64,000 nucleotides of DNA from an uncultured Granulosicoccaceae bacterium. Its GTDB lineage: Bacteria; Pseudomonadota; Gammaproteobacteria; Granulosicoccales; Granulosicoccaceae. A program made the translations under genes and the position numbers. Location: contig CALHOI010000003.1 in NCBI GenBank assembly GCA_938035525.1, positions 1 through 64,000 on the forward strand, in the 5' to 3' direction. The notes beneath the pieces are model-generated. The model made no database searches. It was not told the origin of the DNA and saw only the letters and a list, made by a program, of their open reading frames with translations. Positions 1-64,000 of the stretch are shown here, piece by piece. Every line of letters starts with the position of its first letter. Positions within the stretch are counted from its first letter, which is position 1.

Positions 1-327
1 ATTGTTTGGGATGGTCAGATTCTTGATTTTGACTTATTCGTTATTCCAAAAGGCGCGCCAAACAAAGAATTGGCCATGGACTTTATCAAGTACGCAACTG
101 GAACTGAGCCTTTGGCTGCGCAAGCTTCCTGGATTTCATACGGTCCAGCTCGTGCGTCATCTGCGGCTCTTGTTGGTAAGTACAAAGATGGCGAGACTGA
201 TATGGCCCCACACATGCCAACAGCACCAGAGAACATGAAAACGGCTCTGGTTAACAACTTTGAGTTCTGGGCTGACCGAAACGATGAGTTGAGCGAGCAA
301 TTCAACGCTTGGTTGCTGGCTAACTAA
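1..327 (+). CDS. ABC transporter substrate-binding protein, C-terminal part (polyamine type)
   Basis: The reading frame is open from base 1 and ends at TAA 325-327, so only the last 108 residues are present and the start lies outside the window. The visible part runs from a GQILDFDLFVIPKGAPN segment to a helical tail ending FNAWLLAN, the usual C-terminal lobe of PotD-like periplasmic binding proteins (family 1 solute-binding fold). Two permease genes of the spermidine/putrescine type follow on the same strand, so the role is inferred as capture of a polyamine or related cationic solute in the periplasm. The ligand cannot be read from this fragment, and the ATPase subunit is not in the window. 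Confidence 0.85.
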   Translation: MVWDGQILDFDLFVIPKGAPNKELAMDFIKYATGTEPLAAQASWISYGPARASSAALVGKYKDGETDMAPHMPTAPENMKTALVNNFEFWADRNDELSEQFNAWLLAN

Positions 328-368
328 GTTAAATCGTCAGGTTTAACTAGCTGGTATTTAGGTTCTTT

Positions 369-431
369 GTGTCAGTTGTTATGACACTTAAGATGTGTAG
401 AAAGTCGGCAGCCGCTTGCGCGGTTGTCGAC
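369..431 (+). promoter_or_regulatory. Intercistronic stem-loops between binding protein and permease genes
   Basis: Two hairpins lie in the 152-base gap. GTGTCA (369-374) pairs with TGACAC (382-387). GTCGGCAGCCGC (404-415) pairs over 12 positions with GCGGTTGTCGAC (420-431) around a TTGC loop. The second stem has two positions that pair only as G-U in RNA of the + strand, which suggests it is used in the transcript. No U-tract follows, so it is more likely an mRNA-stabilising or attenuating element that lets the binding protein be made in excess over the permeases. The function is inference. Confidence 0.6.
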
Positions 432-479
432 TAAAACATCAGTATTGATCGTCCATTAATCGGTTTAACTATCTTGTCC

Positions 480-1745
480 ATGGAAACACAGAGCACACTG
501 CAGAACGATGCGCCGTTGACCGCTGCAGATGGAACGCCGTTGCATAAGGCATTGGGCCGCGCAACGCGCAGGGCCAAGTGGCGAGCGTTTTTGCTGGTGT
601 TCCCCCTGTTGATTTTTATTATCATCACCTTTGCAATACCCATTGCGCAAATGTTGTACCGCAGTGTCAACAACACCGCCTTCTCCGATAACATGCCTAA
701 TTTGGTGGCGTACTTTGCCAACAATGAAGTCACCGGTGTACCCGGAGAAGATGCTTACGCCGCCCTGGTAGCTGATCTGGTGCAAGCGCGCGAGGCCAAA
801 ACCATTGGCGTGGTGGCTACCCGAATAAATTACGAACTGCCTGGTGCTCGCAGTCAGTTCACTGGCGGCGCCCGCAAAGCTAAAAAGCTTGAAGCCCCGT
901 TTAAAGAAGCCCTTATTGATGTAGACGAAGACTGGAACGACCCTCACCTTTGGAATGTCATGCAAAGGGCGGCCAACCCCGTCAGCGCAAGCTTCTACCT
1001 TGCTGCCCTGGATATGAAATACGATGATACGGGCAACATTGTTCGAGCACCCGAGAAGAAACGCATATACGTTCCATTGTTTGTACGTACCTTGTGGTTA
1101 TCAGCATTGATCAGTGTGCTGTGCTTGATTCTGGCATTTCCAGTTGCGAGACTGCTTGCAACGCTGCCGCTGCGTTACTCGAATCTGCTAATGATCTTTG
1201 TGCTGCTACCCTTCTGGACGTCGCTACTGGTTAGAACCACCGCATGGATAGCCCTCTTGCAAAGCCAGGGTGTGCTCAACGATATGTTAGTTGGTACCAA
1301 TATACTGGCAGACGAAAATCGTGTGCAGTTAATGTACAACCAGGCCGGTACCATCATTGCCATGACGCACATACTGCTGCCGTTTATGATATTGCCACTT
1401 TACTCGGTTATGAAATCCATTCCGCCGACCTATGTAAGAGCGGCACGTTCACTCGGTGCATCATCATGGACTGCTTTCTGGAAAGTGTATTTCCCTCAAA
1501 CCATACCGGGCATTGGTGCAGGCGTTTTGCTTGTATTCATTCTTTCCATTGGTTTTTATATAACACCAGCACTGGTCGGTGGCTCGTCGGGCCAGCTAAT
1601 TTCAAATGAAATAGCGCGCCATATGCTGCAATCACTTAATTGGTCATTGGCTGCAGCTTTGGGTGGCATATTGCTGTTAATAATTATCGTTTTCTACTGG
1701 CTGTTCGATAAAGTGGTCGGTGTTGACAACATGAAGCTGGGATAA
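480..1745 (+). CDS. ABC transporter permease, PotB-like, with large extracytoplasmic insert
   Basis: Inner-membrane permease subunit of a polyamine-type ABC importer (421 aa from ATG 480; a TTG two codons earlier is possible; no clear ribosome-binding site for either). A first membrane helix lies at about residues 36-58. It is followed by roughly 135 mostly hydrophilic residues before the conserved permease core starts near residue 198. The ABC-contacting EAA-like loop is visible as AARSLGASSWTAFWKVYFPQ. Standard PotB proteins are about 285 aa, so the insert accounts for the extra length; it probably faces the periplasm and could contact the binding protein (inference). The companion permease starts 5 bases downstream. 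Confidence 0.88.
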   Translation: METQSTLQNDAPLTAADGTPLHKALGRATRRAKWRAFLLVFPLLIFIIITFAIPIAQMLYRSVNNTAFSDNMPNLVAYFANNEVTGVPGEDAYAALVADLVQAREAKTIGVVATRINYELPGARSQFTGGARKAKKLEAPFKEALIDVDEDWNDPHLWNVMQRAANPVSASFYLAALDMKYDDTGNIVRAPEKKRIYVPLFVRTLWLSALISVLCLILAFPVARLLATLPLRYSNLLMIFVLLPFWTSLLVRTTAWIALLQSQGVLNDMLVGTNILADENRVQLMYNQAGTIIAMTHILLPFMILPLYSVMKSIPPTYVRAARSLGASSWTAFWKVYFPQTIPGIGAGVLLVFILSIGFYITPALVGGSSGQLISNEIARHMLQSLNWSLAAALGGILLLIIIVFYWLFDKVVGVDNMKLG

Positions 1746-1750
1746 AAAAC

Positions 1751-2668
1751 ATGGCCAAGTTACCTGCTTACACAACACCACTGGAACGCGTTTGGCACTA
1801 CACGTACCTGCTGATATGCGCGCTTATTTTTCTGTTTCTGGTTGCGCCCATATTGTTGGTTATGCCACTGTCGTTTAATGCAGAGCCTTACTTTACGTTC
1901 ACGCAAAAAATGCTGACATTTGATCCAGCTGGATTTTCAATGCGCTGGTACGACAATATCCTTACTCACGGTATGGCGGCGCCAGAAATTATGCGGTGGT
2001 CAAAAAACTGGTGGCTTGATGCCTGGGAAAATGCACAGTGGCTTCACGCAGCTAAAAACTCCGTCATTATTGGTGTGTCGGCCACAATACTGGCAACAGC
2101 GTTAGGCACACTGGCCGCAATGGGTTTATCTCGACCAGAAATGCCGTTTAGGCGAGCCATCATGGGCTTACTTATTTCACCCATGATTGTGCCGCTGATT
2201 ATAACGGCAACCGGCTTGTTCTTTTTCTATTCCAAAACCGGTTTAGCGCATACCTACATTGGTATTATTATGGCGCACGCAACTTTGGGTATTCCGTTTG
2301 TCATCATTACGGTAACAGCTACTATGGTGGGCTTTGACCACTCTTTATCTCGTGCGGCACTTAACCTGGGTGCCACACCCATCACGGTATTCAGGGAAAT
2401 TACCCTACCGCTTATTTTGCCTGGCGTTATATCTGGCGCGCTGTTCGCCTTTGTGACCTCTTTTGACGAAGTGGTTGTGGTGTTGTTTGTTGCCGCTTTC
2501 GACCAGCAAACTATACCGCGACAAATGTGGAACGGTATCCGAGAACAAATATCGCCAACGATTCTTGCGGTGGCCACTATATTGGTTATATTCTCTATTC
2601 TGCTGCTTACCACCGTTGAAATTCTGCGCAGACGCTCAGAAAAACTACGCGGTATTTCTCCGGCCTAA
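1751..2668 (+). CDS. ABC transporter permease, PotC-like
   Basis: Second inner-membrane permease of the same importer (305 aa). It has six hydrophobic segments, and the EAA-type loop reads AALNLGATPITVFREITLP. As in its partner, the loop after the first helix is longer than in E. coli PotC: about 50 additional residues rich in Trp (RWSKNWWLDAWENAQW), suggesting that both permeases evolved matching periplasmic extensions. The 5-base gap to the preceding gene implies translational coupling. No ATPase gene follows, so it should lie upstream of the window or elsewhere. Confidence 0.88.
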   Translation: MAKLPAYTTPLERVWHYTYLLICALIFLFLVAPILLVMPLSFNAEPYFTFTQKMLTFDPAGFSMRWYDNILTHGMAAPEIMRWSKNWWLDAWENAQWLHAAKNSVIIGVSATILATALGTLAAMGLSRPEMPFRRAIMGLLISPMIVPLIITATGLFFFYSKTGLAHTYIGIIMAHATLGIPFVIITVTATMVGFDHSLSRAALNLGATPITVFREITLPLILPGVISGALFAFVTSFDEVVVVLFVAAFDQQTIPRQMWNGIREQISPTILAVATILVIFSILLLTTVEILRRRSEKLRGISPA

Positions 2669-2704
2669 GACATTGACGCTATTAAGCCTACTATCAAGCC
2701 CACT

Positions 2705-3460
2705 ATGTTAAACGACAAAGCTGCCGTCATTACTGGCGCAAGCCGCGGCATTGGCGAAGCCGCAGCCATAGAGCTCGCCGCACAAGGTGTTTCTGTTGTG
2801 CTGGCCGCTCGCAGTAAAAATTCCTTAGACGCTATTGTGTCTCGCATCGAGGACAATGGCGGGCAGGCGTGCGCCATTGAATGTGACGTCAGTGAATATG
2901 ATGAAGTGGCCACCGCCGTCACTGAATGCGTTGCTGAATACGGCAAGATTGACATACTGGTTAACAACGCCGGCCTCATTGATCCTATCTCCCGTATAGA
3001 AGACTCTGACCCCTTGCAATGGGCGAACGTCGTTGATGTTAATTTAAAAGGCGTATATCACGGTCTTCGCGCAGCACTACCGCTAATGAAAGCTCAAGGC
3101 AGTGGTGTGATTGTTAATATCAGTTCTGGCGCTGCCACCGGCGCACTAGAAGGTTGGAGCCACTATTGCGCCACCAAAGCTGGCGTATTGTCTTTGACTA
3201 AATGCGCCCATAAAGAGGTGGGCGACTTAGGTATACGAGTCGTTGGCATGAGTCCCGGCACCGTCGCCACCGACATGCAAGTGTCTATTAAAGCGTCAGG
3301 AATAAACCCGGTGAGTCAACTGGAAGCGTCTGACCACATACCACCAGAATGGCCAGCCAAAGCCATTGCATGGTTGTGCACCGATGCTGCTCACGAATAT
3401 GCGGGTACCGATTTTTCCATAAAGACTGACGAAGGCAGACGGTTGGTAGGGCTTATTTGA
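2705..3460 (+). CDS. Short-chain dehydrogenase/reductase
   Basis: Classical SDR of 251 aa: NAD(P)-binding TGASRGIG at residues 10-17, NNAG at 87-90, a catalytic Ser near 140-141, and Tyr154/Lys158 in the YxxxK motif. Arg at position 14 and the later sequence AARSKN are compatible with NADP preference, but this is not decisive. Substrate unknown. It starts 36 bases after the permease gene on the same strand and may be cotranscribed with the transporter, in which case it could act on the imported compound (inference). The C-terminus is a little unusual for the family, ending FSIKTDEGRRLVGLI. Confidence 0.88.
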   Translation: MLNDKAAVITGASRGIGEAAAIELAAQGVSVVLAARSKNSLDAIVSRIEDNGGQACAIECDVSEYDEVATAVTECVAEYGKIDILVNNAGLIDPISRIEDSDPLQWANVVDVNLKGVYHGLRAALPLMKAQGSGVIVNISSGAATGALEGWSHYCATKAGVLSLTKCAHKEVGDLGIRVVGMSPGTVATDMQVSIKASGINPVSQLEASDHIPPEWPAKAIAWLCTDAAHEYAGTDFSIKTDEGRRLVGLI

Positions 3461-3465
3461 GGCGG

Positions 3466-4200
3466 TCACATCAGCCGGTCAAAGAATCGCTCGAATCTGG
3501 GTTTGTAGTTGTCAAGAATATTCAATGAAAGCAAGGTGTGTGTGGCTCGTCCACGTACCTCCTTACGCGAGAAAAAACCATACACGCGAGAATCAGCGCT
3601 GTTATCACGGTTGTCACCCATAGCGAAGTACTGCCCCTCTGGGACTTTGACAGAAAACTGCCCACGCAAACCGCCTTGCTTACGGTTAATGGTAATTACG
3701 TGGTCGGGCATGCCATGATAAGACTCTAACGTATAGATACCCGCTTCCCTGTCACTTGATCGCAAAGGCGCCAAAGCGTTCTGGTCGGCACCAGCATTCT
3801 CGCGCACGGTGCCGGGATGAGAGTCCAGGCTAAAAGTATATTGTGCGGCCTCGCCATTAATATAAAGCTGGTTATTTAACATCGTAATGGCATCACCGGG
3901 CAACCCTATTAAGCGTTTCACCAAGCGCTTATCGGCTTTATCAGAATTGATAACAATAATATCGCCACGTTGTGGTTCACCTAAGCGGGCAACAGCGACA
4001 TCGGTGAATGGAATTTTAAGATCATAAGCAAGTTTGTTCTGCAGTATGACATCACCTTCCAATATGGTTGGCTTCATGGAACCGGTAGGCACAGGATGCC
4101 AATCGGCAATAGCACCACGAAAAATCAATAACAAAAATACAAACAGCACCAGAGATTTATTTTGGCGCAAGCCTTTTACGATGTGCGAAGAGAGCGTCAT
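3466..4200 (-). CDS. lepB: Signal peptidase I
   Basis: Type I signal peptidase that removes Sec and Tat signal peptides at the outer face of the inner membrane. The Ser/Lys dyad is visible: Ser41 in PTGSMKPT and Lys95 in VKRLIGLPGD. The later box MGDNRDNSADSR is the family's conserved box E. A single N-terminal membrane anchor at about 15-30 replaces the two helices of the 324-residue E. coli enzyme, giving 244 aa. It is not next to lepA or rnc, unlike the usual arrangement, so it may be a second, specialised copy. It converges on the SDR gene with only 5 bases between the stops. Confidence 0.92.
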   Translation of the reverse strand: MTLSSHIVKGLRQNKSLVLFVFLLLIFRGAIADWHPVPTGSMKPTILEGDVILQNKLAYDLKIPFTDVAVARLGEPQRGDIIVINSDKADKRLVKRLIGLPGDAITMLNNQLYINGEAAQYTFSLDSHPGTVRENAGADQNALAPLRSSDREAGIYTLESYHGMPDHVITINRKQGGLRGQFSVKVPEGQYFAMGDNRDNSADSRVYGFFSRKEVRGRATHTLLSLNILDNYKPRFERFFDRLM

Positions 4201-4504
4201 GTTTTTTACCCGTGCTAGTTAATGACTCGTGCGTCAAAACAGTGAACCCTTAGAGTAGCGCAAGCTTCAACGCTAACCTTGTAACCACAGGTCAATTTTC
4301 CAATTTGACATGCTCGTGCAGCGAACCAGTTAGCATATTAGTCGTCCTCGATAAGCAAAGTCATCCGCACTCAGCGAATCGAAAACACAAAACAGTATAT
4401 TGGGCCGCTTTATTTCGGGCACGATGGGTGATTCAACAAGAACATAACGAGCATGTTACTTGGATGGCCATGAACAGACAAGTTTTGCCACAGCCAAAAC
4501 GGGA

Positions 4505-4530
4505 AAACCCTAACTCCGTGGTTAGGGTTT
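4505..4530 (-). terminator. Stem-loop downstream of the EF-hand gene
   Basis: AAACCCTAAC (4505-4514) and GTTAGGGTTT (4521-4530) form a perfect 10-bp stem with a 6-base loop, 26 bases past the stop of the EF-hand gene. Only short T runs follow on the minus strand, so it is a weak intrinsic terminator. The remainder of the 355-base gap 4201-4555 holds the lepB upstream region; an 84-codon + strand frame there has no family resemblance and was not accepted as a gene. Confidence 0.6.
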
Positions 4531-4555
4531 CCTATGCGTACGTTCTAATAGCGTA

Positions 4556-5005
4556 TTAAGCGCCGCGTTTTTTACCGCGCTTCTTTCCGCCTTCGGCTTT
4601 TACTTGCTCCATACCAGCGGCTTCTTCGGCTGACACTTCGCCGTCGCCGTTGACATCAAGTTGTGCTTCCACAGCTGCTCGACGAGCATCTTTAGCAGCA
4701 CGACGCTCATCTCTTGAGAGCTCACCATCACCGTCGGCATCGAAGTCAACTAACATGGCGTTGTAGCGTGCATCTTTCATTGCACGACGCTCGTTGCGGG
4801 AGAGCTCACCGTTACCATCTGTGTCAAACTGTGCCAACTTCTCAGCCTTTGCAGCCTCACGTGCAGCAGTGATTTCTGCGGCTGAAATCACCCCATCACC
4901 GTTGGTATCTTGAAGCTCAGTTACTGACATAGCCATGGCAGCACCTGAGAGCAGGCTGGTTGCGATAAATGTGCTTACGATTGTCGATTTTAATTGCTTA
5001 ACCAT
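4556..5005 (-). CDS. Secreted or periplasmic EF-hand calcium-binding protein
   Basis: 149-residue protein with a signal peptide (cleavage predicted near AAMA at about 22-25) followed by four canonical 12-residue calcium loops: DTNGDGVISAAE, DTDGNGELSRNE, DADGDGELSRDE and DVNGDGEVSAEE. The connecting helices are rich in Ala/Arg/Lys and the tail is basic (GGKKRGKKRGA). Every loop keeps Asp at position 1, Gly at 6 and Glu at 12, so all four should bind calcium. A good Shine-Dalgarno (AGAAGGT) precedes the start. It lies 113 bases downstream of a BaeSR-like pair on the same strand, which suggests, but does not prove, regulatory linkage. The exact function is unknown. Confidence 0.85.
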   Translation of the reverse strand: MVKQLKSTIVSTFIATSLLSGAAMAMSVTELQDTNGDGVISAAEITAAREAAKAEKLAQFDTDGNGELSRNERRAMKDARYNAMLVDFDADGDGELSRDERRAAKDARRAAVEAQLDVNGDGEVSAEEAAGMEQVKAEGGKKRGKKRGA

Positions 5006-5038
5006 TTTAATTACCTTCTAGTTGTTGGAAAACTGTTC

Positions 5039-5055
5039 GAGCACCCCCTGTGCTC
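5039..5055. promoter_or_regulatory. Inverted repeat upstream of the EF-hand gene
   Basis: GAGCAC-CCCCT-GTGCTC forms a perfect 6-bp dyad 34 bases upstream of the EF-hand start codon, in the gap after the response-regulator gene. It could be an operator or a 5' leader hairpin. No matching second copy was found nearby. Confidence 0.35.
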
Positions 5056-5118
5056 ATGAAAGTCATTATCGGCAGCAATTGTGTAAAAAAAGCACAAGAA
5101 CCTGGAAGGGAATGTGAA

Positions 5119-5796
5119 TTAAGTGGTTTTCTCAAATTTATAACCGATGCCATACACAGAGTGTATGTACTGGACACCCGGATGAAGTGCTTCGAGCTTT
5201 TGCCGGAGTTTTTTGACGTGGCTATCTATTGTTCGATCACTGACCACGCGATTATCATTGTATATGCGTGTCATAAGCTGATGGCGATTAAATATACGGC
5301 CCGGACTGGCATGCAGGGTTTTAAGCAAGTTAAGCTCAACTGACGTCAATGTGCACTCTTTATCACCGACGCGGACCATCGCTGCGCCCTCATCAATAAT
5401 AAAATCATCTTCACTGACAGATTCAACGCTGACTGGCGTTACACGTCGAAGCACCGTTTTGACTCGGGCAATGACCTCTCTGGGGCTAAACGGTTTACAG
5501 ATGTAATCGTCTGCACCAATTTCAAGGCCAAGCAACCGATCTATTTCTTCAACTCTTGCAGTAATCATGATAATGGGAACATTGGATGTCTTTCGCAATT
5601 CACGGCAAATCGTCATACCATCGGTGCCCGGCAACATTAAATCGAGTAATACAAAATCGGGCGGGTTACGTTTTAACTCATCTAAAGCTTGCGTACCATT
5701 GTCATAAACAATCGTACCAAAGCCGTCGGCTTCCAAATAATCACGCAGCAAGGATGCAAGTTTAGGCTCATCTTCTACTATGGCAATTTGAGTCAT
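5119..5796 (-). CDS. OmpR/BaeR-type response regulator
   Basis: 225-residue two-domain response regulator. The receiver domain (1-120) has the acidic pair E8-D9, phosphoacceptor Asp52 in LLDLMLPGTDG, and Lys101 in CKPFS. The C-terminal winged-helix DNA-binding domain (about 130-222) carries the family segment RTIDSHVKKLRQKL and ends VYGIGYKFE. The start codon overlaps the kinase stop (ATGA), so the two proteins are translationally coupled. The partner kinase resembles E. coli BaeS, so this is BaeR-like, but the target genes cannot be read from the sequence. Confidence 0.92.
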   Translation of the reverse strand: MTQIAIVEDEPKLASLLRDYLEADGFGTIVYDNGTQALDELKRNPPDFVLLDLMLPGTDGMTICRELRKTSNVPIIMITARVEEIDRLLGLEIGADDYICKPFSPREVIARVKTVLRRVTPVSVESVSEDDFIIDEGAAMVRVGDKECTLTSVELNLLKTLHASPGRIFNRHQLMTRIYNDNRVVSDRTIDSHVKKLRQKLEALHPGVQYIHSVYGIGYKFEKTT

Positions 5797-7259
5797 GTGC
5801 TTCTCATTAAATACGGCAAACTGATTTGTATATGCAATCCACCCAGAGTCGAATCGCTGGCACTGATATGACCCCTATGGGCTTTCACTATGCGCATGGC
5901 AATGGCCAGACCCAGCCCGCTGCCACCAAACGCGCGACTCCGGGATTGCTCACCTCGAAAAAATGATTCAAAAAGCTGTGTAATGGATGCTGCATCAACA
6001 CCAGGGGAAGAGTCATACCAGTTGATCACAACCTGGTGAGTTTCATGTGTAGCCCCATTGGTGCTGTTGTCGGGCATACTCTCGACAAGTTTACACTCAA
6101 CAATTAATTGACCACCAGGATCGGTGTAACGACAGGTATTTTGCAGCAAGTTTGACATCAATTGCTCTAAGCGCTGAACATCACCATTAACCATGGCTGG
6201 CTCATTATCATTGGTCGCAAGTTTCAATGCGATGTCGTGCTGATCAAGTTTTGATTGGTGCGTTTGAAAAAAGTCACGTAATAGCTCATCGAAATTGAGC
6301 GACTCCATTCTGTAATCCAGCGAACCCACATCTGACATTGATAGGGTATGTAAATCATCGATAAGCCTACCCAGATGCAACACCTCGGCGTGCAGTGAAT
6401 CCACACTTGATTGGTCAAGCTTTCGAACCCCGTCTTGAACGGCTTCAATTTCACCACGCAGCACCGCCAATGGTGTTCTGAGTTCGTGAGAAATTTCAGC
6501 TATCCAACGCTGCCTTGCACTGCGATTTTGTTCTAGCTTGACACCCAGTGTATTAACATTATTAGCCAAGTCGCCAAGTTCATCGTTGCGTCGAATATCC
6601 AGACGATGAGCATAGTTACCGCCACTGATCTCATCAACTGCGGTGTTGACACGGAGCAGCGGTCTGACAATTCTGGTAGCCAAAGGGACTGACAATAATC
6701 CAGATAACAAAATCATTGCCAGCGCTGTCAGACCCAATGTCTTTTTTTGCTTTGCTTCAAATACTTGATCAAACTGCCGATCAACTTTAAATCGGGAAGG
6801 AAATGCTAAATAACCGACCACTGTTTCGCTGCTATTCAGTGGCATCCATTGCAAGGATTGATTCCTGTTGAGTTTGCCAAACAACGTTTGCTTATTAGCA
6901 TCTGTCAGCAATAATGGTGGACCGCGCCGATCTTGGCGAAAACCACCAGTTGCTGCTGGTCTTGCACCAGAATTTGCACCACTTGTGTCACCTTGACCGC
7001 GCCTATCCGATTTTCTGCTCCGACCATCAAAGCGAAAGCCGCGCATAGACTTTTCGTCGACCCAATCCCACGAGTTACCGTTATTTTCATAACGGCTTAG
7101 CAGTTGCTCGGCCAGCGGTTCAAGACGGGCCAGTTCATTTTTATTGACGTAGTTGAGAAAACCACGACTGAAGCTCCAACTGCTGATGGCATACATTAAT
7201 GCTATCAACAACGCGCTCGTCGTTAACAGTGTCAGAAAGATTTGGTATTTCAGCCGCAT
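5793..7259 (-). CDS. BaeS-like sensor histidine kinase
   Basis: 488-residue inner-membrane sensor kinase. Membrane helices lie at about 8-28 and 175-195, with a periplasmic sensor between them, then HAMP (about 195-250), the H box with His258 in ISHELRTPLAVLRGE, and an ATPase domain with G2 motif GGSGLGLAI near 447. The H-box segment, DDLHTLSMSD and the C-terminal ATPase region match E. coli BaeS closely. The periplasmic domain differs: residues 75-115 are an Arg/Gly/Ser/Ala-rich, apparently disordered stretch not expected in BaeS, so the stimulus may differ from envelope stress. Cotranscribed with the regulator. Confidence 0.9.
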   Translation of the reverse strand: MRLKYQIFLTLLTTSALLIALMYAISSWSFSRGFLNYVNKNELARLEPLAEQLLSRYENNGNSWDWVDEKSMRGFRFDGRSRKSDRRGQGDTSGANSGARPAATGGFRQDRRGPPLLLTDANKQTLFGKLNRNQSLQWMPLNSSETVVGYLAFPSRFKVDRQFDQVFEAKQKKTLGLTALAMILLSGLLSVPLATRIVRPLLRVNTAVDEISGGNYAHRLDIRRNDELGDLANNVNTLGVKLEQNRSARQRWIAEISHELRTPLAVLRGEIEAVQDGVRKLDQSSVDSLHAEVLHLGRLIDDLHTLSMSDVGSLDYRMESLNFDELLRDFFQTHQSKLDQHDIALKLATNDNEPAMVNGDVQRLEQLMSNLLQNTCRYTDPGGQLIVECKLVESMPDNSTNGATHETHQVVINWYDSSPGVDAASITQLFESFFRGEQSRSRAFGGSGLGLAIAMRIVKAHRGHISASDSTLGGLHIQISLPYLMRST

Positions 7260-7370
7260 GGCTTAATTATCGGCCAAAACACAACCGATTCGAAAAAAAC
7301 CACATTAATTACACAATTTGCACCGCACGCAGAGCAACAATCAGTACTCAGGCATCCACAAAAAATTAGG

Positions 7371-7388
7371 CAAATATTTTCATATTTG
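7371..7388. promoter_or_regulatory. Possible operator upstream of the LacI-type gene
   Basis: CAAATA-N6-TATTTG is a perfect 6-bp dyad ending 13 bases before the LacI-type start codon, where autoregulation would act. It lacks the central CG of classical LacI/PurR operators, so assignment is tentative. The rest of the 142-base divergent gap holds nothing else recognisable. Confidence 0.3.
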
Positions 7389-7401
7389 GTACGATTGCGG
7401 T

Positions 7402-8445
7402 ATGAAACGCGCCACCAGAACTCGCAGCGGTGCACCCGGAATTGTTGATGTGGCAAACCAGGCTGGCGTATCGCCAGCCACTGTGTCGCGTTTTTTCAAT
7501 TCACCCGACGTTGTACGCGCTGACACCAGAAAAAGAATCCAAAGCGCGGCCACTGAACTTGGGTATATTCGCGATCGCATGGCAGGCGCTATGCACAATC
7601 GGTTTTCGGGCACAATCGGCCTGGTTGTGCCGACCATCAACAACACCATATTCAGTGAGCTCATTGACGCTTTTTCAAATCAACTGCTGCATCACGACAG
7701 AACCATGCTTGTAGCAAGCCACAACTACGATTTAACGTTAGAGGCATCGATTATCCGCTCACTACTGGAGCGTCGCATAGATGGCGTGGCGGTGATTGGG
7801 CAGGATCACCTGAACAGTGCAATCGACATGTTAACGGTTCGTTCCGTTCCGGTTGTTGCACTTTGGGGACCCGCATCTAATACAAGCATTCCGTTTGTGG
7901 GTGCAGACAATGAGCTTGCAGGTTTTAAGGTTACCGATCATCTAATAAAACAAGGTCATAGAGATATCGCCTTTATTTTTCCTGATGTCACCAACAATGA
8001 TCGGGCCAATGCAAGACAAAAAGGCGCAATGCGCGCCATGCAGAAAGCCAACTTAACCGTCGCGCCAAACCGTGTCCATGCCTGCCCCTACGATATTGCT
8101 GAATCAAAAAAGACAGCGTCACGCATTCTTGAAAAAAACAAACCCACAGCGATAGTTTGTGCAAACGATGTTATTGCTCACGGCGTGATTTTTGCCGCTC
8201 AAGCCATGTCTGTAAATCTGCCACAACAGTTGTCTGTGGTAGGCATAGGGGATTTTACTGGTTCAGCCGATATTGTGCCATCGCTGACCACGGTTCGCCT
8301 GCCGGCGAAACGCATTGGCCGCTTAGGCGCTGATGCCCTGGTTAAAATGAATGAGTATGGGAGCGAATATACTTTCGCCAATCAACTAATTGAAACCGAA
8401 CTGATTATCAGAGAATCGTCCAGCCATCCTGCGAGACACGGGTGA
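7402..8445 (+). CDS. LacI/PurR-family transcriptional regulator
   Basis: 347 aa from ATG 7402. The frame is open 28 codons further upstream, but the family's N-terminus starts at the chosen Met. Helix-turn-helix plus hinge: IVDVANQAGVSPATVSRFF, followed by the hinge-region ATELGY. The periplasmic-binding-protein-like effector domain starts at GTIGLVVPTINN and runs to the end, including the family segment AIVCANDVIAHG. The effector is probably a sugar or nucleoside-like ligand (family knowledge), not identifiable here. No sugar operon is adjacent; the neighbours are the BaeS-like gene (divergent) and the giant-protein operon (convergent). Target genes unknown. Confidence 0.9.
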   Translation: MKRATRTRSGAPGIVDVANQAGVSPATVSRFFNSPDVVRADTRKRIQSAATELGYIRDRMAGAMHNRFSGTIGLVVPTINNTIFSELIDAFSNQLLHHDRTMLVASHNYDLTLEASIIRSLLERRIDGVAVIGQDHLNSAIDMLTVRSVPVVALWGPASNTSIPFVGADNELAGFKVTDHLIKQGHRDIAFIFPDVTNNDRANARQKGAMRAMQKANLTVAPNRVHACPYDIAESKKTASRILEKNKPTAIVCANDVIAHGVIFAAQAMSVNLPQQLSVVGIGDFTGSADIVPSLTTVRLPAKRIGRLGADALVKMNEYGSEYTFANQLIETELIIRESSSHPARHG

Positions 8446-8476
8446 TACAGCTTAATGCCATGGGCGAATGACAGGT

Positions 8477-11400
8477 TTAATAGGTGCCGACCAAGTTTAC
8501 AAACCAACCTTTGACATCAAAACTATCGTTAGCAAGATTATCATCGAAACTGGTAAAGTTATAACCCACTGAAAACGTCAAGTTATCCCCCACACGCCTG
8601 CCCACGGTGAGTAACGCACCCTGACGCAAGCCATCTGTTGAACCCGAATACAACCAATGATAAGCCGCAGTCGCATCAATACCAAAGGTCGCTTTGTATC
8701 TGAGTCGTGCCGACACCAGGCTCGCATCATTGCCAATCCACACACCGGTGTTGCGCTCTAAACGAATTTCACTTTCGCGATGAGCAAGTTTTGACCCCAC
8801 ACTCCACCGATGGCTTAGATCGTAAAGACCCTCTATGCTGGTAATGAGCGAGCGCTGATCTGTACTGGTACTTTGCGACAAGGGTTGTAAGTCGTTAAGG
8901 TACGTTATGCGCGCCAGCATATTAAGACGATCATCAGAAACCGGACGCAACGCAAAGCCAATGCCAGCTTCTATAAAACGCGCATCCTCATCTGCCAACT
9001 TGTCGTCAGTTATGGCTGCGTTAAATTTACCCTGCCAACGAAAAGACGGAGAATTGCGGTATTCAAATCGATTGGTGGTAACCCACTGCTCTGTATCAAC
9101 GCTTGCGCTCTCATCCCAACGATACTCAAGCTTTGAATTAAACCTGGCTTTGTCTTTTTGATACGCCAAGCCTGCTGATACCGTGTTTCGCTCAGTGTTT
9201 TCACCATTTTCGTTTTCAACAACGGCTCGCTGCCCTGACAAACTAAATGACGTGTACTCGGTTAATTTTTGGTCTAGTCCGACAGTATGGGCAAAACCAG
9301 TGCGACTGTCCTCATCGGTGAACTGATGCTCCGAGTACACCTTTAACTGGGAGCTTAGGGTTTTACGCTGACCCAGTACAAACGAATTTTTCTCAACCTG
9401 TGATTCACTGAAAGAATACGTGTAGTTAGTGTATACGCTATAGGTATCACTGACATTAACTTCCGTTCCCAGCAGGGCACTACTGCCGCGATCACCCATA
9501 CTGACTTCACCGCGAACATTAACACTATTGCTTGCTTCTACAGTTGCACCAACGGTGGCAGAGTTATTTCTTGTTTGCGTGCCGGAATGCTGAAGCGTGA
9601 GTTGATTGATGCCATAAATATTTATTTTTGGTGTCACATCAACGGATATTTTTCCGGCTAATAAGGTTGACTCACCATTCGTGCTGTTAACCAGGTTTTC
9701 TTCGCGACTATTTTTGACTTCTGTAGACAACCCTACTCTGTCTGAATACGCATAATCCGCTTGTGCAGCAATGCTTGATTCTGTGCTCAAATTACGCTTT
9801 TCCAAACGCGAAGCTCTAGCCTGCAGCGCAATTTTATCGAAAGGTCTGGCCACCGCCTCAATACCCAAGTCTGTAGTATGCACGCCAGTATCGGTATTGG
9901 CTGTGGAGAAACCGGCCTGCTGACGCCTTGCCCATCCACCAAGCTCTACGGGCCGACTATCGGGACTGAAATCCAATAGCGAAACACGAGCCTCGATACC
10001 AAATGCATTACCAGTAGACTGGGCATTGTTGCTGACAAACGGTTCGAAACTCAAACCACCATCGGTTGACAAAAAACTGCCAGAGGTTTGCGACGATGTT
10101 GATTGCGCAACTTCTGTTTTAACGAACGTCTCGTTTGATTTTTTTAAGGTAATATCGGCGGCCCTGATTTCATAATCATCACCTTCGCGTTGCTCGTATA
10201 CCCATGTACCACCAACGCCAACATTATTACCTAGCCATTTTTTAGCTCGAACACCGGCGCTGGATTCGTTAAAGTCCAGGTTCTGCGGGCTGTATTCATA
10301 GTCCACAATCAGGTAAGTCTGGTTACCATCAAGCGGCTCGTCTCGAATAATAGACGGGCCACCCTCGGCCGCCACGCTGAGTAAAGGGCGACGTAAAATT
10401 AACCGGCCTTGAAAATCATCAATATCATAATCACGCCCGGCTACTAACGGCACCCGGTTAACCACCCGGCTGGTGCCGGCTTGACGAACTTCCACCCACA
10501 CTTTTTCAGAGCCTGCGACTATGTCAGTATCACGCAAATAGTACAAGCTGCCGCCAGTACCCAGAAACTCGTTATGCCGAAACAGGCTTTGCGCTTTGGA
10601 TGCAAATGCATTGACACTGTGCTTTGCGTCTCCCAGACTGGTGTCAACGGTGCTGTCATGGCGTAATTGCGCACCGTACAGGCTACGGTTAAAAGGTGCA
10701 AACTCAGTACCGGTGAAATTGGTGTTGTAATTTCCCCAAATTAACCGCGACCTGTCCCAGTCTACCCGTACGTATAACTTGCCTTGACTGTCTGTGTCGT
10801 CGATTAGAATGGAATCGTCGCCGTATACCGGATAATACTGATCTGGGTCTAAGCGCCGGAAAACACTGTTTGGGTCTTTGCGATGAAAATCATCGAATAG
10901 GTTTTCAATGTCTTCGGTGCCGGTGTCCATTTGAGCTGTTACCAGGTACTTACCGCGAACCTTGCCTTTTAAGTAAAACGCCAATCGACCATCAACAAAA
11001 ATATCACCACCGTAGTGATGCTCGTCAGCGGCCAGCGGTTCCACTGACCCGCTAACCTTATTTTCACCAACGGTTAAATCAGCCAGGCCAACCATAAAGA
11101 AGTAGTCGTTATCCAGGCTAACGTTAAGCTGCTTTTTAAATTCCTGTTCCTCGCTATCTCGTACCACCACATCAAATCGGTGTTCGCCTTCTGGCAATAA
11201 GTACTCAATACCAAATCTGCCGTCATCACCGAGTGTTACCGCCTGCTCGTTGATAAAAACCTGGCTGTCCTGATTAAAATCCTGCCCGAACAAACGCACT
11301 TTACTGCCACTCAACGGGATAGACTCGCGTTCCAGCTCGACGTATTCACCAAGCGTGTTTTCAAGATTTTCCAGAACAGAAATCTCGGGCAGTGGCTTTT

Positions 11401-12145
11401 CCTGCGCTGCATTGCTGTCCGCTTTAATAAATTGTATTTTGCGGCGAGTCGATTCGTCGTAGCGACCTTGTGCATCACTGGCTCTGATGGCGTATAGCAA
11501 GGTGGTACCTGGCTCAATATTCAGATCATCGGCCTGACCATCCCATTCAAACCGCTGCTCTCCAACGACCTTGTCCAGGGTTGTGGCGTAAATCGGTTTG
11601 GTTAACTGCGTAGCATCAAAAGTCCAAATGAGCAGTTCGAGTTTCTGAATAAATGCCGGGTAGTTGGTTTTGACATCAAATGCAACAGGCTCTTTCAACT
11701 GATCTTCTGACAACGAAACACTGGCTGGCGCTTTGACTTCCAGAATGCGATCAAGTGATGTCGGGTCTTTGGAAACCCACACCGCACCGCCAGAACCAAA
11801 TAAGGCCCGACGTGTTTCCTTTTTTACACTGTCAACAGGCACCTTACGCGTTAGCGTAACGTCTACACGCCGGTTATCCTGCTTGCCTTCATCGGAGGCG
11901 TTAGCGGAGCGAGGTTTTGCTTCACCTGATTTGATGATTTTTAGTATATACGGTGCCGGCTTTTCCTGTTGCGTGCTGGCCGCTTTGTTGCCCTCAGGGT
12001 TGCCCTCGGCGTCATCACCGACAGGCGTAGCACTTGTTTCTGATTTTGCTTTTTCATCAGACTTTTCGTCGGCAACCGCCACATCAACGCTGTTTATAAG
12101 CATTAAAAGTACAAAAGAGAGACAGAGCATCATTCGCGCGATCAT
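8477..12145 (-). CDS. Outer-membrane beta-barrel protein with OmpA-tail-like N-terminus
   Basis: 1222 aa, last gene of the four-gene operon; its ATG overlaps the preceding stop (ATGA). A signal peptide (about 1-25) is followed by an acidic low-complexity linker (26-65), then SGEAKP (73-78) and NRRVDVTL (91-98). These are the residues that normally close an OmpA peptidoglycan-binding domain, although no OmpA domain precedes them in this protein. Next come Ig-like modules (about 135-350) and a conserved region with YYPVYGDDS. From about 600 to the end are alternating amphipathic strands typical of a large porin-like barrel, finishing on an aromatic residue (VNLVGTY). Likely an outer-membrane anchor or export channel for the operon's other products (inference). 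Sometimes annotated loosely as TonB-dependent, but no TonB box or plug is visible. Confidence 0.75.
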   Translation of the reverse strand: MIARMMLCLSFVLLMLINSVDVAVADEKSDEKAKSETSATPVGDDAEGNPEGNKAASTQQEKPAPYILKIIKSGEAKPRSANASDEGKQDNRRVDVTLTRKVPVDSVKKETRRALFGSGGAVWVSKDPTSLDRILEVKAPASVSLSEDQLKEPVAFDVKTNYPAFIQKLELLIWTFDATQLTKPIYATTLDKVVGEQRFEWDGQADDLNIEPGTTLLYAIRASDAQGRYDESTRRKIQFIKADSNAAQEKPLPEISVLENLENTLGEYVELERESIPLSGSKVRLFGQDFNQDSQVFINEQAVTLGDDGRFGIEYLLPEGEHRFDVVVRDSEEQEFKKQLNVSLDNDYFFMVGLADLTVGENKVSGSVEPLAADEHHYGGDIFVDGRLAFYLKGKVRGKYLVTAQMDTGTEDIENLFDDFHRKDPNSVFRRLDPDQYYPVYGDDSILIDDTDSQGKLYVRVDWDRSRLIWGNYNTNFTGTEFAPFNRSLYGAQLRHDSTVDTSLGDAKHSVNAFASKAQSLFRHNEFLGTGGSLYYLRDTDIVAGSEKVWVEVRQAGTSRVVNRVPLVAGRDYDIDDFQGRLILRRPLLSVAAEGGPSIIRDEPLDGNQTYLIVDYEYSPQNLDFNESSAGVRAKKWLGNNVGVGGTWVYEQREGDDYEIRAADITLKKSNETFVKTEVAQSTSSQTSGSFLSTDGGLSFEPFVSNNAQSTGNAFGIEARVSLLDFSPDSRPVELGGWARRQQAGFSTANTDTGVHTTDLGIEAVARPFDKIALQARASRLEKRNLSTESSIAAQADYAYSDRVGLSTEVKNSREENLVNSTNGESTLLAGKISVDVTPKINIYGINQLTLQHSGTQTRNNSATVGATVEASNSVNVRGEVSMGDRGSSALLGTEVNVSDTYSVYTNYTYSFSESQVEKNSFVLGQRKTLSSQLKVYSEHQFTDEDSRTGFAHTVGLDQKLTEYTSFSLSGQRAVVENENGENTERNTVSAGLAYQKDKARFNSKLEYRWDESASVDTEQWVTTNRFEYRNSPSFRWQGKFNAAITDDKLADEDARFIEAGIGFALRPVSDDRLNMLARITYLNDLQPLSQSTSTDQRSLITSIEGLYDLSHRWSVGSKLAHRESEIRLERNTGVWIGNDASLVSARLRYKATFGIDATAAYHWLYSGSTDGLRQGALLTVGRRVGDNLTFSVGYNFTSFDDNLANDSFDVKGWFVNLVGTY

Positions 12146-15100
12146 TTTTCTTGCTCCGCGTAGGCGTCAGGATTGACTTCGACGCTTATCAATTGCATCA
12201 ACTCTTCGCCCAGATTCTCGGCCAGGATGCGTCGAATACTCTCGGCCCGACGTTCTGCCAACGCAATGTTGTATTCGTAACTGCCCCGTGAGTCGGTATG
12301 GGCTTCTATCAGGATTTGCCCACCACCGTATTCTCTAAGTTTGTTAATAATGTCGATGACAATGCCCTGCTGGTCAGCACGCACTTCATGCTTATCGGTG
12401 TCAAAAAAGACCGAACCCAGGCTCACTTCAACACTTTGATAAATACGCTCTTCTTCATTGTGTTCACACAATGCACTACTGCGATTCAGGTAAGGATCTT
12501 CATCGGGTACATTGACACCAAAGTTGATCTTGTTAAGTGATGCGTTAATAATGCGCAACACATATGGGTTTTCTGTGGTGAATCGCGCACCTTGCGGTAA
12601 CGATGCCGGGTCTACTTTTAATACAAAGTTCTGACCAATGCCGGTTGTGCCTGCATCCACATCTGGAATACTGTAACGACCATAGGCATCAGTCTGAATC
12701 AGTAAACCTGTGACAGTGGCCAAACGAACACCGGGTATACCCTCTTCGTTTAAGCCATAGTTTTGTATCACTATCTGCAACACATCAGACGGCGCGCCAT
12801 CATTTGGTGTTAATCCTGATTGGTCGGTGGGCACAGCGTTTAATCGTTGCGTGCAAACGCGAATGTCCTGACCATTGAGGCCGCGGGCTTTGTCACCAAC
12901 ATGGGCCTCGCTCACTGTGCCTTCATGATCTACAGTGATGCGCGTGCCTTCACGGGTTAATATCATGAATCGGTTGTCTTCAGACAAAGGCATGTTGACT
13001 GTTGTTGCAGTATCAGCCGGGTCGTCATTGACACTGTCACGGCCAGGAATCGGCGGCAGGGCTAAACTATTCCATCCATAGTAATTACTGCGCAACGACA
13101 TACCTGTGGCACCTGCCGGATCTTGCGCGCCATCTGAATCCCGATCATTAAACACTTTGCCCACTAGAGTGGCTTGTTCCAATACCGGATCAGGCACTAA
13201 CTCAACGGTTGCCGATACGGTATTACTGGCTATACCGCCAGGACCAGAAGCACTGGCTTTATTGGCATACGCTCCAGCAACCACGCCCACGCCAACGCGC
13301 ATAACGTATTTAAACTGAATGGTCTCGGCAGCGGCAAAGTTAACTCTGCCCAACATAATGGGGTTAAGGTCACTCGGGGTAAGCGTTTGCACCACATCAT
13401 CAGCGCTATCAAATTCACCATCAACACCAGCGCGTATCATCCGTACAGAATTTGCCACCAATGAAAAACTCGCTGGCGGTTCATCAATAATGGTGATATC
13501 CGGTGCTGGGACGTCTTTGGTGTTCTCGGCGATTAATGTATATTCAACCAGTGAACCTACCGAGACGCTGCGCTTGTCTGCGAACTTGCTCAATAGCAAC
13601 TGTGCATCGTTAGCACGCGCATCAATGGGCAGGTGATTAAAAATGATGTTCTGATCACCTGACTGCACATAGAATTCAACAAAATAGTCGGTGTTTTGGG
13701 TATCGACAGGCGCATCGGGTTGCGCCTGAACCTCACACGCATTGGTACCCGGTAATCGGTCCACCGTACAGTTGCCTTCGTTGGGGTCAGCATCAAACGT
13801 TGTCGATACAGCACATCCCAAGGTAGCGTCGCCACAGGCGTCCGCACCAACTTGACGAATAATGGACGAGAAGTTCGGGTGGTAGTCACTAGGCGCATTG
13901 GCAATTTCTATGGCATAGGAACCTATTGATGGACAAGTAACATGCGCACCCGGAATCAAATTAAACGCATACAGGCCATCGGCCAAGGTCACTTGAGATT
14001 GTTGATTGGCAAACAGGCAATCAGCATGCAATAAGTCGCCGTTACCGTTCACCATGTTCAAGGTCACGCCAGCCACAGCTTCACGACTGATGCTGTCGTA
14101 CACAACACCACCGGGGTCAACGGGCAACGGTAAGTTAACCACCTGCCCAGCCGCAACAATCCCTTCAGTGGATTGCGAATCCATGAACACACCGTTCTCG
14201 TTAAAGAAGTGCACAGTGAACGCACCGGGAATCAGGCCTTCCACAAGGTAGTAACCATTGGCATCGGTAACCGTGGTTGCCACCAGAACACCACCGGCGT
14301 CATAGACTTCTAATATCCAGCCCGCCTTTAATTCCTCACCTGCACTGATTTGACCATCGCGATCACTGTCGAGCCACACAAAACCTTCTAATGCGGCCGG
14401 CGCTTCATACGTTATCGTCAGATTGGCAAAATTGGATTCTATGTTAGTGCTGTCAGACACAACATATTGCTGTACCGTGGGGTCAGTTATAAAACCTGCA
14501 TCAGGTGTAAACGTTATGTCTCCGTTAACAGGATCAACGCTCCAAACACCTTCACCATCTATCTCCAGGGCGGTTACGCGTTGCCCGGTTTGCGGGTCAA
14601 TCAGTTTTACACTGCTTGGATCAAGGTTATTTTCCGGGTCGGTATCGTTAGCCACTGTGGCTAAAATGACAGGCTGACCCAATGATTGATCGAGCTTCTC
14701 ATCATCAATGGCACTTGGCGCGGTTTGCGGATAATCCACCGTGATTAATGCCTGATTAGAAACCAAACCGTTAATGTCAGATACTGTGTAAGTGATCGGT
14801 GTAGGGTCTAACAAGAAGCCTGCTAGTGGTGTGAAAGTGACATTGCCGGTGGCGTTATCCACCATCCAGGTACCTTCCCCGGCAACCACCAGTGTGTCAT
14901 TGTCACCATCGCCATCCGAATCGGTTGCACCGTTACCCGTGAGGTTAACGCTTTGACTATCTATGTCGTTTTCAGGATCGTTGTCCGCACCATTGCCGTT
15001 GTCAGCCAACACATTGACTGTGGTTGGATTGGATGGACTTGGGACTTGTAAATTCTGTTTGTAATCGTCTTCGGCCACTGGCGCTGTTTGCGGGTAGTTC

Positions 15101-17691
15101 ACCAGCAGTTGCGCTACATTGGATACAAGACCGGTTGCATCGCTGACAGAATAGCTGATGGGTGTTGGGTCAGCTGTAAAACCTGGCTGTGGAGTGAAAG
15201 TGATTTCACCGGTGACATCATTTACTAACCACGTACCCTCGCCAGCCACTGTCAATGTATCGTTGTCACCATCACCATCAAGGTCTATAGCACCAGCATC
15301 CGTCAGATTAACCGTGCTTACGAGTAAATCACCGTTATTGTCAAGGTCGTCCACCGCACCAGCCAGAGTCACCGGCACGGCACTCACTGGCGAATTAAAA
15401 CTGTTGTCGGTAGCAACGGGTGGCACCCTCAGCATGGGCACTACCACCGTGTTACTGCTTGCAGAGATTTCCGTGTTGTTTGGATCGGTTGCCGTAACGG
15501 AGGCCACGTTAACAATTTGCGTGGCTGTTATATCGTCAATGACAACACTTCGGGTGGCCGTACACGTAGTTTGCTCGCCAGGCAGTAGTGTAAAAGGTTG
15601 CACCAGCGCGCAGCTTAAGCTACCCGGATCAGCAATCGGGTCAGCAACCACAATATTGCTTAAGACAACATTGCCCGTGTTTGACACGGTGAAGGTGTAG
15701 TTAATGGTATTACTGATTGACGTAAAATCTGATTCAACCGCCGTCTTTACAATAGTGATGGCTGGTGCTTGAGCCACATTAGTAACAGCTGTGTCTGATT
15801 GTGTTCCCGCTTGCGCTGTGCTGACACTTACCGTGTTGGTTAACGCAAGCCCGGCATCAACATCACCTTGAGTGGCACTGAACTGTGCCAGGTAAGTCCA
15901 GCTTTCAGCAACATCCAACACACCGACACTGCCAATGTCAGCTATTGGACCCGATATAACAGCAGGTGAACCATCTGGTAAGGTATCACTGATAACAATA
16001 TCGGTAAGCGATGTATTGCCCGTGTTTTCTACGTTTATCTGATAACTTAATAAACCCGGTGCGGCAATACTGGTTTGATCAACGGTTTTTTCCACCACAA
16101 ACGAAGGCGTTCTGTTGATGGTGGTTTGCGCAGTATCACTGATGCTGTTTGTGCCAGTTTGCGTGCTGGTAACACTGACCGTGTTGGTTCTAACCAGGCC
16201 TAGATCTATTTCTGATTGTGTAACGTTATAACTGGTGGTGTATTCCCACGACTCGCCAACATCAAGCTGACCGGCTATGCCAATATCAGTTATCGGCCCT
16301 ACCAAAGTCGCGCTGGTGCCGTCAGGCAGTGTATCCACAAGCGCAACATTACTCAGGCTCACATTACCTGTGTTAGACACTAAAATCTGATAGTTCAACT
16401 GTCCGGGTTCGCTCAATGATGCCGTATCAACCGTTTTAGATACTTGCATCGCCGGCTCACTAACTACTTGCGTTATCGCAGTATCAGTAACCACAGCGGG
16501 GCCGGTTTCATCAGAAGTAAAGTTAACTTCATTGACCAAATCGCTGGTGGCGTCAATATCGGCTTGAGTGACGCTGTAACTGGCGGTGAAATCCCATTGT
16601 TCGCCTACGTCTAGCGCATTGGTGATGCCGGTATCATTCAATGGTCCAGCAACAACACCAACGCTGCCATCAGGCATGACATCGCTTGCCTGCACATTAT
16701 TAAGCGTAACGTTACCTGTGTTTCGTAAAGATATAACGTAGCTAAGCGTGCCTGGTGCATTGATACTCGCCAGATCAACCACTTTCTCAACTTCCATAGC
16801 CGGCGATACCGCAATACCGGTTTGCGCTGAATCCGTTTGCGCGGTTGTTCCGGTTTCAGTTGAGGTCACAGACACCGTGTTAACCAAGGGCACTCCCGCA
16901 TCGATCTCACCCTGAGTCACGTTGTACGTTAAGGTGTAAACCCAGGTCTCACCAACATCAAGCGCGTTAGACGTGCCCGTATCAGCCGCTGGTCCTGATA
17001 CGGTGCCGGTGGAGCCATCAGCCAGGGTATCGTTCAACGTGATACCGGTTAAGGTTTGATTACCTGAATTACTGACTTCAATGGAGTACTGCAATTGAGT
17101 CGGCGCAGATACAGTCAATTTGTCGACCGTTTTATTAACTGTAAAAGCTGGAGCTTGTGTAATTGGCGCATCAGCGCTATCACTGATCGGGTCAAGCTCG
17201 TTGGTCGCAACCGTTACCGTGTTGTCGATATCACCATCACCACCGCCAAACGAATCTATATCAGCTTGGGTGATGGCGTAGGAACCCACATACACCCACA
17301 CTTCATCGGCATCGAGCACGTTGTCGTTGTTTAGATCGCCTGCACTTAACGATAAATTGGCGGCCGGTATAATGGTGTCGGTTAAAACAACGCCGGTTAA
17401 ACCAAGTAAGCCGATATTATCAAGCGATATGGTGTAGTTGATTAAGTCACCGACCTGAGTGGGTGAAGACAATCCGGAAGCATCTGCTACTTTGGTTACA
17501 GTTAAACCTTTGGGCTTAACCAACACAGCGCTGTCGTTATTTACGCCATTATTCTCAAACTGAGTTGAGTCAGAAATAACCGTCCCGGTATTAGTGAAGT
17601 CGACTGTGGTTAGCGCATAGACCGACGTCAGCCCTGATCCTAAGAACAGGGCTGCCGTGGCACTTAGCAGCTTAACCAGAAGACGATTCAT
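12142..17691 (-). CDS. Giant DUF11/CshA-type/SdrD-B-like protein with C-terminal OmpA domain
   Basis: 1849 aa. Signal peptide 1-26; then a lone strand TVDFTNTGTVIS (29-40) and linker resembling the end of a DUF11 domain. Six DUF11-like (DUF7507-type) repeats span about 62-755. Three CshA-type fibril repeats lie at about 757-1096 (GEGTW...ITFTP). An SdrD B-like module (LDSDRDGQISAGEE) is at about 1100-1165, another complete DUF11 at about 1368-1495, carboxypeptidase-regulatory-like modules at about 1500-1740, and an OmpA peptidoglycan-binding domain at 1752-1849 (EAHTDSRGS, ERRAESIRR). The OmpA domain stops before its usual closing GxxxP...NRRV segment, which appears at the N-terminus of the next protein. 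Probably a long periplasm- or surface-spanning stalk anchored to peptidoglycan. Confidence 0.82.
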   Translation of the reverse strand: MNRLLVKLLSATAALFLGSGLTSVYALTTVDFTNTGTVISDSTQFENNGVNNDSAVLVKPKGLTVTKVADASGLSSPTQVGDLINYTISLDNIGLLGLTGVVLTDTIIPAANLSLSAGDLNNDNVLDADEVWVYVGSYAITQADIDSFGGGDGDIDNTVTVATNELDPISDSADAPITQAPAFTVNKTVDKLTVSAPTQLQYSIEVSNSGNQTLTGITLNDTLADGSTGTVSGPAADTGTSNALDVGETWVYTLTYNVTQGEIDAGVPLVNTVSVTSTETGTTAQTDSAQTGIAVSPAMEVEKVVDLASINAPGTLSYVISLRNTGNVTLNNVQASDVMPDGSVGVVAGPLNDTGITNALDVGEQWDFTASYSVTQADIDATSDLVNEVNFTSDETGPAVVTDTAITQVVSEPAMQVSKTVDTASLSEPGQLNYQILVSNTGNVSLSNVALVDTLPDGTSATLVGPITDIGIAGQLDVGESWEYTTSYNVTQSEIDLGLVRTNTVSVTSTQTGTNSISDTAQTTINRTPSFVVEKTVDQTSIAAPGLLSYQINVENTGNTSLTDIVISDTLPDGSPAVISGPIADIGSVGVLDVAESWTYLAQFSATQGDVDAGLALTNTVSVSTAQAGTQSDTAVTNVAQAPAITIVKTAVESDFTSISNTINYTFTVSNTGNVVLSNIVVADPIADPGSLSCALVQPFTLLPGEQTTCTATRSVVIDDITATQIVNVASVTATDPNNTEISASSNTVVVPMLRVPPVATDNSFNSPVSAVPVTLAGAVDDLDNNGDLLVSTVNLTDAGAIDLDGDGDNDTLTVAGEGTWLVNDVTGEITFTPQPGFTADPTPISYSVSDATGLVSNVAQLLVNYPQTAPVAEDDYKQNLQVPSPSNPTTVNVLADNGNGADNDPENDIDSQSVNLTGNGATDSDGDGDNDTLVVAGEGTWMVDNATGNVTFTPLAGFLLDPTPITYTVSDINGLVSNQALITVDYPQTAPSAIDDEKLDQSLGQPVILATVANDTDPENNLDPSSVKLIDPQTGQRVTALEIDGEGVWSVDPVNGDITFTPDAGFITDPTVQQYVVSDSTNIESNFANLTITYEAPAALEGFVWLDSDRDGQISAGEELKAGWILEVYDAGGVLVATTVTDANGYYLVEGLIPGAFTVHFFNENGVFMDSQSTEGIVAAGQVVNLPLPVDPGGVVYDSISREAVAGVTLNMVNGNGDLLHADCLFANQQSQVTLADGLYAFNLIPGAHVTCPSIGSYAIEIANAPSDYHPNFSSIIRQVGADACGDATLGCAVSTTFDADPNEGNCTVDRLPGTNACEVQAQPDAPVDTQNTDYFVEFYVQSGDQNIIFNHLPIDARANDAQLLLSKFADKRSVSVGSLVEYTLIAENTKDVPAPDITIIDEPPASFSLVANSVRMIRAGVDGEFDSADDVVQTLTPSDLNPIMLGRVNFAAAETIQFKYVMRVGVGVVAGAYANKASASGPGGIASNTVSATVELVPDPVLEQATLVGKVFNDRDSDGAQDPAGATGMSLRSNYYGWNSLALPPIPGRDSVNDDPADTATTVNMPLSEDNRFMILTREGTRITVDHEGTVSEAHVGDKARGLNGQDIRVCTQRLNAVPTDQSGLTPNDGAPSDVLQIVIQNYGLNEEGIPGVRLATVTGLLIQTDAYGRYSIPDVDAGTTGIGQNFVLKVDPASLPQGARFTTENPYVLRIINASLNKINFGVNVPDEDPYLNRSSALCEHNEEERIYQSVEVSLGSVFFDTDKHEVRADQQGIVIDIINKLREYGGGQILIEAHTDSRGSYEYNIALAERRAESIRRILAENLGEELMQLISVEVNPDAYAEQEK

Positions 17692-17721
17692 TGTGACGCT
17701 ATACCTGAGAATTGCACGTTA

Positions 17722-20700
17722 CTAAGGCGCGTTAACGGTGGCCTGAAACGTCAGGCTGACGGGCGAACCAACTGGAATCGAGTTAATAGTCCACGTCAAA
17801 CCAGCACCAGTGGGGTCAGAGTCATCAGTCGCATCTCCGCCTCCCATTGAACTGCCAACATAAGTAAAGCCTGCTGGCACTGGGTCAGTTACCGTGACAT
17901 TGGTTGCCACATCAGGACCAGCGTTGTTGACCTCTAGCGTAAACGTGATGGTCTGACCAATGTTTGGCGTGGCATCGTCAACCGTTTTGGCGATCGTTAA
18001 ATCGATACCCAAATCGTTGTTGGTTATAGAGCACGTCACATCAGAACCTGGCAGCAAGGAGATATCAGTTCCTGTTGCCGTGCCAGCCGATGGCAAGCCA
18101 GTGGTTAATCCATTGGCATCCACACAAGCCCAAGTGCCTTCCGCATAAGGGACCAAATCAAGCTCGCTGATGGTAATAAGCGTATTGGCTGTAACCGTCG
18201 TTGCTGTACCGCTGACGACTTCTGTCCCATCTATTGAAATATCGAAGTCTTCAATGGCTTCAGTACCGCCGTTATCGTTAACAACGGTTTTAACCAATGT
18301 CAGAGTCGGAGCAACATCATCGTTGGTGATTTCACACGACACCTCTGAGCCTTGTTTTAATACAATCGACTCACCTGTCGCAGCACCGGCTGTTGGCAGA
18401 CCACTGGTCAGCGCTGTGGCATCGGTACAAGACCAAGTACCTGATGTGTAACCAGCGATGGACAATTCTGAAATGATGATAGCTGTATTCGCAGCAACGG
18501 TATTGATGGCACCATTGGGAACCTCGGTTCCGTCAATGGCAATATCAAAATCGGCCACCAGCTTGTCACCGCCGTCATCATTAACCACTGTCTTGCTCAA
18601 GATCAGTGTTGGCGCAATATCATCATTCGATATCACACACTCAACCACTGCACCCGATGCCAATATGATGGTTTCGCCAGTGGCCACACCAGCACTTGGC
18701 AAGCCTGTGGTTAATCCCGTAGTGTCAGTACACGACCAGGTACCCTCGGTGTATCCCGGCAGCGCGAGTTCGCTGATTAAAATAGCGCCATTCGCCGCAA
18801 CGGTATTAACCGCGCCGTTGACAACTTCAACAGTGTCAATCGATACGTCGAAGTCTGCAACGGTCAAGTCACCACCATCATCATTAACCAGTGTTTTGGT
18901 CAGCGTTAGCGTCGGCGCGATATCGTCATTGGATATGGCACATGTGACGTCAGAGCCTGGTAGCAGGTTAACCGTGGTACTGGTGGCCAATCCTGCGCTC
19001 GGCAGACCTGTGGTTAAGCCGTTGGCGTCCGTACAAGCCCAGGTGCCTTCGGTGTAACCGTCAAGATCAAGCTCAGACAAGGTCAAATCAACATTGGCCA
19101 ATACAGTATTGGCAATACCACTGGGCACTTCGGTGGCATCAAGAGATATGTCGAAGTCATCGACAAGCAACACACCACCATCATCATTAATAACGGTTTT
19201 GGTTAGCGTAATGGTTGGTGCGATATCGTCGTTAGTAATTTCACACGTTACAATGGCACCTTCAGCTAAATTCACCGTTGTACCACTGGCTGCACCTGCA
19301 GCTGGCAGACCAGCGGTTAGGCCGGTGCTATCGGTACAAGCCCACGTGCCTTCGGTGTAGCCATCGAGATCAAGCTCTGAGATAACAATGCCTGTGTTGG
19401 CAGCGACAACCGTATTAACACCGCTAACAACCTCTGCACCATCGATAGAAATATCAAAGTCTTCAATGACTTTATCGCCACCGTTATCGTTGGTTAGTAC
19501 TTTTACAAGCGTTAACGACGGTGCTACATCATCATTGGTAATGGCACAAGTGACATCGGCACCAGGTTCAAGCGTGATACTTTCGCCCGTTGCAGCACCG
19601 GCAGCCGGTAATCCTGTTGTTAAACCGTTTGCATCGGTACAAGCCCAGGTGCCTTCGGTGTAACCTGGCAGATCCAATTCAGAAATAGTGATAGCTGTGT
19701 TAGCTAATACCGTATTGGCAGCGCCGTTAACCACCTCTGTACCATCGATAGCAATATCGAAATCGTCGATGACACTGATACCACCATTATCATTGACCAG
19801 TGATTTCGTTAAGGTTAGCGTTGGTGCAATATCGTCGTTCGATATAGAACACGTGACGTCCGCACCAGAGGCCAAGTTAATTGTTTCGCCTAATGCCACA
19901 CCAGCAGCAGGCAATCCAGTGGTTAGCGCATTGGCATCAATACATTCCCATGTGCCTTCGGTGTATCCGTCAACATCCAGCTCTGCTATCACAATGTCGG
20001 TATTGGATAATACGGTTGTAGGTACACCAGTAGTCACACCGGCACCGTCCACGGAAAGACCAAAATCCAGTGCAACCAGATCACCACCGTTGTCATTAAC
20101 CACGGTTTTTGCCAGTGTTAATGTTGGTGCAATATCGTCATTGGTAATCGAGCACGTGACGTCGCTACCTGAGGCTAAGGTGATTGACTCACCCGTAGCT
20201 AAGCCAGCTGTGGGTAAACCTGCGGCAAGCCCGTTTGCATCAATACATTCCCAGGTACCTTCGGTGTAGCCGTCCACGTCCAGTTCACTGATGGTTAGCG
20301 CAGTGTTTGCCAATACTGGGTTGGCAACGCCATTAGCCACTACCGTGGCATCTATAGAAAGCGAAAAATCGGCATCAGTTAATATACCGCCGTTGTCATT
20401 GGTGACTGTTTTCGCCAGCGTTAACGTAGGTTCGATATCATCATTAATAATGGTACAAACCGTTTGCTCACCAAATGCCAAAGTCACCGACCCTGAGTCA
20501 AACGTATCGCTGCCTACAGTGCCAACGGTACAAGACCAACTGCCCTCGGCATAGCCATCAAAATCAAGCTCAGTTAACGTGTATGTACCCGGTGGTACAT
20601 ATAAAGTGTCGGAGGTAAATGTTGTCGTGGCCCCTGCCGCCACACCCGCATCGAAGTTAAGGGTGCCTGCGCTGCTGGTCACCGCAAAATCGGCTAGACT

Positions 20701-20967
20701 CGCAACCCCGCCATGATCGTTAACAACTTGCTTGACCACAATCAACTCAGCATTCGGCGTGATTTGAACCGTGCTGGTGTTGTTGCTGATGTTGGTTTCA
20801 AACTGCGACGACGACGCAGTCACCGTTGACTGATTCAAATAGTCGCTTAATCCCAGCGACCAGGCAGTCAGTGGAACACTGAGCCCCACCAGCAACAAAC
20901 CTATTTGAGAGCGTTTGTTCATTTTACGAAAAGGCTTCATAAACGCAGGCTTTAAAGATAATTTCAT
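17722..20967 (-). CDS. Secreted repeat protein: nine prealbumin-like repeats plus truncated DUF11
   Basis: 1081 aa. A long n-region and signal peptide end near residue 37. Then SDYLNQSTVTAS (41-52), which resembles a DUF11 final strand, and a linker with NNTSTVQITP. Repeat 1 is divergent (about 73-180). Eight near-identical 101-residue repeats fill 181-988, each containing a VNDNGG-like turn, ISELDLDGYTEGTWACTDA-like core, and ending C-x-I-x-NDD. Each holds paired Cys residues, so disulfides are likely after export. The last 93 residues (989-1081) are a DUF11 domain ending SLTFQATVNAP without its terminal strand. Best read as a rigid fibre shaft. It starts 15 bases after the previous gene. 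Confidence 0.8.
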   Translation of the reverse strand: MKLSLKPAFMKPFRKMNKRSQIGLLLVGLSVPLTAWSLGLSDYLNQSTVTASSSQFETNISNNTSTVQITPNAELIVVKQVVNDHGGVASLADFAVTSSAGTLNFDAGVAAGATTTFTSDTLYVPPGTYTLTELDFDGYAEGSWSCTVGTVGSDTFDSGSVTLAFGEQTVCTIINDDIEPTLTLAKTVTNDNGGILTDADFSLSIDATVVANGVANPVLANTALTISELDVDGYTEGTWECIDANGLAAGLPTAGLATGESITLASGSDVTCSITNDDIAPTLTLAKTVVNDNGGDLVALDFGLSVDGAGVTTGVPTTVLSNTDIVIAELDVDGYTEGTWECIDANALTTGLPAAGVALGETINLASGADVTCSISNDDIAPTLTLTKSLVNDNGGISVIDDFDIAIDGTEVVNGAANTVLANTAITISELDLPGYTEGTWACTDANGLTTGLPAAGAATGESITLEPGADVTCAITNDDVAPSLTLVKVLTNDNGGDKVIEDFDISIDGAEVVSGVNTVVAANTGIVISELDLDGYTEGTWACTDSTGLTAGLPAAGAASGTTVNLAEGAIVTCEITNDDIAPTITLTKTVINDDGGVLLVDDFDISLDATEVPSGIANTVLANVDLTLSELDLDGYTEGTWACTDANGLTTGLPSAGLATSTTVNLLPGSDVTCAISNDDIAPTLTLTKTLVNDDGGDLTVADFDVSIDTVEVVNGAVNTVAANGAILISELALPGYTEGTWSCTDTTGLTTGLPSAGVATGETIILASGAVVECVISNDDIAPTLILSKTVVNDDGGDKLVADFDIAIDGTEVPNGAINTVAANTAIIISELSIAGYTSGTWSCTDATALTSGLPTAGAATGESIVLKQGSEVSCEITNDDVAPTLTLVKTVVNDNGGTEAIEDFDISIDGTEVVSGTATTVTANTLITISELDLVPYAEGTWACVDANGLTTGLPSAGTATGTDISLLPGSDVTCSITNNDLGIDLTIAKTVDDATPNIGQTITFTLEVNNAGPDVATNVTVTDPVPAGFTYVGSSMGGGDATDDSDPTGAGLTWTINSIPVGSPVSLTFQATVNAP
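18004..20427. repeat. Eight in-frame 303-bp tandem repeats
   Basis: Residues 181-988 of the encoded protein divide exactly into eight units of 101 aa, so the DNA divides into eight 303-bp units (2424 bp). The units are well conserved in protein but differ at many silent and some replacement sites, so they are old enough to have diverged and the assembly here is unlikely to be collapsed. Unit number could still vary between strains by recombination. Confidence 0.85.
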
Positions 20968-20982
20968 TTCATCAACTCGTCA

Positions 20983-22854
20983 TTAGGGTGCCAACACCGT
21001 CGCCTGAAATGTCAAAGACACAGACGAACCAGAAGGCAGAGTGTTGATTGTCCAATCCAAACCCGTTCCTGCAGGAGAGCTGTCGTCTTGAGCATCACCA
21101 CCTGTCATGGACGAGGCAATGTAGCTAAAACCAGCTGGAACGGAATCCAATACATGTAAGTCAGAGGCGGTGTCCGGGCCACTGTTTTCTATTAATAAAG
21201 TGAATGTCAGCGTGTCACCTATATTGGGTGCGTCATCATTCACCGATTTTTTAATGCTCAGGTCGACTGCCTGATCGTTATTGGCAAATACACAAGTTAT
21301 TTTTTCGCCTGCCACAATATCGAGACCATCGCTGGCATCACTGTCGCTGCCATCACACTTGATACCGTCGAGGCTATAGCCATTGAGAGCACTTTCACTC
21401 AGGGTATAACTACCCGCCGGTACCGTGACTCCGGTAATCGCCGCATCACCCATTACGCCAGACCCGTTGGCACTGGCGCCCGAGAAACTCAACGTAAAGT
21501 CAGACACCACAGCTGTACCGCCGTTGTCATTAACGATTTGCTTTTCAAGTGTCAGCGTTGAAAAAGGGTCATCATCGTTGGTGATGGTGCAGATGGCGTG
21601 ATCACCGCCAACGACCTCTATCTTTGGGCCACTGGCAGTCGTTGCACCTGTGCATACCCATGCACCGGTTGTGTATCCTGGCATGGTTGTTTCTGCCAAG
21701 ATGTATGTACCAGGAGTAACCACGGCTTTTGTCACCGATGCAGTGCCACTGACACCCGATATGGAATCAGTGCCGGTGGCACTTAAAACAAAGTCGGCAA
21801 TAGTGGCGGTACCACCATCGTCATTAATCAGATTTTTAATCAGCGTGATTTCGGCACCAGCAAATGCCCAGTAGTAAACCGGTTCGTTAGTGTGATTACG
21901 AGACGTATCGCCCGTGAAGGTGTCTTCATCAACTGCCAGATTGATTGCATTGGCCGGCAAGGGCGTAGCACTGTATAAAACCGCGTAGCTGCCATTACCA
22001 CCATCTTCAGCGCCCTGCGTCAGTACAGCCATGGTGTGATCGCGAGAAACGTTATAGGTGTCACCCGTGTTGCCCGCATTGTTACCGGCAACCGTGTCAG
22101 AACCCAGAGCCAGCTCGTAAAAAACATTGTTGATCGTGCCACTGCCAGTTTCCCCGATAATGTATCCGATGGTTTCGGGGGCGCGGGAATCGGCGATTTG
22201 ACCAATGTGCTTGCCAACACAAATACTGTTTGGATTGGCTCCACTGAACGGATGATCTCGGCGAGATGCGCAGTTAGTGATATACGGCACACTGGCACGG
22301 TTATCGTTGTAGCTCATGACGGACGCTTGCACGACAGGCGCGCTGTAGCTGTGCACAATGCTCGCACTGACATCTTCCATCAACGCCAGCGACCATCCGC
22401 CATCCGTTGCAAATTGTCCATTGGTTTGATCGGACAACACGCTGTGTGCTTCAACTAATCGACCATCAGGTAAGGTGTGCGCACCTTCCTCCATGATCAT
22501 GCAATGCACATCGCCTGCAGACGCACTGGAGTCTTCCCAACCCTGGATTCTGACCTGGAAAGAACTGGCGCCGATGTTTCTGATACGTACCACAGCCGGT
22601 GGATTGGTGTAGTTAGGGTTCGCGCCAGCAAACGTCTCTAGAACGTAAGTACAGACGGGAATTGCATTGGTGTAGGTGTTATCCAAGGACACCGTGGTCC
22701 AGGCTGTGGATACATTGGGCACCAAAACCGACTCAAAGTACGGGGTTAAAACCAGCGCCCTGGCGTTTTGCGCGCACAGCACAACACTCACCAACAGCAA
22801 AAGCTGCAGCAAGTTCACTCGCTGTTTGTTCAAATATCGCGGAAACGCTTTCAA
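20983..22854 (-). CDS. Secreted protein with lectin-like N-terminal domain, two prealbumin-like repeats and truncated DUF11
   Basis: 623 aa, first gene of the operon. TTG is the only plausible start: a stop codon lies directly upstream and no clear ribosome-binding site is visible. Signal peptide ends near residue 33 (NARA). Residues 34-335 form a beta-rich region of unknown fold (TAWTTVSLDNTYTN, PAVVRIRNIGASSFQVRIQG, MEEGAHTLPDG); it resembles an H-type-lectin-like module often found at the ends of large surface proteins, from memory of the family. Repeats at 336-430 and 433-528 match those of the next gene. DUF11 at 531-623 ends SLTFQATVLAP, lacking its last strand. No lone strand sits at the N-terminus, as expected for a fibre tip. 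Confidence 0.75.
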   Translation of the reverse strand: MKAFPRYLNKQRVNLLQLLLLVSVVLCAQNARALVLTPYFESVLVPNVSTAWTTVSLDNTYTNAIPVCTYVLETFAGANPNYTNPPAVVRIRNIGASSFQVRIQGWEDSSASAGDVHCMIMEEGAHTLPDGRLVEAHSVLSDQTNGQFATDGGWSLALMEDVSASIVHSYSAPVVQASVMSYNDNRASVPYITNCASRRDHPFSGANPNSICVGKHIGQIADSRAPETIGYIIGETGSGTINNVFYELALGSDTVAGNNAGNTGDTYNVSRDHTMAVLTQGAEDGGNGSYAVLYSATPLPANAINLAVDEDTFTGDTSRNHTNEPVYYWAFAGAEITLIKNLINDDGGTATIADFVLSATGTDSISGVSGTASVTKAVVTPGTYILAETTMPGYTTGAWVCTGATTASGPKIEVVGGDHAICTITNDDDPFSTLTLEKQIVNDNGGTAVVSDFTLSFSGASANGSGVMGDAAITGVTVPAGSYTLSESALNGYSLDGIKCDGSDSDASDGLDIVAGEKITCVFANNDQAVDLSIKKSVNDDAPNIGDTLTFTLLIENSGPDTASDLHVLDSVPAGFSYIASSMTGGDAQDDSSPAGTGLDWTINTLPSGSSVSLTFQATVLAP

Positions 22855-22948
22855 TTAAGTCGTTTTTGAAGTAAGCAGTACGACTACTATTTCAAACAAC
22901 AGGCCATTATCCGTATCGGTAATTACCCTGGATGGCAGCTAAGGCTTT

Positions 22949-22968
22949 TTACTTACATTTGCTTACAA
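22949..22968. promoter_or_regulatory. 10-bp tandem direct repeat upstream of the giant-protein operon
   Basis: TTACTTACAT-TTGCTTACAA: two copies of TTRCTTACAW exactly one helical turn apart, 95 bases upstream of the operon's first start codon. Tandem half-sites with 10-11 bp spacing are the usual arrangement for OmpR/PhoB-family regulators. A 10-bp palindrome GGTAATTACC lies at 22918-22927. No convincing -35/-10 pair could be fixed. The rest of the 397-base gap 22855-23251 has no gene and no recognisable LexA box for polB. Confidence 0.4.
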
Positions 22969-23251
22969 ATCGATGTGGTCTGCACTAAAAAAAAGCGAAA
23001 AGCAGCTTGATGCATGAGAGCCGCATCACAAAAACACGACAATAGTAGAACTGCGTCTCAAGCTGAGAATTGGTAGCGTAGTGTTATATGGCTTCGCCGT
23101 TGTTGATCTGTGCTGGTGAGGGCACCACAATTAATCGGTCTGAGCGTCAATAACCCGCGCGTATCGCACAGCAGAGTTTATGTTGGCGTCATCACTCTGA
23201 CGGGTGCGTATCAGATAACATTTAACACGATGACCTTTGTAAACTGAGCAC

Positions 23252-25561
23252 ATGACACGCAGCGTTACAGGCTATTTACTCACCAGACATTGGCGAGACA
23301 CCAATGATGGAATCGAGCTATGCTTCTGGGGCAAAAGCGAGCAAGGCCCGGTACGGTTAGCGATTAGTCACCAGGAAGCGGTGTGTTTTATTGAACGCAG
23401 TAATACGTTACCAACCCCACAACATACCAGACGCGAACCCTTATCACTAAAAACCATGAGCGGAGAACCAGTTGATGGTTTGTACTTTAGGCATCAGCGA
23501 GATTTAAGCACTTTAAGGCAGCACGACATTGCTCTGCTTGAATCAGATATCAAACCCAGTGATCGATTCCTGATGGAACGTTTTGTTTGCGCAGGGTTTA
23601 ACGCGAGCGGCGAAGTAATTAATAACGGCGATCACTTATCGCTGATAAATCCGAAAATAAAACCGGCTACTGTATCCCCCAGATTAACCGCGCTGTCTTT
23701 GGACATAGAAACGCGCGGCAGCTCAGATCAGCTCTACTCTGTTGCCGGTTCCATCATGCACGGCAATGCCAATCAAAACCGGGTTTACATGATTGGCGAA
23801 GGCGCAATAATAAATCGTAACGGATACCAGTTGCATTTTCACAAAGACGAGCAAAGCCTGCTTATGGCTTTTTTCGCATGGCTAAAAGAAGTCGACCCGG
23901 ATGTCATTATCGGTTGGGCTATTGTGAATTTTGATTTAAATTTCATCGATCGTAAATGCCGCACCCTGGGTATTCGTTTTGACATGGGTCGCGGTAACGA
24001 TGCAGCAGCTGTATTGCAACCGGGCAACCCCGGCCAACCTCGTATGGCCAAGCTTCCCGGTCGAGCCGTGCTCGATGGTATCGACTTACTGAAAGCCGGG
24101 TTTTGGGCTTTTGATAGTTTCTCTTTGGACAACGTTGCGCATGAGCTGCTTGGTGAGGGCAAGTTAATAACCAGTAACGAAAATAAAGTGGCTCGTATTA
24201 ATGAGTTGTTTAACAACGACAAACCGCAGTTGGCAGACTACAACATCAAAGACTGTCAATTGGTTAATGATATTTTTGTCAAAGCCGACCTAATTGAATT
24301 TGCGCTGCAAAGAGCCAATTTAACGGGTCTGGCAATAGACCGACTGGGCGGTTCGGTTGCCGCATTCGACAACTTGTACTTACCAAGACTGCATCGCCAT
24401 GGGTTTGTTGCACCTGATGTCGACAACACGAACACCGGTCTGGGCAGCCCGGGTGGTTACGTGCTCGATTCAGCGCCGGGCATCTACCGAAATGTGCTCG
24501 TACTCGATTTTAAAAGCCTGTACCCCAGCATTATCAGAACATTTTGCATAGACCCCATGGGCTTGTTACAACACGGTGAGAACCCAATTCCAGGATTTAT
24601 GGAAGCTCACTTTTCCCGGCATACCCATATTCTGCCTGGCATTATTGAATCACTGTGGGAGGCACGAGATGTCGCCAAAAAAGAATCCAACAAGCCATTG
24701 TCTCAAGCCATAAAAATTATCATGAACTCTTTTTACGGCGTGCTTGGTACCAACGGCTGCCGCTTCCACTCACACCAACTTGCATCGAGTATCACACGAC
24801 GCGGGCACGACATAATAACGACATCCAGAGATGAAATTGAGTCCCAGGGTTATCGTGTCATTTATGGCGACACAGATTCCTTATTTGTTCTGGTGGGCGA
24901 GAACCATACACAACAAAGTGCACACGACATTGGCGTGCGCTTAACCGACATGCTAAACGAGTGGTGGCGCAAACAGTTGAAAGACGAATTTGATCTTGCC
25001 TGTTACCTGGAAGTGGAATTTGAAACCCTGTACTCACGATTCCTGATGCCTACGGTTCGCGGTATGCCAACTGGAAGTAAAAAAAGATACGCCGGACTGG
25101 TTACCGATGATAACGGCAACAATAAACTGGTGGTAAAGGGGCTGGAGGCTGCACGCACCGACTGGACACCACTGGCAAGAGAATTTCAGCGAACTTTATT
25201 CGAACTTATTTTTAACGACCAACCATTCGAACAGTTTGTACGAGATACCGCAACGGCCTTGCTTAATGGTGAGAGAGATGCAGATATTAGTTATCGAAAA
25301 CGGCTGCGGCGCAAGCTCGATGACTATCAACGCAACGTGCCACCGCATGTACAAGCGGCCAGAAAAATGCGCTCTAAACCCGGCAGCTGGGTAAGCTATA
25401 TCATAACCAGAAACGGCCCAGAGCCCACCGATAACATAACCGCCCTGCCCGACTACCAACACTATATGGATAAGCAATTAGCACCGGCAGCAGACGGCAT
25501 TTTGCAATTCATGGGAACAAGCTTTAGCGCAATCACTGATGCGCAAATGCAGATGTTTTAG
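23252..25561 (+). CDS. polB: DNA polymerase II (family B)
   Basis: 769 aa (E. coli Pol II has 783). Repair and translesion-capable DNA polymerase with a 3'-5' proofreading exonuclease. Exo I motif LDIETRG with Asp151/Glu153; polymerase motif A DFKSLYPSII starting at Asp419; motif C YGDTDSLF with Asp540 and Asp542. The Exo II-like segment IIGWAIVNFDLNFI is also present. All catalytic acids are kept, so it should be active. In E. coli polB is SOS-induced, but no CTG-N10-CAG box is seen in the 250 bases upstream, so control may differ here. A second damage-related polymerase gene (dnaE2) in the same window does have a LexA box. Confidence 0.95.
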   Translation: MTRSVTGYLLTRHWRDTNDGIELCFWGKSEQGPVRLAISHQEAVCFIERSNTLPTPQHTRREPLSLKTMSGEPVDGLYFRHQRDLSTLRQHDIALLESDIKPSDRFLMERFVCAGFNASGEVINNGDHLSLINPKIKPATVSPRLTALSLDIETRGSSDQLYSVAGSIMHGNANQNRVYMIGEGAIINRNGYQLHFHKDEQSLLMAFFAWLKEVDPDVIIGWAIVNFDLNFIDRKCRTLGIRFDMGRGNDAAAVLQPGNPGQPRMAKLPGRAVLDGIDLLKAGFWAFDSFSLDNVAHELLGEGKLITSNENKVARINELFNNDKPQLADYNIKDCQLVNDIFVKADLIEFALQRANLTGLAIDRLGGSVAAFDNLYLPRLHRHGFVAPDVDNTNTGLGSPGGYVLDSAPGIYRNVLVLDFKSLYPSIIRTFCIDPMGLLQHGENPIPGFMEAHFSRHTHILPGIIESLWEARDVAKKESNKPLSQAIKIIMNSFYGVLGTNGCRFHSHQLASSITRRGHDIITTSRDEIESQGYRVIYGDTDSLFVLVGENHTQQSAHDIGVRLTDMLNEWWRKQLKDEFDLACYLEVEFETLYSRFLMPTVRGMPTGSKKRYAGLVTDDNGNNKLVVKGLEAARTDWTPLAREFQRTLFELIFNDQPFEQFVRDTATALLNGERDADISYRKRLRRKLDDYQRNVPPHVQAARKMRSKPGSWVSYIITRNGPEPTDNITALPDYQHYMDKQLAPAADGILQFMGTSFSAITDAQMQMF

Positions 25562-25617
25562 TGCAGATGTCAGGAAAGGATACTTGGAAGACCGAACTGA
25601 AAAAACCGCCATGATCA

Positions 25618-25647
25618 TGTGCCGGTGCACAAGAGTGCACCAGCACA
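25618..25647. terminator. Stem-loop between convergent polB and P460-like genes
   Basis: TGTGC-c-GGTGCAC, loop AAGA, GTGCACC-a-GCACA: a 12-bp stem with one mismatch, 57 bases after the polB stop. No U-tract follows on either strand, so it may act as a bidirectional barrier or RNA 3'-end protector rather than a textbook intrinsic terminator. Confidence 0.45.
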
Positions 25648-25649
25648 TT

Positions 25650-25697
25650 AAAACGCTAACTCACTAAAAAGCTAACGCACTAAAAAGCTAACTCACT
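25650..25697. repeat. Three 16-bp tandem repeats overlapping a stop codon
   Basis: Units AAAACGCTAACTCACT (25650-25665), AAAAAGCTAACGCACT (25666-25681) and AAAAAGCTAACTCACT (25682-25697), differing by one or two bases. The last unit contains the stop codon of the P460-like gene (25693-25695), so the array probably grew outward from the gene's 3' end by slippage. It may serve as a variable-number locus. Confidence 0.8.
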
Positions 25698-26220
25698 GAG
25701 CGTGCTTTTTCAAAAATCCCGCTGTAGTGAACACGAAATCTGAATCATAAAGGCTCAACGCAGCGGTGTGGCAAGTTGCGCAGAATTCGCTAGGACCTGC
25801 TTTTGACTTCATGCCCGCTGCCCAAATCCAGTTGTCCTTATTACGTGTGCCGTCGTCAGCTGCCTTCACACTGACAGTGACGTCACCGTTTTTGCCCGCT
25901 TCCCAATCTGCTTTGTTATCAAACTGGTGCTTCACAATAACCGACCCTTCTGGGAAGTCATTGGGAGCGTCGCCCAACAGGGCCTCTTTGCCAATGTCGT
26001 TCACATAGACATCGCGGTAACCATTTTCGCCTTTGTGTACCGTGCCCAGCAATCGACTTGGGTCACCTGTTGGCTCGGTACCTTCGGTAACCTTAGTCCA
26101 GGACTTGAAGTCAGCCCATCGAGGGTCAGGTTTAGCAAAAGGGTTTATTGAGGCGCAACCTGCGAGAAGGGTTACTGCCGCCCCTGCGGCGATAGCAGCT
26201 TTTAAGGCTGAACGGGTCAT
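25693..26220 (-). CDS. Cytochrome P460-like c-type heme lipoprotein
   Basis: 175 aa from ATG 26220, chosen because AGGAGA lies just upstream; a longer frame exists. Lipoprotein signal with lipobox LLAGC, Cys22. The mature part has the P460-family layout: an Arg-Asp-Val-Tyr region (GYRDVYVND), then KHQFDNKADW, and a single heme-binding motif C147-A-T-C150-H151 near the C-terminus. P460 proteins of nitrifiers and methanotrophs oxidise hydroxylamine or bind NO, but most homologues in other bacteria have no known activity. The Lys that cross-links to heme in true P460 cannot be located with certainty. Lipid anchoring suggests it acts at the periplasmic face of a membrane. Confidence 0.82.
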   Translation of the reverse strand: MTRSALKAAIAAGAAVTLLAGCASINPFAKPDPRWADFKSWTKVTEGTEPTGDPSRLLGTVHKGENGYRDVYVNDIGKEALLGDAPNDFPEGSVIVKHQFDNKADWEAGKNGDVTVSVKAADDGTRNKDNWIWAAGMKSKAGPSEFCATCHTAALSLYDSDFVFTTAGFLKKHAQ

Positions 26221-26349
26221 ACGCTTATCTCCTGACACTTGATCTGGTTTTTTGGAATTGGTTAAACAACATTTTTGTAACTGTAAGCTCACCGAGCTCT
26301 TCCATTATAAGTGTAGACCGTGGCGGAAGTAAAAAATTCCTCAGCCACG

Positions 26350-26380
26350 AAAAAAAACCTTACGGCTTCGGCCAGTCAGG
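26350..26380 (-). terminator. Rho-independent terminator of glcB
   Basis: On the minus strand, CCTGACTGGC and GCCGTAAGG form a stem with one mismatch and one bulge around a CGAA loop, followed directly by eight T residues (A8 at 26350-26357 on the + strand). It lies about 10 bases past the malate synthase stop codon. Confidence 0.78.
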
Positions 26381-26390
26381 CTAACTCTGT

Positions 26391-28553
26391 TCAGGATTGC
26401 GCCTTCTTTTCGCGTCGGCGCGCGGTCAAAATGAACTCTGTGTAACCGTTAGGCTGCTCGATTCCCTTCAAAACCAGGTCCAGTGCGGCCTGAAAAGCCA
26501 CACTTGCGTCGAAATCAGGCGCCATGGGCGAGTATTCCGGATCACCCTGATTCTGCTGATCAACCACTATGGCCATTTTTTCCATTGCATCGCGAACCTG
26601 TCCCTCAGTAATCAGACCGGAAAGTAACCAGTTGGCCAAAAACTGACTTGAAATTCTTAACGTGGCTCGATCTTCCATCAAGCCCACGTTGTTGATATCG
26701 GGTACCTTCGAACAGCCAACTCCTTGATTGACCCACCGAACAACATAGCCAAGTATGCTCTGCGCATTGTTGTCCATTTCGCGCTGTATTTCTTCTTGCG
26801 AAAAGTTACGACCCTGCTCCACCAATGGCAGCGTCAGAATGTCGTCAAGTGCTGCGGATTCACGTTTGGCGATTTCAGCCTGGCGCTCAAACACATTCAC
26901 CTCGTGGTAATGCGTTGCGTGCAACACAGCTGCTGTTGGTGATGGTACCCACGCGGTGTTTGCGCCCGATTGAGGGTGGCCTATCTTGGCTTCCAGCATA
27001 GCGGCCATTTCATCGGGGATTGCCCACATGCCTTTGCCGATTTGCCCGTTACCTTGCAGACCACATTCCAGCCCCACATCAACATTGTTATCTTCGTATG
27101 CCATTAACCAGGTGGACGTTTTCACTTCGCCTTTTGGGATCATCACGCCGGCGTGCATGCTGGTGTGCATCTCATCACCGGTGCGATCAAGAAACCCGGT
27201 GTTAATAAAGATTGCTCGATTTTTAGCGGCTTCAAGGCACGCTTTTAAATTAACTGTGGTGCGCCGCTCCTCATCCATGATGCCAATTTTCAAGGTGTTT
27301 TCTTTCAAGCCAAGCGCTTTTTCAACCCGCGAAAACAAATCAACCGATGAGGCAACTTCTTCGGGGCCATGCTGCTTGGGTTTAACAATGTACATGCTGC
27401 CGGTGCGCGAATTACGCGGTTCCGAATCAGATTTTTTAAAGTCATGCATGGCACACAGGCCGGTGACCATAGCATCGACGATGGTTTCGGCAACCTGATT
27501 GCCATCAGCGTCGAGCACCATGTCTGACATCATGTGTGCACCCACGTTTCGAACCAGCAAAACGCTTCGGCCAGCCAGGCTGATTGGGTCGCCCGAAAGA
27601 GACAGGTATTGTCTGTCGGGGTTGAGCTTGCGAACAACCTCCGTCGAACCCTTTTTAAACGTGTCCTGCAAATCGCCCTTCATCAAACCAAGCCAATTGC
27701 GATAAACAATCACTTTATCGTCTGCATCTACCGCGGCAACCGAGTCTTCACAATCTTGTATTGTGGTCAGTGCAGATTCGAGTACCACGTCTTTGATACC
27801 AGACGCGTTAGCGCTGCCGATAGGGTGATCGCGATCGATTTGTACATCGATATGCAATCCGTTGTTGACCAACAATATGCTGCTGGGTGCTGCCATATCG
27901 CCGTTGTAACCTACACATTGTTTGGCATCACGCAAACCAATTTCGCTGCCGGATGTCAGCGTTGCGTGCAGCGCACCATTTTTGATGCTAAGGCTCGCCA
28001 CTTCAGCGTACGTGCCCTGTGCCAATGGGGCCGCTTTGTCTAAAAAGGCATTGGCATAAGCCACTACTCGCTCACCACGCACAGGGTTATAACCGCCCGA
28101 CTTTTCGGCGCCGTCGGATTCGGCAATGGCATCGGTTCCGTACAACGCATCATAGAAACTGCCCCAGCGCGCATTGGCAGCATTGAGCGCATAGCGAGCA
28201 TTGTTAACCGGGACCACCAGCTGCGCACCAGCAATACTGGCCAATTCGGCATCGACATTAGAAACATCGACTTTCACACTGGCAGGCGCATCAACCAGAT
28301 AACCAATTTCGTGCAGAAACGCTTTATACACGGCCATGTCTGGCAAGCCGGGATTGGCTTTGTGCCAGGCATCAATTTTTTCCTGCAAATCATCTCGTTT
28401 TTTCAGCAACGCTTGGTCACGCGGACCCACTTCGGCAAGGATCGTGGCCAGTGATTGCCAGAACTCATCAGACGATACACCTGTGCCGGGAATGGCCTCG
28501 TCATTCACGAATTGATACAGAGCATCAGCAACGGTCAAATTTGCAACTTTCAT
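26391..28553 (-). CDS. glcB: Malate synthase G
   Basis: 720 aa from ATG 28553 (E. coli GlcB 723; the frame runs 12 codons further up but the family begins at [16 protein letters not shown]). Cytoplasmic enzyme condensing glyoxylate with acetyl-CoA to malate, allowing growth on acetate, fatty acids or glycolate. Family hallmarks visible: [37 protein letters not shown] and [18 protein letters not shown]. No isocitrate lyase or glycolate oxidase gene is adjacent, so it stands alone. A CRP-like site lies about 180 bases upstream in the shared region with the GH16 gene. Confidence 0.96.
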
Positions 28554-28732
28554 TCTTGTAAAACGTCCTAATCTGCGGAGATCCGGCACTATACCAGCGC
28601 GATGTCAGCTCCGAAACTGCAGGCCCACTCGACGGGCAGATTTTGACCGGTGTTGAGACATTTGTGCTCAAAATTACCGCGAAAATTGGTAATGGCGGGC
28701 TCTGTGCGCCATTTCGCGCCGGATATTGCTGA

Positions 28733-28748
28733 TGTGTCACTGATCACA
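28733..28748. promoter_or_regulatory. CRP-like binding site
   Basis: TGTGT-CACTGA-TCACA matches the CRP consensus TGTGA-N6-TCACA at nine of ten positions and sits in a longer dyad TGATGTG...CACATCA (28730-28751). The centre (28740.5) is about 65 bases upstream of the predicted start of the GH16 transcript, close to a class I activation position. Catabolite control would make sense for a polysaccharide hydrolase and perhaps for glcB on the other side. Confidence 0.65.
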
Positions 28749-28790
28749 TCACTTTTTAGAGGCATGTCTCGCGGCAGGCGTTTCTGACAG

Positions 28791-28799
28791 TGCTATCAT
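28791..28799 (+). promoter_or_regulatory. Extended -10 promoter element of the GH16 gene
   Basis: TGCTATCAT fits the extended -10 form TGnTATnAT, placing the start near 28805, about 45 bases before the ATG. No good -35 hexamer is seen, as expected for an activator-dependent promoter with a CRP-like site upstream. Confidence 0.5.
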
Positions 28800-28850
28800 T
28801 CGCGGCTACAAAAATAAGAAAAACCACGTTTACAAACGATTGGGTTCAAT

Positions 28851-30857
28851 ATGAAAAAGTATACAAAGATTGCAGCTGTCAGCTTACTTACTGGATCTCT
28901 GGCGGCTTGCTCGTCTGGGGGCTCCGACTCTGCCGACGGGGACACTGGCGCAACCGAGAACACCTCGGGCGTCGTTGACGACCAACCCGGCACTACCGGT
29001 GGGGCAGCAACCGCCACAGCGGGACAGACAACCGGCGAAGGCACCACTACAGATGCGGGTACCACAGGTGGTACAACAACCACTGGAGGCACTACCGGTG
29101 ACGCTACTACTGGTGAGGGCACAACCGGCGGTGGTACCACTGGTGATAACGCTACAGCAGGTACGGCCACCACTGCTGGCGACACAACTGCTGGCGACAC
29201 AACTGGCGGTGATGCAACCACTGGAGACGCAACGGCTGGCGAAGGAACCACCACTGATACCGGTTCAACCGCAGGCGATACCACCACTGGTGGTGATACT
29301 ACTGGTGGAGACGCAACTGGTGGCGACACAGATGGTGATACAACAACGGGTGAGTCAACCGAAGGTGAAGGTGGTGATACAACTGGTGGCGATACTGCCG
29401 GTGGTGATTCACGTACGCCAAGCGGCACGTCTAACCTGGGTAACCCGCCCACATTAGCAGACCCATTCGCATCCGCTATTCCAAGCCCAGACCCAGCAGA
29501 CCCATTCGGTACTGATTTGGAAATCGACACAGAAGAGCCTGTGGCTGGCGGACCACCAACAACACCTAAGAATTTGCGCGTCGACCTGGTGTCAAACGAT
29601 TGGGCCGAGATTAACTGGGCGCCTTCTAATGACGACGGTGAAGTCGTTGAGTACCGGTTGTACCGCAGCGACGATCACGTCTACATTATTCGCGGCGATC
29701 AAACTGACCCCAACACCGAAGCGCAAAAAGAGCTTGACCAAATCTGGCGCTCTACCTCTTTCATGGATTGCAACTACACGCGCTTCCAGGATCGAGTCCA
29801 CATGTGTGGCCTGTTTGGCCCCATGGCTGGTGAGACTTACAGCTATCAAATCAGTGCTGTTGACGACGAAGGTAATGAGTCTCCACGATCAAACGCCATC
29901 ACCATCGTCTATCATGCAGAGCAAAACGCCGCTGTGCCCAAGTACGACGACTTTTATAAAGAGCCAGACGATACGTTTGCACAAGATCACGACTTGTCCG
30001 ATACCTCGTTCTTTCTTGACAAGTTCTCGCTGGTATTTGAAGACGAATTCGAAGGCCCTGCTATCGATGAAAACAAATGGCAAACCGTTTTAACCTGGGG
30101 CGATTCCCAGTTCATTAACGGTGAGCAGCAGTACTTCGTTGATACGCAGGCACAGCCTGGTTTCGGCTACAACCCGTTCAAGTTTGATAACGGCGACCTG
30201 GTCATTGAAGCCATTCGTACCCCGGACGAGTTCACCGATTTATTACCGGCTGAGTGTGAAGAGCAAGATGCATCTGGGTTAGAGCGTTGTCAGTTCCTTT
30301 CTGGCGCACTTTCAAGTCACGATCGGTTCGGTATCACTTATGGGTATGTTGAAGGCCGCATGAAAGTGGGCGGTACTCCGGGCATGCTGTCAAGCTTTTA
30401 CATGTACCACCGTTACCCCGGTACAGAAAAGAACTTGCACGCACCAGAAATCGACATCGTTGAATACCTGGCGGACAATCCGTTTGGTGATGAAGATGCC
30501 TTCCAGACGTATCACTACCGTGATGCATCTGACGATGGTGCCATTCGCTCAGCGCCAACCATGAGTTACAAAAACCCAACGGGTGAATTGTACTCAGACG
30601 ACTACCACACGTTTGGTGTGCTTTGGGAGCCACAACTGGTTGTCTGGTACATCGATGGTAAAGAGATCAAGCGATTAACGGGTCCTCAAGTGGCTCGTCA
30701 GCGTATGAACATCGTGACTTATCTGGTCGCGGGTAGTGCCTGGGCACCAACCCCTGCAGACGATGATTCGATCTATCCGTTGCAGTACAACATTGACTAT
30801 ATTCGCGCTTATCAGCGTCCTGAATACCGCAACAATGGTCTGTACCCAGATCGTTAA
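28851..30857 (+). CDS. GH16 family beta-glucanase lipoprotein with Thr/Gly-rich linker and FnIII domain
   Basis: 668 aa. Lipobox SLAAC with Cys20, so membrane-anchored, probably surface-exposed. Residues about 25-195 are an extreme low-complexity linker of TTGGD/TTGEG-like units. A fibronectin III-like domain follows (about 235-355), then the GH16 catalytic domain (about 385-660). The catalytic signature EIDIVE has nucleophile Glu533, Asp535 and acid/base Glu538. Likely substrates are laminarin or other beta-1,3/1,4-glucans or galactans (family knowledge); the exact one cannot be read. The flexible linker would hold the enzyme away from the membrane. A CRP-like site and extended -10 precede it and a strong terminator follows. 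Confidence 0.9.
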   Translation: MKKYTKIAAVSLLTGSLAACSSGGSDSADGDTGATENTSGVVDDQPGTTGGAATATAGQTTGEGTTTDAGTTGGTTTTGGTTGDATTGEGTTGGGTTGDNATAGTATTAGDTTAGDTTGGDATTGDATAGEGTTTDTGSTAGDTTTGGDTTGGDATGGDTDGDTTTGESTEGEGGDTTGGDTAGGDSRTPSGTSNLGNPPTLADPFASAIPSPDPADPFGTDLEIDTEEPVAGGPPTTPKNLRVDLVSNDWAEINWAPSNDDGEVVEYRLYRSDDHVYIIRGDQTDPNTEAQKELDQIWRSTSFMDCNYTRFQDRVHMCGLFGPMAGETYSYQISAVDDEGNESPRSNAITIVYHAEQNAAVPKYDDFYKEPDDTFAQDHDLSDTSFFLDKFSLVFEDEFEGPAIDENKWQTVLTWGDSQFINGEQQYFVDTQAQPGFGYNPFKFDNGDLVIEAIRTPDEFTDLLPAECEEQDASGLERCQFLSGALSSHDRFGITYGYVEGRMKVGGTPGMLSSFYMYHRYPGTEKNLHAPEIDIVEYLADNPFGDEDAFQTYHYRDASDDGAIRSAPTMSYKNPTGELYSDDYHTFGVLWEPQLVVWYIDGKEIKRLTGPQVARQRMNIVTYLVAGSAWAPTPADDDSIYPLQYNIDYIRAYQRPEYRNNGLYPDR

Positions 30858-30882
30858 GTTGTACGGATTTTAGTTGAAGTCC

Positions 30883-30909
30883 AAAACGGCCCTCTTTGAG
30901 GGCCGTTTT
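30883..30909 (+). terminator. Strong rho-independent terminator after the GH16 gene
   Basis: AAAACGGCCCTC (30883-30894), loop TTT, GAGGGCCGTTTT (30898-30909) form a perfect 12-bp stem with a run of T residues extending to 30912. Flanking A and T runs allow function in both directions. Confidence 0.95.
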
Positions 30910-30973
30910 TTTTGGCATGCAGTTTTTTGGCTACCGTTATTTTTAGGAGCGCAGTTTTACTAGAGCACATTTC

Positions 30974-31387
30974 TTAAGTCAGCTTCAATCCCATACTCAT
31001 GCGCTCTTCTACAACAAAGCCTAACGATGAATAAAAACTAGCCACTTCGGTGTTGTCTGCTCGGATCTGCAAATTCACTTTGCCGCAGCCAAGCTGTTTT
31101 AATTTTTTCAAGGCGTGCTGAACCATTTTTTCACCCACACCTTGCCGACGTTGGGACAAAGGCACGGCTACCGCATACAACCAACCTCGATGCCCATCGT
31201 AGCCAGCCATGCACGCACCCACCATTTGATCCTCATTAAAAGCCACAAAAATCAAATCATCGATGCGCAGTTTTTCATCTATGACTTTATCCGGGGCGTT
31301 ATGGGGTGGGTCATCAGGGAAGACCGCTTGCCACAAAGCAATGAGCGCGGCACGATCCTCAGCTTTGTATTGGCGGATATTCAGCAT
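30974..31387 (-). CDS. GNAT-family acetyltransferase, YpeA-like
   Basis: 137 aa from ATG 31387 (the frame extends 35 codons upstream but overlaps the next gene, and the family starts at MLNIRQY). Acetyl-CoA-binding motif A is QRRQGVGEKMV. The segment AGYDGHRGWLYAVAVP matches E. coli YpeA (GYDGHRG). Substrate unknown; YpeA-like enzymes modify small molecules or proteins. It begins 18 bases after the HAD gene ends on the same strand, so they are probably cotranscribed. Confidence 0.85.
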   Translation of the reverse strand: MLNIRQYKAEDRAALIALWQAVFPDDPPHNAPDKVIDEKLRIDDLIFVAFNEDQMVGACMAGYDGHRGWLYAVAVPLSQRRQGVGEKMVQHALKKLKQLGCGKVNLQIRADNTEVASFYSSLGFVVEERMSMGLKLT

Positions 31388-31404
31388 AGAAAAAATACTC
31401 TTTA

Positions 31405-32019
31405 TTAAGCCGCTAGAATGTCTTGCACCAGCTTGTCTATAATTTTGCCGCCTGCTTGCGTATCGCTCATTTGCCTGGATTGCCAACCGCACGATTCTGC
31501 GGCATCACAATTTTCTTTCATGTCGTCAACAAACACGCATTCTTCTGGCCTTAGATTAAATGTGTCGGTTAAGTAGCGGTAGATTGCCGGGTCAGGTTTT
31601 ATCAGTTTAACTTCCGAGGAAATAACGACACCTGTACACAAGGCAAAATAGGGGTGATTGTTTTTTAGATACGTCCAGCTGTGGGCATGCATGTTAGACA
31701 AAATATACATAGGAACACCAGCCGCGTGCGCTCGATGCATGGCATCAACTGTTGGGTCAAGCGCCACCAGAGACGCTGGTAATTTATGATACAAACCCGC
31801 CACGGCGTCTTTGTTTATGGTGGTTCGCGCTTGAGCATTGCTGATGGCGTCGTCTAATGCGATGGTGTTTTTATCCAACGCCAACCAATCACTGTGCTTG
31901 ACGGTGACATCCAGTAGCGCCTGCTGCTCGGCGGTATCGTCCAATACCGATGCGCTTAAGCGTTGCGGATTCCACTCACATATCACGTTGCCAATATCCA
32001 GTACCAGATTCTTAATCAT
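31405..32019 (-). CDS. HAD-superfamily phosphatase, YihX-like
   Basis: 204 aa. Motif I is VLDIGNVICEW, the DxGNV variant typical of the YihX subgroup, with nucleophile Asp8. Motif II is ILSN; motif III Lys and motif IV appear as KLIKPDPAIY and CVFVDDMKENCDAA. E. coli YihX dephosphorylates alpha-D-glucose 1-phosphate, so a sugar phosphate is the likely substrate (inference). It diverges from the aminotransferase gene, with 60 bases between starts. Confidence 0.87.
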   Translation of the reverse strand: MIKNLVLDIGNVICEWNPQRLSASVLDDTAEQQALLDVTVKHSDWLALDKNTIALDDAISNAQARTTINKDAVAGLYHKLPASLVALDPTVDAMHRAHAAGVPMYILSNMHAHSWTYLKNNHPYFALCTGVVISSEVKLIKPDPAIYRYLTDTFNLRPEECVFVDDMKENCDAAESCGWQSRQMSDTQAGGKIIDKLVQDILAA

Positions 32020-32079
32020 GATGTGCTAAATTGATGTGCAAAGTACCAGTGTAAATCATTCCAGGTTAGAAAGTTGGCT

Positions 32080-33018
32080 ATGAACCATAATCCAGACAAG
32101 CTCACCACACACGACGCTGAAGAAGATGAACGTAATCAGGACATCCTGATCTACGTCAATGGCGATATTGTTCCGCGATCAGAGGCCAAAGTGTCGGTTT
32201 ACGACAGCGGTTTTATGCTCGGTGACGGCATGTGGGAAGGCATGCGTTTATACAATGGGGTTTGGGCGTTTTTCGACGAACACATGGATAGACTGTTTAA
32301 TAGTTGCAAGGCCGTGTCACTTGATATTGGCATGGACAAACAAGGCATATTAGACGCATTAAATAAAACGGCCGCAGCCAACGACATAACAACCGATGCA
32401 CATTGCCGGTTAATGATCACTCGCGGTGTTAAGGTTAAACCGTTTCAGCATCCGTCTTTATCACGAACCGGCCCAACCATTGTCATCATTATTGAGCACT
32501 CCAAACCCAAAGCCAGCCTGCACGCAACCGGCGTTCGCCTGGCCACCGTACCGCAAGTACGCGGGCTGCCCATGTCGCAAGACGCAAAGTTCAATTCCCA
32601 CTCCAAGCTCAATTGCGTGATCGCCTGTTTACAGGCCGAACAAGCCGGTGCCGACGAAGGCTTGATGTTAGACCCAAACGGTTTTGTTAACACCACCAAT
32701 GCGTGTAACTTTTTTATTGTTCGTCGCGGCGAAGTATGGACATCAACCGGCGACTATTGCATGAACGGTGTTACCAGGCAAAACGTCATTGACCTATGCC
32801 GTGACAACGACATACCGGTTTTCGAAAAAAACTATTCCTTGTACCAAACCTACGGAGCCGATGAGGCCTTTTTAACCGGAACGTTTGGTGCACAAACACC
32901 GGTTGCCGAGATTGATGGCAAGCCCATTGGGGAGCATTCAGGTGCTGGGCCAATGACGGCACGGATTCAGGGTTTGTACAAAGACTTGATTCAGCGATCA
33001 ACCGGCCAAGATGCTTAG
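32080..33018 (+). CDS. Class IV PLP aminotransferase (BCAT/D-AAT fold) with altered PLP site
   Basis: 312 aa from ATG 32080, preceded by AGAAAG. Fold-type IV layout: VYDSGFMLGDGMWEGMR near the N-terminus, catalytic Lys176 in SHSKLN, and the C-terminal region GVTRQNVIDLC followed by AFLTGTFGAQTPV. In branched-chain and D-amino-acid aminotransferases a conserved Glu (GxVxEG...N) contacts the PLP pyridine nitrogen; here the aligned position in GFVNTTNACNFF is Thr205. The protein belongs to a subgroup that keeps Lys but not Glu, so specificity and chemistry may differ from IlvE. The acidic N-terminal extension (about 20 residues) is also unusual. Confidence 0.83.
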   Translation: MNHNPDKLTTHDAEEDERNQDILIYVNGDIVPRSEAKVSVYDSGFMLGDGMWEGMRLYNGVWAFFDEHMDRLFNSCKAVSLDIGMDKQGILDALNKTAAANDITTDAHCRLMITRGVKVKPFQHPSLSRTGPTIVIIIEHSKPKASLHATGVRLATVPQVRGLPMSQDAKFNSHSKLNCVIACLQAEQAGADEGLMLDPNGFVNTTNACNFFIVRRGEVWTSTGDYCMNGVTRQNVIDLCRDNDIPVFEKNYSLYQTYGADEAFLTGTFGAQTPVAEIDGKPIGEHSGAGPMTARIQGLYKDLIQRSTGQDA

Positions 33019-33066
33019 TAACATTAATGGCCAAAACCAAAGTGATGCAATAGCCGGGGTCGCTCG

Positions 33067-33540
33067 TTATAAAAGTAACGTATCGGTGATGGGTACGTAT
33101 TTGTTTGCAACCTCAATTAACGAATTAGCAGTTAATTTTTCTACGCCATAGACCTCAACACGCTTCCCTTTTTTCGTTTTGACGTGATCAACCAGCAGAC
33201 CAAAATCACCGTCACCAGAAACAATCACCACGACGTCGGCGTCGTTGCAACACTCCATTACATCGATTGTTATACCAACATCCCAATCCCCTTTGCTTGA
33301 ACCATCGCTGCGTTGTATGTAAGGTTTTAGTTTTACCTCAAAGCCAATGGCACGCAATATATTCTGGAATTCCTGCTGTTTTCTATCACCTCGATCTATC
33401 GCATAAGCGTAGGCATTAACAACCTCACGCTCACTGGTGGCTACCGTCCAAAATTGGTTGTAGTCAAAATTTTTTGCATAGGTTTGTCTACAGGTGTAAT
33501 AGACGTTTTGCACGTCAACAAAAATCGCTACTTTTTCCAT
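33067..33540 (-). CDS. NYN-domain (LabA/DUF88) putative RNase
   Basis: 157 aa covering a single NYN domain of the PIN-like nuclease fold. Acidic metal-binding positions are visible in IFVDVQNVYY (Asp9), GDWDVGITIDVME and VSGDGDFGLLV. Homologues are proposed or shown to be metal-dependent ribonucleases acting on structured RNA (family knowledge). No partner gene is evident; it converges on the aminotransferase gene. Confidence 0.87.
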   Translation of the reverse strand: MEKVAIFVDVQNVYYTCRQTYAKNFDYNQFWTVATSEREVVNAYAYAIDRGDRKQQEFQNILRAIGFEVKLKPYIQRSDGSSKGDWDVGITIDVMECCNDADVVVIVSGDGDFGLLVDHVKTKKGKRVEVYGVEKLTANSLIEVANKYVPITDTLLL

Positions 33541-33686
33541 AGCTTCCTATGGTACACGCTATTGTTGGTATTTTTACCAGATTAGCCGATGACTTCACCC
33601 GCGGCTTTATTACAAGCTGCTTTTATAATTGCAAGCATTGTAATTATTCACCAATTGGCACCTATAACCATGCGCACGGATAAATC

Positions 33687-35642
33687 ATGATTATAAAAAG
33701 ACAACAAACTGCATTACGCATCGTAGCTCTTCTGGTTGTTACCTGGCTGACATCCAGCTGCTCTAATTCCGGGAGCAGTAACGATGATGGAACGGCTTCA
33801 ACGATCGAGCCGCAAAATGATAGCGAAATGCTGGGTACCAATAACGACGATACCGATATTGCACAATCTGAGTCGCCGGTTGCAAACGATGACTCGGCAC
33901 AGAACGAAACAAACGAACAATCCGACCAACCAGCAAGCGTTTTAACTACTGAGAATGCCAACGCGGTTATAAACCAGGCATTTGAGGTGTTCACGGGACG
34001 AGCTTACGACAAGCGCCTCACCGCATACCCTTATGTAAAGCAGGCACCTTCATTGACACCAGCTAACAATGCGCTAGGTTATCACTTTTACTACGAAACT
34101 CTGGCCTGCGAAAACAACGGCGAAAAGTCAGAAACTATTTATGAAGACGGCACAGGATTTGACGGATTCACCTTCTACGACACCACCTACGCCAATTGTC
34201 GCATCGGTGGCGATGTGCTGAGCGGCCGTGCTGTTTTATCCGGTGACACCTGTTGCGACCATGGCTATCAAAAAGAATTCAGCAATGAGTACTCTGTTAC
34301 CTTTGACGGTGGCGGAGCCATGTCTGTATCTGGGATCTACCGTAATGACTATTTAGTGTCAGTTGAAAATTTTGACCATGAGCTAAATTACAGTGGCGGT
34401 TCATTATCAGTTATGGATGCAACAACCAATAAGTCGGAACTATCGCTTACCGGTTCGTTTCGCATGCTGCCACCCATACTGGAAAATCAACCAGTAGCTG
34501 TAACAGTAACCCAAGCCTTTGAAAACGACGAGGAGCTGGCCAGCAACTTAACTTATACAAAAGGCATAATGCAAATACAAGCTGCTGACAGCGAGATCAT
34601 CGTGGATGCTAACAACGGTGATGACAGCACAGTCTCCGTTACCATTAGTGCAAATGGCGAATCAACCACACGCACCGAACCGTGGTCAAACTGGTTCCAT
34701 GCCCTATCATTTGTACCTACCAAGCTCGGGCAAGCGCTTGACACTCCAATGCCCAATGGGGACGGCACTGTTCTTAACCAAGCATCTTACCGTTCAATAC
34801 TAACAGAGGTCTTTAATGTCATCACTGGGGAACGATTAGGCAAAGCAATGCTAACACTGCCAGGCTATCCATTCCCAGAATTTCCATACACAGAACTTAG
34901 AGATATCAATGGCTATGCAGATGAAACAATTCAGACATGCGATAACAGTGGTACCGCATCTCTCAGACCCTTTCGCTGGGGTACTAGAGAAGTAACGACT
35001 GGATGGCGCTCCGAATTCAATAACTGCTCAGTGGCAAGCAACACTTTAAACGGTGGAATAAGTACCCGATACTATAGTGCCAGTGATTATTTCTCACCCG
35101 GTTTAACCTTGTCAAACGATGCCGCAACGCGTACTTTTAAAGGCACATTGCATTACAAGCCCAGAGCGAGTCGCTCCGACGGTTCTTTCCCGCCTTACCA
35201 GTATCGCTTAGACAGCATATATTTCGATTCAACTGATACCAACGACGCGTTTGTTCTGAGCGAGGCCGACTTTATATACAGAGTACAAGGCAAACTACCA
35301 ACCGAAAACACGAATAGCGCTGTCAGCTATTCAGTCATGCGTGGCAACTTCGCCTTATCCAGCCGGGCGACTAATCAGAATACGATAAAAGTGCACATTC
35401 CCGATGCATTGTATTTTGAGCACCCGCAAAGAGCCGAAAATGTCACCATGGCCAGTTCCGACAAGGGTGTGCTTCATATTGACGCCGGAAATGGCAACGA
35501 GCTTTACTTACACGCCAACACAGACGACGAAGATACCTTTAGCGTCTTTATTTATCAGCCAGGTGAAGAGCCGGTGGGCATAACAGAGCGATGGCAAGAC
35601 TGGCAGTATTTACTTGGCTTCAATTTTGATCTAACACAATGA
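33687..35642 (+). CDS. Lipoprotein with two homologous halves, function unknown
   Basis: 651 aa. Lipobox LTSSC with Cys25, then an acidic Ser/Asp/Asn-rich linker to about residue 85. The rest is two related halves. Half 1 begins NQAFEVFTGRAYDKRL and ends near EPWSNWFHALSF. Half 2 begins TEVFNVITGERLGKAM and ends ERWQDWQYLLGF. Both carry a Cys-containing central part and a terminal G(I/V)(M/L)xI(Q/D)A...V.I...E(P/R)W module. No known family was recognised. It is flanked by the NYN gene and converges on the sulfatase gene (21 bases between), so it is probably monocistronic. Outer-membrane or surface location is likely. Confidence 0.75.
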   Translation: MIIKRQQTALRIVALLVVTWLTSSCSNSGSSNDDGTASTIEPQNDSEMLGTNNDDTDIAQSESPVANDDSAQNETNEQSDQPASVLTTENANAVINQAFEVFTGRAYDKRLTAYPYVKQAPSLTPANNALGYHFYYETLACENNGEKSETIYEDGTGFDGFTFYDTTYANCRIGGDVLSGRAVLSGDTCCDHGYQKEFSNEYSVTFDGGGAMSVSGIYRNDYLVSVENFDHELNYSGGSLSVMDATTNKSELSLTGSFRMLPPILENQPVAVTVTQAFENDEELASNLTYTKGIMQIQAADSEIIVDANNGDDSTVSVTISANGESTTRTEPWSNWFHALSFVPTKLGQALDTPMPNGDGTVLNQASYRSILTEVFNVITGERLGKAMLTLPGYPFPEFPYTELRDINGYADETIQTCDNSGTASLRPFRWGTREVTTGWRSEFNNCSVASNTLNGGISTRYYSASDYFSPGLTLSNDAATRTFKGTLHYKPRASRSDGSFPPYQYRLDSIYFDSTDTNDAFVLSEADFIYRVQGKLPTENTNSAVSYSVMRGNFALSSRATNQNTIKVHIPDALYFEHPQRAENVTMASSDKGVLHIDAGNGNELYLHANTDDEDTFSVFIYQPGEEPVGITERWQDWQYLLGFNFDLTQ

Positions 35643-35663
35643 TCAGTTTAATTGAAAGTCTTG

Positions 35664-37226
35664 CTATGCCAATCTATTGGCCTTAGGACTCTCATCCATC
35701 TGCCGGGTTAAATGATGATTAAGCCGTTCCGACAATTCTGCTCGGACGGCTTTGTATTTTTCTGCGTCCCATAAATTATGCGATTCATTGGGATCATTTT
35801 TTAAATCATAAAGTTCACCCCAATCCTGATCAAGATACATCGTGTATCGCCAACGTTGCGACACCACTGCACGCACTCTGGCAGGCTTCTCAAACCCGAG
35901 TCGCGAGCCGCCATCGTTGTATTCAATTAATACGTCTTCCCTTTTAGCATCGCCGCCGGTTAACACCTCATTAAACGCAATGCCCTGCATACCGTTAAAC
36001 GTATCAACACCCGCTCGTGCCAAAATGGTGGGGGCAATGTCCACGGTGGATACCATCGCATCAGTGACACGAGCCTGACGATCTGCTGGGTCTGACCAGA
36101 TAAACGGGACACGGGTTATGCTCCTAAACGGCAGCGCGGCTTTTAACAGCATGTTGTAGTCGCCCAGATAATCGCCGTGATCAGAGTTATAACAAATAAC
36201 GGTGTTTTCTAGCTGCCCGGTACTCTCAAGCGTTGTAAGAATTTCACCAACTGCATCATCAATAAACGCCATCATGCCGGCAGTAAGTGCCATAGCTTCT
36301 TTTAAGGATTGCTCATCCAGCATACGCGCTGTTTGCGGGGTCGGTGCACTGGTGTTGGCTTTCCATTGTGCTTCAAGTTCGCGCATCGGAGGTGTCGGGT
36401 TTTTATGCGCCGACAACGGCAAGCTCACGTCAAAATCATCAGGGTTATACCTATCCCAATATTGACCAGGTGGATTAAACGGGTGATGCGGATCGGGAAA
36501 TGACACAAACGCAAAGAAAGGGTCAGCCTCGGTTTGCCGTTGATGCAAGTACTCTATGGTTCGCTTTTTAATGTAGGCAGTTGGATAAAGCGATTCTGGT
36601 ATGGGTGTTCGATACGCTTGTGGGCAAGAGTAATTGTGTTTTAACTGGTTAGCGTCATCGTGCAAGGCTTGCCAATCTGGCGTTTGTTCTCTAAACCACT
36701 GACCATAATGACCCTGACAACGATCACCATGCGCTGTAACCATATCAACATGCTGATAACCGTAGTACGGCAAGTTCATGGCAAAACGGCCCTCGCCTTC
36801 ATAACTGAACGACTCTTCCTGATTGTAGTCACCCGTATCGCGCTGCCAGGCTTCGGGCATACGCTCGATGTCTTCCGAACTCATGCCAAGTGGCGCTTTG
36901 CCAGTAAAGGGTTGCAGATGACTTTTGCCAATGGCTGCCGTGTGATAACCCGCCTTGGCCAGCTGATCAACAAACGTATTAGCGCTCAGCGGCAAACGAC
37001 ACCCGTTGTAACGCAATCCATGCACACTGGGATACCGGCCCGTTGCCAGTGATGCCCGGTTTGGCATACACACGGGAGCCGCGACATGGAAGTTTTCAAA
37101 GCGCGTACCGCGAGCTGCGATGGAGTCTATGTGCGGCGTTTTCAAAACTGGATGGCCATAACACCCTAACCAGTCGGCTCGCTGTTGATCGGTTATTAAA
37201 AACAGGAAGTTAGGACGATCGCTCAT
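35664..37226 (-). CDS. Type I sulfatase (arylsulfatase/choline-sulfatase-like)
   Basis: 520 aa. The formylglycine signature C53-M-P-N-R57 with following ASLATGR is intact, so activity needs a formylglycine-generating enzyme (not in this window). Metal ligands visible: Asp13 in TDQQRADWLGCYG and the DHGDYLGD motif near 350; PDPHHPFNPP is also typical. No signal peptide is seen, so it is probably cytoplasmic, which fits desulfation of small imported substrates more than secreted polymer attack (inference). Its start lies 90 bases from the dnaE2 ATG in a divergent arrangement. Confidence 0.88.
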   Translation of the reverse strand: MSDRPNFLFLITDQQRADWLGCYGHPVLKTPHIDSIAARGTRFENFHVAAPVCMPNRASLATGRYPSVHGLRYNGCRLPLSANTFVDQLAKAGYHTAAIGKSHLQPFTGKAPLGMSSEDIERMPEAWQRDTGDYNQEESFSYEGEGRFAMNLPYYGYQHVDMVTAHGDRCQGHYGQWFREQTPDWQALHDDANQLKHNYSCPQAYRTPIPESLYPTAYIKKRTIEYLHQRQTEADPFFAFVSFPDPHHPFNPPGQYWDRYNPDDFDVSLPLSAHKNPTPPMRELEAQWKANTSAPTPQTARMLDEQSLKEAMALTAGMMAFIDDAVGEILTTLESTGQLENTVICYNSDHGDYLGDYNMLLKAALPFRSITRVPFIWSDPADRQARVTDAMVSTVDIAPTILARAGVDTFNGMQGIAFNEVLTGGDAKREDVLIEYNDGGSRLGFEKPARVRAVVSQRWRYTMYLDQDWGELYDLKNDPNESHNLWDAEKYKAVRAELSERLNHHLTRQMDESPKANRLA

Positions 37227-37277
37227 GGGGTTGTGTTCGAATGGTTTGGTTAGATTCAGTTTACATCGTCACGCCAA

Positions 37278-37306
37278 TTGCCACACTGGTCCAAATACTG
37301 TATATT
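37278..37306 (+). promoter_or_regulatory. dnaE2 promoter
   Basis: TTGCCA (37278-37283) and TATATT (37301-37306) are spaced by 17 bases, a good sigma-70 pair. The predicted start is near 37312-37314, leaving at most about 5 leader bases before the ATG at 37317. Confidence 0.65.
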
Positions 37307-37313
37307 TATACAG
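37298..37313. promoter_or_regulatory. LexA (SOS) box overlapping the dnaE2 promoter
   Basis: CTGTATATTTATACAG is a perfect CTG-N10-CAG palindrome core (CTGT and ACAG arms with TATA-rich centre), the E. coli-type LexA operator. It covers the -10 element and ends 3 bases before the dnaE2 ATG, so bound LexA would block RNA polymerase directly. Confidence 0.95.
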
Positions 37314-37316
37314 TCT

Positions 37317-40300
37317 ATGGAGAATCACAACACCACAGACACCGCTATCGCCTATGCAGAGCTGCATTGCGTTTCCAATTTCAGCTTTCTACGCGGTGCA
37401 TCAAAGCCTGAAGAGCTGGTCGATACGGCGGCTCGTCTGGGGTATACCGCTTTGGCCATTACTGACGAGTGTTCCATGGCGGGTATTGTGCGGGCCTACG
37501 GACGGGCCAGGGATATTGGCTTCAAGCTTATTGTTGGTAGCGAGTTTGCGCTCGACGATGGCTTTAAGCTGGTGGCGTTGGCGCGTAACGCCACAGGCTA
37601 CTCGCGGTTGTGCCGGCTTATAACCCAAGCACGGCGCGCGGCCGAAAAAGGCGAGTACGACATCACCCGTCAGCTTATCGACAATGCTGGGCTCGATAGC
37701 TGTTGTTTGCTACTGGTGCCGCCCTACCACCCCGCTACCCCGCAAGACAAAAAACAGCAACTCGACCAATGGTTGCATTGGTTTACCCAGTTAGGTCCAC
37801 ACACATTTTTAGCGCTGGAACTTCATTACGGTGCCTACGACGAAAAACACAAGCACTGGGTTATCGACACGGCCAATCGGTTTGAACTGGCCGTGGTAGC
37901 CGCCGGCGATGTGCATATGCACAGACGGCAACGTCGTGCCTTACAAGATGTGCTCACCTGCATTCGGCATAACTGCACCTTGGACACCGCTGGTAAAAAG
38001 CTGTTTCAAAACGGCGAGCGTTATATGCGCGATGCCCGCGCACTGTGTTCTATTTACCCCGAGCAAGCCATACAAAATAGCGCTGATGTTGCCGCGCTGT
38101 GTGATTTTGATTTAGGCAAGCTTAATTACCAATACCCCAAAGAAGTGGTGCCCGACGAATTAAGCGCCAATGAATACTTACGCCAACTCACTTACGAGGG
38201 CATGCGTTGGCGCTGGCCCAACGGCGTTGAAGAACACGTTATCGAACAAATCGAGCATGAACTGTCACTGATTAAAGACATGAACTACGAGTCGTATTTT
38301 TTAACTGTGTACGACATTGTGCACTTTGCACGCTCGCAAAAAATACTGTGCCAGGGCCGCGGCTCAGCAGCAAACTCAGCCGTTTGTTATAGCCTGGGTA
38401 TTACCGAGGTCGACCCTTCTCGCACCAGTATGTTGTTTGAACGCTTCATCTCAAAAGAACGTAATGAGCCACCCGATATCGATGTCGACTTCGAACACGC
38501 ACGTCGCGAAGAAGTCATTCAATACATTTACACCAAGTACGGTCGGCATCGGGCTGCTTTGGCCGCCACCGTCAGTTGTTATCGAAAACGCAGCGCCATT
38601 CGTGACATTGGCAAAGTCATGGGTTTGCAACCCGAGCAGGTTGATGCTTTGTCAAAGTCCTTGGCCTGGTGGGATGGCGCTAATGTGATTGGCGAGCGGC
38701 TTGAATCTATGGGTTTTGATGCAGGCAGCCCGTTAATGACGCGCTTTGCGTGGTTGCTGGAACAGATTCTGGGGTTTCCCCGGCACTTGTCTCAACACGT
38801 GGGTGGCTTTGTTATTTCTGATCACGACCTGTCAACCCTGGTGCCCGTTGAAAACGCGGCTATGCCCGATCGCACCATTATTCAATGGGACAAAGACGAT
38901 CTGGAAGAACTGGGTTTAATGAAAGTTGATGTGCTGGCTTTGGGCATGTTAACGGCCATTAACAAGTGCTTTCATTTAATCAAAGACTTTCGTGGCATTG
39001 ACTACACCATGGCAAACATACCACCAGACGATACGCCCACCTACGACATGATATGCAAAGCAGACACCATCGGTGTTTTTCAAATTGAATCACGCGCACA
39101 AATGTCAATGCTACCGCGACTACGGCCACGTAACTACTACGACCTGGTGATTGAAGTGGCTATTGTGAGGCCTGGCCCCATTCAGGGCGGCATGGTTAAC
39201 CCTTATTTGCAGCGACGCCAGGGTACAGCTGAAGTCACCTACCCCAATAAAGACCTTGAGCGCGTACTGGAACGCACATTAGGTGTGCCTGTTTTTCAGG
39301 AACAGGTGATGGAAATTGCCATGGTGGCGGCCGGGTTTAGTGCCGGTGAGGCTGATCAGCTAAGACGTTCCATGGCCGCATGGCGACGCGTTGGCGCGGT
39401 CACGCAATTTAAAGACAACGTGATTGGTGGCATGTTAAACAACGGCTACGAACTTGAATTTGCTGAAAGCATTTTTAAACAAATTGAAGGCTTTGGTGAA
39501 TACGGTTTTCCCGAATCACACGCAGCCAGTTTTGCCTTATTGGTTTATGTGTCTTGTTATTTAAAATGTCACGAACCAGCCGCCTTTCTTTGCGCCATGT
39601 TAAACAGCCAGCCGCTGGGGTTTTATGACCCTTCCGACTTAACCCAGGATGCACGTCGCCATGGCGTTGAGGTGTTACCGGTGGATATAAACTTAAGCGA
39701 CTGGGATCATTACCTGGTACCCGGTAAACAGGGCGAGCCCGCGGTGCAACTGGGTTTTAGAATAGTGGCGCGTTTATCCGAAACCGGGGCCAATAAAGTA
39801 TTGGCTGCAAGAGAATGCGCTCAGTTTAGCTCGGCTGCTGATCTGGTTCGACGCAGTGGTATTAATCAGGGCGATCAACAAGCGCTGGCGGTGGCCGGTG
39901 CATTAGAAAACATCAGTGGTGATCGGCATCAGGCGCAGTGGGACTTATTAGGCGTTGAACAACTCCCCGAGCTGCTTGAAGATGCATCTGCTATAGAACC
40001 CGCACAAGCACTGCCCTTACCAACCGAGGGCGAAAACATTGTTGCCGACTACATGAGCACTGGCTTAACGCTGGGCCGCCACCCACTGGCTTTACTGCGA
40101 GACAAACTGGGCAAACGGCGCATCATTGATTCGGCCAGCTGGTCTGCTGTGCCCAACGGCGCAATGGCGCGACTGGCCGGTATTATAAAAGTACGTCAAC
40201 GCCCCGGTAGCGCTAATGGCGTGATGTTCATGACCATAGAAGATGAAAACGGCCCGGTTAATGTGATTCTGTGGCAACAAGTGGTTGAAAATTTTCGCCA

Positions 40301-40442
40301 GGAAGTCTTAGGCGCAAAAATGGTCAGCGTGTTTGGTCAGACGCAACGCGAACAAGAGGTTGTGCATTTAGTGGCTAGAAAAATCGAAGACCTCAGCTGG
40401 ATGCTGGGCGATTTAACCACGCATTCGCGCAACTTTCATTAG
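37317..40442 (+). CDS. dnaE2: Error-prone DNA polymerase DnaE2
   Basis: 1041 aa from ATG 37317, the point where the family begins (YAELHCVSNFSFLRGAS). C-family polymerase for damage-induced mutagenesis. An N-terminal PHP domain is followed by the catalytic core with PPDIDVDFEH (Asp387, 389, 391) and FPESHAASFALLVY. The C-terminal OB-fold (ARLAGIIKVRQRPGSANG) lies at about 935-1010. In many bacteria dnaE2 works with ImuA and ImuB in one operon; neither is seen upstream or downstream here. SOS control is direct through the LexA box. There is no room for a Shine-Dalgarno between the box and the ATG, so translation is probably leaderless. Confidence 0.95.
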   Translation: MENHNTTDTAIAYAELHCVSNFSFLRGASKPEELVDTAARLGYTALAITDECSMAGIVRAYGRARDIGFKLIVGSEFALDDGFKLVALARNATGYSRLCRLITQARRAAEKGEYDITRQLIDNAGLDSCCLLLVPPYHPATPQDKKQQLDQWLHWFTQLGPHTFLALELHYGAYDEKHKHWVIDTANRFELAVVAAGDVHMHRRQRRALQDVLTCIRHNCTLDTAGKKLFQNGERYMRDARALCSIYPEQAIQNSADVAALCDFDLGKLNYQYPKEVVPDELSANEYLRQLTYEGMRWRWPNGVEEHVIEQIEHELSLIKDMNYESYFLTVYDIVHFARSQKILCQGRGSAANSAVCYSLGITEVDPSRTSMLFERFISKERNEPPDIDVDFEHARREEVIQYIYTKYGRHRAALAATVSCYRKRSAIRDIGKVMGLQPEQVDALSKSLAWWDGANVIGERLESMGFDAGSPLMTRFAWLLEQILGFPRHLSQHVGGFVISDHDLSTLVPVENAAMPDRTIIQWDKDDLEELGLMKVDVLALGMLTAINKCFHLIKDFRGIDYTMANIPPDDTPTYDMICKADTIGVFQIESRAQMSMLPRLRPRNYYDLVIEVAIVRPGPIQGGMVNPYLQRRQGTAEVTYPNKDLERVLERTLGVPVFQEQVMEIAMVAAGFSAGEADQLRRSMAAWRRVGAVTQFKDNVIGGMLNNGYELEFAESIFKQIEGFGEYGFPESHAASFALLVYVSCYLKCHEPAAFLCAMLNSQPLGFYDPSDLTQDARRHGVEVLPVDINLSDWDHYLVPGKQGEPAVQLGFRIVARLSETGANKVLAARECAQFSSAADLVRRSGINQGDQQALAVAGALENISGDRHQAQWDLLGVEQLPELLEDASAIEPAQALPLPTEGENIVADYMSTGLTLGRHPLALLRDKLGKRRIIDSASWSAVPNGAMARLAGIIKVRQRPGSANGVMFMTIEDENGPVNVILWQQVVENFRQEVLGAKMVSVFGQTQREQEVVHLVARKIEDLSWMLGDLTTHSRNFH

Positions 40443-40503
40443 TGCAGGTTTGATTCGCAACAACCTACACAAGCAAGCAGTCGGTGTTGTCCATAAACCA
40501 GCA

Positions 40504-41484
40504 TCAAACAAAACCCTGCCATTGATTTGCCGCTGAGGTTATCAGTTGCAGTTCTTCTGCACTCAAAATAACCGAGCCAGCCTTAGCATTATTGATGGCC
40601 TGCTCGGCAGTTCGCGCACCAACCAATACATGGCTTAATCCGGGTTGTTGCAGTGTCCAGGCCAGCACGACTTGCTCTAAGGTCAGGCTTCGATCAGCGG
40701 CAAGCGCTTTAACGGGCTCCAGTAGTTTGGAAATGGTCGCAATGTTTTGTTTGGAGAATCGTGGATTATCGATTCTTAAATCACCTTCGCCATATTGGCG
40801 AGACGTATCAAGTTTGTCGGTTAACAGTCCTTGCGCCATGGGCGAATAAGCCAGGAATGCCAGCTTGTTCGATTTGCACAATGGCAGGTTGTCTTGAGCA
40901 CGCTCCTGATCGAGCAAACTATAACGTTCCTGGTCTACGTCGAGCTGGCCAGTGGCACACGCAGTGCTTATGTCGTCTGTGCTGGCATTACACAAACCGA
41001 TGGCTCTGATTTTTCCCGCCTTTTTTAGCTTAATCAGCGTTTCCATGACATCGTCTTGCATGGCATGCGGATCGGGCCAGTGAGTTTGGTATAAGTCTAT
41101 GTAATCGGTGTTTAAACGCCGTAGGCTTTGCTCTAGTTCCCACTGTATGGAATCAGCTGCCAGGGTTCTAAAAATACGTTTGCCTTCTGACTCTGCGTGT
41201 AGATGCTTTGACTCCATGTCCCAGCGTAGTCCGCACTTGGTTGCAATAATTAATTTGTCACGCGCGTGCTTTTGAATCGCTTTGCCGACTATTTCCTCTG
41301 AGACACCAAATCCGTAGACCGCAGCCGTGTCGATAAAATTAATATCAGCGCCAATGGCTGCATCAATGGCATTAACTGCCGCGGTTGCATCGGTACCACC
41401 CCATTTCCAACCTCCAATGGCCCAGGCACCAAAGGCAATCACTGAAGCTTGAATATTGCTGTTACCCAGCGCTCTTAGTTGCAT
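40504..41484 (-). CDS. Aldo/keto reductase
   Basis: 326 aa, complete AKR barrel. The catalytic tetrad is visible: Asp52 and Tyr57 in FIDTAAVYGFG, Lys83 in IATKCG, and His135 in LYQTHWPDP. NADPH-dependent reduction of aldehydes, ketones or sugars is expected; the substrate is unknown. The C-terminal sequence LVGARTAEQAINNAKA is the usual cofactor-binding end. Sixty-one bases separate it from dnaE2 (convergent). Confidence 0.9.
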   Translation of the reverse strand: MQLRALGNSNIQASVIAFGAWAIGGWKWGGTDATAAVNAIDAAIGADINFIDTAAVYGFGVSEEIVGKAIQKHARDKLIIATKCGLRWDMESKHLHAESEGKRIFRTLAADSIQWELEQSLRRLNTDYIDLYQTHWPDPHAMQDDVMETLIKLKKAGKIRAIGLCNASTDDISTACATGQLDVDQERYSLLDQERAQDNLPLCKSNKLAFLAYSPMAQGLLTDKLDTSRQYGEGDLRIDNPRFSKQNIATISKLLEPVKALAADRSLTLEQVVLAWTLQQPGLSHVLVGARTAEQAINNAKAGSVILSAEELQLITSAANQWQGFV

Positions 41485-41571
41485 TTTTGGCCTGTCCTAA
41501 TATTTCGATGTTTTGCGCAATGAGTCATTACTTTACCAATACGCAAGTCAATGTTATCAATTCAGTAAGAT

Positions 41572-42474
41572 CTACAGTTTCGACAACAAATATGCGTCCA
41601 GTATAGCCTGCACCCAGGCCTTTGGTTTTTCCTGCGCTAAATTATGCCCCGCATCCTCGAACACCCTGTGTTCATGAGGGCCGGTGAACTGAGGAGCATG
41701 ATGCGCTGTACCCTTATCAACCCCGTCGACACTACCATCGATCGTAATCGCTGGCACAGATATGCGCGGTTGTTGTTCAAGTTGAGCCTCGATATGCGCA
41801 ACAGCCGAATCACCCGCTACTAAACCAAAACGATGACGGTAGGAATGAATCACAACATCGACAAAATCGTTATTGTTAAATGACTTGGCTGTTGCTTCAA
41901 ATTCTGCGTCGCTAAATTGCCATGTTGGTGACCACATTTGCCAAAGCAGGCGTGCAATCTCATATCGATTGTCAGTTAAGCCACGACGACCGCGTTCTGA
42001 ATGAAAATAATACTGGTACCAAAAACTGGCTTCTTCGGCAGCTGTTGCAGGTAGCATTGATTGAGGTATGTTTTGAATATTATAAGAATTGCCAGAGACC
42101 AATGCGGTAACGCGTTCTGGCCAAAGTGCTGAAACAATACACGATGCTCGCCCGCCCCAGTCATAGCCTGCCAGTACCGCTCTATCAATCTGTAAAGCAT
42201 CCATTAATTCAACAAGATCGTTAGCGAGCGCAGCCTGCTCACCTGAACGCAATGTTTTATCAGACAAAAAACGAGTCGGCCCGTATCCTCGAAGATACGG
42301 CACTACCACATAAGCGCTAGCATCAACCAGCGAATCAATGCAAGCCTGGAAACACAGTACATCGTACGGAAAGCCATGGCTCAAAATACAAGGCCAACCA
42401 TGTGCATCACCAAATTCATAGTAAGCAATGCTTAGCTGGGAAGTGCGTACAAAATTGATTTGTTCTGAGCGCAT
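41572..42474 (-). CDS. Alpha/beta hydrolase, epoxide-hydrolase/dehalogenase type
   Basis: 300 aa from ATG 42474 (AAAGAA upstream; the frame runs 17 codons further). Oxyanion-hole motif HGFPYD (33-38). The nucleophile elbow is GYDWGG with Asp105, the residue used by epoxide hydrolases and haloalkane dehalogenases, not the Ser of esterases. The catalytic His is in DAGHNLAQEKP near the C-terminus. Substrate unknown. The aldo/keto reductase lies 87 bases downstream on the same strand, so the two could be cotranscribed. Confidence 0.87.
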   Translation of the reverse strand: MRSEQINFVRTSQLSIAYYEFGDAHGWPCILSHGFPYDVLCFQACIDSLVDASAYVVVPYLRGYGPTRFLSDKTLRSGEQAALANDLVELMDALQIDRAVLAGYDWGGRASCIVSALWPERVTALVSGNSYNIQNIPQSMLPATAAEEASFWYQYYFHSERGRRGLTDNRYEIARLLWQMWSPTWQFSDAEFEATAKSFNNNDFVDVVIHSYRHRFGLVAGDSAVAHIEAQLEQQPRISVPAITIDGSVDGVDKGTAHHAPQFTGPHEHRVFEDAGHNLAQEKPKAWVQAILDAYLLSKL

Positions 42475-42509
42475 AGTGTTCTTTATAACGACTGACTGTT
42501 CAAGACACC

Positions 42510-42533
42510 CGAGACCTTGTCGCAAAGGTCTCG
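42510..42533. other. Hairpin between DUF1127 and hydrolase genes
   Basis: CGAGACCTT (42510-42518), loop GTCGCA, AAGGTCTCG (42525-42533): perfect 9-bp stem. No U-tract follows on the minus strand, so intrinsic termination is doubtful; it could mark the 3' end of the DUF1127 transcript or a leader of the hydrolase mRNA. Confidence 0.5.
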
Positions 42534-42545
42534 AGTTTCTCTGTT

Positions 42546-42578
42546 CGTGTTATCGGCATAATACGTGTTATCGGCATA
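42546..42578. repeat. 15-bp perfect direct repeat, 18-bp period, over a stop codon
   Basis: CGTGTTATCGGCATA occurs at 42546-42560 and 42564-42578. The second copy covers the last codons and stop of the DUF1127 gene (42568-42570), so the first copy is a duplicated gene end, likely from replication slippage. Confidence 0.85.
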
Positions 42579-42909
42579 CCTTATTACGCCTCGCAATGCA
42601 TTCTATCTCCTTTGCTGCATCCACCGACACGGGTAGATTATTGGCATAGATAACATCAGCACGCGTGACGCCTATATCTTTTAACATATGCTCATCCAAT
42701 TTTAGCAATTGTTGAAAAGCCAATCGGTCCATGTATTGATCATAGCGCTTTGTTACAAACTCTTTAGCGCTGGACAACCATCTGTGTGCCAGTGAAAAAA
42801 CGTTGGCATTCGTCGCCTTTAATTGCACGCCGCGAACACTGCTGTGCTTTGCATCTATCGATTCTGGTAACTCTAAGCAATTGGGTGTTGTGCATTGTGT
42901 GCTCATCAT
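42568..42909 (-). CDS. DUF1127 (YjiS-like) protein
   Basis: 113 aa if translation starts at ATG 42909; the next codon is also ATG (42906) and is better spaced from the AGGTG upstream. The C-terminal part holds the DUF1127 signature: LLKLDEHMLKDIGVTRADV, here at about residues 70-88. The N-terminal half is an extension without recognised similarity. DUF1127 proteins are small, basic and often RNA- or stress-linked; the molecular role is mostly unknown. It is divergent from a LysR-type regulator with a strong palindrome in the shared region, so the regulator probably controls it. Confidence 0.82.
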   Translation of the reverse strand: MMSTQCTTPNCLELPESIDAKHSSVRGVQLKATNANVFSLAHRWLSSAKEFVTKRYDQYMDRLAFQQLLKLDEHMLKDIGVTRADVIYANNLPVSVDAAKEIECIARRNKVCR

Positions 42910-43042
42910 ATTCACCTTGTGTTGTTGGTTAGCTACGCTGCGCAAGATCATCACCAGCGCGTTCTGCGGGTCCGTTTTTAGGCCGCAGGTAGACTTTGCG
43001 ACCATCAATCGTTTCAATCAAACGAAAAGATATGATAGTATT

Positions 43043-43059
43043 TATCAAAATATTTGATA
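43043..43059. promoter_or_regulatory. LysR-type operator (T-N11-A palindrome)
   Basis: TATCAAA-ATA-TTTGATA is a perfect 7-bp dyad containing the LysR-family T-N11-A box (T43045, A43057). A further half-site TGATA lies at 43033-43037. Its place 14 bases before the lysR ATG fits autorepression, and the divergent DUF1127 gene may be activated from it. Confidence 0.7.
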
Positions 43060-43072
43060 GATAGAGGGTTCG

Positions 43073-43966
43073 ATGAATAATCCGATGCAAAACAACCAGT
43101 TACCACTGCTCGAACTCGACTTGCTGAAGACAATCGTGGCCATTGCCGAAACCGGCAATTTTTCCAGCGCCGCTGAAATACTCTTTCGAACGCCTTCTGC
43201 CGTGTCAATGCAGGTGAAACGTGTTGAAGAAATGCTGGGCCGACCTGTTTTCAGGCGTGACTCTCGGTCGGTTACACCCACCCCAGAAGGCCAGATGATT
43301 CTCGAGCACGGTCGGCGCTTATTAGCGCTGAACAATCAAATGGTGAAGCAATTTACTCAGCCAGAGGTTGCTGGAGTTGTGCAAATCGGTGCCACCAATG
43401 ATATTGCCGAGAGAATGCTGCCTGAACTGTTGCAGCGCTTCGCGCAAACGCACTGCTGCGTGACCGTTGATGTTGTTGTCGACTCCACAAACGCTTTAAT
43501 GGAACAAGTAAAGAGCGGTTCTATGGATATGGCATTGGCAACTTTTAACCCAAAGAAAAAATTGCCAAACGGCATGCAAGCCATCTTCAGTGAAAGGCTT
43601 GCCTGGGCCGGTCTGCGCAACGGTGTATCGTGCGAAAAAAGACCGCTGCCTATATCTGTGTGGGAGGAAGGCTGCTCATGGCGTTACTCGGGTATTTCCA
43701 GTTTGGAAAAAGCCGGTATCGATTATCGTGTGGCATTCATGAGCGCACATATTTCAGGGCAACGTGCAGCGGTGCGTGCAGACTTGGCTGTTGCACCTAT
43801 TCCCGTTTCATGTTGTGTTGACGACATTGTAGAATTAACCGAGCGCGATGGACTTCCACCGCTTGATGCTTACGGCATTGGCATGTTACTGCAGCAAAAA
43901 CCATCAGAGCCGGCAATGGCCGCTGCAGAGCAAATTAAGTTGGGGCTATCCAAAAAAAACAACTAG
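43073..43966 (+). CDS. LysR-family regulator, LrhA-like
   Basis: 297 aa. The N-terminal winged helix-turn-helix is GNFSSAAEILFRTPSAVSMQVKRVE in outline (residues about 24-48). The effector domain runs from VVQIGATND to the end. Spacing and motifs (LDLLKTIVAIAETGNFSSAA, GATNDIAERMLPELLQRF, RDGLPPL) resemble E. coli LrhA rather than metabolic LysR proteins. LrhA controls motility and adhesion genes in E. coli; whether that holds here is unknown. An AGAGGG ribosome-binding site precedes the ATG. An autoregulatory palindrome sits directly upstream. Confidence 0.87.
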   Translation: MNNPMQNNQLPLLELDLLKTIVAIAETGNFSSAAEILFRTPSAVSMQVKRVEEMLGRPVFRRDSRSVTPTPEGQMILEHGRRLLALNNQMVKQFTQPEVAGVVQIGATNDIAERMLPELLQRFAQTHCCVTVDVVVDSTNALMEQVKSGSMDMALATFNPKKKLPNGMQAIFSERLAWAGLRNGVSCEKRPLPISVWEEGCSWRYSGISSLEKAGIDYRVAFMSAHISGQRAAVRADLAVAPIPVSCCVDDIVELTERDGLPPLDAYGIGMLLQQKPSEPAMAAAEQIKLGLSKKNN

Positions 43967-43984
43967 CGCTTTAATGAAACCTGT

Positions 43985-44002
43985 TTTGATACCGGTTTGA
44001 TA
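43985..44002 (+). promoter_or_regulatory. Two LysR half-sites upstream of alaX
   Basis: TTTGATA occurs at 43985-43991 and 43996-44002, the same 7-mer as the arm of the lysR operator, in direct orientation 11 bases apart and about 55 bases before the alaX start. They may form a second, lower-affinity regulator site; chance is possible in AT-rich DNA. Confidence 0.35.
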
Positions 44003-44055
44003 AGCTCTATTCCTGATAAAAAACAACCACACGATAAGCACATAGGAACACCCAC

Positions 44056-44769
44056 ATGAGCCTAAGCACCAAAGAACTATTCCGCGATAATAGCTACCTT
44101 AAAACCTGCGAGGCGACGGTCACTCACATCGATGAGCGTGGCGTGCAGTTTGATCAAAGTATCTGTTACCCCCACGGCGGTGGACAACTGGGTGATCACG
44201 GCCATGCGATACTTGGCAACGGCATCAAGCTTGCCATCACCGATACCCAAAAAGATCGCGAATCGGGTGAGCAAATCCATATCATTGAATCACCTACTCT
44301 ATCAGTGGGTGACAAGGTCACTCTGGAAGTGGATTGGGAACGACGCTACTCGCTGATGCGTTTTCACACCTGCTTACACTTACTGTGCGCCATCATTGAT
44401 GCACCGGTCAATGGCGGTTCAATACAGCTTGATCGTGCACGATTAGACTTCGATTTAAAAGACCCGCTGGATAAAGAAGAACTGACTACCAGGCTAAACG
44501 CGCACATAGAAAGTGACGCTGCAATCAGCACCCGTTGGATAGAAGATGCCGAGTTTGATGCTCAGCCCGAGCTGGTTCGCACCATGTCGGTTAAGCCACC
44601 GCGTAATGCACAAGGTACGGTGCGTTTGGTTGAAATAGACGGTATTGATTTACAGGCCTGCGGAGGCACGCATGTCGCATCCACCAAAGAAATAGGTGCC
44701 ATGCTGGTGCGAAAAATTGAGAACAAGGGCAAGCAGAACCGCCGTATTACGGTGGTGGCTGCCTCATAA
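44056..44769 (+). CDS. alaX: AlaX-type alanyl-tRNA editing protein
   Basis: 237 aa. Stand-alone trans-editing enzyme that deacylates Ser- or Gly-mischarged tRNA-Ala in the cytoplasm. All four zinc ligands of the AlaRS editing domain are present: His104 and His108 in RFHTCLHLL, Cys202 and His206 in QACGGTHVAST. The N-terminal part has YPHGGGQLGDHG, matching the beta-barrel domain of AlaX-M/AlaX type II. It converges on the AstE-like gene with a 6-base overlap of 3' ends. Confidence 0.93.
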   Translation: MSLSTKELFRDNSYLKTCEATVTHIDERGVQFDQSICYPHGGGQLGDHGHAILGNGIKLAITDTQKDRESGEQIHIIESPTLSVGDKVTLEVDWERRYSLMRFHTCLHLLCAIIDAPVNGGSIQLDRARLDFDLKDPLDKEELTTRLNAHIESDAAISTRWIEDAEFDAQPELVRTMSVKPPRNAQGTVRLVEIDGIDLQACGGTHVASTKEIGAMLVRKIENKGKQNRRITVVAAS

Positions 44770-45810
44770 ATCGCGCACGGGACGTAATTGCGCTTGCTCA
44801 TACTCCTGATGAAATTCATCGACCACACGCGCTGCCGATTTGGTTGAAGACAAGCACGCAACATGAAACAAGGCTTCGCCTTCATGCACCAATGGCATGG
44901 TGGTTCGCCCAACCAACACGCCCGATACCTGACTAATGACTTCTTGCTGCGCCTCACCAAACGGGTCTGATACCGACCCTAACGATTCACCACGCTTCAC
45001 TATGGCACCCAACTGTAAGCGTGAGCGAACAATGCCACTTTGTGGGGCTCGCATCCAGACGCTGTCGTTAGCAATCGTGGATTTGACTTTTCCGTCTGAC
45101 TTTGACGGTGGTAGCATTTTCAAATAACGCATAACCCGTAACGAACCTTTAACGCCTGCACGTATAGCAAGCTCGTCAAATCGCAAGGCCTCACCCGCTT
45201 CGTAAAGTAAAACAGGTTTTTCACCCACGGCCGCGCGCAGTGTGCCAGCTCGGGTTTGCGCATCAAGAATCACTGGTGGTGCAAATGCCTTGGCTAAAGG
45301 CAGCAGTTCTTCACTGGCATCTAAATCACAGCGAATTTGCGGTAAGTTTGCACGCCCGGCTGCCGCTGTGTGAAAGTCGATACCGTGAGTGCATTTTTCA
45401 ATGATCTCACTCATGAAAGTTTCTGCCAGGCGCGACGCCATGGTGCCGCGATCAGAACCTGGAAACGATCGGTTTAAATCACGCCGATCGGGCAAATAGC
45501 GCGACTGCGAAAAAAAGCCATACACATTGACTACAGGCACTGCCACCAGCGTGCCATTGAGTCGGTTAAGTGTTTTGGTTCCCAGTAGCCGCCGAATAAT
45601 TTCGATGCCGTTTATCTCATCTCCGTGAATGGCTGCACTAACAAATAATGTAGGGCCAGCATTGCGACCGTTAATCACATGCACAGGCATGGACACCGAT
45701 GTGTGCGTGTACATGGGCGGCAAAGGCAAATCAATGTACTGACGTTTACCCGGCGCAACCGTCACTCCCGCTATGGTAATAGCTTCATTCTTTTTAAGCG
45801 CTTCGATCAC
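44764..45810 (-). CDS. AstE/aspartoacylase-family zinc carboxypeptidase-like enzyme
   Basis: 348 aa, starting at a GTG that shares one base with the RimK stop. Zinc-binding His62 and Glu65 in AAIHGDEINGIE, with the third ligand in HGIDFHTAAAGR. Succinylglutamate desuccinylase/aspartoacylase-type enzymes cleave N-acyl amino acids; in this gene neighbourhood the substrate may be a glutamylated or acylated product of the RimK ligase (inference). The C-terminal part (about 255-345) has a lipoyl-like barrel sequence (SGIVRSRLQLGAIVKRGESLG) seen in this subgroup. Last gene of a four-gene overlapping operon. Confidence 0.87.
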   Translation of the reverse strand: MIEALKKNEAITIAGVTVAPGKRQYIDLPLPPMYTHTSVSMPVHVINGRNAGPTLFVSAAIHGDEINGIEIIRRLLGTKTLNRLNGTLVAVPVVNVYGFFSQSRYLPDRRDLNRSFPGSDRGTMASRLAETFMSEIIEKCTHGIDFHTAAAGRANLPQIRCDLDASEELLPLAKAFAPPVILDAQTRAGTLRAAVGEKPVLLYEAGEALRFDELAIRAGVKGSLRVMRYLKMLPPSKSDGKVKSTIANDSVWMRAPQSGIVRSRLQLGAIVKRGESLGSVSDPFGEAQQEVISQVSGVLVGRTTMPLVHEGEALFHVACLSSTKSAARVVDEFHQEYEQAQLRPVRDL

Positions 45811-46715
45811 TAGCCTTTCCCGCGTGTTTTTGTGCTTCCCAAACGTGCATTTTTTTCTAGTTGTTCAATGATGATGCCGGCCACGTCTTTACCGCTGGCC
45901 GCTTCTATTCCCTCAAGACCTGGAGAGCTATTGACTTCCATCACTAAGGGGCCGCGATCAGAGCGAAGCAAGTCAACACCGGCCACTGAAAGGCCCAATA
46001 TTTTTGCAGCGCTGACGGCTGTTTGCCGTTCTTCGGGAGAGATTTTAACCAGGCTTGCAGAACCACCACGATGCAGGTTTGATCTGAACTCACCTTCTGG
46101 TGCTTGTCGGCGCATAGCGGCCACTACCTTACCGCCAACAACCAGACAACGAATATCAGAGCCCCCTGCTTCTTCAATAAATTCCTGCACTAATATGTTG
46201 GCTTTTAAACCCATAAAAGCCTCAATGACACTTTCTGCCGCTTTTGATGTTTCGGCTAACACGACGCCAATACCCTGTGTACCTTCTAAAAGCTTAATAA
46301 CCAGTGGTGCACCGCCGACCATTTTGACAAGGTCTTTAGTATCGCCGGGCTTGTTGGCAAAACCGGTCACCGGTAAGCCAATTCCCTTTCGCGATAGCAG
46401 CTGTAAAGAACGAAGCTTATCGCGCGATCGAGCCAAAGCCACGGATTCAATCAGTGTGTAGACACCCATAACCTCAAATTGTCGAATAACAGCCGTACCA
46501 TAGGATGTAACCGATGCGCCGATTCTGGGAATAACCGCATCAAAGTCTGTGAGTTGCTGCCCTTCCAGATGCACACTGGGATTACGCGACACAATATTCA
46601 TGTAACAACGCAGCACATCGATTACTTGTACTTCATGACCGCGCGTTTCGGCAGCTTCAATGATTCGACGTGACGAATATAAAGATCGGTTTCGTGAAAG
46701 CAGAGCAATTTTCAT
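45810..46715 (-). CDS. rimK: RimK ATP-grasp glutamate ligase
   Basis: 301 aa (E. coli RimK 300). ATP-grasp ligase that adds glutamate residues to the C-terminus of ribosomal protein S6 and can make poly-alpha-glutamate. N-terminus [18 protein letters not shown] is typical; ATP-grasp elements include [15 protein letters not shown] and the metal site [16 protein letters not shown]. The start overlaps the RimB-like gene stop by 4 bases, so coupling is tight. The neighbouring protease and deacylase suggest controlled addition and removal of the tail. Confidence 0.94.
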
Positions 46716-47188
46716 GATCCTGTCTCATTGTTGGATGAGTAAATAAGACGTGTTGACTTACGCCCGCATAAAAACGATGCAGCAGGGTCAACCACAACAC
46801 CTTCAGCCAATGCCGTTCGCCCTATCAGCATTCTGAATAACATGCTGTTGCGCTCGGTCAGGGTTATGTCTATGTCTCTTTCAAGATTTCCCAGAATCAA
46901 TTTAGAGCTGATAACGTAACGACTTTCCGTGTGTCCACCAGAGTCTGATACTGACCTGATATCAACCAGTGGCGCTTGCGCTCGTATGGTCACGGTTTTA
47001 TTGCGCTGCACAGGCTGAACGGTGAAGCTCACGACATCAAGGCCATCCACTTTTTCTCTGACAATGTCGATTGCATGCAAGGCAGACGTTCTTGCGCCCG
47101 TATCCACTTTCACTTTTACAGCTGGTATGCCAAGCTCAGGCAAAACCGCCCACTCTCGCCATCCAACTGTGATTGAACTTAAACTCAT
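46712..47188 (-). CDS. RimB-like ATP-dependent zinc protease family protein
   Basis: 158 aa. Retropepsin-like fold with the active-site motif [14 protein letters not shown] (Asp29) near the N-terminus and [13 protein letters not shown] and [15 protein letters not shown] further on. The family name 'ATP-dependent zinc protease' is historical; the DTG motif points to an aspartic-type fold. In Pseudomonas RimB acts with RimK on S6 tails (family knowledge). Overlaps its neighbours by 4 bases on both sides. Confidence 0.87.
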
Positions 47189-47832
47189 TTTAGACTCTCG
47201 GGGCGGTAAACAAAATCGGCGTCTGTAGACTTTGATAACACCAATTCAGCATTAGGTATATCGTTTTGCAACGCTCGCGTGAGCGCGGCGGCTTCATCGA
47301 GCCCATGGTGTAACCAACGTTCGACCAGGCGTTCTTTTAGTGTCTGCATAGGTACATCTATGCGAACCGTAAAATCAAAGTATTGATGAAGATCTTGCCA
47401 ACCCGGTTCATCGAGCAACAAATAATTACCTTCAATCAACACGACATCGTGCTCACTACCAATCTTTATAGCGCAATTTCGCGACAAATCGCTGGCACGA
47501 TCAAATTCGGGGGCATAGACCGGTGATTCCCGGGTGTTTAATCGAATCAGCAGTGAGCGCAGACCACCAAGATCAAACGTGTGTGGTGCCCCTTTTCTGG
47601 GCCGCAAACCCGAACGATCAAGCTGAACATTATCAAGATGAAACCCGTCCATTGGAATACCCACGACTCGGTTTTCGCCATGCTGTTTTTGCAAATTCTC
47701 TACTAATTGAGCCTGCAGCGTGCTTTTGCCCGAGGCTGGCGGACCGGCTATTGCGATCAGTTTTCGACCACCCGGCTGCGTTTCTGAAATGATCGATTCG
47801 ATACGCTGGCTTAATTCGGTATAAGAAGTCAT
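47185..47832 (-). CDS. P-loop kinase, uridine kinase/phosphoribulokinase-like (YggC/FrcK group)
   Basis: 215 aa from ATG 47832 (frame open 7 codons further). Walker A is AGPPASGKST; the lid/substrate region has GIPMDGFHLDN and RKGAPHTFD; Walker B-like VVLIEGNYLLLDEPGW. These match the YggC/FrcK group, which includes sugar and pantothenate-like kinases. Substrate unknown. It is the first gene of the RimK operon with an ATGA overlap, an association worth noting since a small-molecule kinase is not part of known RimK biology. Confidence 0.83.
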   Translation of the reverse strand: MTSYTELSQRIESIISETQPGGRKLIAIAGPPASGKSTLQAQLVENLQKQHGENRVVGIPMDGFHLDNVQLDRSGLRPRKGAPHTFDLGGLRSLLIRLNTRESPVYAPEFDRASDLSRNCAIKIGSEHDVVLIEGNYLLLDEPGWQDLHQYFDFTVRIDVPMQTLKERLVERWLHHGLDEAAALTRALQNDIPNAELVLSKSTDADFVYRPESLK

Positions 47833-47951
47833 ATGAGCAGTATATGCCCACAATGCACTGAAACGGGTATGTTTTCGACGTGAATATAAGCTACGATTAA
47901 TGTTGCAAACTAACGTGAAAACACAGCAAAGATTTTAAGGAGTAAAAAATC

Positions 47952-48563
47952 ATGAGTAACGACCCCTACGCAGCCCCATCGGCGAACCTGGATAACAGCG
48001 CCAGCGCTGCCACTATTCAAACTTCAACATGGTCAGCCAGGGGCCGTCTGTCGGTGTTGTCATACCTTGGTCAGCTATTTGCGGCCTTGCTGGTTTTCTT
48101 CGTTGTTCTTGGTGTGTTGGGGACAATTGCTACATTCATTTTGGGTGGTCCTGATGGTATCACCAGCATGATGCAAGGCGATGACTTCTCCAGTCCCAGT
48201 CCCCTACTGATCGTATTGATGCTGATTGGTCTCGCTTTATTTATCGCCTTCATATACGTCACCGTGTGTTTGATGATAAAGCGCCTACACGACAGAAATC
48301 ACAGCGGCTGGTGGTCATTGCTGGTATTCGTTGGCTCATTTATTCCTATCGTTAATATTGTTGTGTTTATTGGTAGCCTTTACATCATGCTCTGGCCCGG
48401 TCATAAACACGCCAATCGTTTCGGCGCACCACGTACCACTCGCGGCTGGGAAAAGGTACTGGGTATTTTATATATCCTGTTCTTCGTCATCGCTATTGTG
48501 GCCGGTATTGCCGGAGGCGCTGCCATGATGACCGGCATGGCCGGATTACCAATGCCTAATTAA
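47952..48563 (+). CDS. DUF805 membrane protein
   Basis: 203 aa with about four membrane helices (45-72, 92-113, 124-147, 166-190). The DUF805 signature RLHDRNHSGWW sits between helices 2 and 3. The N-terminus MSNDPYAAPSANL is a Pro/Asn-rich cytoplasmic leader often seen in this family. A strong AAGGAG lies 9 bases upstream. Function unknown. It is followed by the RDD-to-DUF58 operon 43 bases downstream and may be its first gene. Confidence 0.85.
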   Translation: MSNDPYAAPSANLDNSASAATIQTSTWSARGRLSVLSYLGQLFAALLVFFVVLGVLGTIATFILGGPDGITSMMQGDDFSSPSPLLIVLMLIGLALFIAFIYVTVCLMIKRLHDRNHSGWWSLLVFVGSFIPIVNIVVFIGSLYIMLWPGHKHANRFGAPRTTRGWEKVLGILYILFFVIAIVAGIAGGAAMMTGMAGLPMPN

Positions 48564-48606
48564 CGCGGCTACTGGTTAATCCACTGGATGTCAGTCAACC
48601 GGATGT

Positions 48607-49338
48607 ATGCCCATTAGCAAAGCGGTAGACACGCTCCACACAGTGGAAACGCCTGAGGGTGCACTGTTACAAATTGCCGTTGCCGGCCCGGTCATCCGAG
48701 GGATGGCCTGGCTGATAGACGGCACAATACGCACAGTGATTCTGTTTATCCTTGGCATGATTGCGGGCGGAACAGCCGACGGTGCGGACAATGGCTATGC
48801 ATTTTTTGGCATTTTTTTGATTGCGCAGTTCCTTTTGAACTGGTTTTACTCCACGGCATTTGAAGCAATGACTGGCACAACGCCGGGCAAAAAAGCATTC
48901 GGCTTGTGGGTAGTACACGACAATGCCACCCCAATCACTTTATCCGGTGCACTGATTAGAAATTTTTTACGGGTTGTCGACAGCCTGCCATTTTTTTATA
49001 TGGTTGGCTTAACTTGTATGATGTTCGACAATCGCTTTAGAAGACTGGGAGACTTGGCGGCCGGTACGTTGGTCATTTATCGAGATCAGGCTGCCACGCC
49101 CTCTACATTCTCGCACCAAGTCAGCTCCCCTCCACCCGAATGGTTAAGCCGCGAACAACGTCAATCCATCGTTGATTTTGCCGAGCGCAGCAGCAACTTG
49201 TCAGCCGAGCGACAAATGGAGCTTGCCAGCGTGCTCAGTCACCTTATAGAAGACAATGAAGACCCAGTACACACACTAAAAAGTTGGGCCCAGTGGATAC
49301 TGCGAGGACAATCAGATGCTCAATCAGCAGGTATTTGA
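48607..49338 (+). CDS. RDD-family membrane protein
   Basis: 243 aa. RDD core with three membrane segments at about 28-47, 58-80 and 117-135. The Arg and Asp-type signature positions appear in MAWLIDG and MFDNRFRRLGDLAAGTLVIYR. A soluble C-terminal tail (about 150-243) is charged and likely cytoplasmic. RDD proteins include ion/proton antiporters, but in MoxR operons they are thought to act in envelope complexes. It overlaps the SpoIIM-like gene by 23 bases. Confidence 0.85.
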   Translation: MPISKAVDTLHTVETPEGALLQIAVAGPVIRGMAWLIDGTIRTVILFILGMIAGGTADGADNGYAFFGIFLIAQFLLNWFYSTAFEAMTGTTPGKKAFGLWVVHDNATPITLSGALIRNFLRVVDSLPFFYMVGLTCMMFDNRFRRLGDLAAGTLVIYRDQAATPSTFSHQVSSPPPEWLSREQRQSIVDFAERSSNLSAERQMELASVLSHLIEDNEDPVHTLKSWAQWILRGQSDAQSAGI

Positions 49339-50302
49339 GCAACAATACGAAAAGGATTGGCAGCGTCTTGACAGCGCTTTACAAAAACTTGAATCACGAC
49401 GCCTGTGGCACAAACGCGCATCCGATAACATTGACTTACCCACCTTATACGCAGCACTGTGTCAGCAGCACTCGCTGGCATTAAGTCGTGGTTATAGTCA
49501 TGCGCTAACCAACCGCCTGCACGATCTGATTGTTCGCGCACATCATCAACTATACAAGCATCGGGCTCATGTGTTAGAAAAAATGATGCAGTTTTTTGGC
49601 GGCGGCTTTGCCTCAGCGTTAAGAGCGCAATACAAATTACTGACCGTGGCCAGTTTACTGTTTTTTGTTCCAACACTGGTTTGCGGTGTGCTTGCAGCTT
49701 ATTCAGTGGATTTTGCCGACTTGTTTATGGGGGCAAGACAACGCTTTATGTTGGAACAGATGTATGACCCTGCCAACGATTCAATCAGGCCAGCAGGCCT
49801 GGAATCTCAAACCAATCTGTATATGTTCGGGTATTACATTGCCAATAACATTGGCATCGACTTTCGTGTGTTTGCCAGCGGTATCATGTACTGCGTCGGC
49901 AGTGTGTTTTTCCTGGTGTTTAATGGCATTCACATTGGCGCGGCAGCCGGGCACTTAACAGCGCTTGGCTATAACGAAACCTTTTGGGGTTTTGTTGCCG
50001 GGCACAGCGCACCTGAACTAATCGCTTTGTGTATCAGCGGAACGGCAGGACTCATGCTGGGCATGGCACTGATAAAACCGGGCAGGCAAACTCGACGCCT
50101 GGCCTTAACCCGGGCCGCTAAAAATGCAGTGCCTATTATAATTGGCGCCGGACTTATGACCTTGTTCGCCGCTTTTATAGAAGCTTATTGGTCCGCTAAT
50201 AATATGCCCTTTAAAATAAAGATTATCGTGGGTGTGGCTTTGTGGGTGCTAACTATTGCCTACCTTGCGCTTTCGGGTCGAGGCAAAAAACACCATGGCT
50301 GA
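49316..50302 (+). CDS. SpoIIM/DUF95-family integral membrane protein
   Basis: 328 aa. The N-terminal ~95 residues are a soluble helical region; then about five or six membrane helices beginning near 108 (LTVASLLFFVPTLVCGVLAAY). The conserved family stretch FNGIHIGAAAGHLTALG and GHSAPELIALCISGTAGLMLG is present. Bacillus SpoIIM takes part in peptidoglycan degradation during engulfment; in non-sporulating bacteria the homologue sits with MoxR/DUF58 genes and its role is unknown. Confidence 0.87.
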   Translation: MLNQQVFEQQYEKDWQRLDSALQKLESRRLWHKRASDNIDLPTLYAALCQQHSLALSRGYSHALTNRLHDLIVRAHHQLYKHRAHVLEKMMQFFGGGFASALRAQYKLLTVASLLFFVPTLVCGVLAAYSVDFADLFMGARQRFMLEQMYDPANDSIRPAGLESQTNLYMFGYYIANNIGIDFRVFASGIMYCVGSVFFLVFNGIHIGAAAGHLTALGYNETFWGFVAGHSAPELIALCISGTAGLMLGMALIKPGRQTRRLALTRAAKNAVPIIIGAGLMTLFAAFIEAYWSANNMPFKIKIIVGVALWVLTIAYLALSGRGKKHHG

Positions 50303-51788
50303 TGTCAGAAACCTGGCCGTTCTGCCCAGGCCTCGCACAGCCTGGCAAGCAATGGATGCTGGATTCACTCTGGCCAGAATGCACTTCATCTCATTGAGTG
50401 TGCTTTGGCTTTGTTTTGCAGTCCCGGTTTTCCTGTTGACTGCAGCCATCCAATACTGGCTTGGCTGGTCGTTAATGATATTTTTTTGGTGGTGGCTAAA
50501 ACCACTGTACGAACTGCCAATACATTTTTATTTATCGCGCGCCTTGTTCAGCGAGCCTATCGCCAAAAAAGAAGCGCTAAAACTAACCTTTAAACATTTT
50601 TGGTTATTATGCAAAACCTATTTAACCTATGCCCGATTTAGCGGCAAGCGATCTATGTCTTATGGTGTGGTTTTTTTAGAAAAACTACCGCTAAAGCTGC
50701 GCTCTGCTCGAATAGAAACGATGACCATGGTCACCACAAGACACTACTTGCTTATGACCGTGTGTTTGCACATTGAAGTCTTCTTGACCTATGCCGTTAT
50801 CGCGATTGTTGCTTATTTATTCTTCCCCGATATTGTCAGTCAGTTTAATTGGATCCGTTTTCTCACCAGTGCTGAAACGGCAGAATATGACCCCTACTTC
50901 ATTGCCGCTTCTTTCTCATCTGTTATTGCCGGTGCGCTGGTTGCACCATTCTATGTAGCGGCCGGTTTTATGATTTACATCAATCGACGCATGCATTTAG
51001 AAGCCTGGGACATTGAGCACCGGTTTCGAAACATAACACCCAGAACGCGCAGCGCTCTGACAGGCACACTGATTTGCTTGTTGTGTGTGTTACCGGGTGA
51101 AAAAGCCATGGCTGAGGACCGAGCGCAATACTTGCCGTCAAAACCCGACGTTGAGACGAGTGTTATTGAGGTTATGTCTTCTGATGACTTTGGTGTCATG
51201 AAGACGCGTAAAGTACCAAAATTTAATGTTGAAAAAGAAGAACAACAAGAGGAAAAACTTGACCCCAGTTTTATCCAGTGGCTCACCGATATTACAAGCT
51301 CAGTTGCTGGTGCGTTAAGAATACTGATTTGGGGTGCTGCCATTTTGTTCGTGTCGCTGCTGATTTACACCCTGTTTAAATTTAAGCGCCCAACATCGAA
51401 ATCAAGCCATGCGCTGCAGCGCGGCAGCCGCGACAAAGAAGGTGCAAAAAGTCACCCGCTCACTCAAGATTTACCACACGATATTGTGGCCACAGCACAA
51501 AGGTTCTTGCAGCAAGGCGAGCGTCGACAAGCCTTGAGTGTGCTGTTTAGGGGTGCATTGCGCGCCATTATGACCGAGTACAATCTGAAAATTACCAGCG
51601 GTGCCACTGAGTCCGATTGTCAGGCAAGCGTGTCTGAGGTTGCAAATGCAAATCAAACAACAACATTCTCGGCCCTGATGAATCTATGGCAACAGGAAGC
51701 CTACGCCAATCAGCCTCAGGATGAGCAACAAATTAAATTACTTATTGATGATTGGCGCGATGCATTTGGTGGGTCGCCAAGGGTATGA
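50295..51788 (+). CDS. DUF4129-domain membrane protein
   Basis: 497 aa from ATG 50295 (8-base overlap with the previous gene). Several membrane helices in the first 260 residues (about 30-75, 150-180, 215-240), a periplasmic segment with acidic and Lys-rich patches (about 270-340), another helix near 350-370, and a cytoplasmic C-terminal DUF4129 domain (about 385-497; RRQALSVLFRGALRAIM). In related operons DUF4129 is found alone or fused to transglutaminase-like domains. Likely part of a membrane complex with SpoIIM-like and DUF4350 proteins. Confidence 0.82.
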   Translation: MADVRNLAVLPRPRTAWQAMDAGFTLARMHFISLSVLWLCFAVPVFLLTAAIQYWLGWSLMIFFWWWLKPLYELPIHFYLSRALFSEPIAKKEALKLTFKHFWLLCKTYLTYARFSGKRSMSYGVVFLEKLPLKLRSARIETMTMVTTRHYLLMTVCLHIEVFLTYAVIAIVAYLFFPDIVSQFNWIRFLTSAETAEYDPYFIAASFSSVIAGALVAPFYVAAGFMIYINRRMHLEAWDIEHRFRNITPRTRSALTGTLICLLCVLPGEKAMAEDRAQYLPSKPDVETSVIEVMSSDDFGVMKTRKVPKFNVEKEEQQEEKLDPSFIQWLTDITSSVAGALRILIWGAAILFVSLLIYTLFKFKRPTSKSSHALQRGSRDKEGAKSHPLTQDLPHDIVATAQRFLQQGERRQALSVLFRGALRAIMTEYNLKITSGATESDCQASVSEVANANQTTTFSALMNLWQQEAYANQPQDEQQIKLLIDDWRDAFGGSPRV

Positions 51789-53008
51789 ATCGTCAAATTC
51801 CCATACTGCCCATTTTACTCATGGTCGCCATCGCTGCCGGAGCCTATGGTCTGTATAAGACAGTTGAGTTCGAGGAACAAGCGTATTTTGAATCCCAAAG
51901 TACTGAGGCTAGAAAAAATCCGTATCTGGCAGCCAGCCGCTTTTTAGAAAAACACGGCTTCGCAACCTCAGTTGCACAGAATCGAGGTGTACTAACCAAT
52001 CTGAATATTAGCGACACCGGGATTTTACTACTTGATGATATAAACGAATTAACAGATGTTCGGGAGGTAGAATCATTAGTAAGGTGGATACACTCAGGCG
52101 GTATATTACTGACAAGCCCAGTTGGTGCATACGCGTTTGAGGAGACTAATGTAGCCAATGAACTATTGCAGCAATTTGGCGTAAACACACTCGAGAATAT
52201 CCAATTACTGGAAAATCAGCTCGAAAAACAAAATAATGAAAATGTATTTTACCTGAGTCTAAACGATAAGGATTTCCCCGATGATTTGGCCTTGTCGTCA
52301 AACGACGCACCTTATTTTGTTAACAGTTTTACACATAGCGACGCGGTAAAAACGCTTATTGACTCTCCGGCGTTAATACATAAGTCAATGGGTAAAGGGT
52401 ACTTTACTATTTACTCTGACCCCGCGTTGTTTCGCAACGAGCAGCTCGAACACGTCGATCAGGCCTATGCGCTTTTATGGTTAACACAGCCAGCAAAGTC
52501 CAACACGATGATGGTGGTTTATCAACCCGCCGGCAAACCTGGTTTATTCAAATTACTGTGGAGTAAATTCACCGTCAGTATATTACTGGCCGGGCTGGTG
52601 CTGGCAGGCTTTCTGCGATGGGCATCCAGTCGTCTGGGTCCCGTAGAGCACGAGCTTCCTCCAATCAATAATAACTTGATGGCACACCTACAAGCGCGCG
52701 GCGAATATTGGTATCGCCATAAACACACACCAGACGTGGTGGCGAACGTGCAACAGAGCACCCAGGAAAAACTTGTCCGCAAACAAGGCAAGCTGCGTGA
52801 AAAAAAACCAAGCGGTGCAGATTACAACAACGAAGATCGTGCCGACATCATAAAGCAGGCCAGCAAATTACTGAAATGCTCCACCATAGAAGCTGAAAAA
52901 ATACTGTTTGCTCACACAGCCGGGGATGCAAACATACTGCATGCCAGCCGAGCGCTACAAAAGATAAATCATCAGAAGTTATTCAAGCAACAAAACCCAA
53001 CCGAGTAA
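51785..53008 (+). CDS. DUF4350-domain protein
   Basis: 407 aa from ATG 51785 (ATGA overlap). N-terminal membrane anchor at 4-24, then the DUF4350 domain: NPYLAASRFLEKHGF, GILLLDDINELTD and VRWIHSGGILLTSP, a Rossmann-like fold related to glutamine amidotransferase-like domains but without a catalytic Cys seen. A second helix lies near 261-280 (FTVSILLAGLVLAGF), with a cytoplasmic tail of about 120 residues. Standard companion of DUF4129 and MoxR genes. Confidence 0.83.
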   Translation: MNRQIPILPILLMVAIAAGAYGLYKTVEFEEQAYFESQSTEARKNPYLAASRFLEKHGFATSVAQNRGVLTNLNISDTGILLLDDINELTDVREVESLVRWIHSGGILLTSPVGAYAFEETNVANELLQQFGVNTLENIQLLENQLEKQNNENVFYLSLNDKDFPDDLALSSNDAPYFVNSFTHSDAVKTLIDSPALIHKSMGKGYFTIYSDPALFRNEQLEHVDQAYALLWLTQPAKSNTMMVVYQPAGKPGLFKLLWSKFTVSILLAGLVLAGFLRWASSRLGPVEHELPPINNNLMAHLQARGEYWYRHKHTPDVVANVQQSTQEKLVRKQGKLREKKPSGADYNNEDRADIIKQASKLLKCSTIEAEKILFAHTAGDANILHASRALQKINHQKLFKQQNPTE

Positions 53009-53011
53009 ACT

Positions 53012-53989
53012 GTGCCCATGACTGACCCAAATTCGTTTGCCACGGCCCACCACAATCTTAATAAACTCAAAACCAATTTTGGCCAGGTGGTTATTGGTCA
53101 GGAAAAAACCATTGATGAATTGTTAATCGCCATAGCAGCAGGTGGGCATGTGCTCATTGAAGGCGTTCCTGGATTAGCTAAAACACTGTTAGCGCGGTGT
53201 CTGGCTTTTTCAGCGCAAGCCAGTGATGTGCGTATTCAGTTTACGCCAGACCTTATGCCCAGTGACATAGTGGGTCACGCTATGTTCGACAACGAACAGC
53301 AATCGTTTACTGTTCGCGAGGGGCCCGTTTTTGCCAACGTTGTGGTAGCAGACGAAATTAACCGCGCCCCCGCTAAAACTCAATCGGCTTTGTTGGAGGC
53401 CATGCAAGAGCAACAGGTGAGCATTGAAGGGGAAACGCGTGCATTGCCACAACCCTTTATTGTCATAGCAACGCAAAACCCGATTGAGCAGGAAGGCACT
53501 TACCCGCTTCCACAAGCGCAGCTGGATCGCTTTTTATGCAAAGTTCTCATTGACTACCCCACCGCAGCTGAAGAACTGCGGATGCTGCAAAAAATCACCC
53601 ACGAAAGTATTGCTAATCAACTGGATTTAAGTGGTTTGCAGGCGGTAATCAGTGTCGATGATCTGGTCGCGATTCAACGCGCTGCCAGTTTTATTACAGT
53701 AGACCCTGCTGTTCAGGAGTATGTGGTTAAGATCGTCACCGCGACCCGCGACTGGAGTGGCATCGACATTGGTGCAGGCCCACGTGGCTCCATTGCTTTA
53801 TTGCGTGTAGCACGCGCCCATGCTTTGTTGCACGGCAACGAGTTTGTGACACCAGACAATGTCAAGCACATAGCCACAGCTGTACTGCGGCATCGCGTGC
53901 AGTTAACCCCCGATCTGGAGATTGAAGGCTATTCACCGGATGACGTGATCAATAATTTATTAACCACGGTCGAAGCACCAAGAACGTGA
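53012..53989 (+). CDS. MoxR-family AAA+ ATPase
   Basis: 325 aa; GTG 53012 has the better-spaced GAG upstream, ATG 53018 is the alternative. Walker A GVPGLAKT (51-58), Walker B VVADEINRAP, sensor 1 IATQNPIEQEGTYPLPQAQLD in outline, and the C-terminal lid domain with ARAHALLHG. MoxR ATPases act as chaperones that work with vWA partners in enzyme or envelope maturation. The DUF58 partner follows directly with a 4-base overlap. Confidence 0.95.
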   Translation: MPMTDPNSFATAHHNLNKLKTNFGQVVIGQEKTIDELLIAIAAGGHVLIEGVPGLAKTLLARCLAFSAQASDVRIQFTPDLMPSDIVGHAMFDNEQQSFTVREGPVFANVVVADEINRAPAKTQSALLEAMQEQQVSIEGETRALPQPFIVIATQNPIEQEGTYPLPQAQLDRFLCKVLIDYPTAAEELRMLQKITHESIANQLDLSGLQAVISVDDLVAIQRAASFITVDPAVQEYVVKIVTATRDWSGIDIGAGPRGSIALLRVARAHALLHGNEFVTPDNVKHIATAVLRHRVQLTPDLEIEGYSPDDVINNLLTTVEAPRT

Positions 53990-55287
53990 TACCCACCCCG
54001 CGTCTACTTTGGCTTGGCGTTTTATTGGCAGCAAGCGCGCTACCGCTGGCTTATAACTCGGCCCTGTTCGTACCATGGCTTATTCTGCCTGCAGCGTTAC
54101 TGTTGCTGACGGTGTTCGATTGGCTTAGCGTGCGCAATATAAAACTAGCAGGTACTCGAAGCATACGAAACGTACTGTCACACGGACAGTGGAACGACGT
54201 GGGTCTTAACATAAGCAACACCAGCAAAAAAAACGTGAATCTGATGGTTCATGACTTGCACCCACAGTTGTGTCAGGTTCGAGGGCTTCCTCGAAAACTG
54301 AGCTTACCGGCTCGAGAAACCACACGCATAAATTATGAGAGCATGGCGAAAGTTCGTGGCCAAATGAACTTCACCGGTATAGACACCCAGGTGTCCACCG
54401 TCTTGGGTCTGTGGTATCGGCAAAGTGTTTTACCGTGTAAAAGCAGCGTTAAGGTTTACCCGAATTTTAAAAACAGCAAGCTATTCGGTTTATTACTCAG
54501 CAAGCGGAATCTGGACAACATGGGTGTTCGCCGCTTGCCACGCCCCGGCGAGGGAAGCGACTTTCATCAGCTACGCGAATACCGCGAAGGTGACAGCTTA
54601 AGGCAGATTGACTGGAAAGCAACCGCCAGAATGCAAAAACTGATCGCCAGAGAGTACGCACAAGAGCGTGATCAGCAAATTGTGTTTTTACTGGATTGCA
54701 GTATGCGCATGCGACATCAGGACGAGCGCTCATCGCACATGGACGACACATTAAATGCAGTGGTATTGCTGTCTCATGTTGCACTACAACAAGGTGATGC
54801 TACAGGCATCATGACCTTTGGTGGTGTTGATCGCTGGATACCACCTGCCAAAGGCATGCGTGCAGCACGTCGCCTTATGGACGGTCTCTATGATTTGGAA
54901 GCCACGCGTGAATTACCCGACTATGTGCAAGCGGTTGAAGCACTTGCTGTTAGGCTGCGACGCCGGGCATTGGTTATTCTTATTACCAACTTGCGTAACG
55001 AAGACGGACAATCTGCATTACGTGCGCTACAGCGATTAAAAGGCAAACACCTGGTGCTTATGGCAGACCTTCGCGAATCAGATTTGGATGCGGCGATAAA
55101 AAGTGAACCCACGAACACCGAAGAAGCCTTACTGTGGCTTAGCGCTGAAAATTATCGACTGGAACGAGTCAGGCAGCATAAACTTGCCACAGCAAGCGGT
55201 GCAAAGCTTATTGATGTGGCGCCGCGTGATTTATCGGCCGATTTAATTACAAGATACCTGGCTATAAAGCGCCTTGGTCAGCTTTAA
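53986..55287 (+). CDS. DUF58 (vWA-like) protein
   Basis: 433 aa, GTG start overlapping the MoxR stop (GTGA). Two N-terminal membrane helices (about 4-40), a beta-rich region, then the DUF58 signature LREYREGDSLRQIDWKATAR near 200-220 and a vWA-like fold with a partial MIDAS: DCSMRM in place of DxSxS. Predicted partner of the MoxR ATPase in a membrane complex. Final gene of the operon; its 3' end overlaps the convergent glycosyltransferase gene by 4 bases. Confidence 0.93.
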   Translation: MIPTPRLLWLGVLLAASALPLAYNSALFVPWLILPAALLLLTVFDWLSVRNIKLAGTRSIRNVLSHGQWNDVGLNISNTSKKNVNLMVHDLHPQLCQVRGLPRKLSLPARETTRINYESMAKVRGQMNFTGIDTQVSTVLGLWYRQSVLPCKSSVKVYPNFKNSKLFGLLLSKRNLDNMGVRRLPRPGEGSDFHQLREYREGDSLRQIDWKATARMQKLIAREYAQERDQQIVFLLDCSMRMRHQDERSSHMDDTLNAVVLLSHVALQQGDATGIMTFGGVDRWIPPAKGMRAARRLMDGLYDLEATRELPDYVQAVEALAVRLRRRALVILITNLRNEDGQSALRALQRLKGKHLVLMADLRESDLDAAIKSEPTNTEEALLWLSAENYRLERVRQHKLATASGAKLIDVAPRDLSADLITRYLAIKRLGQL

Positions 55288-56405
55288 GTATCGGCCGTAA
55301 ACAACTGCTCGTATTGATCAACCATGTGCTGCATATCGAAGTGCGCCAGTGCATAAGATTGCGCAAACGCTGACATACTGCTCAATAGCTCGGGGTTGGA
55401 GAGTATTTTTTCAACTGCATCAGCCAGTGCCAGCGGGTCTTTTTCAACCAGTATGCCGCCAAACTGATTGTCTTTAATCGCAATGGCATCAGCTGAACCA
55501 CCCGCTTTGGTCAAAACAACCGGGGTTCCGGCTGCCTGTGCTTCCAGCGCGGTAAGCGGGTGCCCTTCTCTGTCGGATGACAACACAAACACATCCAGCG
55601 CTGATAATACATCTGGTATGTCTGATCGTGCGCCTGCAAGGACAACATGATCTTGAAGCTGTTTGTTTTCAACGGCTGCTTCTATGTCTGGCTTTAGTTC
55701 TCCATCGCCAACCAAAATCACTTTGAAGTTATCCAGCCTGGTTTTCAATGCATCCACCATCTCCAGCAACCGGTTATGATTTTTCGCACTGACCATTCTG
55801 CCCACAGTACCAATCAGCGTCTCGTTGTTAGGCGCCCATTGTGCTCGTAACGCTGCACCATCACCAGCGGCATAGCGTTGTGTGTCTACCCCGTTATTAA
55901 TCACACACACCAGGTTTTGCGCAATACCGATATCTTGGGTGTAAAAGTCTGCCGTGTCGTTAGATACAGCGACTAACTTTCTGGTTGATTTGGCCAGTAA
56001 CCTATCCAGGGTTTTATAGTGCGCCGGTTTCCATGTATCACGACTGTGTTCAGTCACCACAACCGGAATACCACTTCGCAGTAAACTTAGGCGCGTCCAC
56101 AAGTTAGCTGTCCACAGGTGACTGTTTACCGCGGTGGGGTTGATGCCTTGAATTAACGCTCGCAGGCGACGTGGTAAGCGTAAATCCGCACCGGGATTTT
56201 TGTTGAGTACGTGTAAATGCACATCGGTATGGAGCTTCTGTGCTAATTCGCCCTCTTTGGTTAAACACACCATGTGGACGTGCCAAGATTTGGCAATAAA
56301 CTGATTGGCCATGGCCACCAGCATTTGCTCAGCACCACCCACAGTGAGCGCCTCAATGCAAAAAACGATGGTTTTGTCGTTTGCTGAATTCACAAAAATA
56401 GCCAC
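55284..56405 (-). CDS. Family 4 glycosyltransferase
   Basis: 373 aa, GTG start uncertain (a second GTG lies four codons later). GT-B fold: N-terminal GGAEQMLVAMANQF acceptor-side loop; C-terminal nucleotide-sugar domain with GTVGRMVSAKNHNRLL and the EX7E-type stretch SDREGHPLTALEAQAAG. Probably transfers a hexose during exopolysaccharide or lipopolysaccharide assembly at the cytoplasmic face (family knowledge). It lies 20 bases downstream of a second glycosyltransferase on the same strand, so they form a small operon. Confidence 0.88.
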   Translation of the reverse strand: MAIFVNSANDKTIVFCIEALTVGGAEQMLVAMANQFIAKSWHVHMVCLTKEGELAQKLHTDVHLHVLNKNPGADLRLPRRLRALIQGINPTAVNSHLWTANLWTRLSLLRSGIPVVVTEHSRDTWKPAHYKTLDRLLAKSTRKLVAVSNDTADFYTQDIGIAQNLVCVINNGVDTQRYAAGDGAALRAQWAPNNETLIGTVGRMVSAKNHNRLLEMVDALKTRLDNFKVILVGDGELKPDIEAAVENKQLQDHVVLAGARSDIPDVLSALDVFVLSSDREGHPLTALEAQAAGTPVVLTKAGGSADAIAIKDNQFGGILVEKDPLALADAVEKILSNPELLSSMSAFAQSYALAHFDMQHMVDQYEQLFTADT

Positions 56406-56425
56406 TTAAAAAACAAAGCTGATTG

Positions 56426-57688
56426 CTACGTGACTTTACCAGGCACATAACGGTTGAATAAATCAATCAGCTCATCGATGTTTTTCTGCTGATCAAATAG
56501 CTGGCCGACTTTAGTGAATCCGTTTTCACTGATTGACTGGGCAAGCTCAAGGTCTTGCGCAACGGCTGCAATGGCTGCAGCAAACCCTTCCACATCATCA
56601 ACCTCAACCAGTTGCCCGGTTTTCCCTGACTCCAGTAGTTCGGGTATCGCACTGACCCGCGTGCTGACCACCGGTACGCGCAGCGCCATCGCTTCTGCGA
56701 TGACATTGGGAATACCATCGGGTGGGTGCCCCGGTATTAAGCGCGGTGCCAGACAAAACATATCGGCTTGCTCAAGCGTGGAGAGCACGTCTTCAAATGC
56801 CAGGCCACCACGAAACACAACGGCGTCTTCCACAGATTCACTGCGAGCCAGCGCATGCAACTCGGTGTCTATTGGACCAGAACCAATAAGTTGCAGTTCG
56901 AAGTCAATATTGTATTGCCGACGTAACAATCCACACGCCTTAATCAGTACGTCGTGCCCTTTCGTTGGCACAAGCCTGCCAATACTAACGAGCTTAAGCT
57001 TCTGGTTTTCGCTGCGCTCGTTGAAGGTACGCTCACTTGAGCGCTCCATGACCCTAGGGTCCAGGCCGTGATAATTTAGGTGGACATCTTCAGGCTGTTT
57101 TAAATCCAGTTGGTTTTGCAGGTGGTTACAAAAATAACCGCTGCAGACCACACTGAATGCAGCATCGTCGAGTTTGTAACTTAAAAATCGATTGGGTGAA
57201 AATATATCTTCACCATGAATGGCAGCTGACCAGGTGACACCGTGTATCTGTTGTAAAAACCAGCAGGCAGTGGTCGGGATGTTAGCCCAGTGCCCATGCC
57301 AATGCTCAATGCCCCGCGCTGAACCCAATTGATAAAACCGCAGAGTCAAAGGCAATATGGCCAGATTTTTAACGATGTCCATGGGCCTGTCACGACCGTG
57401 CCAGATCACCTTGGCAATTGCCTTAATCGTTTTGACTGGCCGGGTCAACAGGGTGACAAAAAACGCCTTAAGCGTGGCAATGGTAATCAGCTTTTCATAG
57501 CTTGTGCGTTCTTCACTGAGACGAATAGCATCATCGATAGTAATGGGGTCGCGCGGAAACTGCAGACTGAAAATATCAAACTGCAGGCCACGCTTTTCCA
57601 GCGCCACAAGTTCGCGCAGAATGAAGGTCTCATGCAGCTCGGGAAACATCGAAATGATGATTCCGAAGCGCGGTTTTGAAGAATCCAA
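56426..57688 (-). CDS. Family 4 glycosyltransferase, WcaL-like
   Basis: 420 aa starting at TTG 57688, supported by AGGA six bases upstream; no ATG is suitably placed. The N-terminus FGIIISMFPELHETFILREL is typical of colanic acid/EPS transferases of the WcaL type. C-terminal GT4 domain with SIGRLVPTKGHDVLIKA and GHPPDGIPNVIAEAMA. Likely cytoplasmic-face assembly of an exopolysaccharide repeat unit; no polymerase or flippase gene is nearby, so the pathway is incomplete in this window. Confidence 0.87.
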   Translation of the reverse strand: MDSSKPRFGIIISMFPELHETFILRELVALEKRGLQFDIFSLQFPRDPITIDDAIRLSEERTSYEKLITIATLKAFFVTLLTRPVKTIKAIAKVIWHGRDRPMDIVKNLAILPLTLRFYQLGSARGIEHWHGHWANIPTTACWFLQQIHGVTWSAAIHGEDIFSPNRFLSYKLDDAAFSVVCSGYFCNHLQNQLDLKQPEDVHLNYHGLDPRVMERSSERTFNERSENQKLKLVSIGRLVPTKGHDVLIKACGLLRRQYNIDFELQLIGSGPIDTELHALARSESVEDAVVFRGGLAFEDVLSTLEQADMFCLAPRLIPGHPPDGIPNVIAEAMALRVPVVSTRVSAIPELLESGKTGQLVEVDDVEGFAAAIAAVAQDLELAQSISENGFTKVGQLFDQQKNIDELIDLFNRYVPGKVT

Positions 57689-57739
57689 AATGTGTCCTGT
57701 TGACCTGTGGGTCCGTGTTAATTAAGCACGCTTGCTAAC

Positions 57740-58135
57740 CTAACCATTGCCTTTTTTACGCAGCCGGCGCGTTGATGTTCTGAACGCCAATGGTATGGTG
57801 ATACAGGTAAACAGATAGGCAATAGCCACGCCGAATCCCTCAACAATGGACTCTTTGCCCCACCATTGAGACACTGGTGTTGTATCCAGGCCGGAGGGCC
57901 AATAGACGTAAACCCCGAAAGCCAGAATGACAATGGCACAAAACAGCAGTATGCGTCCCAGTAAAGTTGTGAATCTGTGTGGCACGAATGCCGCCAGCCC
58001 CAGGGCCATGGCGGGAACCAGATAAATGATCGCCCAATAGATTCCGTCGTCGTCGTTGTACTGCAGTCCAGCAAAGACCAGCATAACCACCATCAGGAGC
58101 GCATAAACAATTGTCATTCGATTTCGCTTCTTCAT
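57740..58135 (-). CDS. TMEM220-like small membrane protein
   Basis: 131 aa with four hydrophobic segments (about 8-24, 32-52, 60-80, 102-120). The first loop has LQYNDDDGIYWAIIY, the LQxNDPDxxxW motif characteristic of the transmembrane 220 family, found from bacteria to humans and of unknown function. It precedes the glycosyltransferase genes on the same strand (51 bases), possibly in one transcript. Confidence 0.8.
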   Translation of the reverse strand: MKKRNRMTIVYALLMVVMLVFAGLQYNDDDGIYWAIIYLVPAMALGLAAFVPHRFTTLLGRILLFCAIVILAFGVYVYWPSGLDTTPVSQWWGKESIVEGFGVAIAYLFTCITIPLAFRTSTRRLRKKGNG

Positions 58136-58205
58136 TGCATCGGTGGCATGAATATATCATTTCAATCGCCCTCAGCGCAGTCAAAAGTGATCTAGAGAGG
58201 ACGAT

Positions 58206-59303
58206 ATGGCACCTCAATCCAACGCAAACGTCAATTTATCTGACACATCTCACGATCAGGGGGTCAATGCTGTCGAAGTGATGACGCTTGCGGACGCAGC
58301 CAGCGCTAACAAGCTACCCGTGTATTTCAATTCTTCACCGTTTTTACTCGATAATGACGCTTTGCGGGACATCATAGACAGTGTGGCCGTGCACCGGCCT
58401 CAGCCACTTTCGGTCATTATTGACGAGCGCACACAGGAGCAACACCCTGATCTGATGCTGAGTATCCAGACCTACTGCTATCACATTGACGACCTGATTG
58501 ATCTTCACACTGTTGAATTAGGCTCATCGAAAAAACCGCAAACCGAGCTCAGCTCGTTGCAACAATGTGCAATAGTGATTGGGCCACAAGCCCTGCTTAA
58601 TGCCATGCAGGCTGCCTATAGCGACGACAAAACGATTATTTACATTCCTGACAACCTTGATGATCAATTAAATTTACATCAGTTACTGCAGGCCGATCAG
58701 CAGCAAACCATCATTTGCCTGGTTAACACCGGCATGTACAGCGACGAAGATGAATTGCGCTTACGTTCGGGGTTGGTTCGGGCAGCAAACCTGGCCATCG
58801 CGCAGGATGCTCATTTATTCGCATGGATGGAAAATGATGCCAGCGAACTGATCAAACGCGACGCTGATGCTTTAGCCTATCTGATCATGCAATACTGTTC
58901 CGTTGCAGAAACCGATTCAACCCCGGCGGTGGAACGTGAATCTCAAGCTATTGAGCAAATTGTAAAAGCTGCGGGAGAGGCGTGCACATCAGCCGATGCG
59001 CAGGCTATGCTTATAGCGATGAAAGCGCATTTGTCGACAACCGAAGGCTCAATGGCTGAAGGTCAAGACATCAGGGTATGGCAACTGTTAAATGCACTGG
59101 GTTGCACGTTGTGGTTTGATTCGTTACAAAGCCATACCGTGCAAAGCGATATAGACTTGTTGGGTTTGACTCAGGTCGCCATGCTTAAAGAGCTTGGTGT
59201 ACTTGAAGAACCAAGTGTACTTGAAGCAGAGACACCTAAAACGCAAACCCTCAGTACCGACCATATCAAGTCCACTTTTCAGTGGCTAAGCGATCAGCAT
59301 TAA
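58206..59303 (+). CDS. AroB-like (dehydroquinate synthase fold) protein without catalytic residues
   Basis: 365 aa, close to AroB length. Residues about 178-251 align without gaps to the AroB C-terminal domain: SGL-x(9)-I-x(2)-D-x(3)-F-x-W-x-E, then L-x(3)-D-x(2)-A-x-AY-x-I-x(3)-C and VERES where AroB has DERET. The AroB residues needed for catalysis are gone: SGLAEVIK is SGLVRAAN here, and the GHTFGH zinc motif and GGGxxGD NAD loop cannot be found. The N-terminal half keeps the expected strand pattern (PLSVIIDERT where AroB has VMLVTNETL). Likely a binding or regulatory pseudoenzyme. AGAGAGGA precedes the start. An unsupported alternative is chance similarity. Confidence 0.68.
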   Translation: MAPQSNANVNLSDTSHDQGVNAVEVMTLADAASANKLPVYFNSSPFLLDNDALRDIIDSVAVHRPQPLSVIIDERTQEQHPDLMLSIQTYCYHIDDLIDLHTVELGSSKKPQTELSSLQQCAIVIGPQALLNAMQAAYSDDKTIIYIPDNLDDQLNLHQLLQADQQQTIICLVNTGMYSDEDELRLRSGLVRAANLAIAQDAHLFAWMENDASELIKRDADALAYLIMQYCSVAETDSTPAVERESQAIEQIVKAAGEACTSADAQAMLIAMKAHLSTTEGSMAEGQDIRVWQLLNALGCTLWFDSLQSHTVQSDIDLLGLTQVAMLKELGVLEEPSVLEAETPKTQTLSTDHIKSTFQWLSDQH

Positions 59304-59391
59304 CTGCAACAAATGTAGACGTTAGTTGCTGTCGTTGGTATTGGTGTATTAGGCTACGTGAATCAGGCTACATGACAAGACACGTTACAAG

Positions 59392-61218
59392 ATGCAAGAC
59401 TCTCCTCTACTGACCATTGCCCTGCTCGCCGGTCTGTGCGCCATTTGCCAATGGTTAGCGTGGCGACTTAAACAACCTTCGATTGTTTTTCTGCTGACGG
59501 CCGGGCTGCTTGTCGGTCCCATACTGGGCATCTTCGACCCGACAGAGTCATTGGGCGATGCGTTATTCCCGTTTGTTTCGGTAGCGGTCGCCATCATTTT
59601 ATTTGAGGGCGGTTTAACCTTAAACCTGTCGGATATCAAAGGCCACGGGAAGGTTGTCACTCGGTTAATCAGTGTTGGCGTGCTAATCACATGGTTACTG
59701 CTAACCGTGACCGTGCATTTTGTGTTTTCCCTGTCCTGGCAGATATCGTTTGTGTTTGGCTCAATTGCAGTGGTCAGCGGACCCACTGTGATCAAACCTT
59801 TGCTGCGTACTGTTCGTCCTTCCGACAAGATTGGTCACTTATTGCATTGGGAAGGCATTCTTATTGATCCGGTTGGCGTATTCCTGGCGTTACTGGTTTT
59901 CGAGTATGTGTTACTGGGTCAACCGGGATTGGCTGCCACTAAAATCGCCATTATCCTGGCCAAACTGGTTGGCACTGGTTTATTGTTGGGTGTTGCCGCT
60001 GGCTACGCTGCCGAAGTGGCTTTACGCCGATATCTGATACCCGATTTTCTTAAAAACGTACTGACACTGATGTTTGTGATTATCGTGTTTGCTCTGTCTG
60101 AATCAGTGCAACACGAATCGGGTCTGTTAGCTGTGATAGTCATGGGTGTATGGCTCGCCAATGCACGTGGATTGCACATACACGAAATACTGCATTTCAA
60201 GGAAGACCTAACGGTTTTATTGATTTCAACCTTATTTATATTATTAGCCGCAAGAGTCGACTTAAGCAACTTGCCGTTTTTCCTTGGCGGTGTGTTGTTG
60301 ATGATTCTCATTGCGCAATTTATTATTCGGCCCATTAATGTCTGGGTATGTACATTGGAAAGCGAACTCAACAATCGTGAGCGACTGTTTCTTGCCTGGA
60401 TAGCACCACGAGGTATTGTGGCTGCTGCTGTATCGTCACTGTTTGCACTACGGCTAGAAGAAGTTGGCGTACCACAAACCGAATACTTGGTGCCACTGAC
60501 ATTCAGTTTAATCATTGGCACGGTGGTTATTCAAAGTTTCACCGCTAAACGATTAGCAGATAGTCTTGGCATCAGTAACCCCGAGCCTAATGGCGTGCTC
60601 ATCCATGGCGTTAACGGCATGGCTTTGGCCATTGGCACCGCACTGCGAGAGCAAAACATTAAAGTACAATACTCTGATACATCTTGGAGCAGCGTCAGAC
60701 GAGCACGACAATCCGGTTTTGAAGCCTACCATGGCAACCCGGCATCAGGGCACGCCGAAGAAAACCTTGATCTTCAGGGTATCGGTAAACTACTGGCACT
60801 GTCGACAAACAAAGATGCCAACGCATTAGCCGGCATACATTTTCGATCTGAGTTTGGATCTAACTCGGTTTTTACGTTGGAGTCGGCCTCTGACGATGAT
60901 GTTTTTGAACGCTTTGATATAGCCAATCGCCACAGAGGCAATGCCTTATTTGATGAAACGTTAAATTACTCGCGGCTAAAAAGATTGGTTAAGTCGGGGG
61001 ACGTGCACCACATTACGTTACCAGAAGCAGATACAAAAGAAGATGATGTAGCACAAGATAGCATCCGTGATGATGACCTTAAAATGTTTGCGATCAGCAA
61101 AGCGCGAAAATTACATATATACGGAGCGGCCGAGCAGTTCTCGCCAAAAGCGGGCTGGACTGTGGTGGTTTTAAGACAGAGTTTGGATAAACCCGCAGCA
61201 GATGGACAGGTAACATAG
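59392..61218 (+). CDS. CPA1-family Na+/H+ (cation:proton) antiporter with TrkA-like tail
   Basis: 608 aa. About 12-13 membrane helices in residues 5-395, including ILFEGGLTLNL and the ion-site region WEGILIDPVGVFLALL, where NhaP-type antiporters have an acidic pair. The soluble C-terminal part (about 400-600) is a degenerate Rossmann-like TrkA-N domain (NGVLIHGVNGMALAIGTAL) in which the GxGxxG loop is changed, so nucleotide binding is doubtful, plus a further regulatory region. Probably pH or Na+ homeostasis in the inner membrane. It lies 88 bases after the AroB-like gene on the same strand. Confidence 0.88.
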   Translation: MQDSPLLTIALLAGLCAICQWLAWRLKQPSIVFLLTAGLLVGPILGIFDPTESLGDALFPFVSVAVAIILFEGGLTLNLSDIKGHGKVVTRLISVGVLITWLLLTVTVHFVFSLSWQISFVFGSIAVVSGPTVIKPLLRTVRPSDKIGHLLHWEGILIDPVGVFLALLVFEYVLLGQPGLAATKIAIILAKLVGTGLLLGVAAGYAAEVALRRYLIPDFLKNVLTLMFVIIVFALSESVQHESGLLAVIVMGVWLANARGLHIHEILHFKEDLTVLLISTLFILLAARVDLSNLPFFLGGVLLMILIAQFIIRPINVWVCTLESELNNRERLFLAWIAPRGIVAAAVSSLFALRLEEVGVPQTEYLVPLTFSLIIGTVVIQSFTAKRLADSLGISNPEPNGVLIHGVNGMALAIGTALREQNIKVQYSDTSWSSVRRARQSGFEAYHGNPASGHAEENLDLQGIGKLLALSTNKDANALAGIHFRSEFGSNSVFTLESASDDDVFERFDIANRHRGNALFDETLNYSRLKRLVKSGDVHHITLPEADTKEDDVAQDSIRDDDLKMFAISKARKLHIYGAAEQFSPKAGWTVVVLRQSLDKPAADGQVT

Positions 61219-61280
61219 AAGTTGTTTTGAAACCTGGCGCGTGACTTCGCAGTAGCACAGATCACTATTGCATCCTTGAT

Positions 61281-62090
61281 TTAGCCGATCGGAACAATAA
61301 CTTCCGTCAGTAGTTGCTCGACCGGTGTGTCTGCAGGATCATTCAGGTATACCTCGCGCATGGGACCATCCTGTTCGTGGCCGTGTACCTGAATTGCCGC
61401 GAATACAGCATGGTAAGCCAATCCCAGCTCTTCATAGGCTCCCTGATGCAGACACCATGCTACCGGAGTGGCATCAAGTACCAATAATCGTGTTTCAGGC
61501 ACCTCGTCATTCACCACATTTGTGCAAGCGTGGACATTTAGCACACCGTCCTGATCAGGCATTTCGTTAATGCACATAACAAAGTCAGGCGCTTCGATAC
61601 CTGCTGTAGACAAAGAGTCAATTAAGGCCATAGTGGCAACCGTTGAGTCTTCCAGCATATCCTCAACGTGTGTTTCAATTGTGCGCGCCAGTACACGGCG
61701 CGCAGGCTCGGTTCTAAACTTAACGTTATGTGGCAACAACGATTGTTCACGTTGTAAACGACGCACAGACGCAAGTGCCTGTTTTTTGTGTGCAAGCTCT
61801 CGACTCAGCTGTTCGGCCTGCTGGTCAAGGACGGAGTCTACCGTTGACGTCTCGGCCCGTAGTAGCTGTTTGATCATCGGTATTGAAAAATCAAGTGAGC
61901 GCAACATACTTATTGCTACTGCTGTGTGCGCTTGATCGCGCCGGTAGTATCGATAACCGGTGTTTGGATCAATGTAAGCTGGAATCAGTAATTTCTGCTC
62001 ATCGTAGTGACGAAGTGCTTTGATACTTAGTCGGCAACTGGCCGCAAAACGGCCAATTGGCATGAGATTTACCGTAGAGAGCTTAGTCAT
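61281..62090 (-). CDS. MerR-family regulator with GyrI-like effector domain (BmrR-like)
   Basis: 269 aa. MerR helix-turn-helix with wing: IGRFAASCRLSIKALRHYDE and YIDPNTGYRYYRRDQ; then a coiled coil (about 80-118, SRELAHKKQALASVRRLQRE) and a GyrI-like small-molecule-binding domain (about 125-269). Same layout as BmrR and TipA-like multidrug regulators. The first nine residues before MPIGRF may not be translated. One base separates it from the VOC gene upstream, so the two are cotranscribed and may act in one detoxification or resistance response. Confidence 0.88.
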   Translation of the reverse strand: MTKLSTVNLMPIGRFAASCRLSIKALRHYDEQKLLIPAYIDPNTGYRYYRRDQAHTAVAISMLRSLDFSIPMIKQLLRAETSTVDSVLDQQAEQLSRELAHKKQALASVRRLQREQSLLPHNVKFRTEPARRVLARTIETHVEDMLEDSTVATMALIDSLSTAGIEAPDFVMCINEMPDQDGVLNVHACTNVVNDEVPETRLLVLDATPVAWCLHQGAYEELGLAYHAVFAAIQVHGHEQDGPMREVYLNDPADTPVEQLLTEVIVPIG

Positions 62091-62091
62091 C

Positions 62092-62499
62092 TTATAACTG
62101 ATAGTGCTCAGTGAATTTTTTCGACGGTTCTATGAGTTTAACCACATCTACCAGCACACCACTCGGGTCGAGCACCATAAAGTGTCGTTGACCCCAGGGC
62201 TCGTCACGCAATGACATTTCGATATGCAGTCCAAGTTTCTTTGCTTTAGCATAGTACTGATCAGCATCCTCGACCTCCAGTGTCACGATCGTACCAGCTG
62301 GCATAGCCTGAAAGCGCTCGGGCACACTCGGATGATCGATCTTCACAAACCCAATCTGAATTGAACTATTGCCAGATGACTGCAATTGCACGTACCAGTC
62401 AATTTCAAATGCTGCGTGCATACCAAAAAGATTCTTATAGAAACCATGGCACTCGCCAATATATTCTGTACAAAGGACCGGAAAAAGACTATTCATCAT
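62092..62499 (-). CDS. VOC-superfamily (glyoxalase/bleomycin-resistance-like) protein
   Basis: 135 aa from ATG 62499 (AAAGG five to six bases upstream; a TTG and another ATG are adjacent). Two beta-alpha-beta-beta-beta modules: first TEYIGECHGFYKNLFGMHAAFEIDWYVQL in outline, second VEDADQYYAKAKKLGLHIEMSLRDEPWGQRHFMVLDPSGVLVDVV in outline. The pattern fits drug-binding or dioxygenase-like VOC proteins. The coupled MerR/BmrR-like gene suggests binding of a toxic compound (inference). Confidence 0.87.
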   Translation of the reverse strand: MMNSLFPVLCTEYIGECHGFYKNLFGMHAAFEIDWYVQLQSSGNSSIQIGFVKIDHPSVPERFQAMPAGTIVTLEVEDADQYYAKAKKLGLHIEMSLRDEPWGQRHFMVLDPSGVLVDVVKLIEPSKKFTEHYQL

Positions 62500-62593
62500 C
62501 AATACCTTTAAAGTTGGTTAGTTACTTGCCAAGTCGGGCTACGCCCTGACCTGATGAGAATGCAGTCTCCAGTTACAGGAGGGTCAAGCAATT

Positions 62594-63000
62594 TTATGAA
62601 ATATTGCGAGTGGCCAATTCGCGGTAAAGCGCCTCTTCGGATACGCCTATTTGTTCGGCCAGCACTTTCCACTGACCCTTGGGAGGTAACTTTCCTGCGT
62701 TCAATGCAATCCAGGCGTCAACACGGTCGCGTACCTTTTTAAGTCGCATTCAGATAGAGTTATTGCATCACAGTGATAATGCTTTGAGTAAACCGATGCC
62801 TCGGCCAGAATACACGGACCAACAGCCCGGCTTAATATCAGCCTGTTGCCATCCACCATGTGTCGCGTAAGCGCTATCTGGCCTGTTTGTAGCACAAATA
62901 AAAACTCGACAACATCGCCTCGAAAAAAGAGCGTGGTATCACTCTCACAATGAACAATGGAACCACCACTGGATACGGAGTTTAAAATGTCATCCAACAT
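62594..63000 (-). pseudogene. Frameshifted, shortened CRP/FNR-like regulator remnant
   Basis: From ATG 63000 the frame encodes a cyclic-nucleotide-binding-like barrel (TLFFRGDVVEFLFVLQTGQIA, ILAEASVYS) and stops at 62701-62703. In the -1 frame, continuing to 62594-62596, the sequence encodes a CRP-type helix-turn-helix: RVDAWIALNAG, LPPKGQWKVLAEQIGVSEEA, LYRELATRN. One extra base in the A5 run (T5 at 62736-62740 on + strand) would join them as DLKKVRDRVDAW. The usual ~45-residue dimer helix and the end of the HTH domain are absent, so a deletion has probably occurred too. The HTH part alone could be read from ATG 62749 (51 aa). The rest of 62503-62593 holds nothing recognisable. Confidence 0.7.
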
Positions 63001-63069
63001 GATAATGATCATGTCATAAAGCGTCGATTATTGACAAGCTAAAGGCTCGAAACTGAACGGCCGCCTGAT

Positions 63070-63354
63070 ATGCGAACGAATTTTATTATTGTTAGCGCTG
63101 TAGTTGCGACAGCATGGGTGCACTTAGTGGTGGCCGATCAAGCCAAACACTCCCAATATTCCGGCCAGGAACAACGCGCAATCAATAGCCTATCGCAAGA
63201 GGATATTACGGAGCTGGCGCGCGGTGGTGGATGGGGCATGGCAAAGGTAGCCGAACTGAACGGATTACCTGGATTCGTGGCAACAAACCCTTGCGCGAAT
63301 GTTCCAAAGGGACATGATTCGGCTATGTGGCGCAAGCATAACGGGTGCAAGTAA
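63070..63354 (+). CDS. Small exported protein, probably truncated member of a periplasmic family
   Basis: 94 aa with a signal peptide (about 1-22, ending VVAD). The mature part YSGQEQRAINSLSQEDITEL followed by ARGGGWGMAKVAELNGLPG matches, from memory, the N-terminus of longer periplasmic proteins in which LNGYPGPxHVLEL and a helical domain follow. Here the similarity stops at GLPG and is replaced by an unrelated 25-residue tail with two Cys. Either a real short form or a gene cut by rearrangement; the neighbouring CRP-like remnant favours decay. Confidence 0.5.
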   Translation: MRTNFIIVSAVVATAWVHLVVADQAKHSQYSGQEQRAINSLSQEDITELARGGGWGMAKVAELNGLPGFVATNPCANVPKGHDSAMWRKHNGCK

Positions 63355-63439
63355 CGCTAAGTTTGAGCCCGCTGCTGGTTAGGACGAAAAAAGAGTTTCA
63401 GTTGAGCTCGTACTTATCTGAAAACTTGGGTGTGGATTC

Positions 63440-63883
63440 TTAGCTAAGACCGGAGGCCAGTTCTTCAACCTGATCGTCAGTTAGCAGCTTGGCGAGCGCG
63501 CCCTGCTTAAAACCTGAACCACGTGTGTTGATAATATCTGGAAGCGCAACACCGTTTTCTTTCATGCGCTTACAGGCGGCAGCAATAGAGCGACTGCCTC
63601 GCGCGGTAAGCTTACCTTGAATGATTTTAATGGCTTCACCGTCGTCTTCTTCTGATTCGCCAACGGTTGTTGCCAAAACGACGTCATCGATATCGGCACG
63701 CCAGCGAATACCATCGTTGTTGCAGCCGATAATTTCATCACCGGCAGAGATATCCATGTATTCCTTGGCAAGGGCGCGGCTTTCACACAAAGCTACGTTG
63801 GCTATTGCCAAGCCCCTGACCATGCCGTGCTCTACGGTTTCGATTTTTTGTTCGGTATTCAAAAACAGTAGAAATGTGCGCAC
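63440..63883 (-). CDS. Hypothetical protein
   Basis: 147 aa, GTG start. No family recognised. The sequence starts MRTFLLFLNTEQKIETVEHG, is soluble and mixed alpha/beta, and contains ISAGDEIIGCNNDGIRWRADIDDVVLA and an acidic loop ESEEDDGE, followed by a helix-rich end (GSRSIAAACKRMKENG, LAKLLTDDQVEELASGLS). Codon use and composition resemble the accepted genes, and the predicted protein has a normal folded-protein composition, supporting it as real. The last 117 bases of the window hold no gene. Confidence 0.55.
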   Translation of the reverse strand: MRTFLLFLNTEQKIETVEHGMVRGLAIANVALCESRALAKEYMDISAGDEIIGCNNDGIRWRADIDDVVLATTVGESEEDDGEAIKIIQGKLTARGSRSIAAACKRMKENGVALPDIINTRGSGFKQGALAKLLTDDQVEELASGLS

Positions 63884-64000
63884 GCATGTTCAACCAATTA
63901 ACAGTAGGGCTACAGTTTAAAGCAATCTGGCGCAAACGTCCAATTAGCCCAAATTTAGCGCTTTTTCGCTAGCGTGGCACGCGCAGCCGTTGTTCACTTA

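Follow-up and report, generated by a model that had tools for sequence, protein, structure and literature searches.

A four-gene operon from an uncultured Granulosicoccaceae bacterium probably encodes the separately made and separately exported parts of one surface fibre, joined to each other by the completion of each other's domains, with covalent joints at two split DUF11 domains and a non-covalent joint at a split OmpA domain. We also favour, with less assurance, the more specific reading that this is a natural, genome-encoded tag/catcher system, in which Gram-negative fibre subunits would weld themselves together through autocatalytic Lys-Asn isopeptide bonds across the split DUF11 domains, attach to the outer membrane via an OmpA domain to which stalk and barrel both contribute, and carry interchangeable tips. 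In the window, the whole 64,000-nucleotide stretch that was analysed, the four open reading frames were all confirmed and run head to tail on the minus strand. The gaps between the 623-aa and 1081-aa genes (15 bases) and between the 1081-aa and 1849-aa genes (30 bases) are both in frame, and the 1849-aa and 1222-aa genes overlap by four bases (ATGA), which places the 1222-aa start codon on the 1849-aa stop. The proteins and the pieces of their divided domains are as follows:

20983..22854, minus strand: 623-aa exported protein, the likely tip, with a unique N-terminal region, two SpaA-like domains and a C-terminal DUF11 domain without its last two strands
20986..21264, minus strand: acceptor of the 623-aa protein, a truncated DUF11 (CLIPPER) body with Lys536 and Asp570 (Pfam DUF11 1-85/114)
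17722..20967, minus strand: 1081-aa exported shaft-like protein, with an N-terminal DUF11 tail, nine SpaA-like repeats and a truncated C-terminal DUF11
20755..20859, minus strand: N-terminal donor hairpin (residues 37-71) of the 1081-aa protein, which contains Asn45 and completes the Pfam DUF11 match of the 623-aa protein (pLDDT 82-92 in the read-through model)
17725..18003, minus strand: acceptor of the 1081-aa protein, a truncated DUF11 body with Lys994 and Asp1028 (Pfam DUF11 1-86/114)
12142..17691, minus strand: 1849-aa exported stalk, with an N-terminal DUF11 tail, DUF11/DUF7507 repeats, CshA-like repeats, SdrD_B, a complete DUF11 and a truncated OmpA
17512..17613, minus strand: N-terminal donor hairpin (residues 27-60) of the 1849-aa protein, which contains Asn34, is homologous to the tail of the 1081-aa protein and completes the Pfam DUF11 match of the 1081-aa protein to 112/114
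12145..12417, minus strand: acceptor of the 1849-aa protein, an OmpA domain without its end (Pal 2-67/104)
8477..12145, minus strand: 1222-aa outer-membrane barrel protein, in which inspection by eye shows an aromatic outer-membrane signature at the C-terminus
11852..11953, minus strand: donor of the 1222-aa protein, the OmpA end at residues 65-98, YILKIIKSGEAKP...NRRVDVTL (YiaD OmpA model)

Judged by the Pfam and Pal matches, this set has the tandem stalk domains and the anchor that characterize a fibrillar adhesin; the N-terminal region of the 623-aa protein matched no family in the Pfam scan. The first-pass annotation of this DNA had claimed that at all three junctions a C-terminal domain is cut short and the next protein, with a signal peptide of its own, begins with the remainder. 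The signal peptides are present on each piece, and the split was recovered at three of three junctions, with independent Pfam and NCBIfam models recognizing the pieces. For DUF11, a single shared cut point had been described in the 623-aa and 1081-aa proteins, and the Pfam matches do end within one position of each other (85/114 and 86/114), each at the C-terminus of its protein. When the pieces were joined in silico, the Pfam match of the 623-aa and 1081-aa pair rose from 78.6 to 96.6 bits and covered 1-114/114; for the 1081-aa and 1849-aa pair the scores before and after joining were 88.6 and 96.2 bits, with coverage of 1-112/114. The whole-domain profile was satisfied only with body and tail joined. 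The mature N-termini of the 1081-aa and 1849-aa proteins, which are homologous to each other, are thus the missing DUF11 end, as had been proposed, but not in the form of one strand plus a linker: joining fills the Pfam model, and the donor comprises the last two strands. Two other descriptions were accurate, namely the complete DUF11 inside the 1849-aa protein (Pfam domain scan) and the lack of an N-terminal donor tail in the 623-aa protein, where phmmer with tail queries found none. Elsewhere in this genome, a 400-aa protein not linked to the operon bears the same truncated acceptor, and the genome contains a second split system without the Lys discussed below.

The truncation is not peculiar to this operon. 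When every protein encoded in the fetched loci was scanned with a 118-position DUF11 model built from internal domains, 74 C-terminal DUF11 domains were seen to stop at positions 74-86; 18 further proteins end at most 60 residues from a weaker DUF11 match, and most of these finish in the same strand by eye. A complete C-terminal DUF11 was found in none of the proteins of these loci, whereas 612 of 625 internal domains run beyond position 90, and truncation at the C-terminus therefore exceeds what chance would give. For the tails, a 37-column model matched 17 of 695 N-termini at E <=0.1 and none of 3475 shuffled sequences; it missed the window's own tails, so a profile-profile comparison was used instead, in which the tail profile scored 25.1 when aligned with the final columns of complete DUF11 and none of 60 column shuffles exceeded 17.3. 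A joining test on single sequences gave only modest separation with a DUF11 model that had drifted towards DUF7507: all 150 controls scored below the pair in 3 of 19 cases, and for each window pair 2 of the 150 did as well or better.

Predicted structures are consistent with docking at both kinds of joint. Two natural read-through junctions were modelled with AlphaFold, each as a tethered single chain and not as a free complex; for the OmpA joint, the sequences came from a Pseudoxanthomonas homologue and not from the window proteins. In the 623-1081 read-through model, the DUF11 body and the tail strands had pLDDT values of about 82-95 and the linker between them about 40-50; mean pLDDT was near 58 in two of five DUF11 models. 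Against the crystal structure of a complete CLIPPER domain, 9ifr, the modelled DUF11 junction aligned with Z 13.0 and an rmsd of 2.7 (121 of 123 residues), and against a CARDB domain it aligned over 110 of 110; with alignments this close to full length against complete domains, the tail must, in the model, fill the last strands. The tail strand blocks of the OmpA pair had mean pLDDT values of 84 and 79, and the model matched Pal 4g4w over 108/108 residues and 9uu2 with Z 12.2. Both tails therefore dock in tethered read-through chains, for OmpA in the homologue, as the structure-prediction check proposed at the outset had anticipated, and C-terminal domains closed on their own beside disordered N-terminal segments did not appear in these models.

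At the junction of stalk and barrel, the 1849-aa protein matches the Pal/OmpA model only as far as position 67/104, and the end of the YiaD OmpA model (177-206/206, E=0.0015; NCBIfam/Pfam scan) is found in residues 69-98 of the 1222-aa protein, which agrees with the earlier claim that the remainder of this domain follows the 1222-aa signal peptide. The pieces overlap, in that each of the two proteins has its own version of the third OmpA strand, and when they were joined with the first strand of the 1222-aa piece replacing the last strand of the 1849-aa protein, the score increased from 43.3 to 51.7 bits over 1-98/98. A complete OmpA profile was reached only across two chains. The donor is here an entire domain end, consisting of a strand, a loop, the NRR segment and a further strand, and in a close homologue the lone OmpA end matches 14 OmpA-type models, mostly at their last positions (e.g., YiaD 177-206/206, E=2.6e-5). 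The truncated OmpA of the 1849-aa protein keeps the TD...RRA residues, which we take to be those that bind peptidoglycan in other OmpA domains. A sequence-profile comparison of the 1222-aa barrel with solved structures gave nothing convincing (best E 0.58).

The split is conserved well beyond this genome. A scan of GTDB genomes yielded 78 loci, and in about 50 of them a truncated OmpA is followed by a gene with an OmpA end; these loci span Granulosicoccaceae, Cocleimonas, Kangiella, Lysobacter, Stenotrophomonas, Pseudoxanthomonas, Corticibacter and Lampropedia, so that the split point is kept across families. In the tree, split loci form two large, well-supported clades. Some loci that the tree labels as split have no recognizable NRRV end, certain Cocleimonas and Leucothrix paralogues having a degenerate OmpA. 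The same operon is present in related genomes, where the shaft protein varies from 480 to 1597 aa while its ends are conserved. In many loci of the Lysobacter clade, the acceptor-bearing tip genes are located downstream of the barrel and not upstream, and the gene immediately upstream is not an acceptor. Fused relatives with the domain continuous, the search for which had been suggested by the first-pass annotation, exist for both joints. At locus L021, a single 2249-aa protein has an unbroken OmpA between stalk and barrel, and the OmpA models match it at full length; at L120, a tip is followed by a complete DUF11 in one protein, while the tip of the related L101 is a separate gene that ends at the cut point. 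In some fused forms, the OmpA region still contains an apparent remnant of a signal peptide.

DUF11 received the new name CLIPPER once crystallography had revealed a Lys-Asn isopeptide bond and a catalytic Asp; the published bond joins Lys715 to Asn806 and shifts unfolding from about 45 C to about 80 C (PMC12617251). The aligned Asp is residue 749 by our count from the printed alignment, vs. 748 in that report. At the split joints, the Lys and the Asp stay in the truncated body and the Asn lies on the downstream tail, with all three invariant in 12 of 12 junction rows, and we therefore infer that the DUF11 joints are probably sealed by an intermolecular Lys-Asn isopeptide bond. Across loci, truncated DUF11 domains have the Lys in 60 of 60 scorable cases and the Asp in 68 of 69, and the Asn column is absent from 68 of 69, while internal domains have all three almost without exception (Lys 412/412, Asp 408/412, Asn 412/412). 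The Asn is present in 31 of the 31 tails listed, and the tail spacing is also conserved. The truncated domains that lack the Lys belong to the separate, second system, from which it follows that domain completion does not always imply a covalent bond.

Overall, the earlier proposal of donor-strand complementation is supported by the structure, fused-homologue and conservation checks, with amendments: the DUF11 donor is a two-strand hairpin, its seal is probably covalent, the OmpA end is donated whole, and the tips of the Lysobacter clade are encoded downstream. In the scheme that we propose, the parts would be exported separately by Sec and then fold, with each donor hairpin folding into the upstream acceptor after export. 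The acceptor Lys, aided by the acceptor Asp, would then react with the donor Asn to give a spontaneous inter-chain isopeptide bond at both DUF11 joints, and the OmpA joint would be non-covalent, keeping stalk and barrel locked together on the periplasmic side and able to hold peptidoglycan there. The resulting order would be tip (623), shaft (1081, possibly in several copies), stalk (1849) and barrel (1222). Both this tip-shaft-base order and surface export are inferred; the combined number of domains in stalk and shaft is far more than the periplasm could accommodate, and both probably lie outside the cell. Tips may be exchangeable, given that the unlinked protein in the same genome bears the same acceptor.

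Other explanations of these data differ in how seriously they must be taken. It is very hard to believe that the gene breaks are a recent fission, frameshift or assembly artefact of one long adhesin, with no role in assembly; the two in-frame gaps and the existence of fused homologues would fit such an origin, but every piece has a signal peptide, the split loci form two large clades, and about 50 loci from many families have the same split, with varied gaps and often an ATGA overlap. The frameshift idea was rejected on the grounds of conservation and separate signal peptides, and neither frameshifts within one reading frame nor homologues that keep the operon while lacking the terminal segments were encountered. 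Only slightly less improbable is that the terminal pieces are partnerless leftovers, the acceptors being closed by another periplasmic protein or by a strand of their own. This could account for the Lysobacter-clade gene just upstream that is no acceptor; yet many loci of that clade have their acceptor genes downstream of the barrel, and conservation of the tail Asn and its spacing is not what leftovers would lead one to expect.

Two further alternatives concern how the parts join rather than whether they do. The domains could complete each other non-covalently only, as in chaperone-usher pili, with the Lys-Asp-Asn set inherited and no reaction across chains. We regard this as unlikely: it draws on the Lys-less split system of the same genome, on an OmpA joint that has no isopeptide chemistry, and on the failure of some CnaB domains to react once artificially split (PMC5487036), but it has to contend with the invariance of Lys, Asp and Asn at the junctions and with a Lys that no scorable truncated domain of the main system has lost. 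A more substantial contender, if still a doubtful one, is that the 1081-aa protein, which has both donor and acceptor ends, polymerizes with itself into a long shaft, leaving the other proteins as minor end pieces. Both halves are indeed found on this protein, and with the 1081-aa and 1849-aa tails homologous its acceptor may not discriminate between them; against this, within-gene variation in repeats (480-1597 aa) would also tune length without polymerization. The order of the operon is compatible with one or more copies of the 1081-aa protein.

The nearest relatives of the assembled fibre are single-chain fibrillar adhesins with a CLIPPER stalk and an OmpA anchor. The fibrillar adhesin B9T28_05395 of Acinetobacter silvestris, the CLIPPER crystal domain of which is 9IFR, shares the CLIPPER stalk, the OmpA-like anchor, the Lys-Asn chemistry and a fold that matches the modelled junction; however, it is one chain with intramolecular bonds (PMC12617251), whereas in the window operon the domain is divided over two proteins and the bond would be intermolecular. 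Engineered pairs of the SpyTag/SpyCatcher type likewise rest on an isopeptide domain split into a short strand and a remainder that react between chains (PMC5487036), but these are man-made from Gram-positive domains, while the split in the window is natural, genomic and conserved. In chaperone-usher pili (type 1 and P pili), the Ig-like fold of one subunit is filled in by an N-terminal extension from its neighbor, a principle similar to that proposed here for another domain. The window system differs from them in donating two strands, in its domain families, in the OmpA joint to a barrel and in that no usher was found: PF00577 had no match in the organism's own genome (88% complete), and neither a chaperone nor an usher was found among ten neighboring genes. 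The archaeal thread protein Saci_0406 combines donor-strand complementation with a proposed intermolecular isopeptide bond; it is a homopolymer, without DUF11 or OmpA, and its bond links the N-terminal amine to an Asn between subunits n and n+2 (PMC9715654). TasA fibres of Bacillus subtilis are reported to involve donor-strand exchange between matrix protein subunits (PMC9674648); they have a single type of subunit, with neither an isopeptide bond nor an outer-membrane anchor. An earlier description of a split DUF11 or split OmpA assembly was not found in the open-access literature searched.

If the proposed assembly is correct, many Gram-negative adhesins that now carry annotations as separate DUF11 or OmpA proteins would be parts of one assembled fibre, and the rule by which subunits join could be read from sequence. 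The DUF11 joint would be a natural counterpart of engineered SpyTag/SpyCatcher, needing no usher or sortase for the joint itself, and the split pairs could be a source of new protein-ligation reagents. A peptidoglycan-binding OmpA domain divided between stalk and barrel would in turn link the fibre to the envelope. Matches to the barrel family were present in about 14% of the genomes sampled, in the class as well as in the phylum, and not every match has the split.

The host genome also encodes a split-domain protein away from the operon, a 400-aa exported protein whose C-terminal DUF11 is cut at the same point as those of the operon and retains both the Lys and the catalytic Asp of the putative isopeptide site. 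This protein is possibly an alternative tip. A second split-DUF11 system lies in the same genome, and similar systems occur at six fetched loci (L039-L044). Its 1007-aa protein and 2051-aa barrel protein each carry an N-terminal DUF11 tail, and the C-terminal DUF11 of the former is truncated and lacks the isopeptide Lys. Related loci have one more gene of the same kind downstream.

L181:571-1773 (G000:C17, ~49.3-50.5 kb), 400-aa exported protein, unlinked to the operon
L038:1806-11098 (G000:C11), second split-DUF11 system
window 7318-8445, LacI-type regulator, operon flank
window 23252-25561, DNA polymerase II, operon flank
window 3466-4200, signal peptidase S26-like gene, ~4 kb from the operon

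Relative to the window, the two flanks appear to be swapped at locus L023.

In L046, L095, and most other homologues of the 1222-aa barrel protein, two Cys separated by a few residues immediately precede the OmpA end; this pair is absent from the window's protein. In Cocleimonas and Leucothrix paralogues (L064, L067, L069, L072, L077), the OmpA domains are degenerate, with peptidoglycan residues apparently lost, yet still split. Stalk and barrel are fused in L066, L073, L074, L075, and L080, with an apparent relic signal peptide within the OmpA region, and L127 (G147:C2) combines barrel and stalk regions in a single chain, in an open frame of 11,777 codons.

Follow-up and report, generated by a model that had tools for sequence, protein, structure and literature searches.

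Descent of an apparently non-catalytic protein from EboD in one clade of Granulosicoccaceae

The gene at positions 58206 to 59303 of the window (the whole 64,000-nucleotide stretch of DNA that was analysed) is a former eboD, as seen from homology, collinearity and chromosomal position. Its product, here called pseudo-EboD (pEboD), represents a real pseudoenzyme family that descends from EboD and is not a dead AroB. Taking identity and retention together, we consider it probable that this former EboD has been kept as a non-catalytic protein. An earlier note made from the DNA letters had read the same open reading frame as a full-length AroB-fold pseudoenzyme. The frame is exactly as described there (forward strand, ATG start, 365 amino acids), and the AroB superfamily, full length and apparent lack of catalysis stand, whereas the source has to be changed from AroB to EboD, a sugar phosphate cyclase related to AroB and encoded in the ebo operon. 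The features of the window on which the analysis draws are as follows.

58206..59303, forward strand: pEboD coding sequence, 365 aa, ATG start (open reading frame, EboD homology, orthologues).
58194..58201, forward strand: purine-rich ribosome-binding-like site, Shine-Dalgarno-like AGAGGA, just upstream of pEboD (by eye).
58737..58958, forward strand: residues 178-251, the part closest to AroB/EboD (phmmer to 3zok, 5eks and 6lk2).
58767..58790, forward strand: residues 188-195, SGLVRAAN at the site of EboD AGMAEAVK, with the zinc Glu and the Lys lost (alignment, site table).
58806..58838, forward strand: residues 201-211, DAHLFAWMEND, the helix that pEboD sequences retain best (D, F, W, E; invariant columns of alignment A2).
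57740..58135, reverse strand: TMEM220-family membrane protein, divergent neighbour (Pfam PF15071, tblastn).
56426..57688, reverse strand: glycosyltransferase GT2 (group 1), conserved neighbour (Pfam PF00534, loci maps).
55284..56405, reverse strand: glycosyltransferase GT1 (group 1/family 4), conserved neighbour (Pfam PF00534 and PF13439, loci maps).
59392..61218, forward strand: Na+/H+ antiporter with a TrkA_N-like region, a downstream flank as in the ebo cluster of relative G017 (Pfam PF00999, map L042).

Profile comparisons place the window protein with EboD. It scores 71.5 bits against a profile of 30 EboDs and 23.9 bits against one of 29 AroBs; chance similarity was ruled out, since the maxima over 1600 shuffled sequences (4.4 and 6.0 bits, respectively) lie far under these values. 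Alignment of five pEboD to nine EboD sequences with hhalign is collinear and near full-length (columns 23-357 against 16-402, probability 99.9, E 3.4e-31), so the profile-profile search that the earlier note had proposed does return a significant match, to EboD. The NCBIfam model NF004852 (PRK06203, '3-dehydroquinate synthase') gives 54.9 bits (E 6.3e-15), where its cut-off is 333, and Pfam DHQS_C gives 21.3 bits (E 2.9e-4), under its cut-off of 27.6. Relatives carry a second, AroB-like protein of about 400 amino acids that reaches 568 bits for PRK06203 in G017. With this EboD, pEboD has in common near full-length collinear homology and the chromosomal position of the intact ebo cluster of G017; it differs in its 365 residues and in the loss of all NAD, zinc and catalytic motifs. 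With AroB it has in common the superfamily and about 70 recognisably similar residues. In phmmer searches of PDB sequences, residues 170-237 matched the Actinidia DHQ synthase 3zok (E 8.9e-5) and residues 184-253 matched 6lk2 (E 0.0069). Both alignments contain a one-residue gap, and the gap-free alignment of some 70 residues reported previously was therefore nearly right. A 42-row tree groups all eight pEboD sequences with EboD, apart from the four AroB rows (SH-aLRT 100); pEboD branches in it are saturated and fall outside a 24-row EboD group (SH-aLRT 98), which fixes the lineage no more finely. The G009 member was entered with differing start positions across the alignments and the tree.

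Loss of the recognised active-site motifs is complete. Five motifs (GGGxxxD, GVKN/GGKT, EAxK, GHxxxH and HG[ED]A), whose zinc, NAD and catalytic ligands we assume to be those assigned in DHQS work, are absent from the window protein (0/5) and from all eight pEboDs; each is present in 29-30 of 30 EboDs and 28-29 of 29 AroBs. The 30 EboD rows exclude the G005 EboD, which is split over two contigs, and the row labelled AroB_G025 is really the pEboD region of G025 and was dropped from later AroB counts. The losses listed in the earlier note are thereby borne out: SGLVRAAN occupies residues 188-195 in place of the SGLAEVIK-type motif, the glycine loop and GHxxxH are missing, and catalytic and zinc motifs are gone. 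The NAD motifs are gone too, and orthologues with identical losses exist. Its suggestion of a sugar-like ligand finds no support, the zinc, NAD and catalytic motifs being gone. Of 16 positions that are (near-)invariant in 12 EboDs, a single one, the first Gly of the NAD loop, is conserved in the window protein, with front-half alignment to EboD uncertain; at the last of these sites it has Asp, as do three EboDs. What pEboD does retain is the helix with the pattern D-x-x-[LM]-F-x-W-x-E, in which D201, F205, W207 and E209 are invariant in alignment A2, together with a rear E-G...R...LL stretch that is also among the best retained parts. Structure prediction had likewise been proposed earlier. 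An AlphaFold (AF2) model from three sequences is poor (pLDDT 45.3, pTM 0.36); its secondary structure runs from alpha/beta to all-helical, which we take to be the order in DHQS. The best Foldseek match of this low-confidence model is the DHQ synthase 3zok (E 6.1e-5, probability 1.00, TM 0.31), followed by desmethyl-4-deoxygadusol synthase and butanol dehydrogenases of related fold at TM of about 0.3, which supports a DHQS-like fold weakly.

Clear pEboD members occur in five of 48 family genomes, namely that of the window (G000), G020, G004, G005 and G016, at E 7.5e-144 or better; across a wide gap, the next matches are intact EboDs at E 1e-36 or worse. Diverged members stand beside an AMP-binding ligase at the matching locus in G009, G021 and G025 (A2 profile, E 1.4e-5, 1.5e-7 and 3.4e-8, respectively). 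These three are probable members by sequence: we grade them so because the match of their profile to EboD is limited to the rear half (89%, E 2.3e-6), and because it reaches 77.9% against the five clear members. The AMP-ligase loci checked for pEboD were 20 regions plus those of G020, G004, G005 and G016, with the remaining AMP-ligase rows left out. Genomes with pEboD that are placed in an AroB tree form one clade (SH-aLRT 92), in a tree that lacks G020 (no AroB found) and a valid G025 row, and whose rooting may be disturbed by the long branch of the mislabelled AroB_G025. Across 369 class-level genomes, the window's own included, no further pEboD was found at E 1e-25 besides one frame of 407 amino acids, which at E 4e-28 lies within the range of intact EboD. 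A scan of 84,980 species genomes with a single short pattern returned two loci, both on MAG contigs of uncultured Granulosicoccaceae (CALJNA010000049.1 and CALDTX010000217.1), with matches as in G020 and G004; as G005 and G016 do not appear, either the scan is not exhaustive or those genomes were not included. A single-protein scan of genome contigs and an EboD scan of viral contigs returned nothing. Among the genomes searched, the five clear and three probable members all lie in one clade of the window's genus (family Granulosicoccaceae; marine bacteria).

Chromosomal context ties the gene to the ebo cluster. The order in G017 is TMEM220, eboD, eboE, eboC, eboF (reverse), one open reading frame, eboB and the antiporter, and that in the window is TMEM220, pEboD and the antiporter, with no companion ebo genes at the locus; in G003, a GT2 homologue adjoins intact EboD. 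The ebo neighbours of EboD in G017 or other relatives include EboE (NF035939), EboA (NF035937/8), EboC (NF035940, under cut-off), a phosphodiesterase at the EboF position and a TatD-like hydrolase at the EboB position. All eight pEboD genes adjoin glycosyltransferases and/or the AMP-ligase, the G016 contig ending inside the latter. Seven of the eight carriers also have an intact EboD (G004, G005, where it is the split copy, G009, G016, G020, G021 and G025). Intact EboD, EboE, EboB and EboF were not found in the window's genome, whose assembly is 87.8% complete; as relatives vary in what flanks the second ebo cluster, this absence fits true loss and an assembly gap alike. An EboA_domain search of G000, G014 and G011 gave no match, and 14 controls were silent too. 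At the pEboD locus of G010, G014, G022 and G002 the block is present and the gene missing, and tblastn for remnants at these four empty sites gave chance-level matches (E 0.017 or worse); since it is absent at the same locus in four relatives, pEboD is dispensable. Of these non-carriers, G002, G010 and G022 have EboD and G014 has neither. One clade holds intact EboD, dead EboD both alongside an intact operon and where none was detected, as well as loss; the series gives a genetic means of asking which EboD parts are important for more than catalysis.

There is a possible explanation for the retention of the gene. An ancestor may have lost the remaining ebo cluster while a leftover eboD stayed, and its product, freed from catalysis, could have been retained as a binding protein or scaffold. 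Most likely it would be a soluble, reduced DHQS-like scaffold with an alpha/beta front and a helical rear, acting by protein-protein contact. Lacking every recognised catalytic motif yet maintained at full length, pEboD probably has a new, non-enzymatic job. Partners might be intact EboD where present (seven of eight genomes) or products of the glycosyltransferase/AMP-ligase block, a choice that is a guess. EboD itself as the partner is rather doubtful, and the lack of a detected intact EboD in the window's genome (87.8% complete) speaks against that role there. More tentatively than the retention itself, we raise the idea of a new family of domesticated dead sugar phosphate cyclases in Granulosicoccaceae, serving as non-catalytic subunits or regulators that would exert prozyme-like control of the intact EboD or of the adjacent glycosyltransferase/AMP-ligase pathway.

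The gene could instead be a decaying relic, an eboD turning into a pseudogene after ebo loss and open by chance or under weak constraint. Its divergence is very fast: pEboD of G000 and G020 are 40% identical, compared with 81% for the antiporter, 82% for GT2, 74% for GT1 and 60% for TMEM220, and relaxed constraint would give the same picture. The loss of every active-site motif and the lack of the gene at this locus in four close relatives also speak for decay. Against this, the G005 and G016 copies, the closest pair (74% identity), have dN 0.16, dS 1.76 and dN/dS 0.09, near the 0.07 of their AMP-ligases, with zero gaps in 367 codons, so that in these two genomes pEboD is not a pseudogene, and a plain pseudogene was rejected on this purifying selection. 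Eight frames of 358-410 codons remain open despite high or saturated synonymous divergence, those of G021, G025 and G009 aligning gap-free over 371 codons although only 44-49% identical, and the opening residues MA and the length are common to the A2 members. For the window copy, whose nearest relative is at 40% with saturated dS (3.67, ratio 0.17), we infer selection from the lack of stops and from the family. The family is constrained and fast-evolving, and a decaying relic is unlikely.

If pEboD were still an enzyme of this fold, diverged so that its active site has moved or its reaction has changed, this would fit the apparently kept scaffold and the strong conservation of the D-x-x-[LM]-F-x-W-x-E helix, and pseudoenzymes with migrated catalytic residues are on record (PMC10211241). 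The eight members, however, have no common His/Glu/Lys set or Gly-rich loop at the former sites, and subgroups A and B have few common residues beyond the helix, which makes such an enzyme distinctly improbable. The reading suggested by the earlier note, an AroB paralogue that is dead and controls the flux through the shikimate pathway, could draw on the weak AroB similarity. It was rejected because the EboD profile, far better than that of AroB and in agreement with the tree, and a locus corresponding to the ebo cluster of G017 fit better. A true aroB does exist elsewhere, as the earlier note had asked: the only other match in the genome, C6:13403-13603, is part of a full canonical AroB frame of 365 amino acids, standing behind a frame read by eye as shikimate kinase (aroK-like). 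Shikimate control is further unsupported by the neighbourhood, where no shikimate gene was seen by eye, and we hold this reading to be highly improbable.

For the fungal activator QUTA, a region resembling DHQ synthase has been described. The repressors QutR and GaaX are similar in sequence to domains of shikimate-type (AROM) enzymes, with activity thought lost and the proteins reused by protein-protein contact, according to the section of PMC6528562 relied on here; given this, the earlier statement that no group of dead AroB homologues is described needs softening. Neither a dead EboD nor a dead bacterial AroB came up in our literature search. QutR and GaaX comprise shikimate kinase, dehydratase and dehydrogenase domains and are eukaryotic and multidomain, unlike pEboD, to which we liken them by description. 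The trypanosome prozyme, in the excerpt of PMC6221367, is a dead paralogue that acts as a partner. Among cyanobacteria, Nostoc sp. PCC 7524 and N. punctiforme offer a parallel in lone or extra eboD genes that survive apart from the remaining ebo operon; loss of catalytic residues, found in pEboD, is not among the features described in the passages of PMC5133447 used, which speculate on sedoheptulose 7-phosphate as EboD substrate. The ebo cluster has been linked to precursor export in Nostoc (PMC6282210, in part). Automatic annotation could mislabel proteins of the pEboD type as 3-dehydroquinate synthase.

Several further observations were made. Three large frames of the window (17722-20967, 12142-17691 and 20983-22854) contain many internal repeated units by eye, and no DNA tandem-repeat arrays explaining them were found at score 100. 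The AMP-binding ligase and two glycosyltransferases form a block in relatives (L034:6836-8551, L035:1788-3506, L056, L058); the ligase has no match at E 1e-100 in the window's genome and is absent at its pEboD locus. The TMEM220-family membrane protein recurs by eboD, at 57740-58135 of the window and in the flanks (about 1.5 kb past the match) of 13 of 22 EboD loci by tblastn, which suggests that in this family the ebo cluster has a companion gene that has so far escaped recognition. An EboD-EboA fusion is encoded in G015 (L038:5600-7909) by a frame of 770 amino acids, with PRK06203 at residues 48-442 and EboA_family at 482-699, and G006 and G007 have similarly long EboD frames of 726-766 amino acids. 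Many relatives carry an isopentenyl-diphosphate isomerase-like Nudix gene inside the ebo cluster (L039:9736-10314, and at the same position in L040, L043, L044, L047, L049, L052, L057 and L060-L062); at 100.4 bits, under the cut-off of 127, it fits a prenyl step by a UbiA-like EboC.
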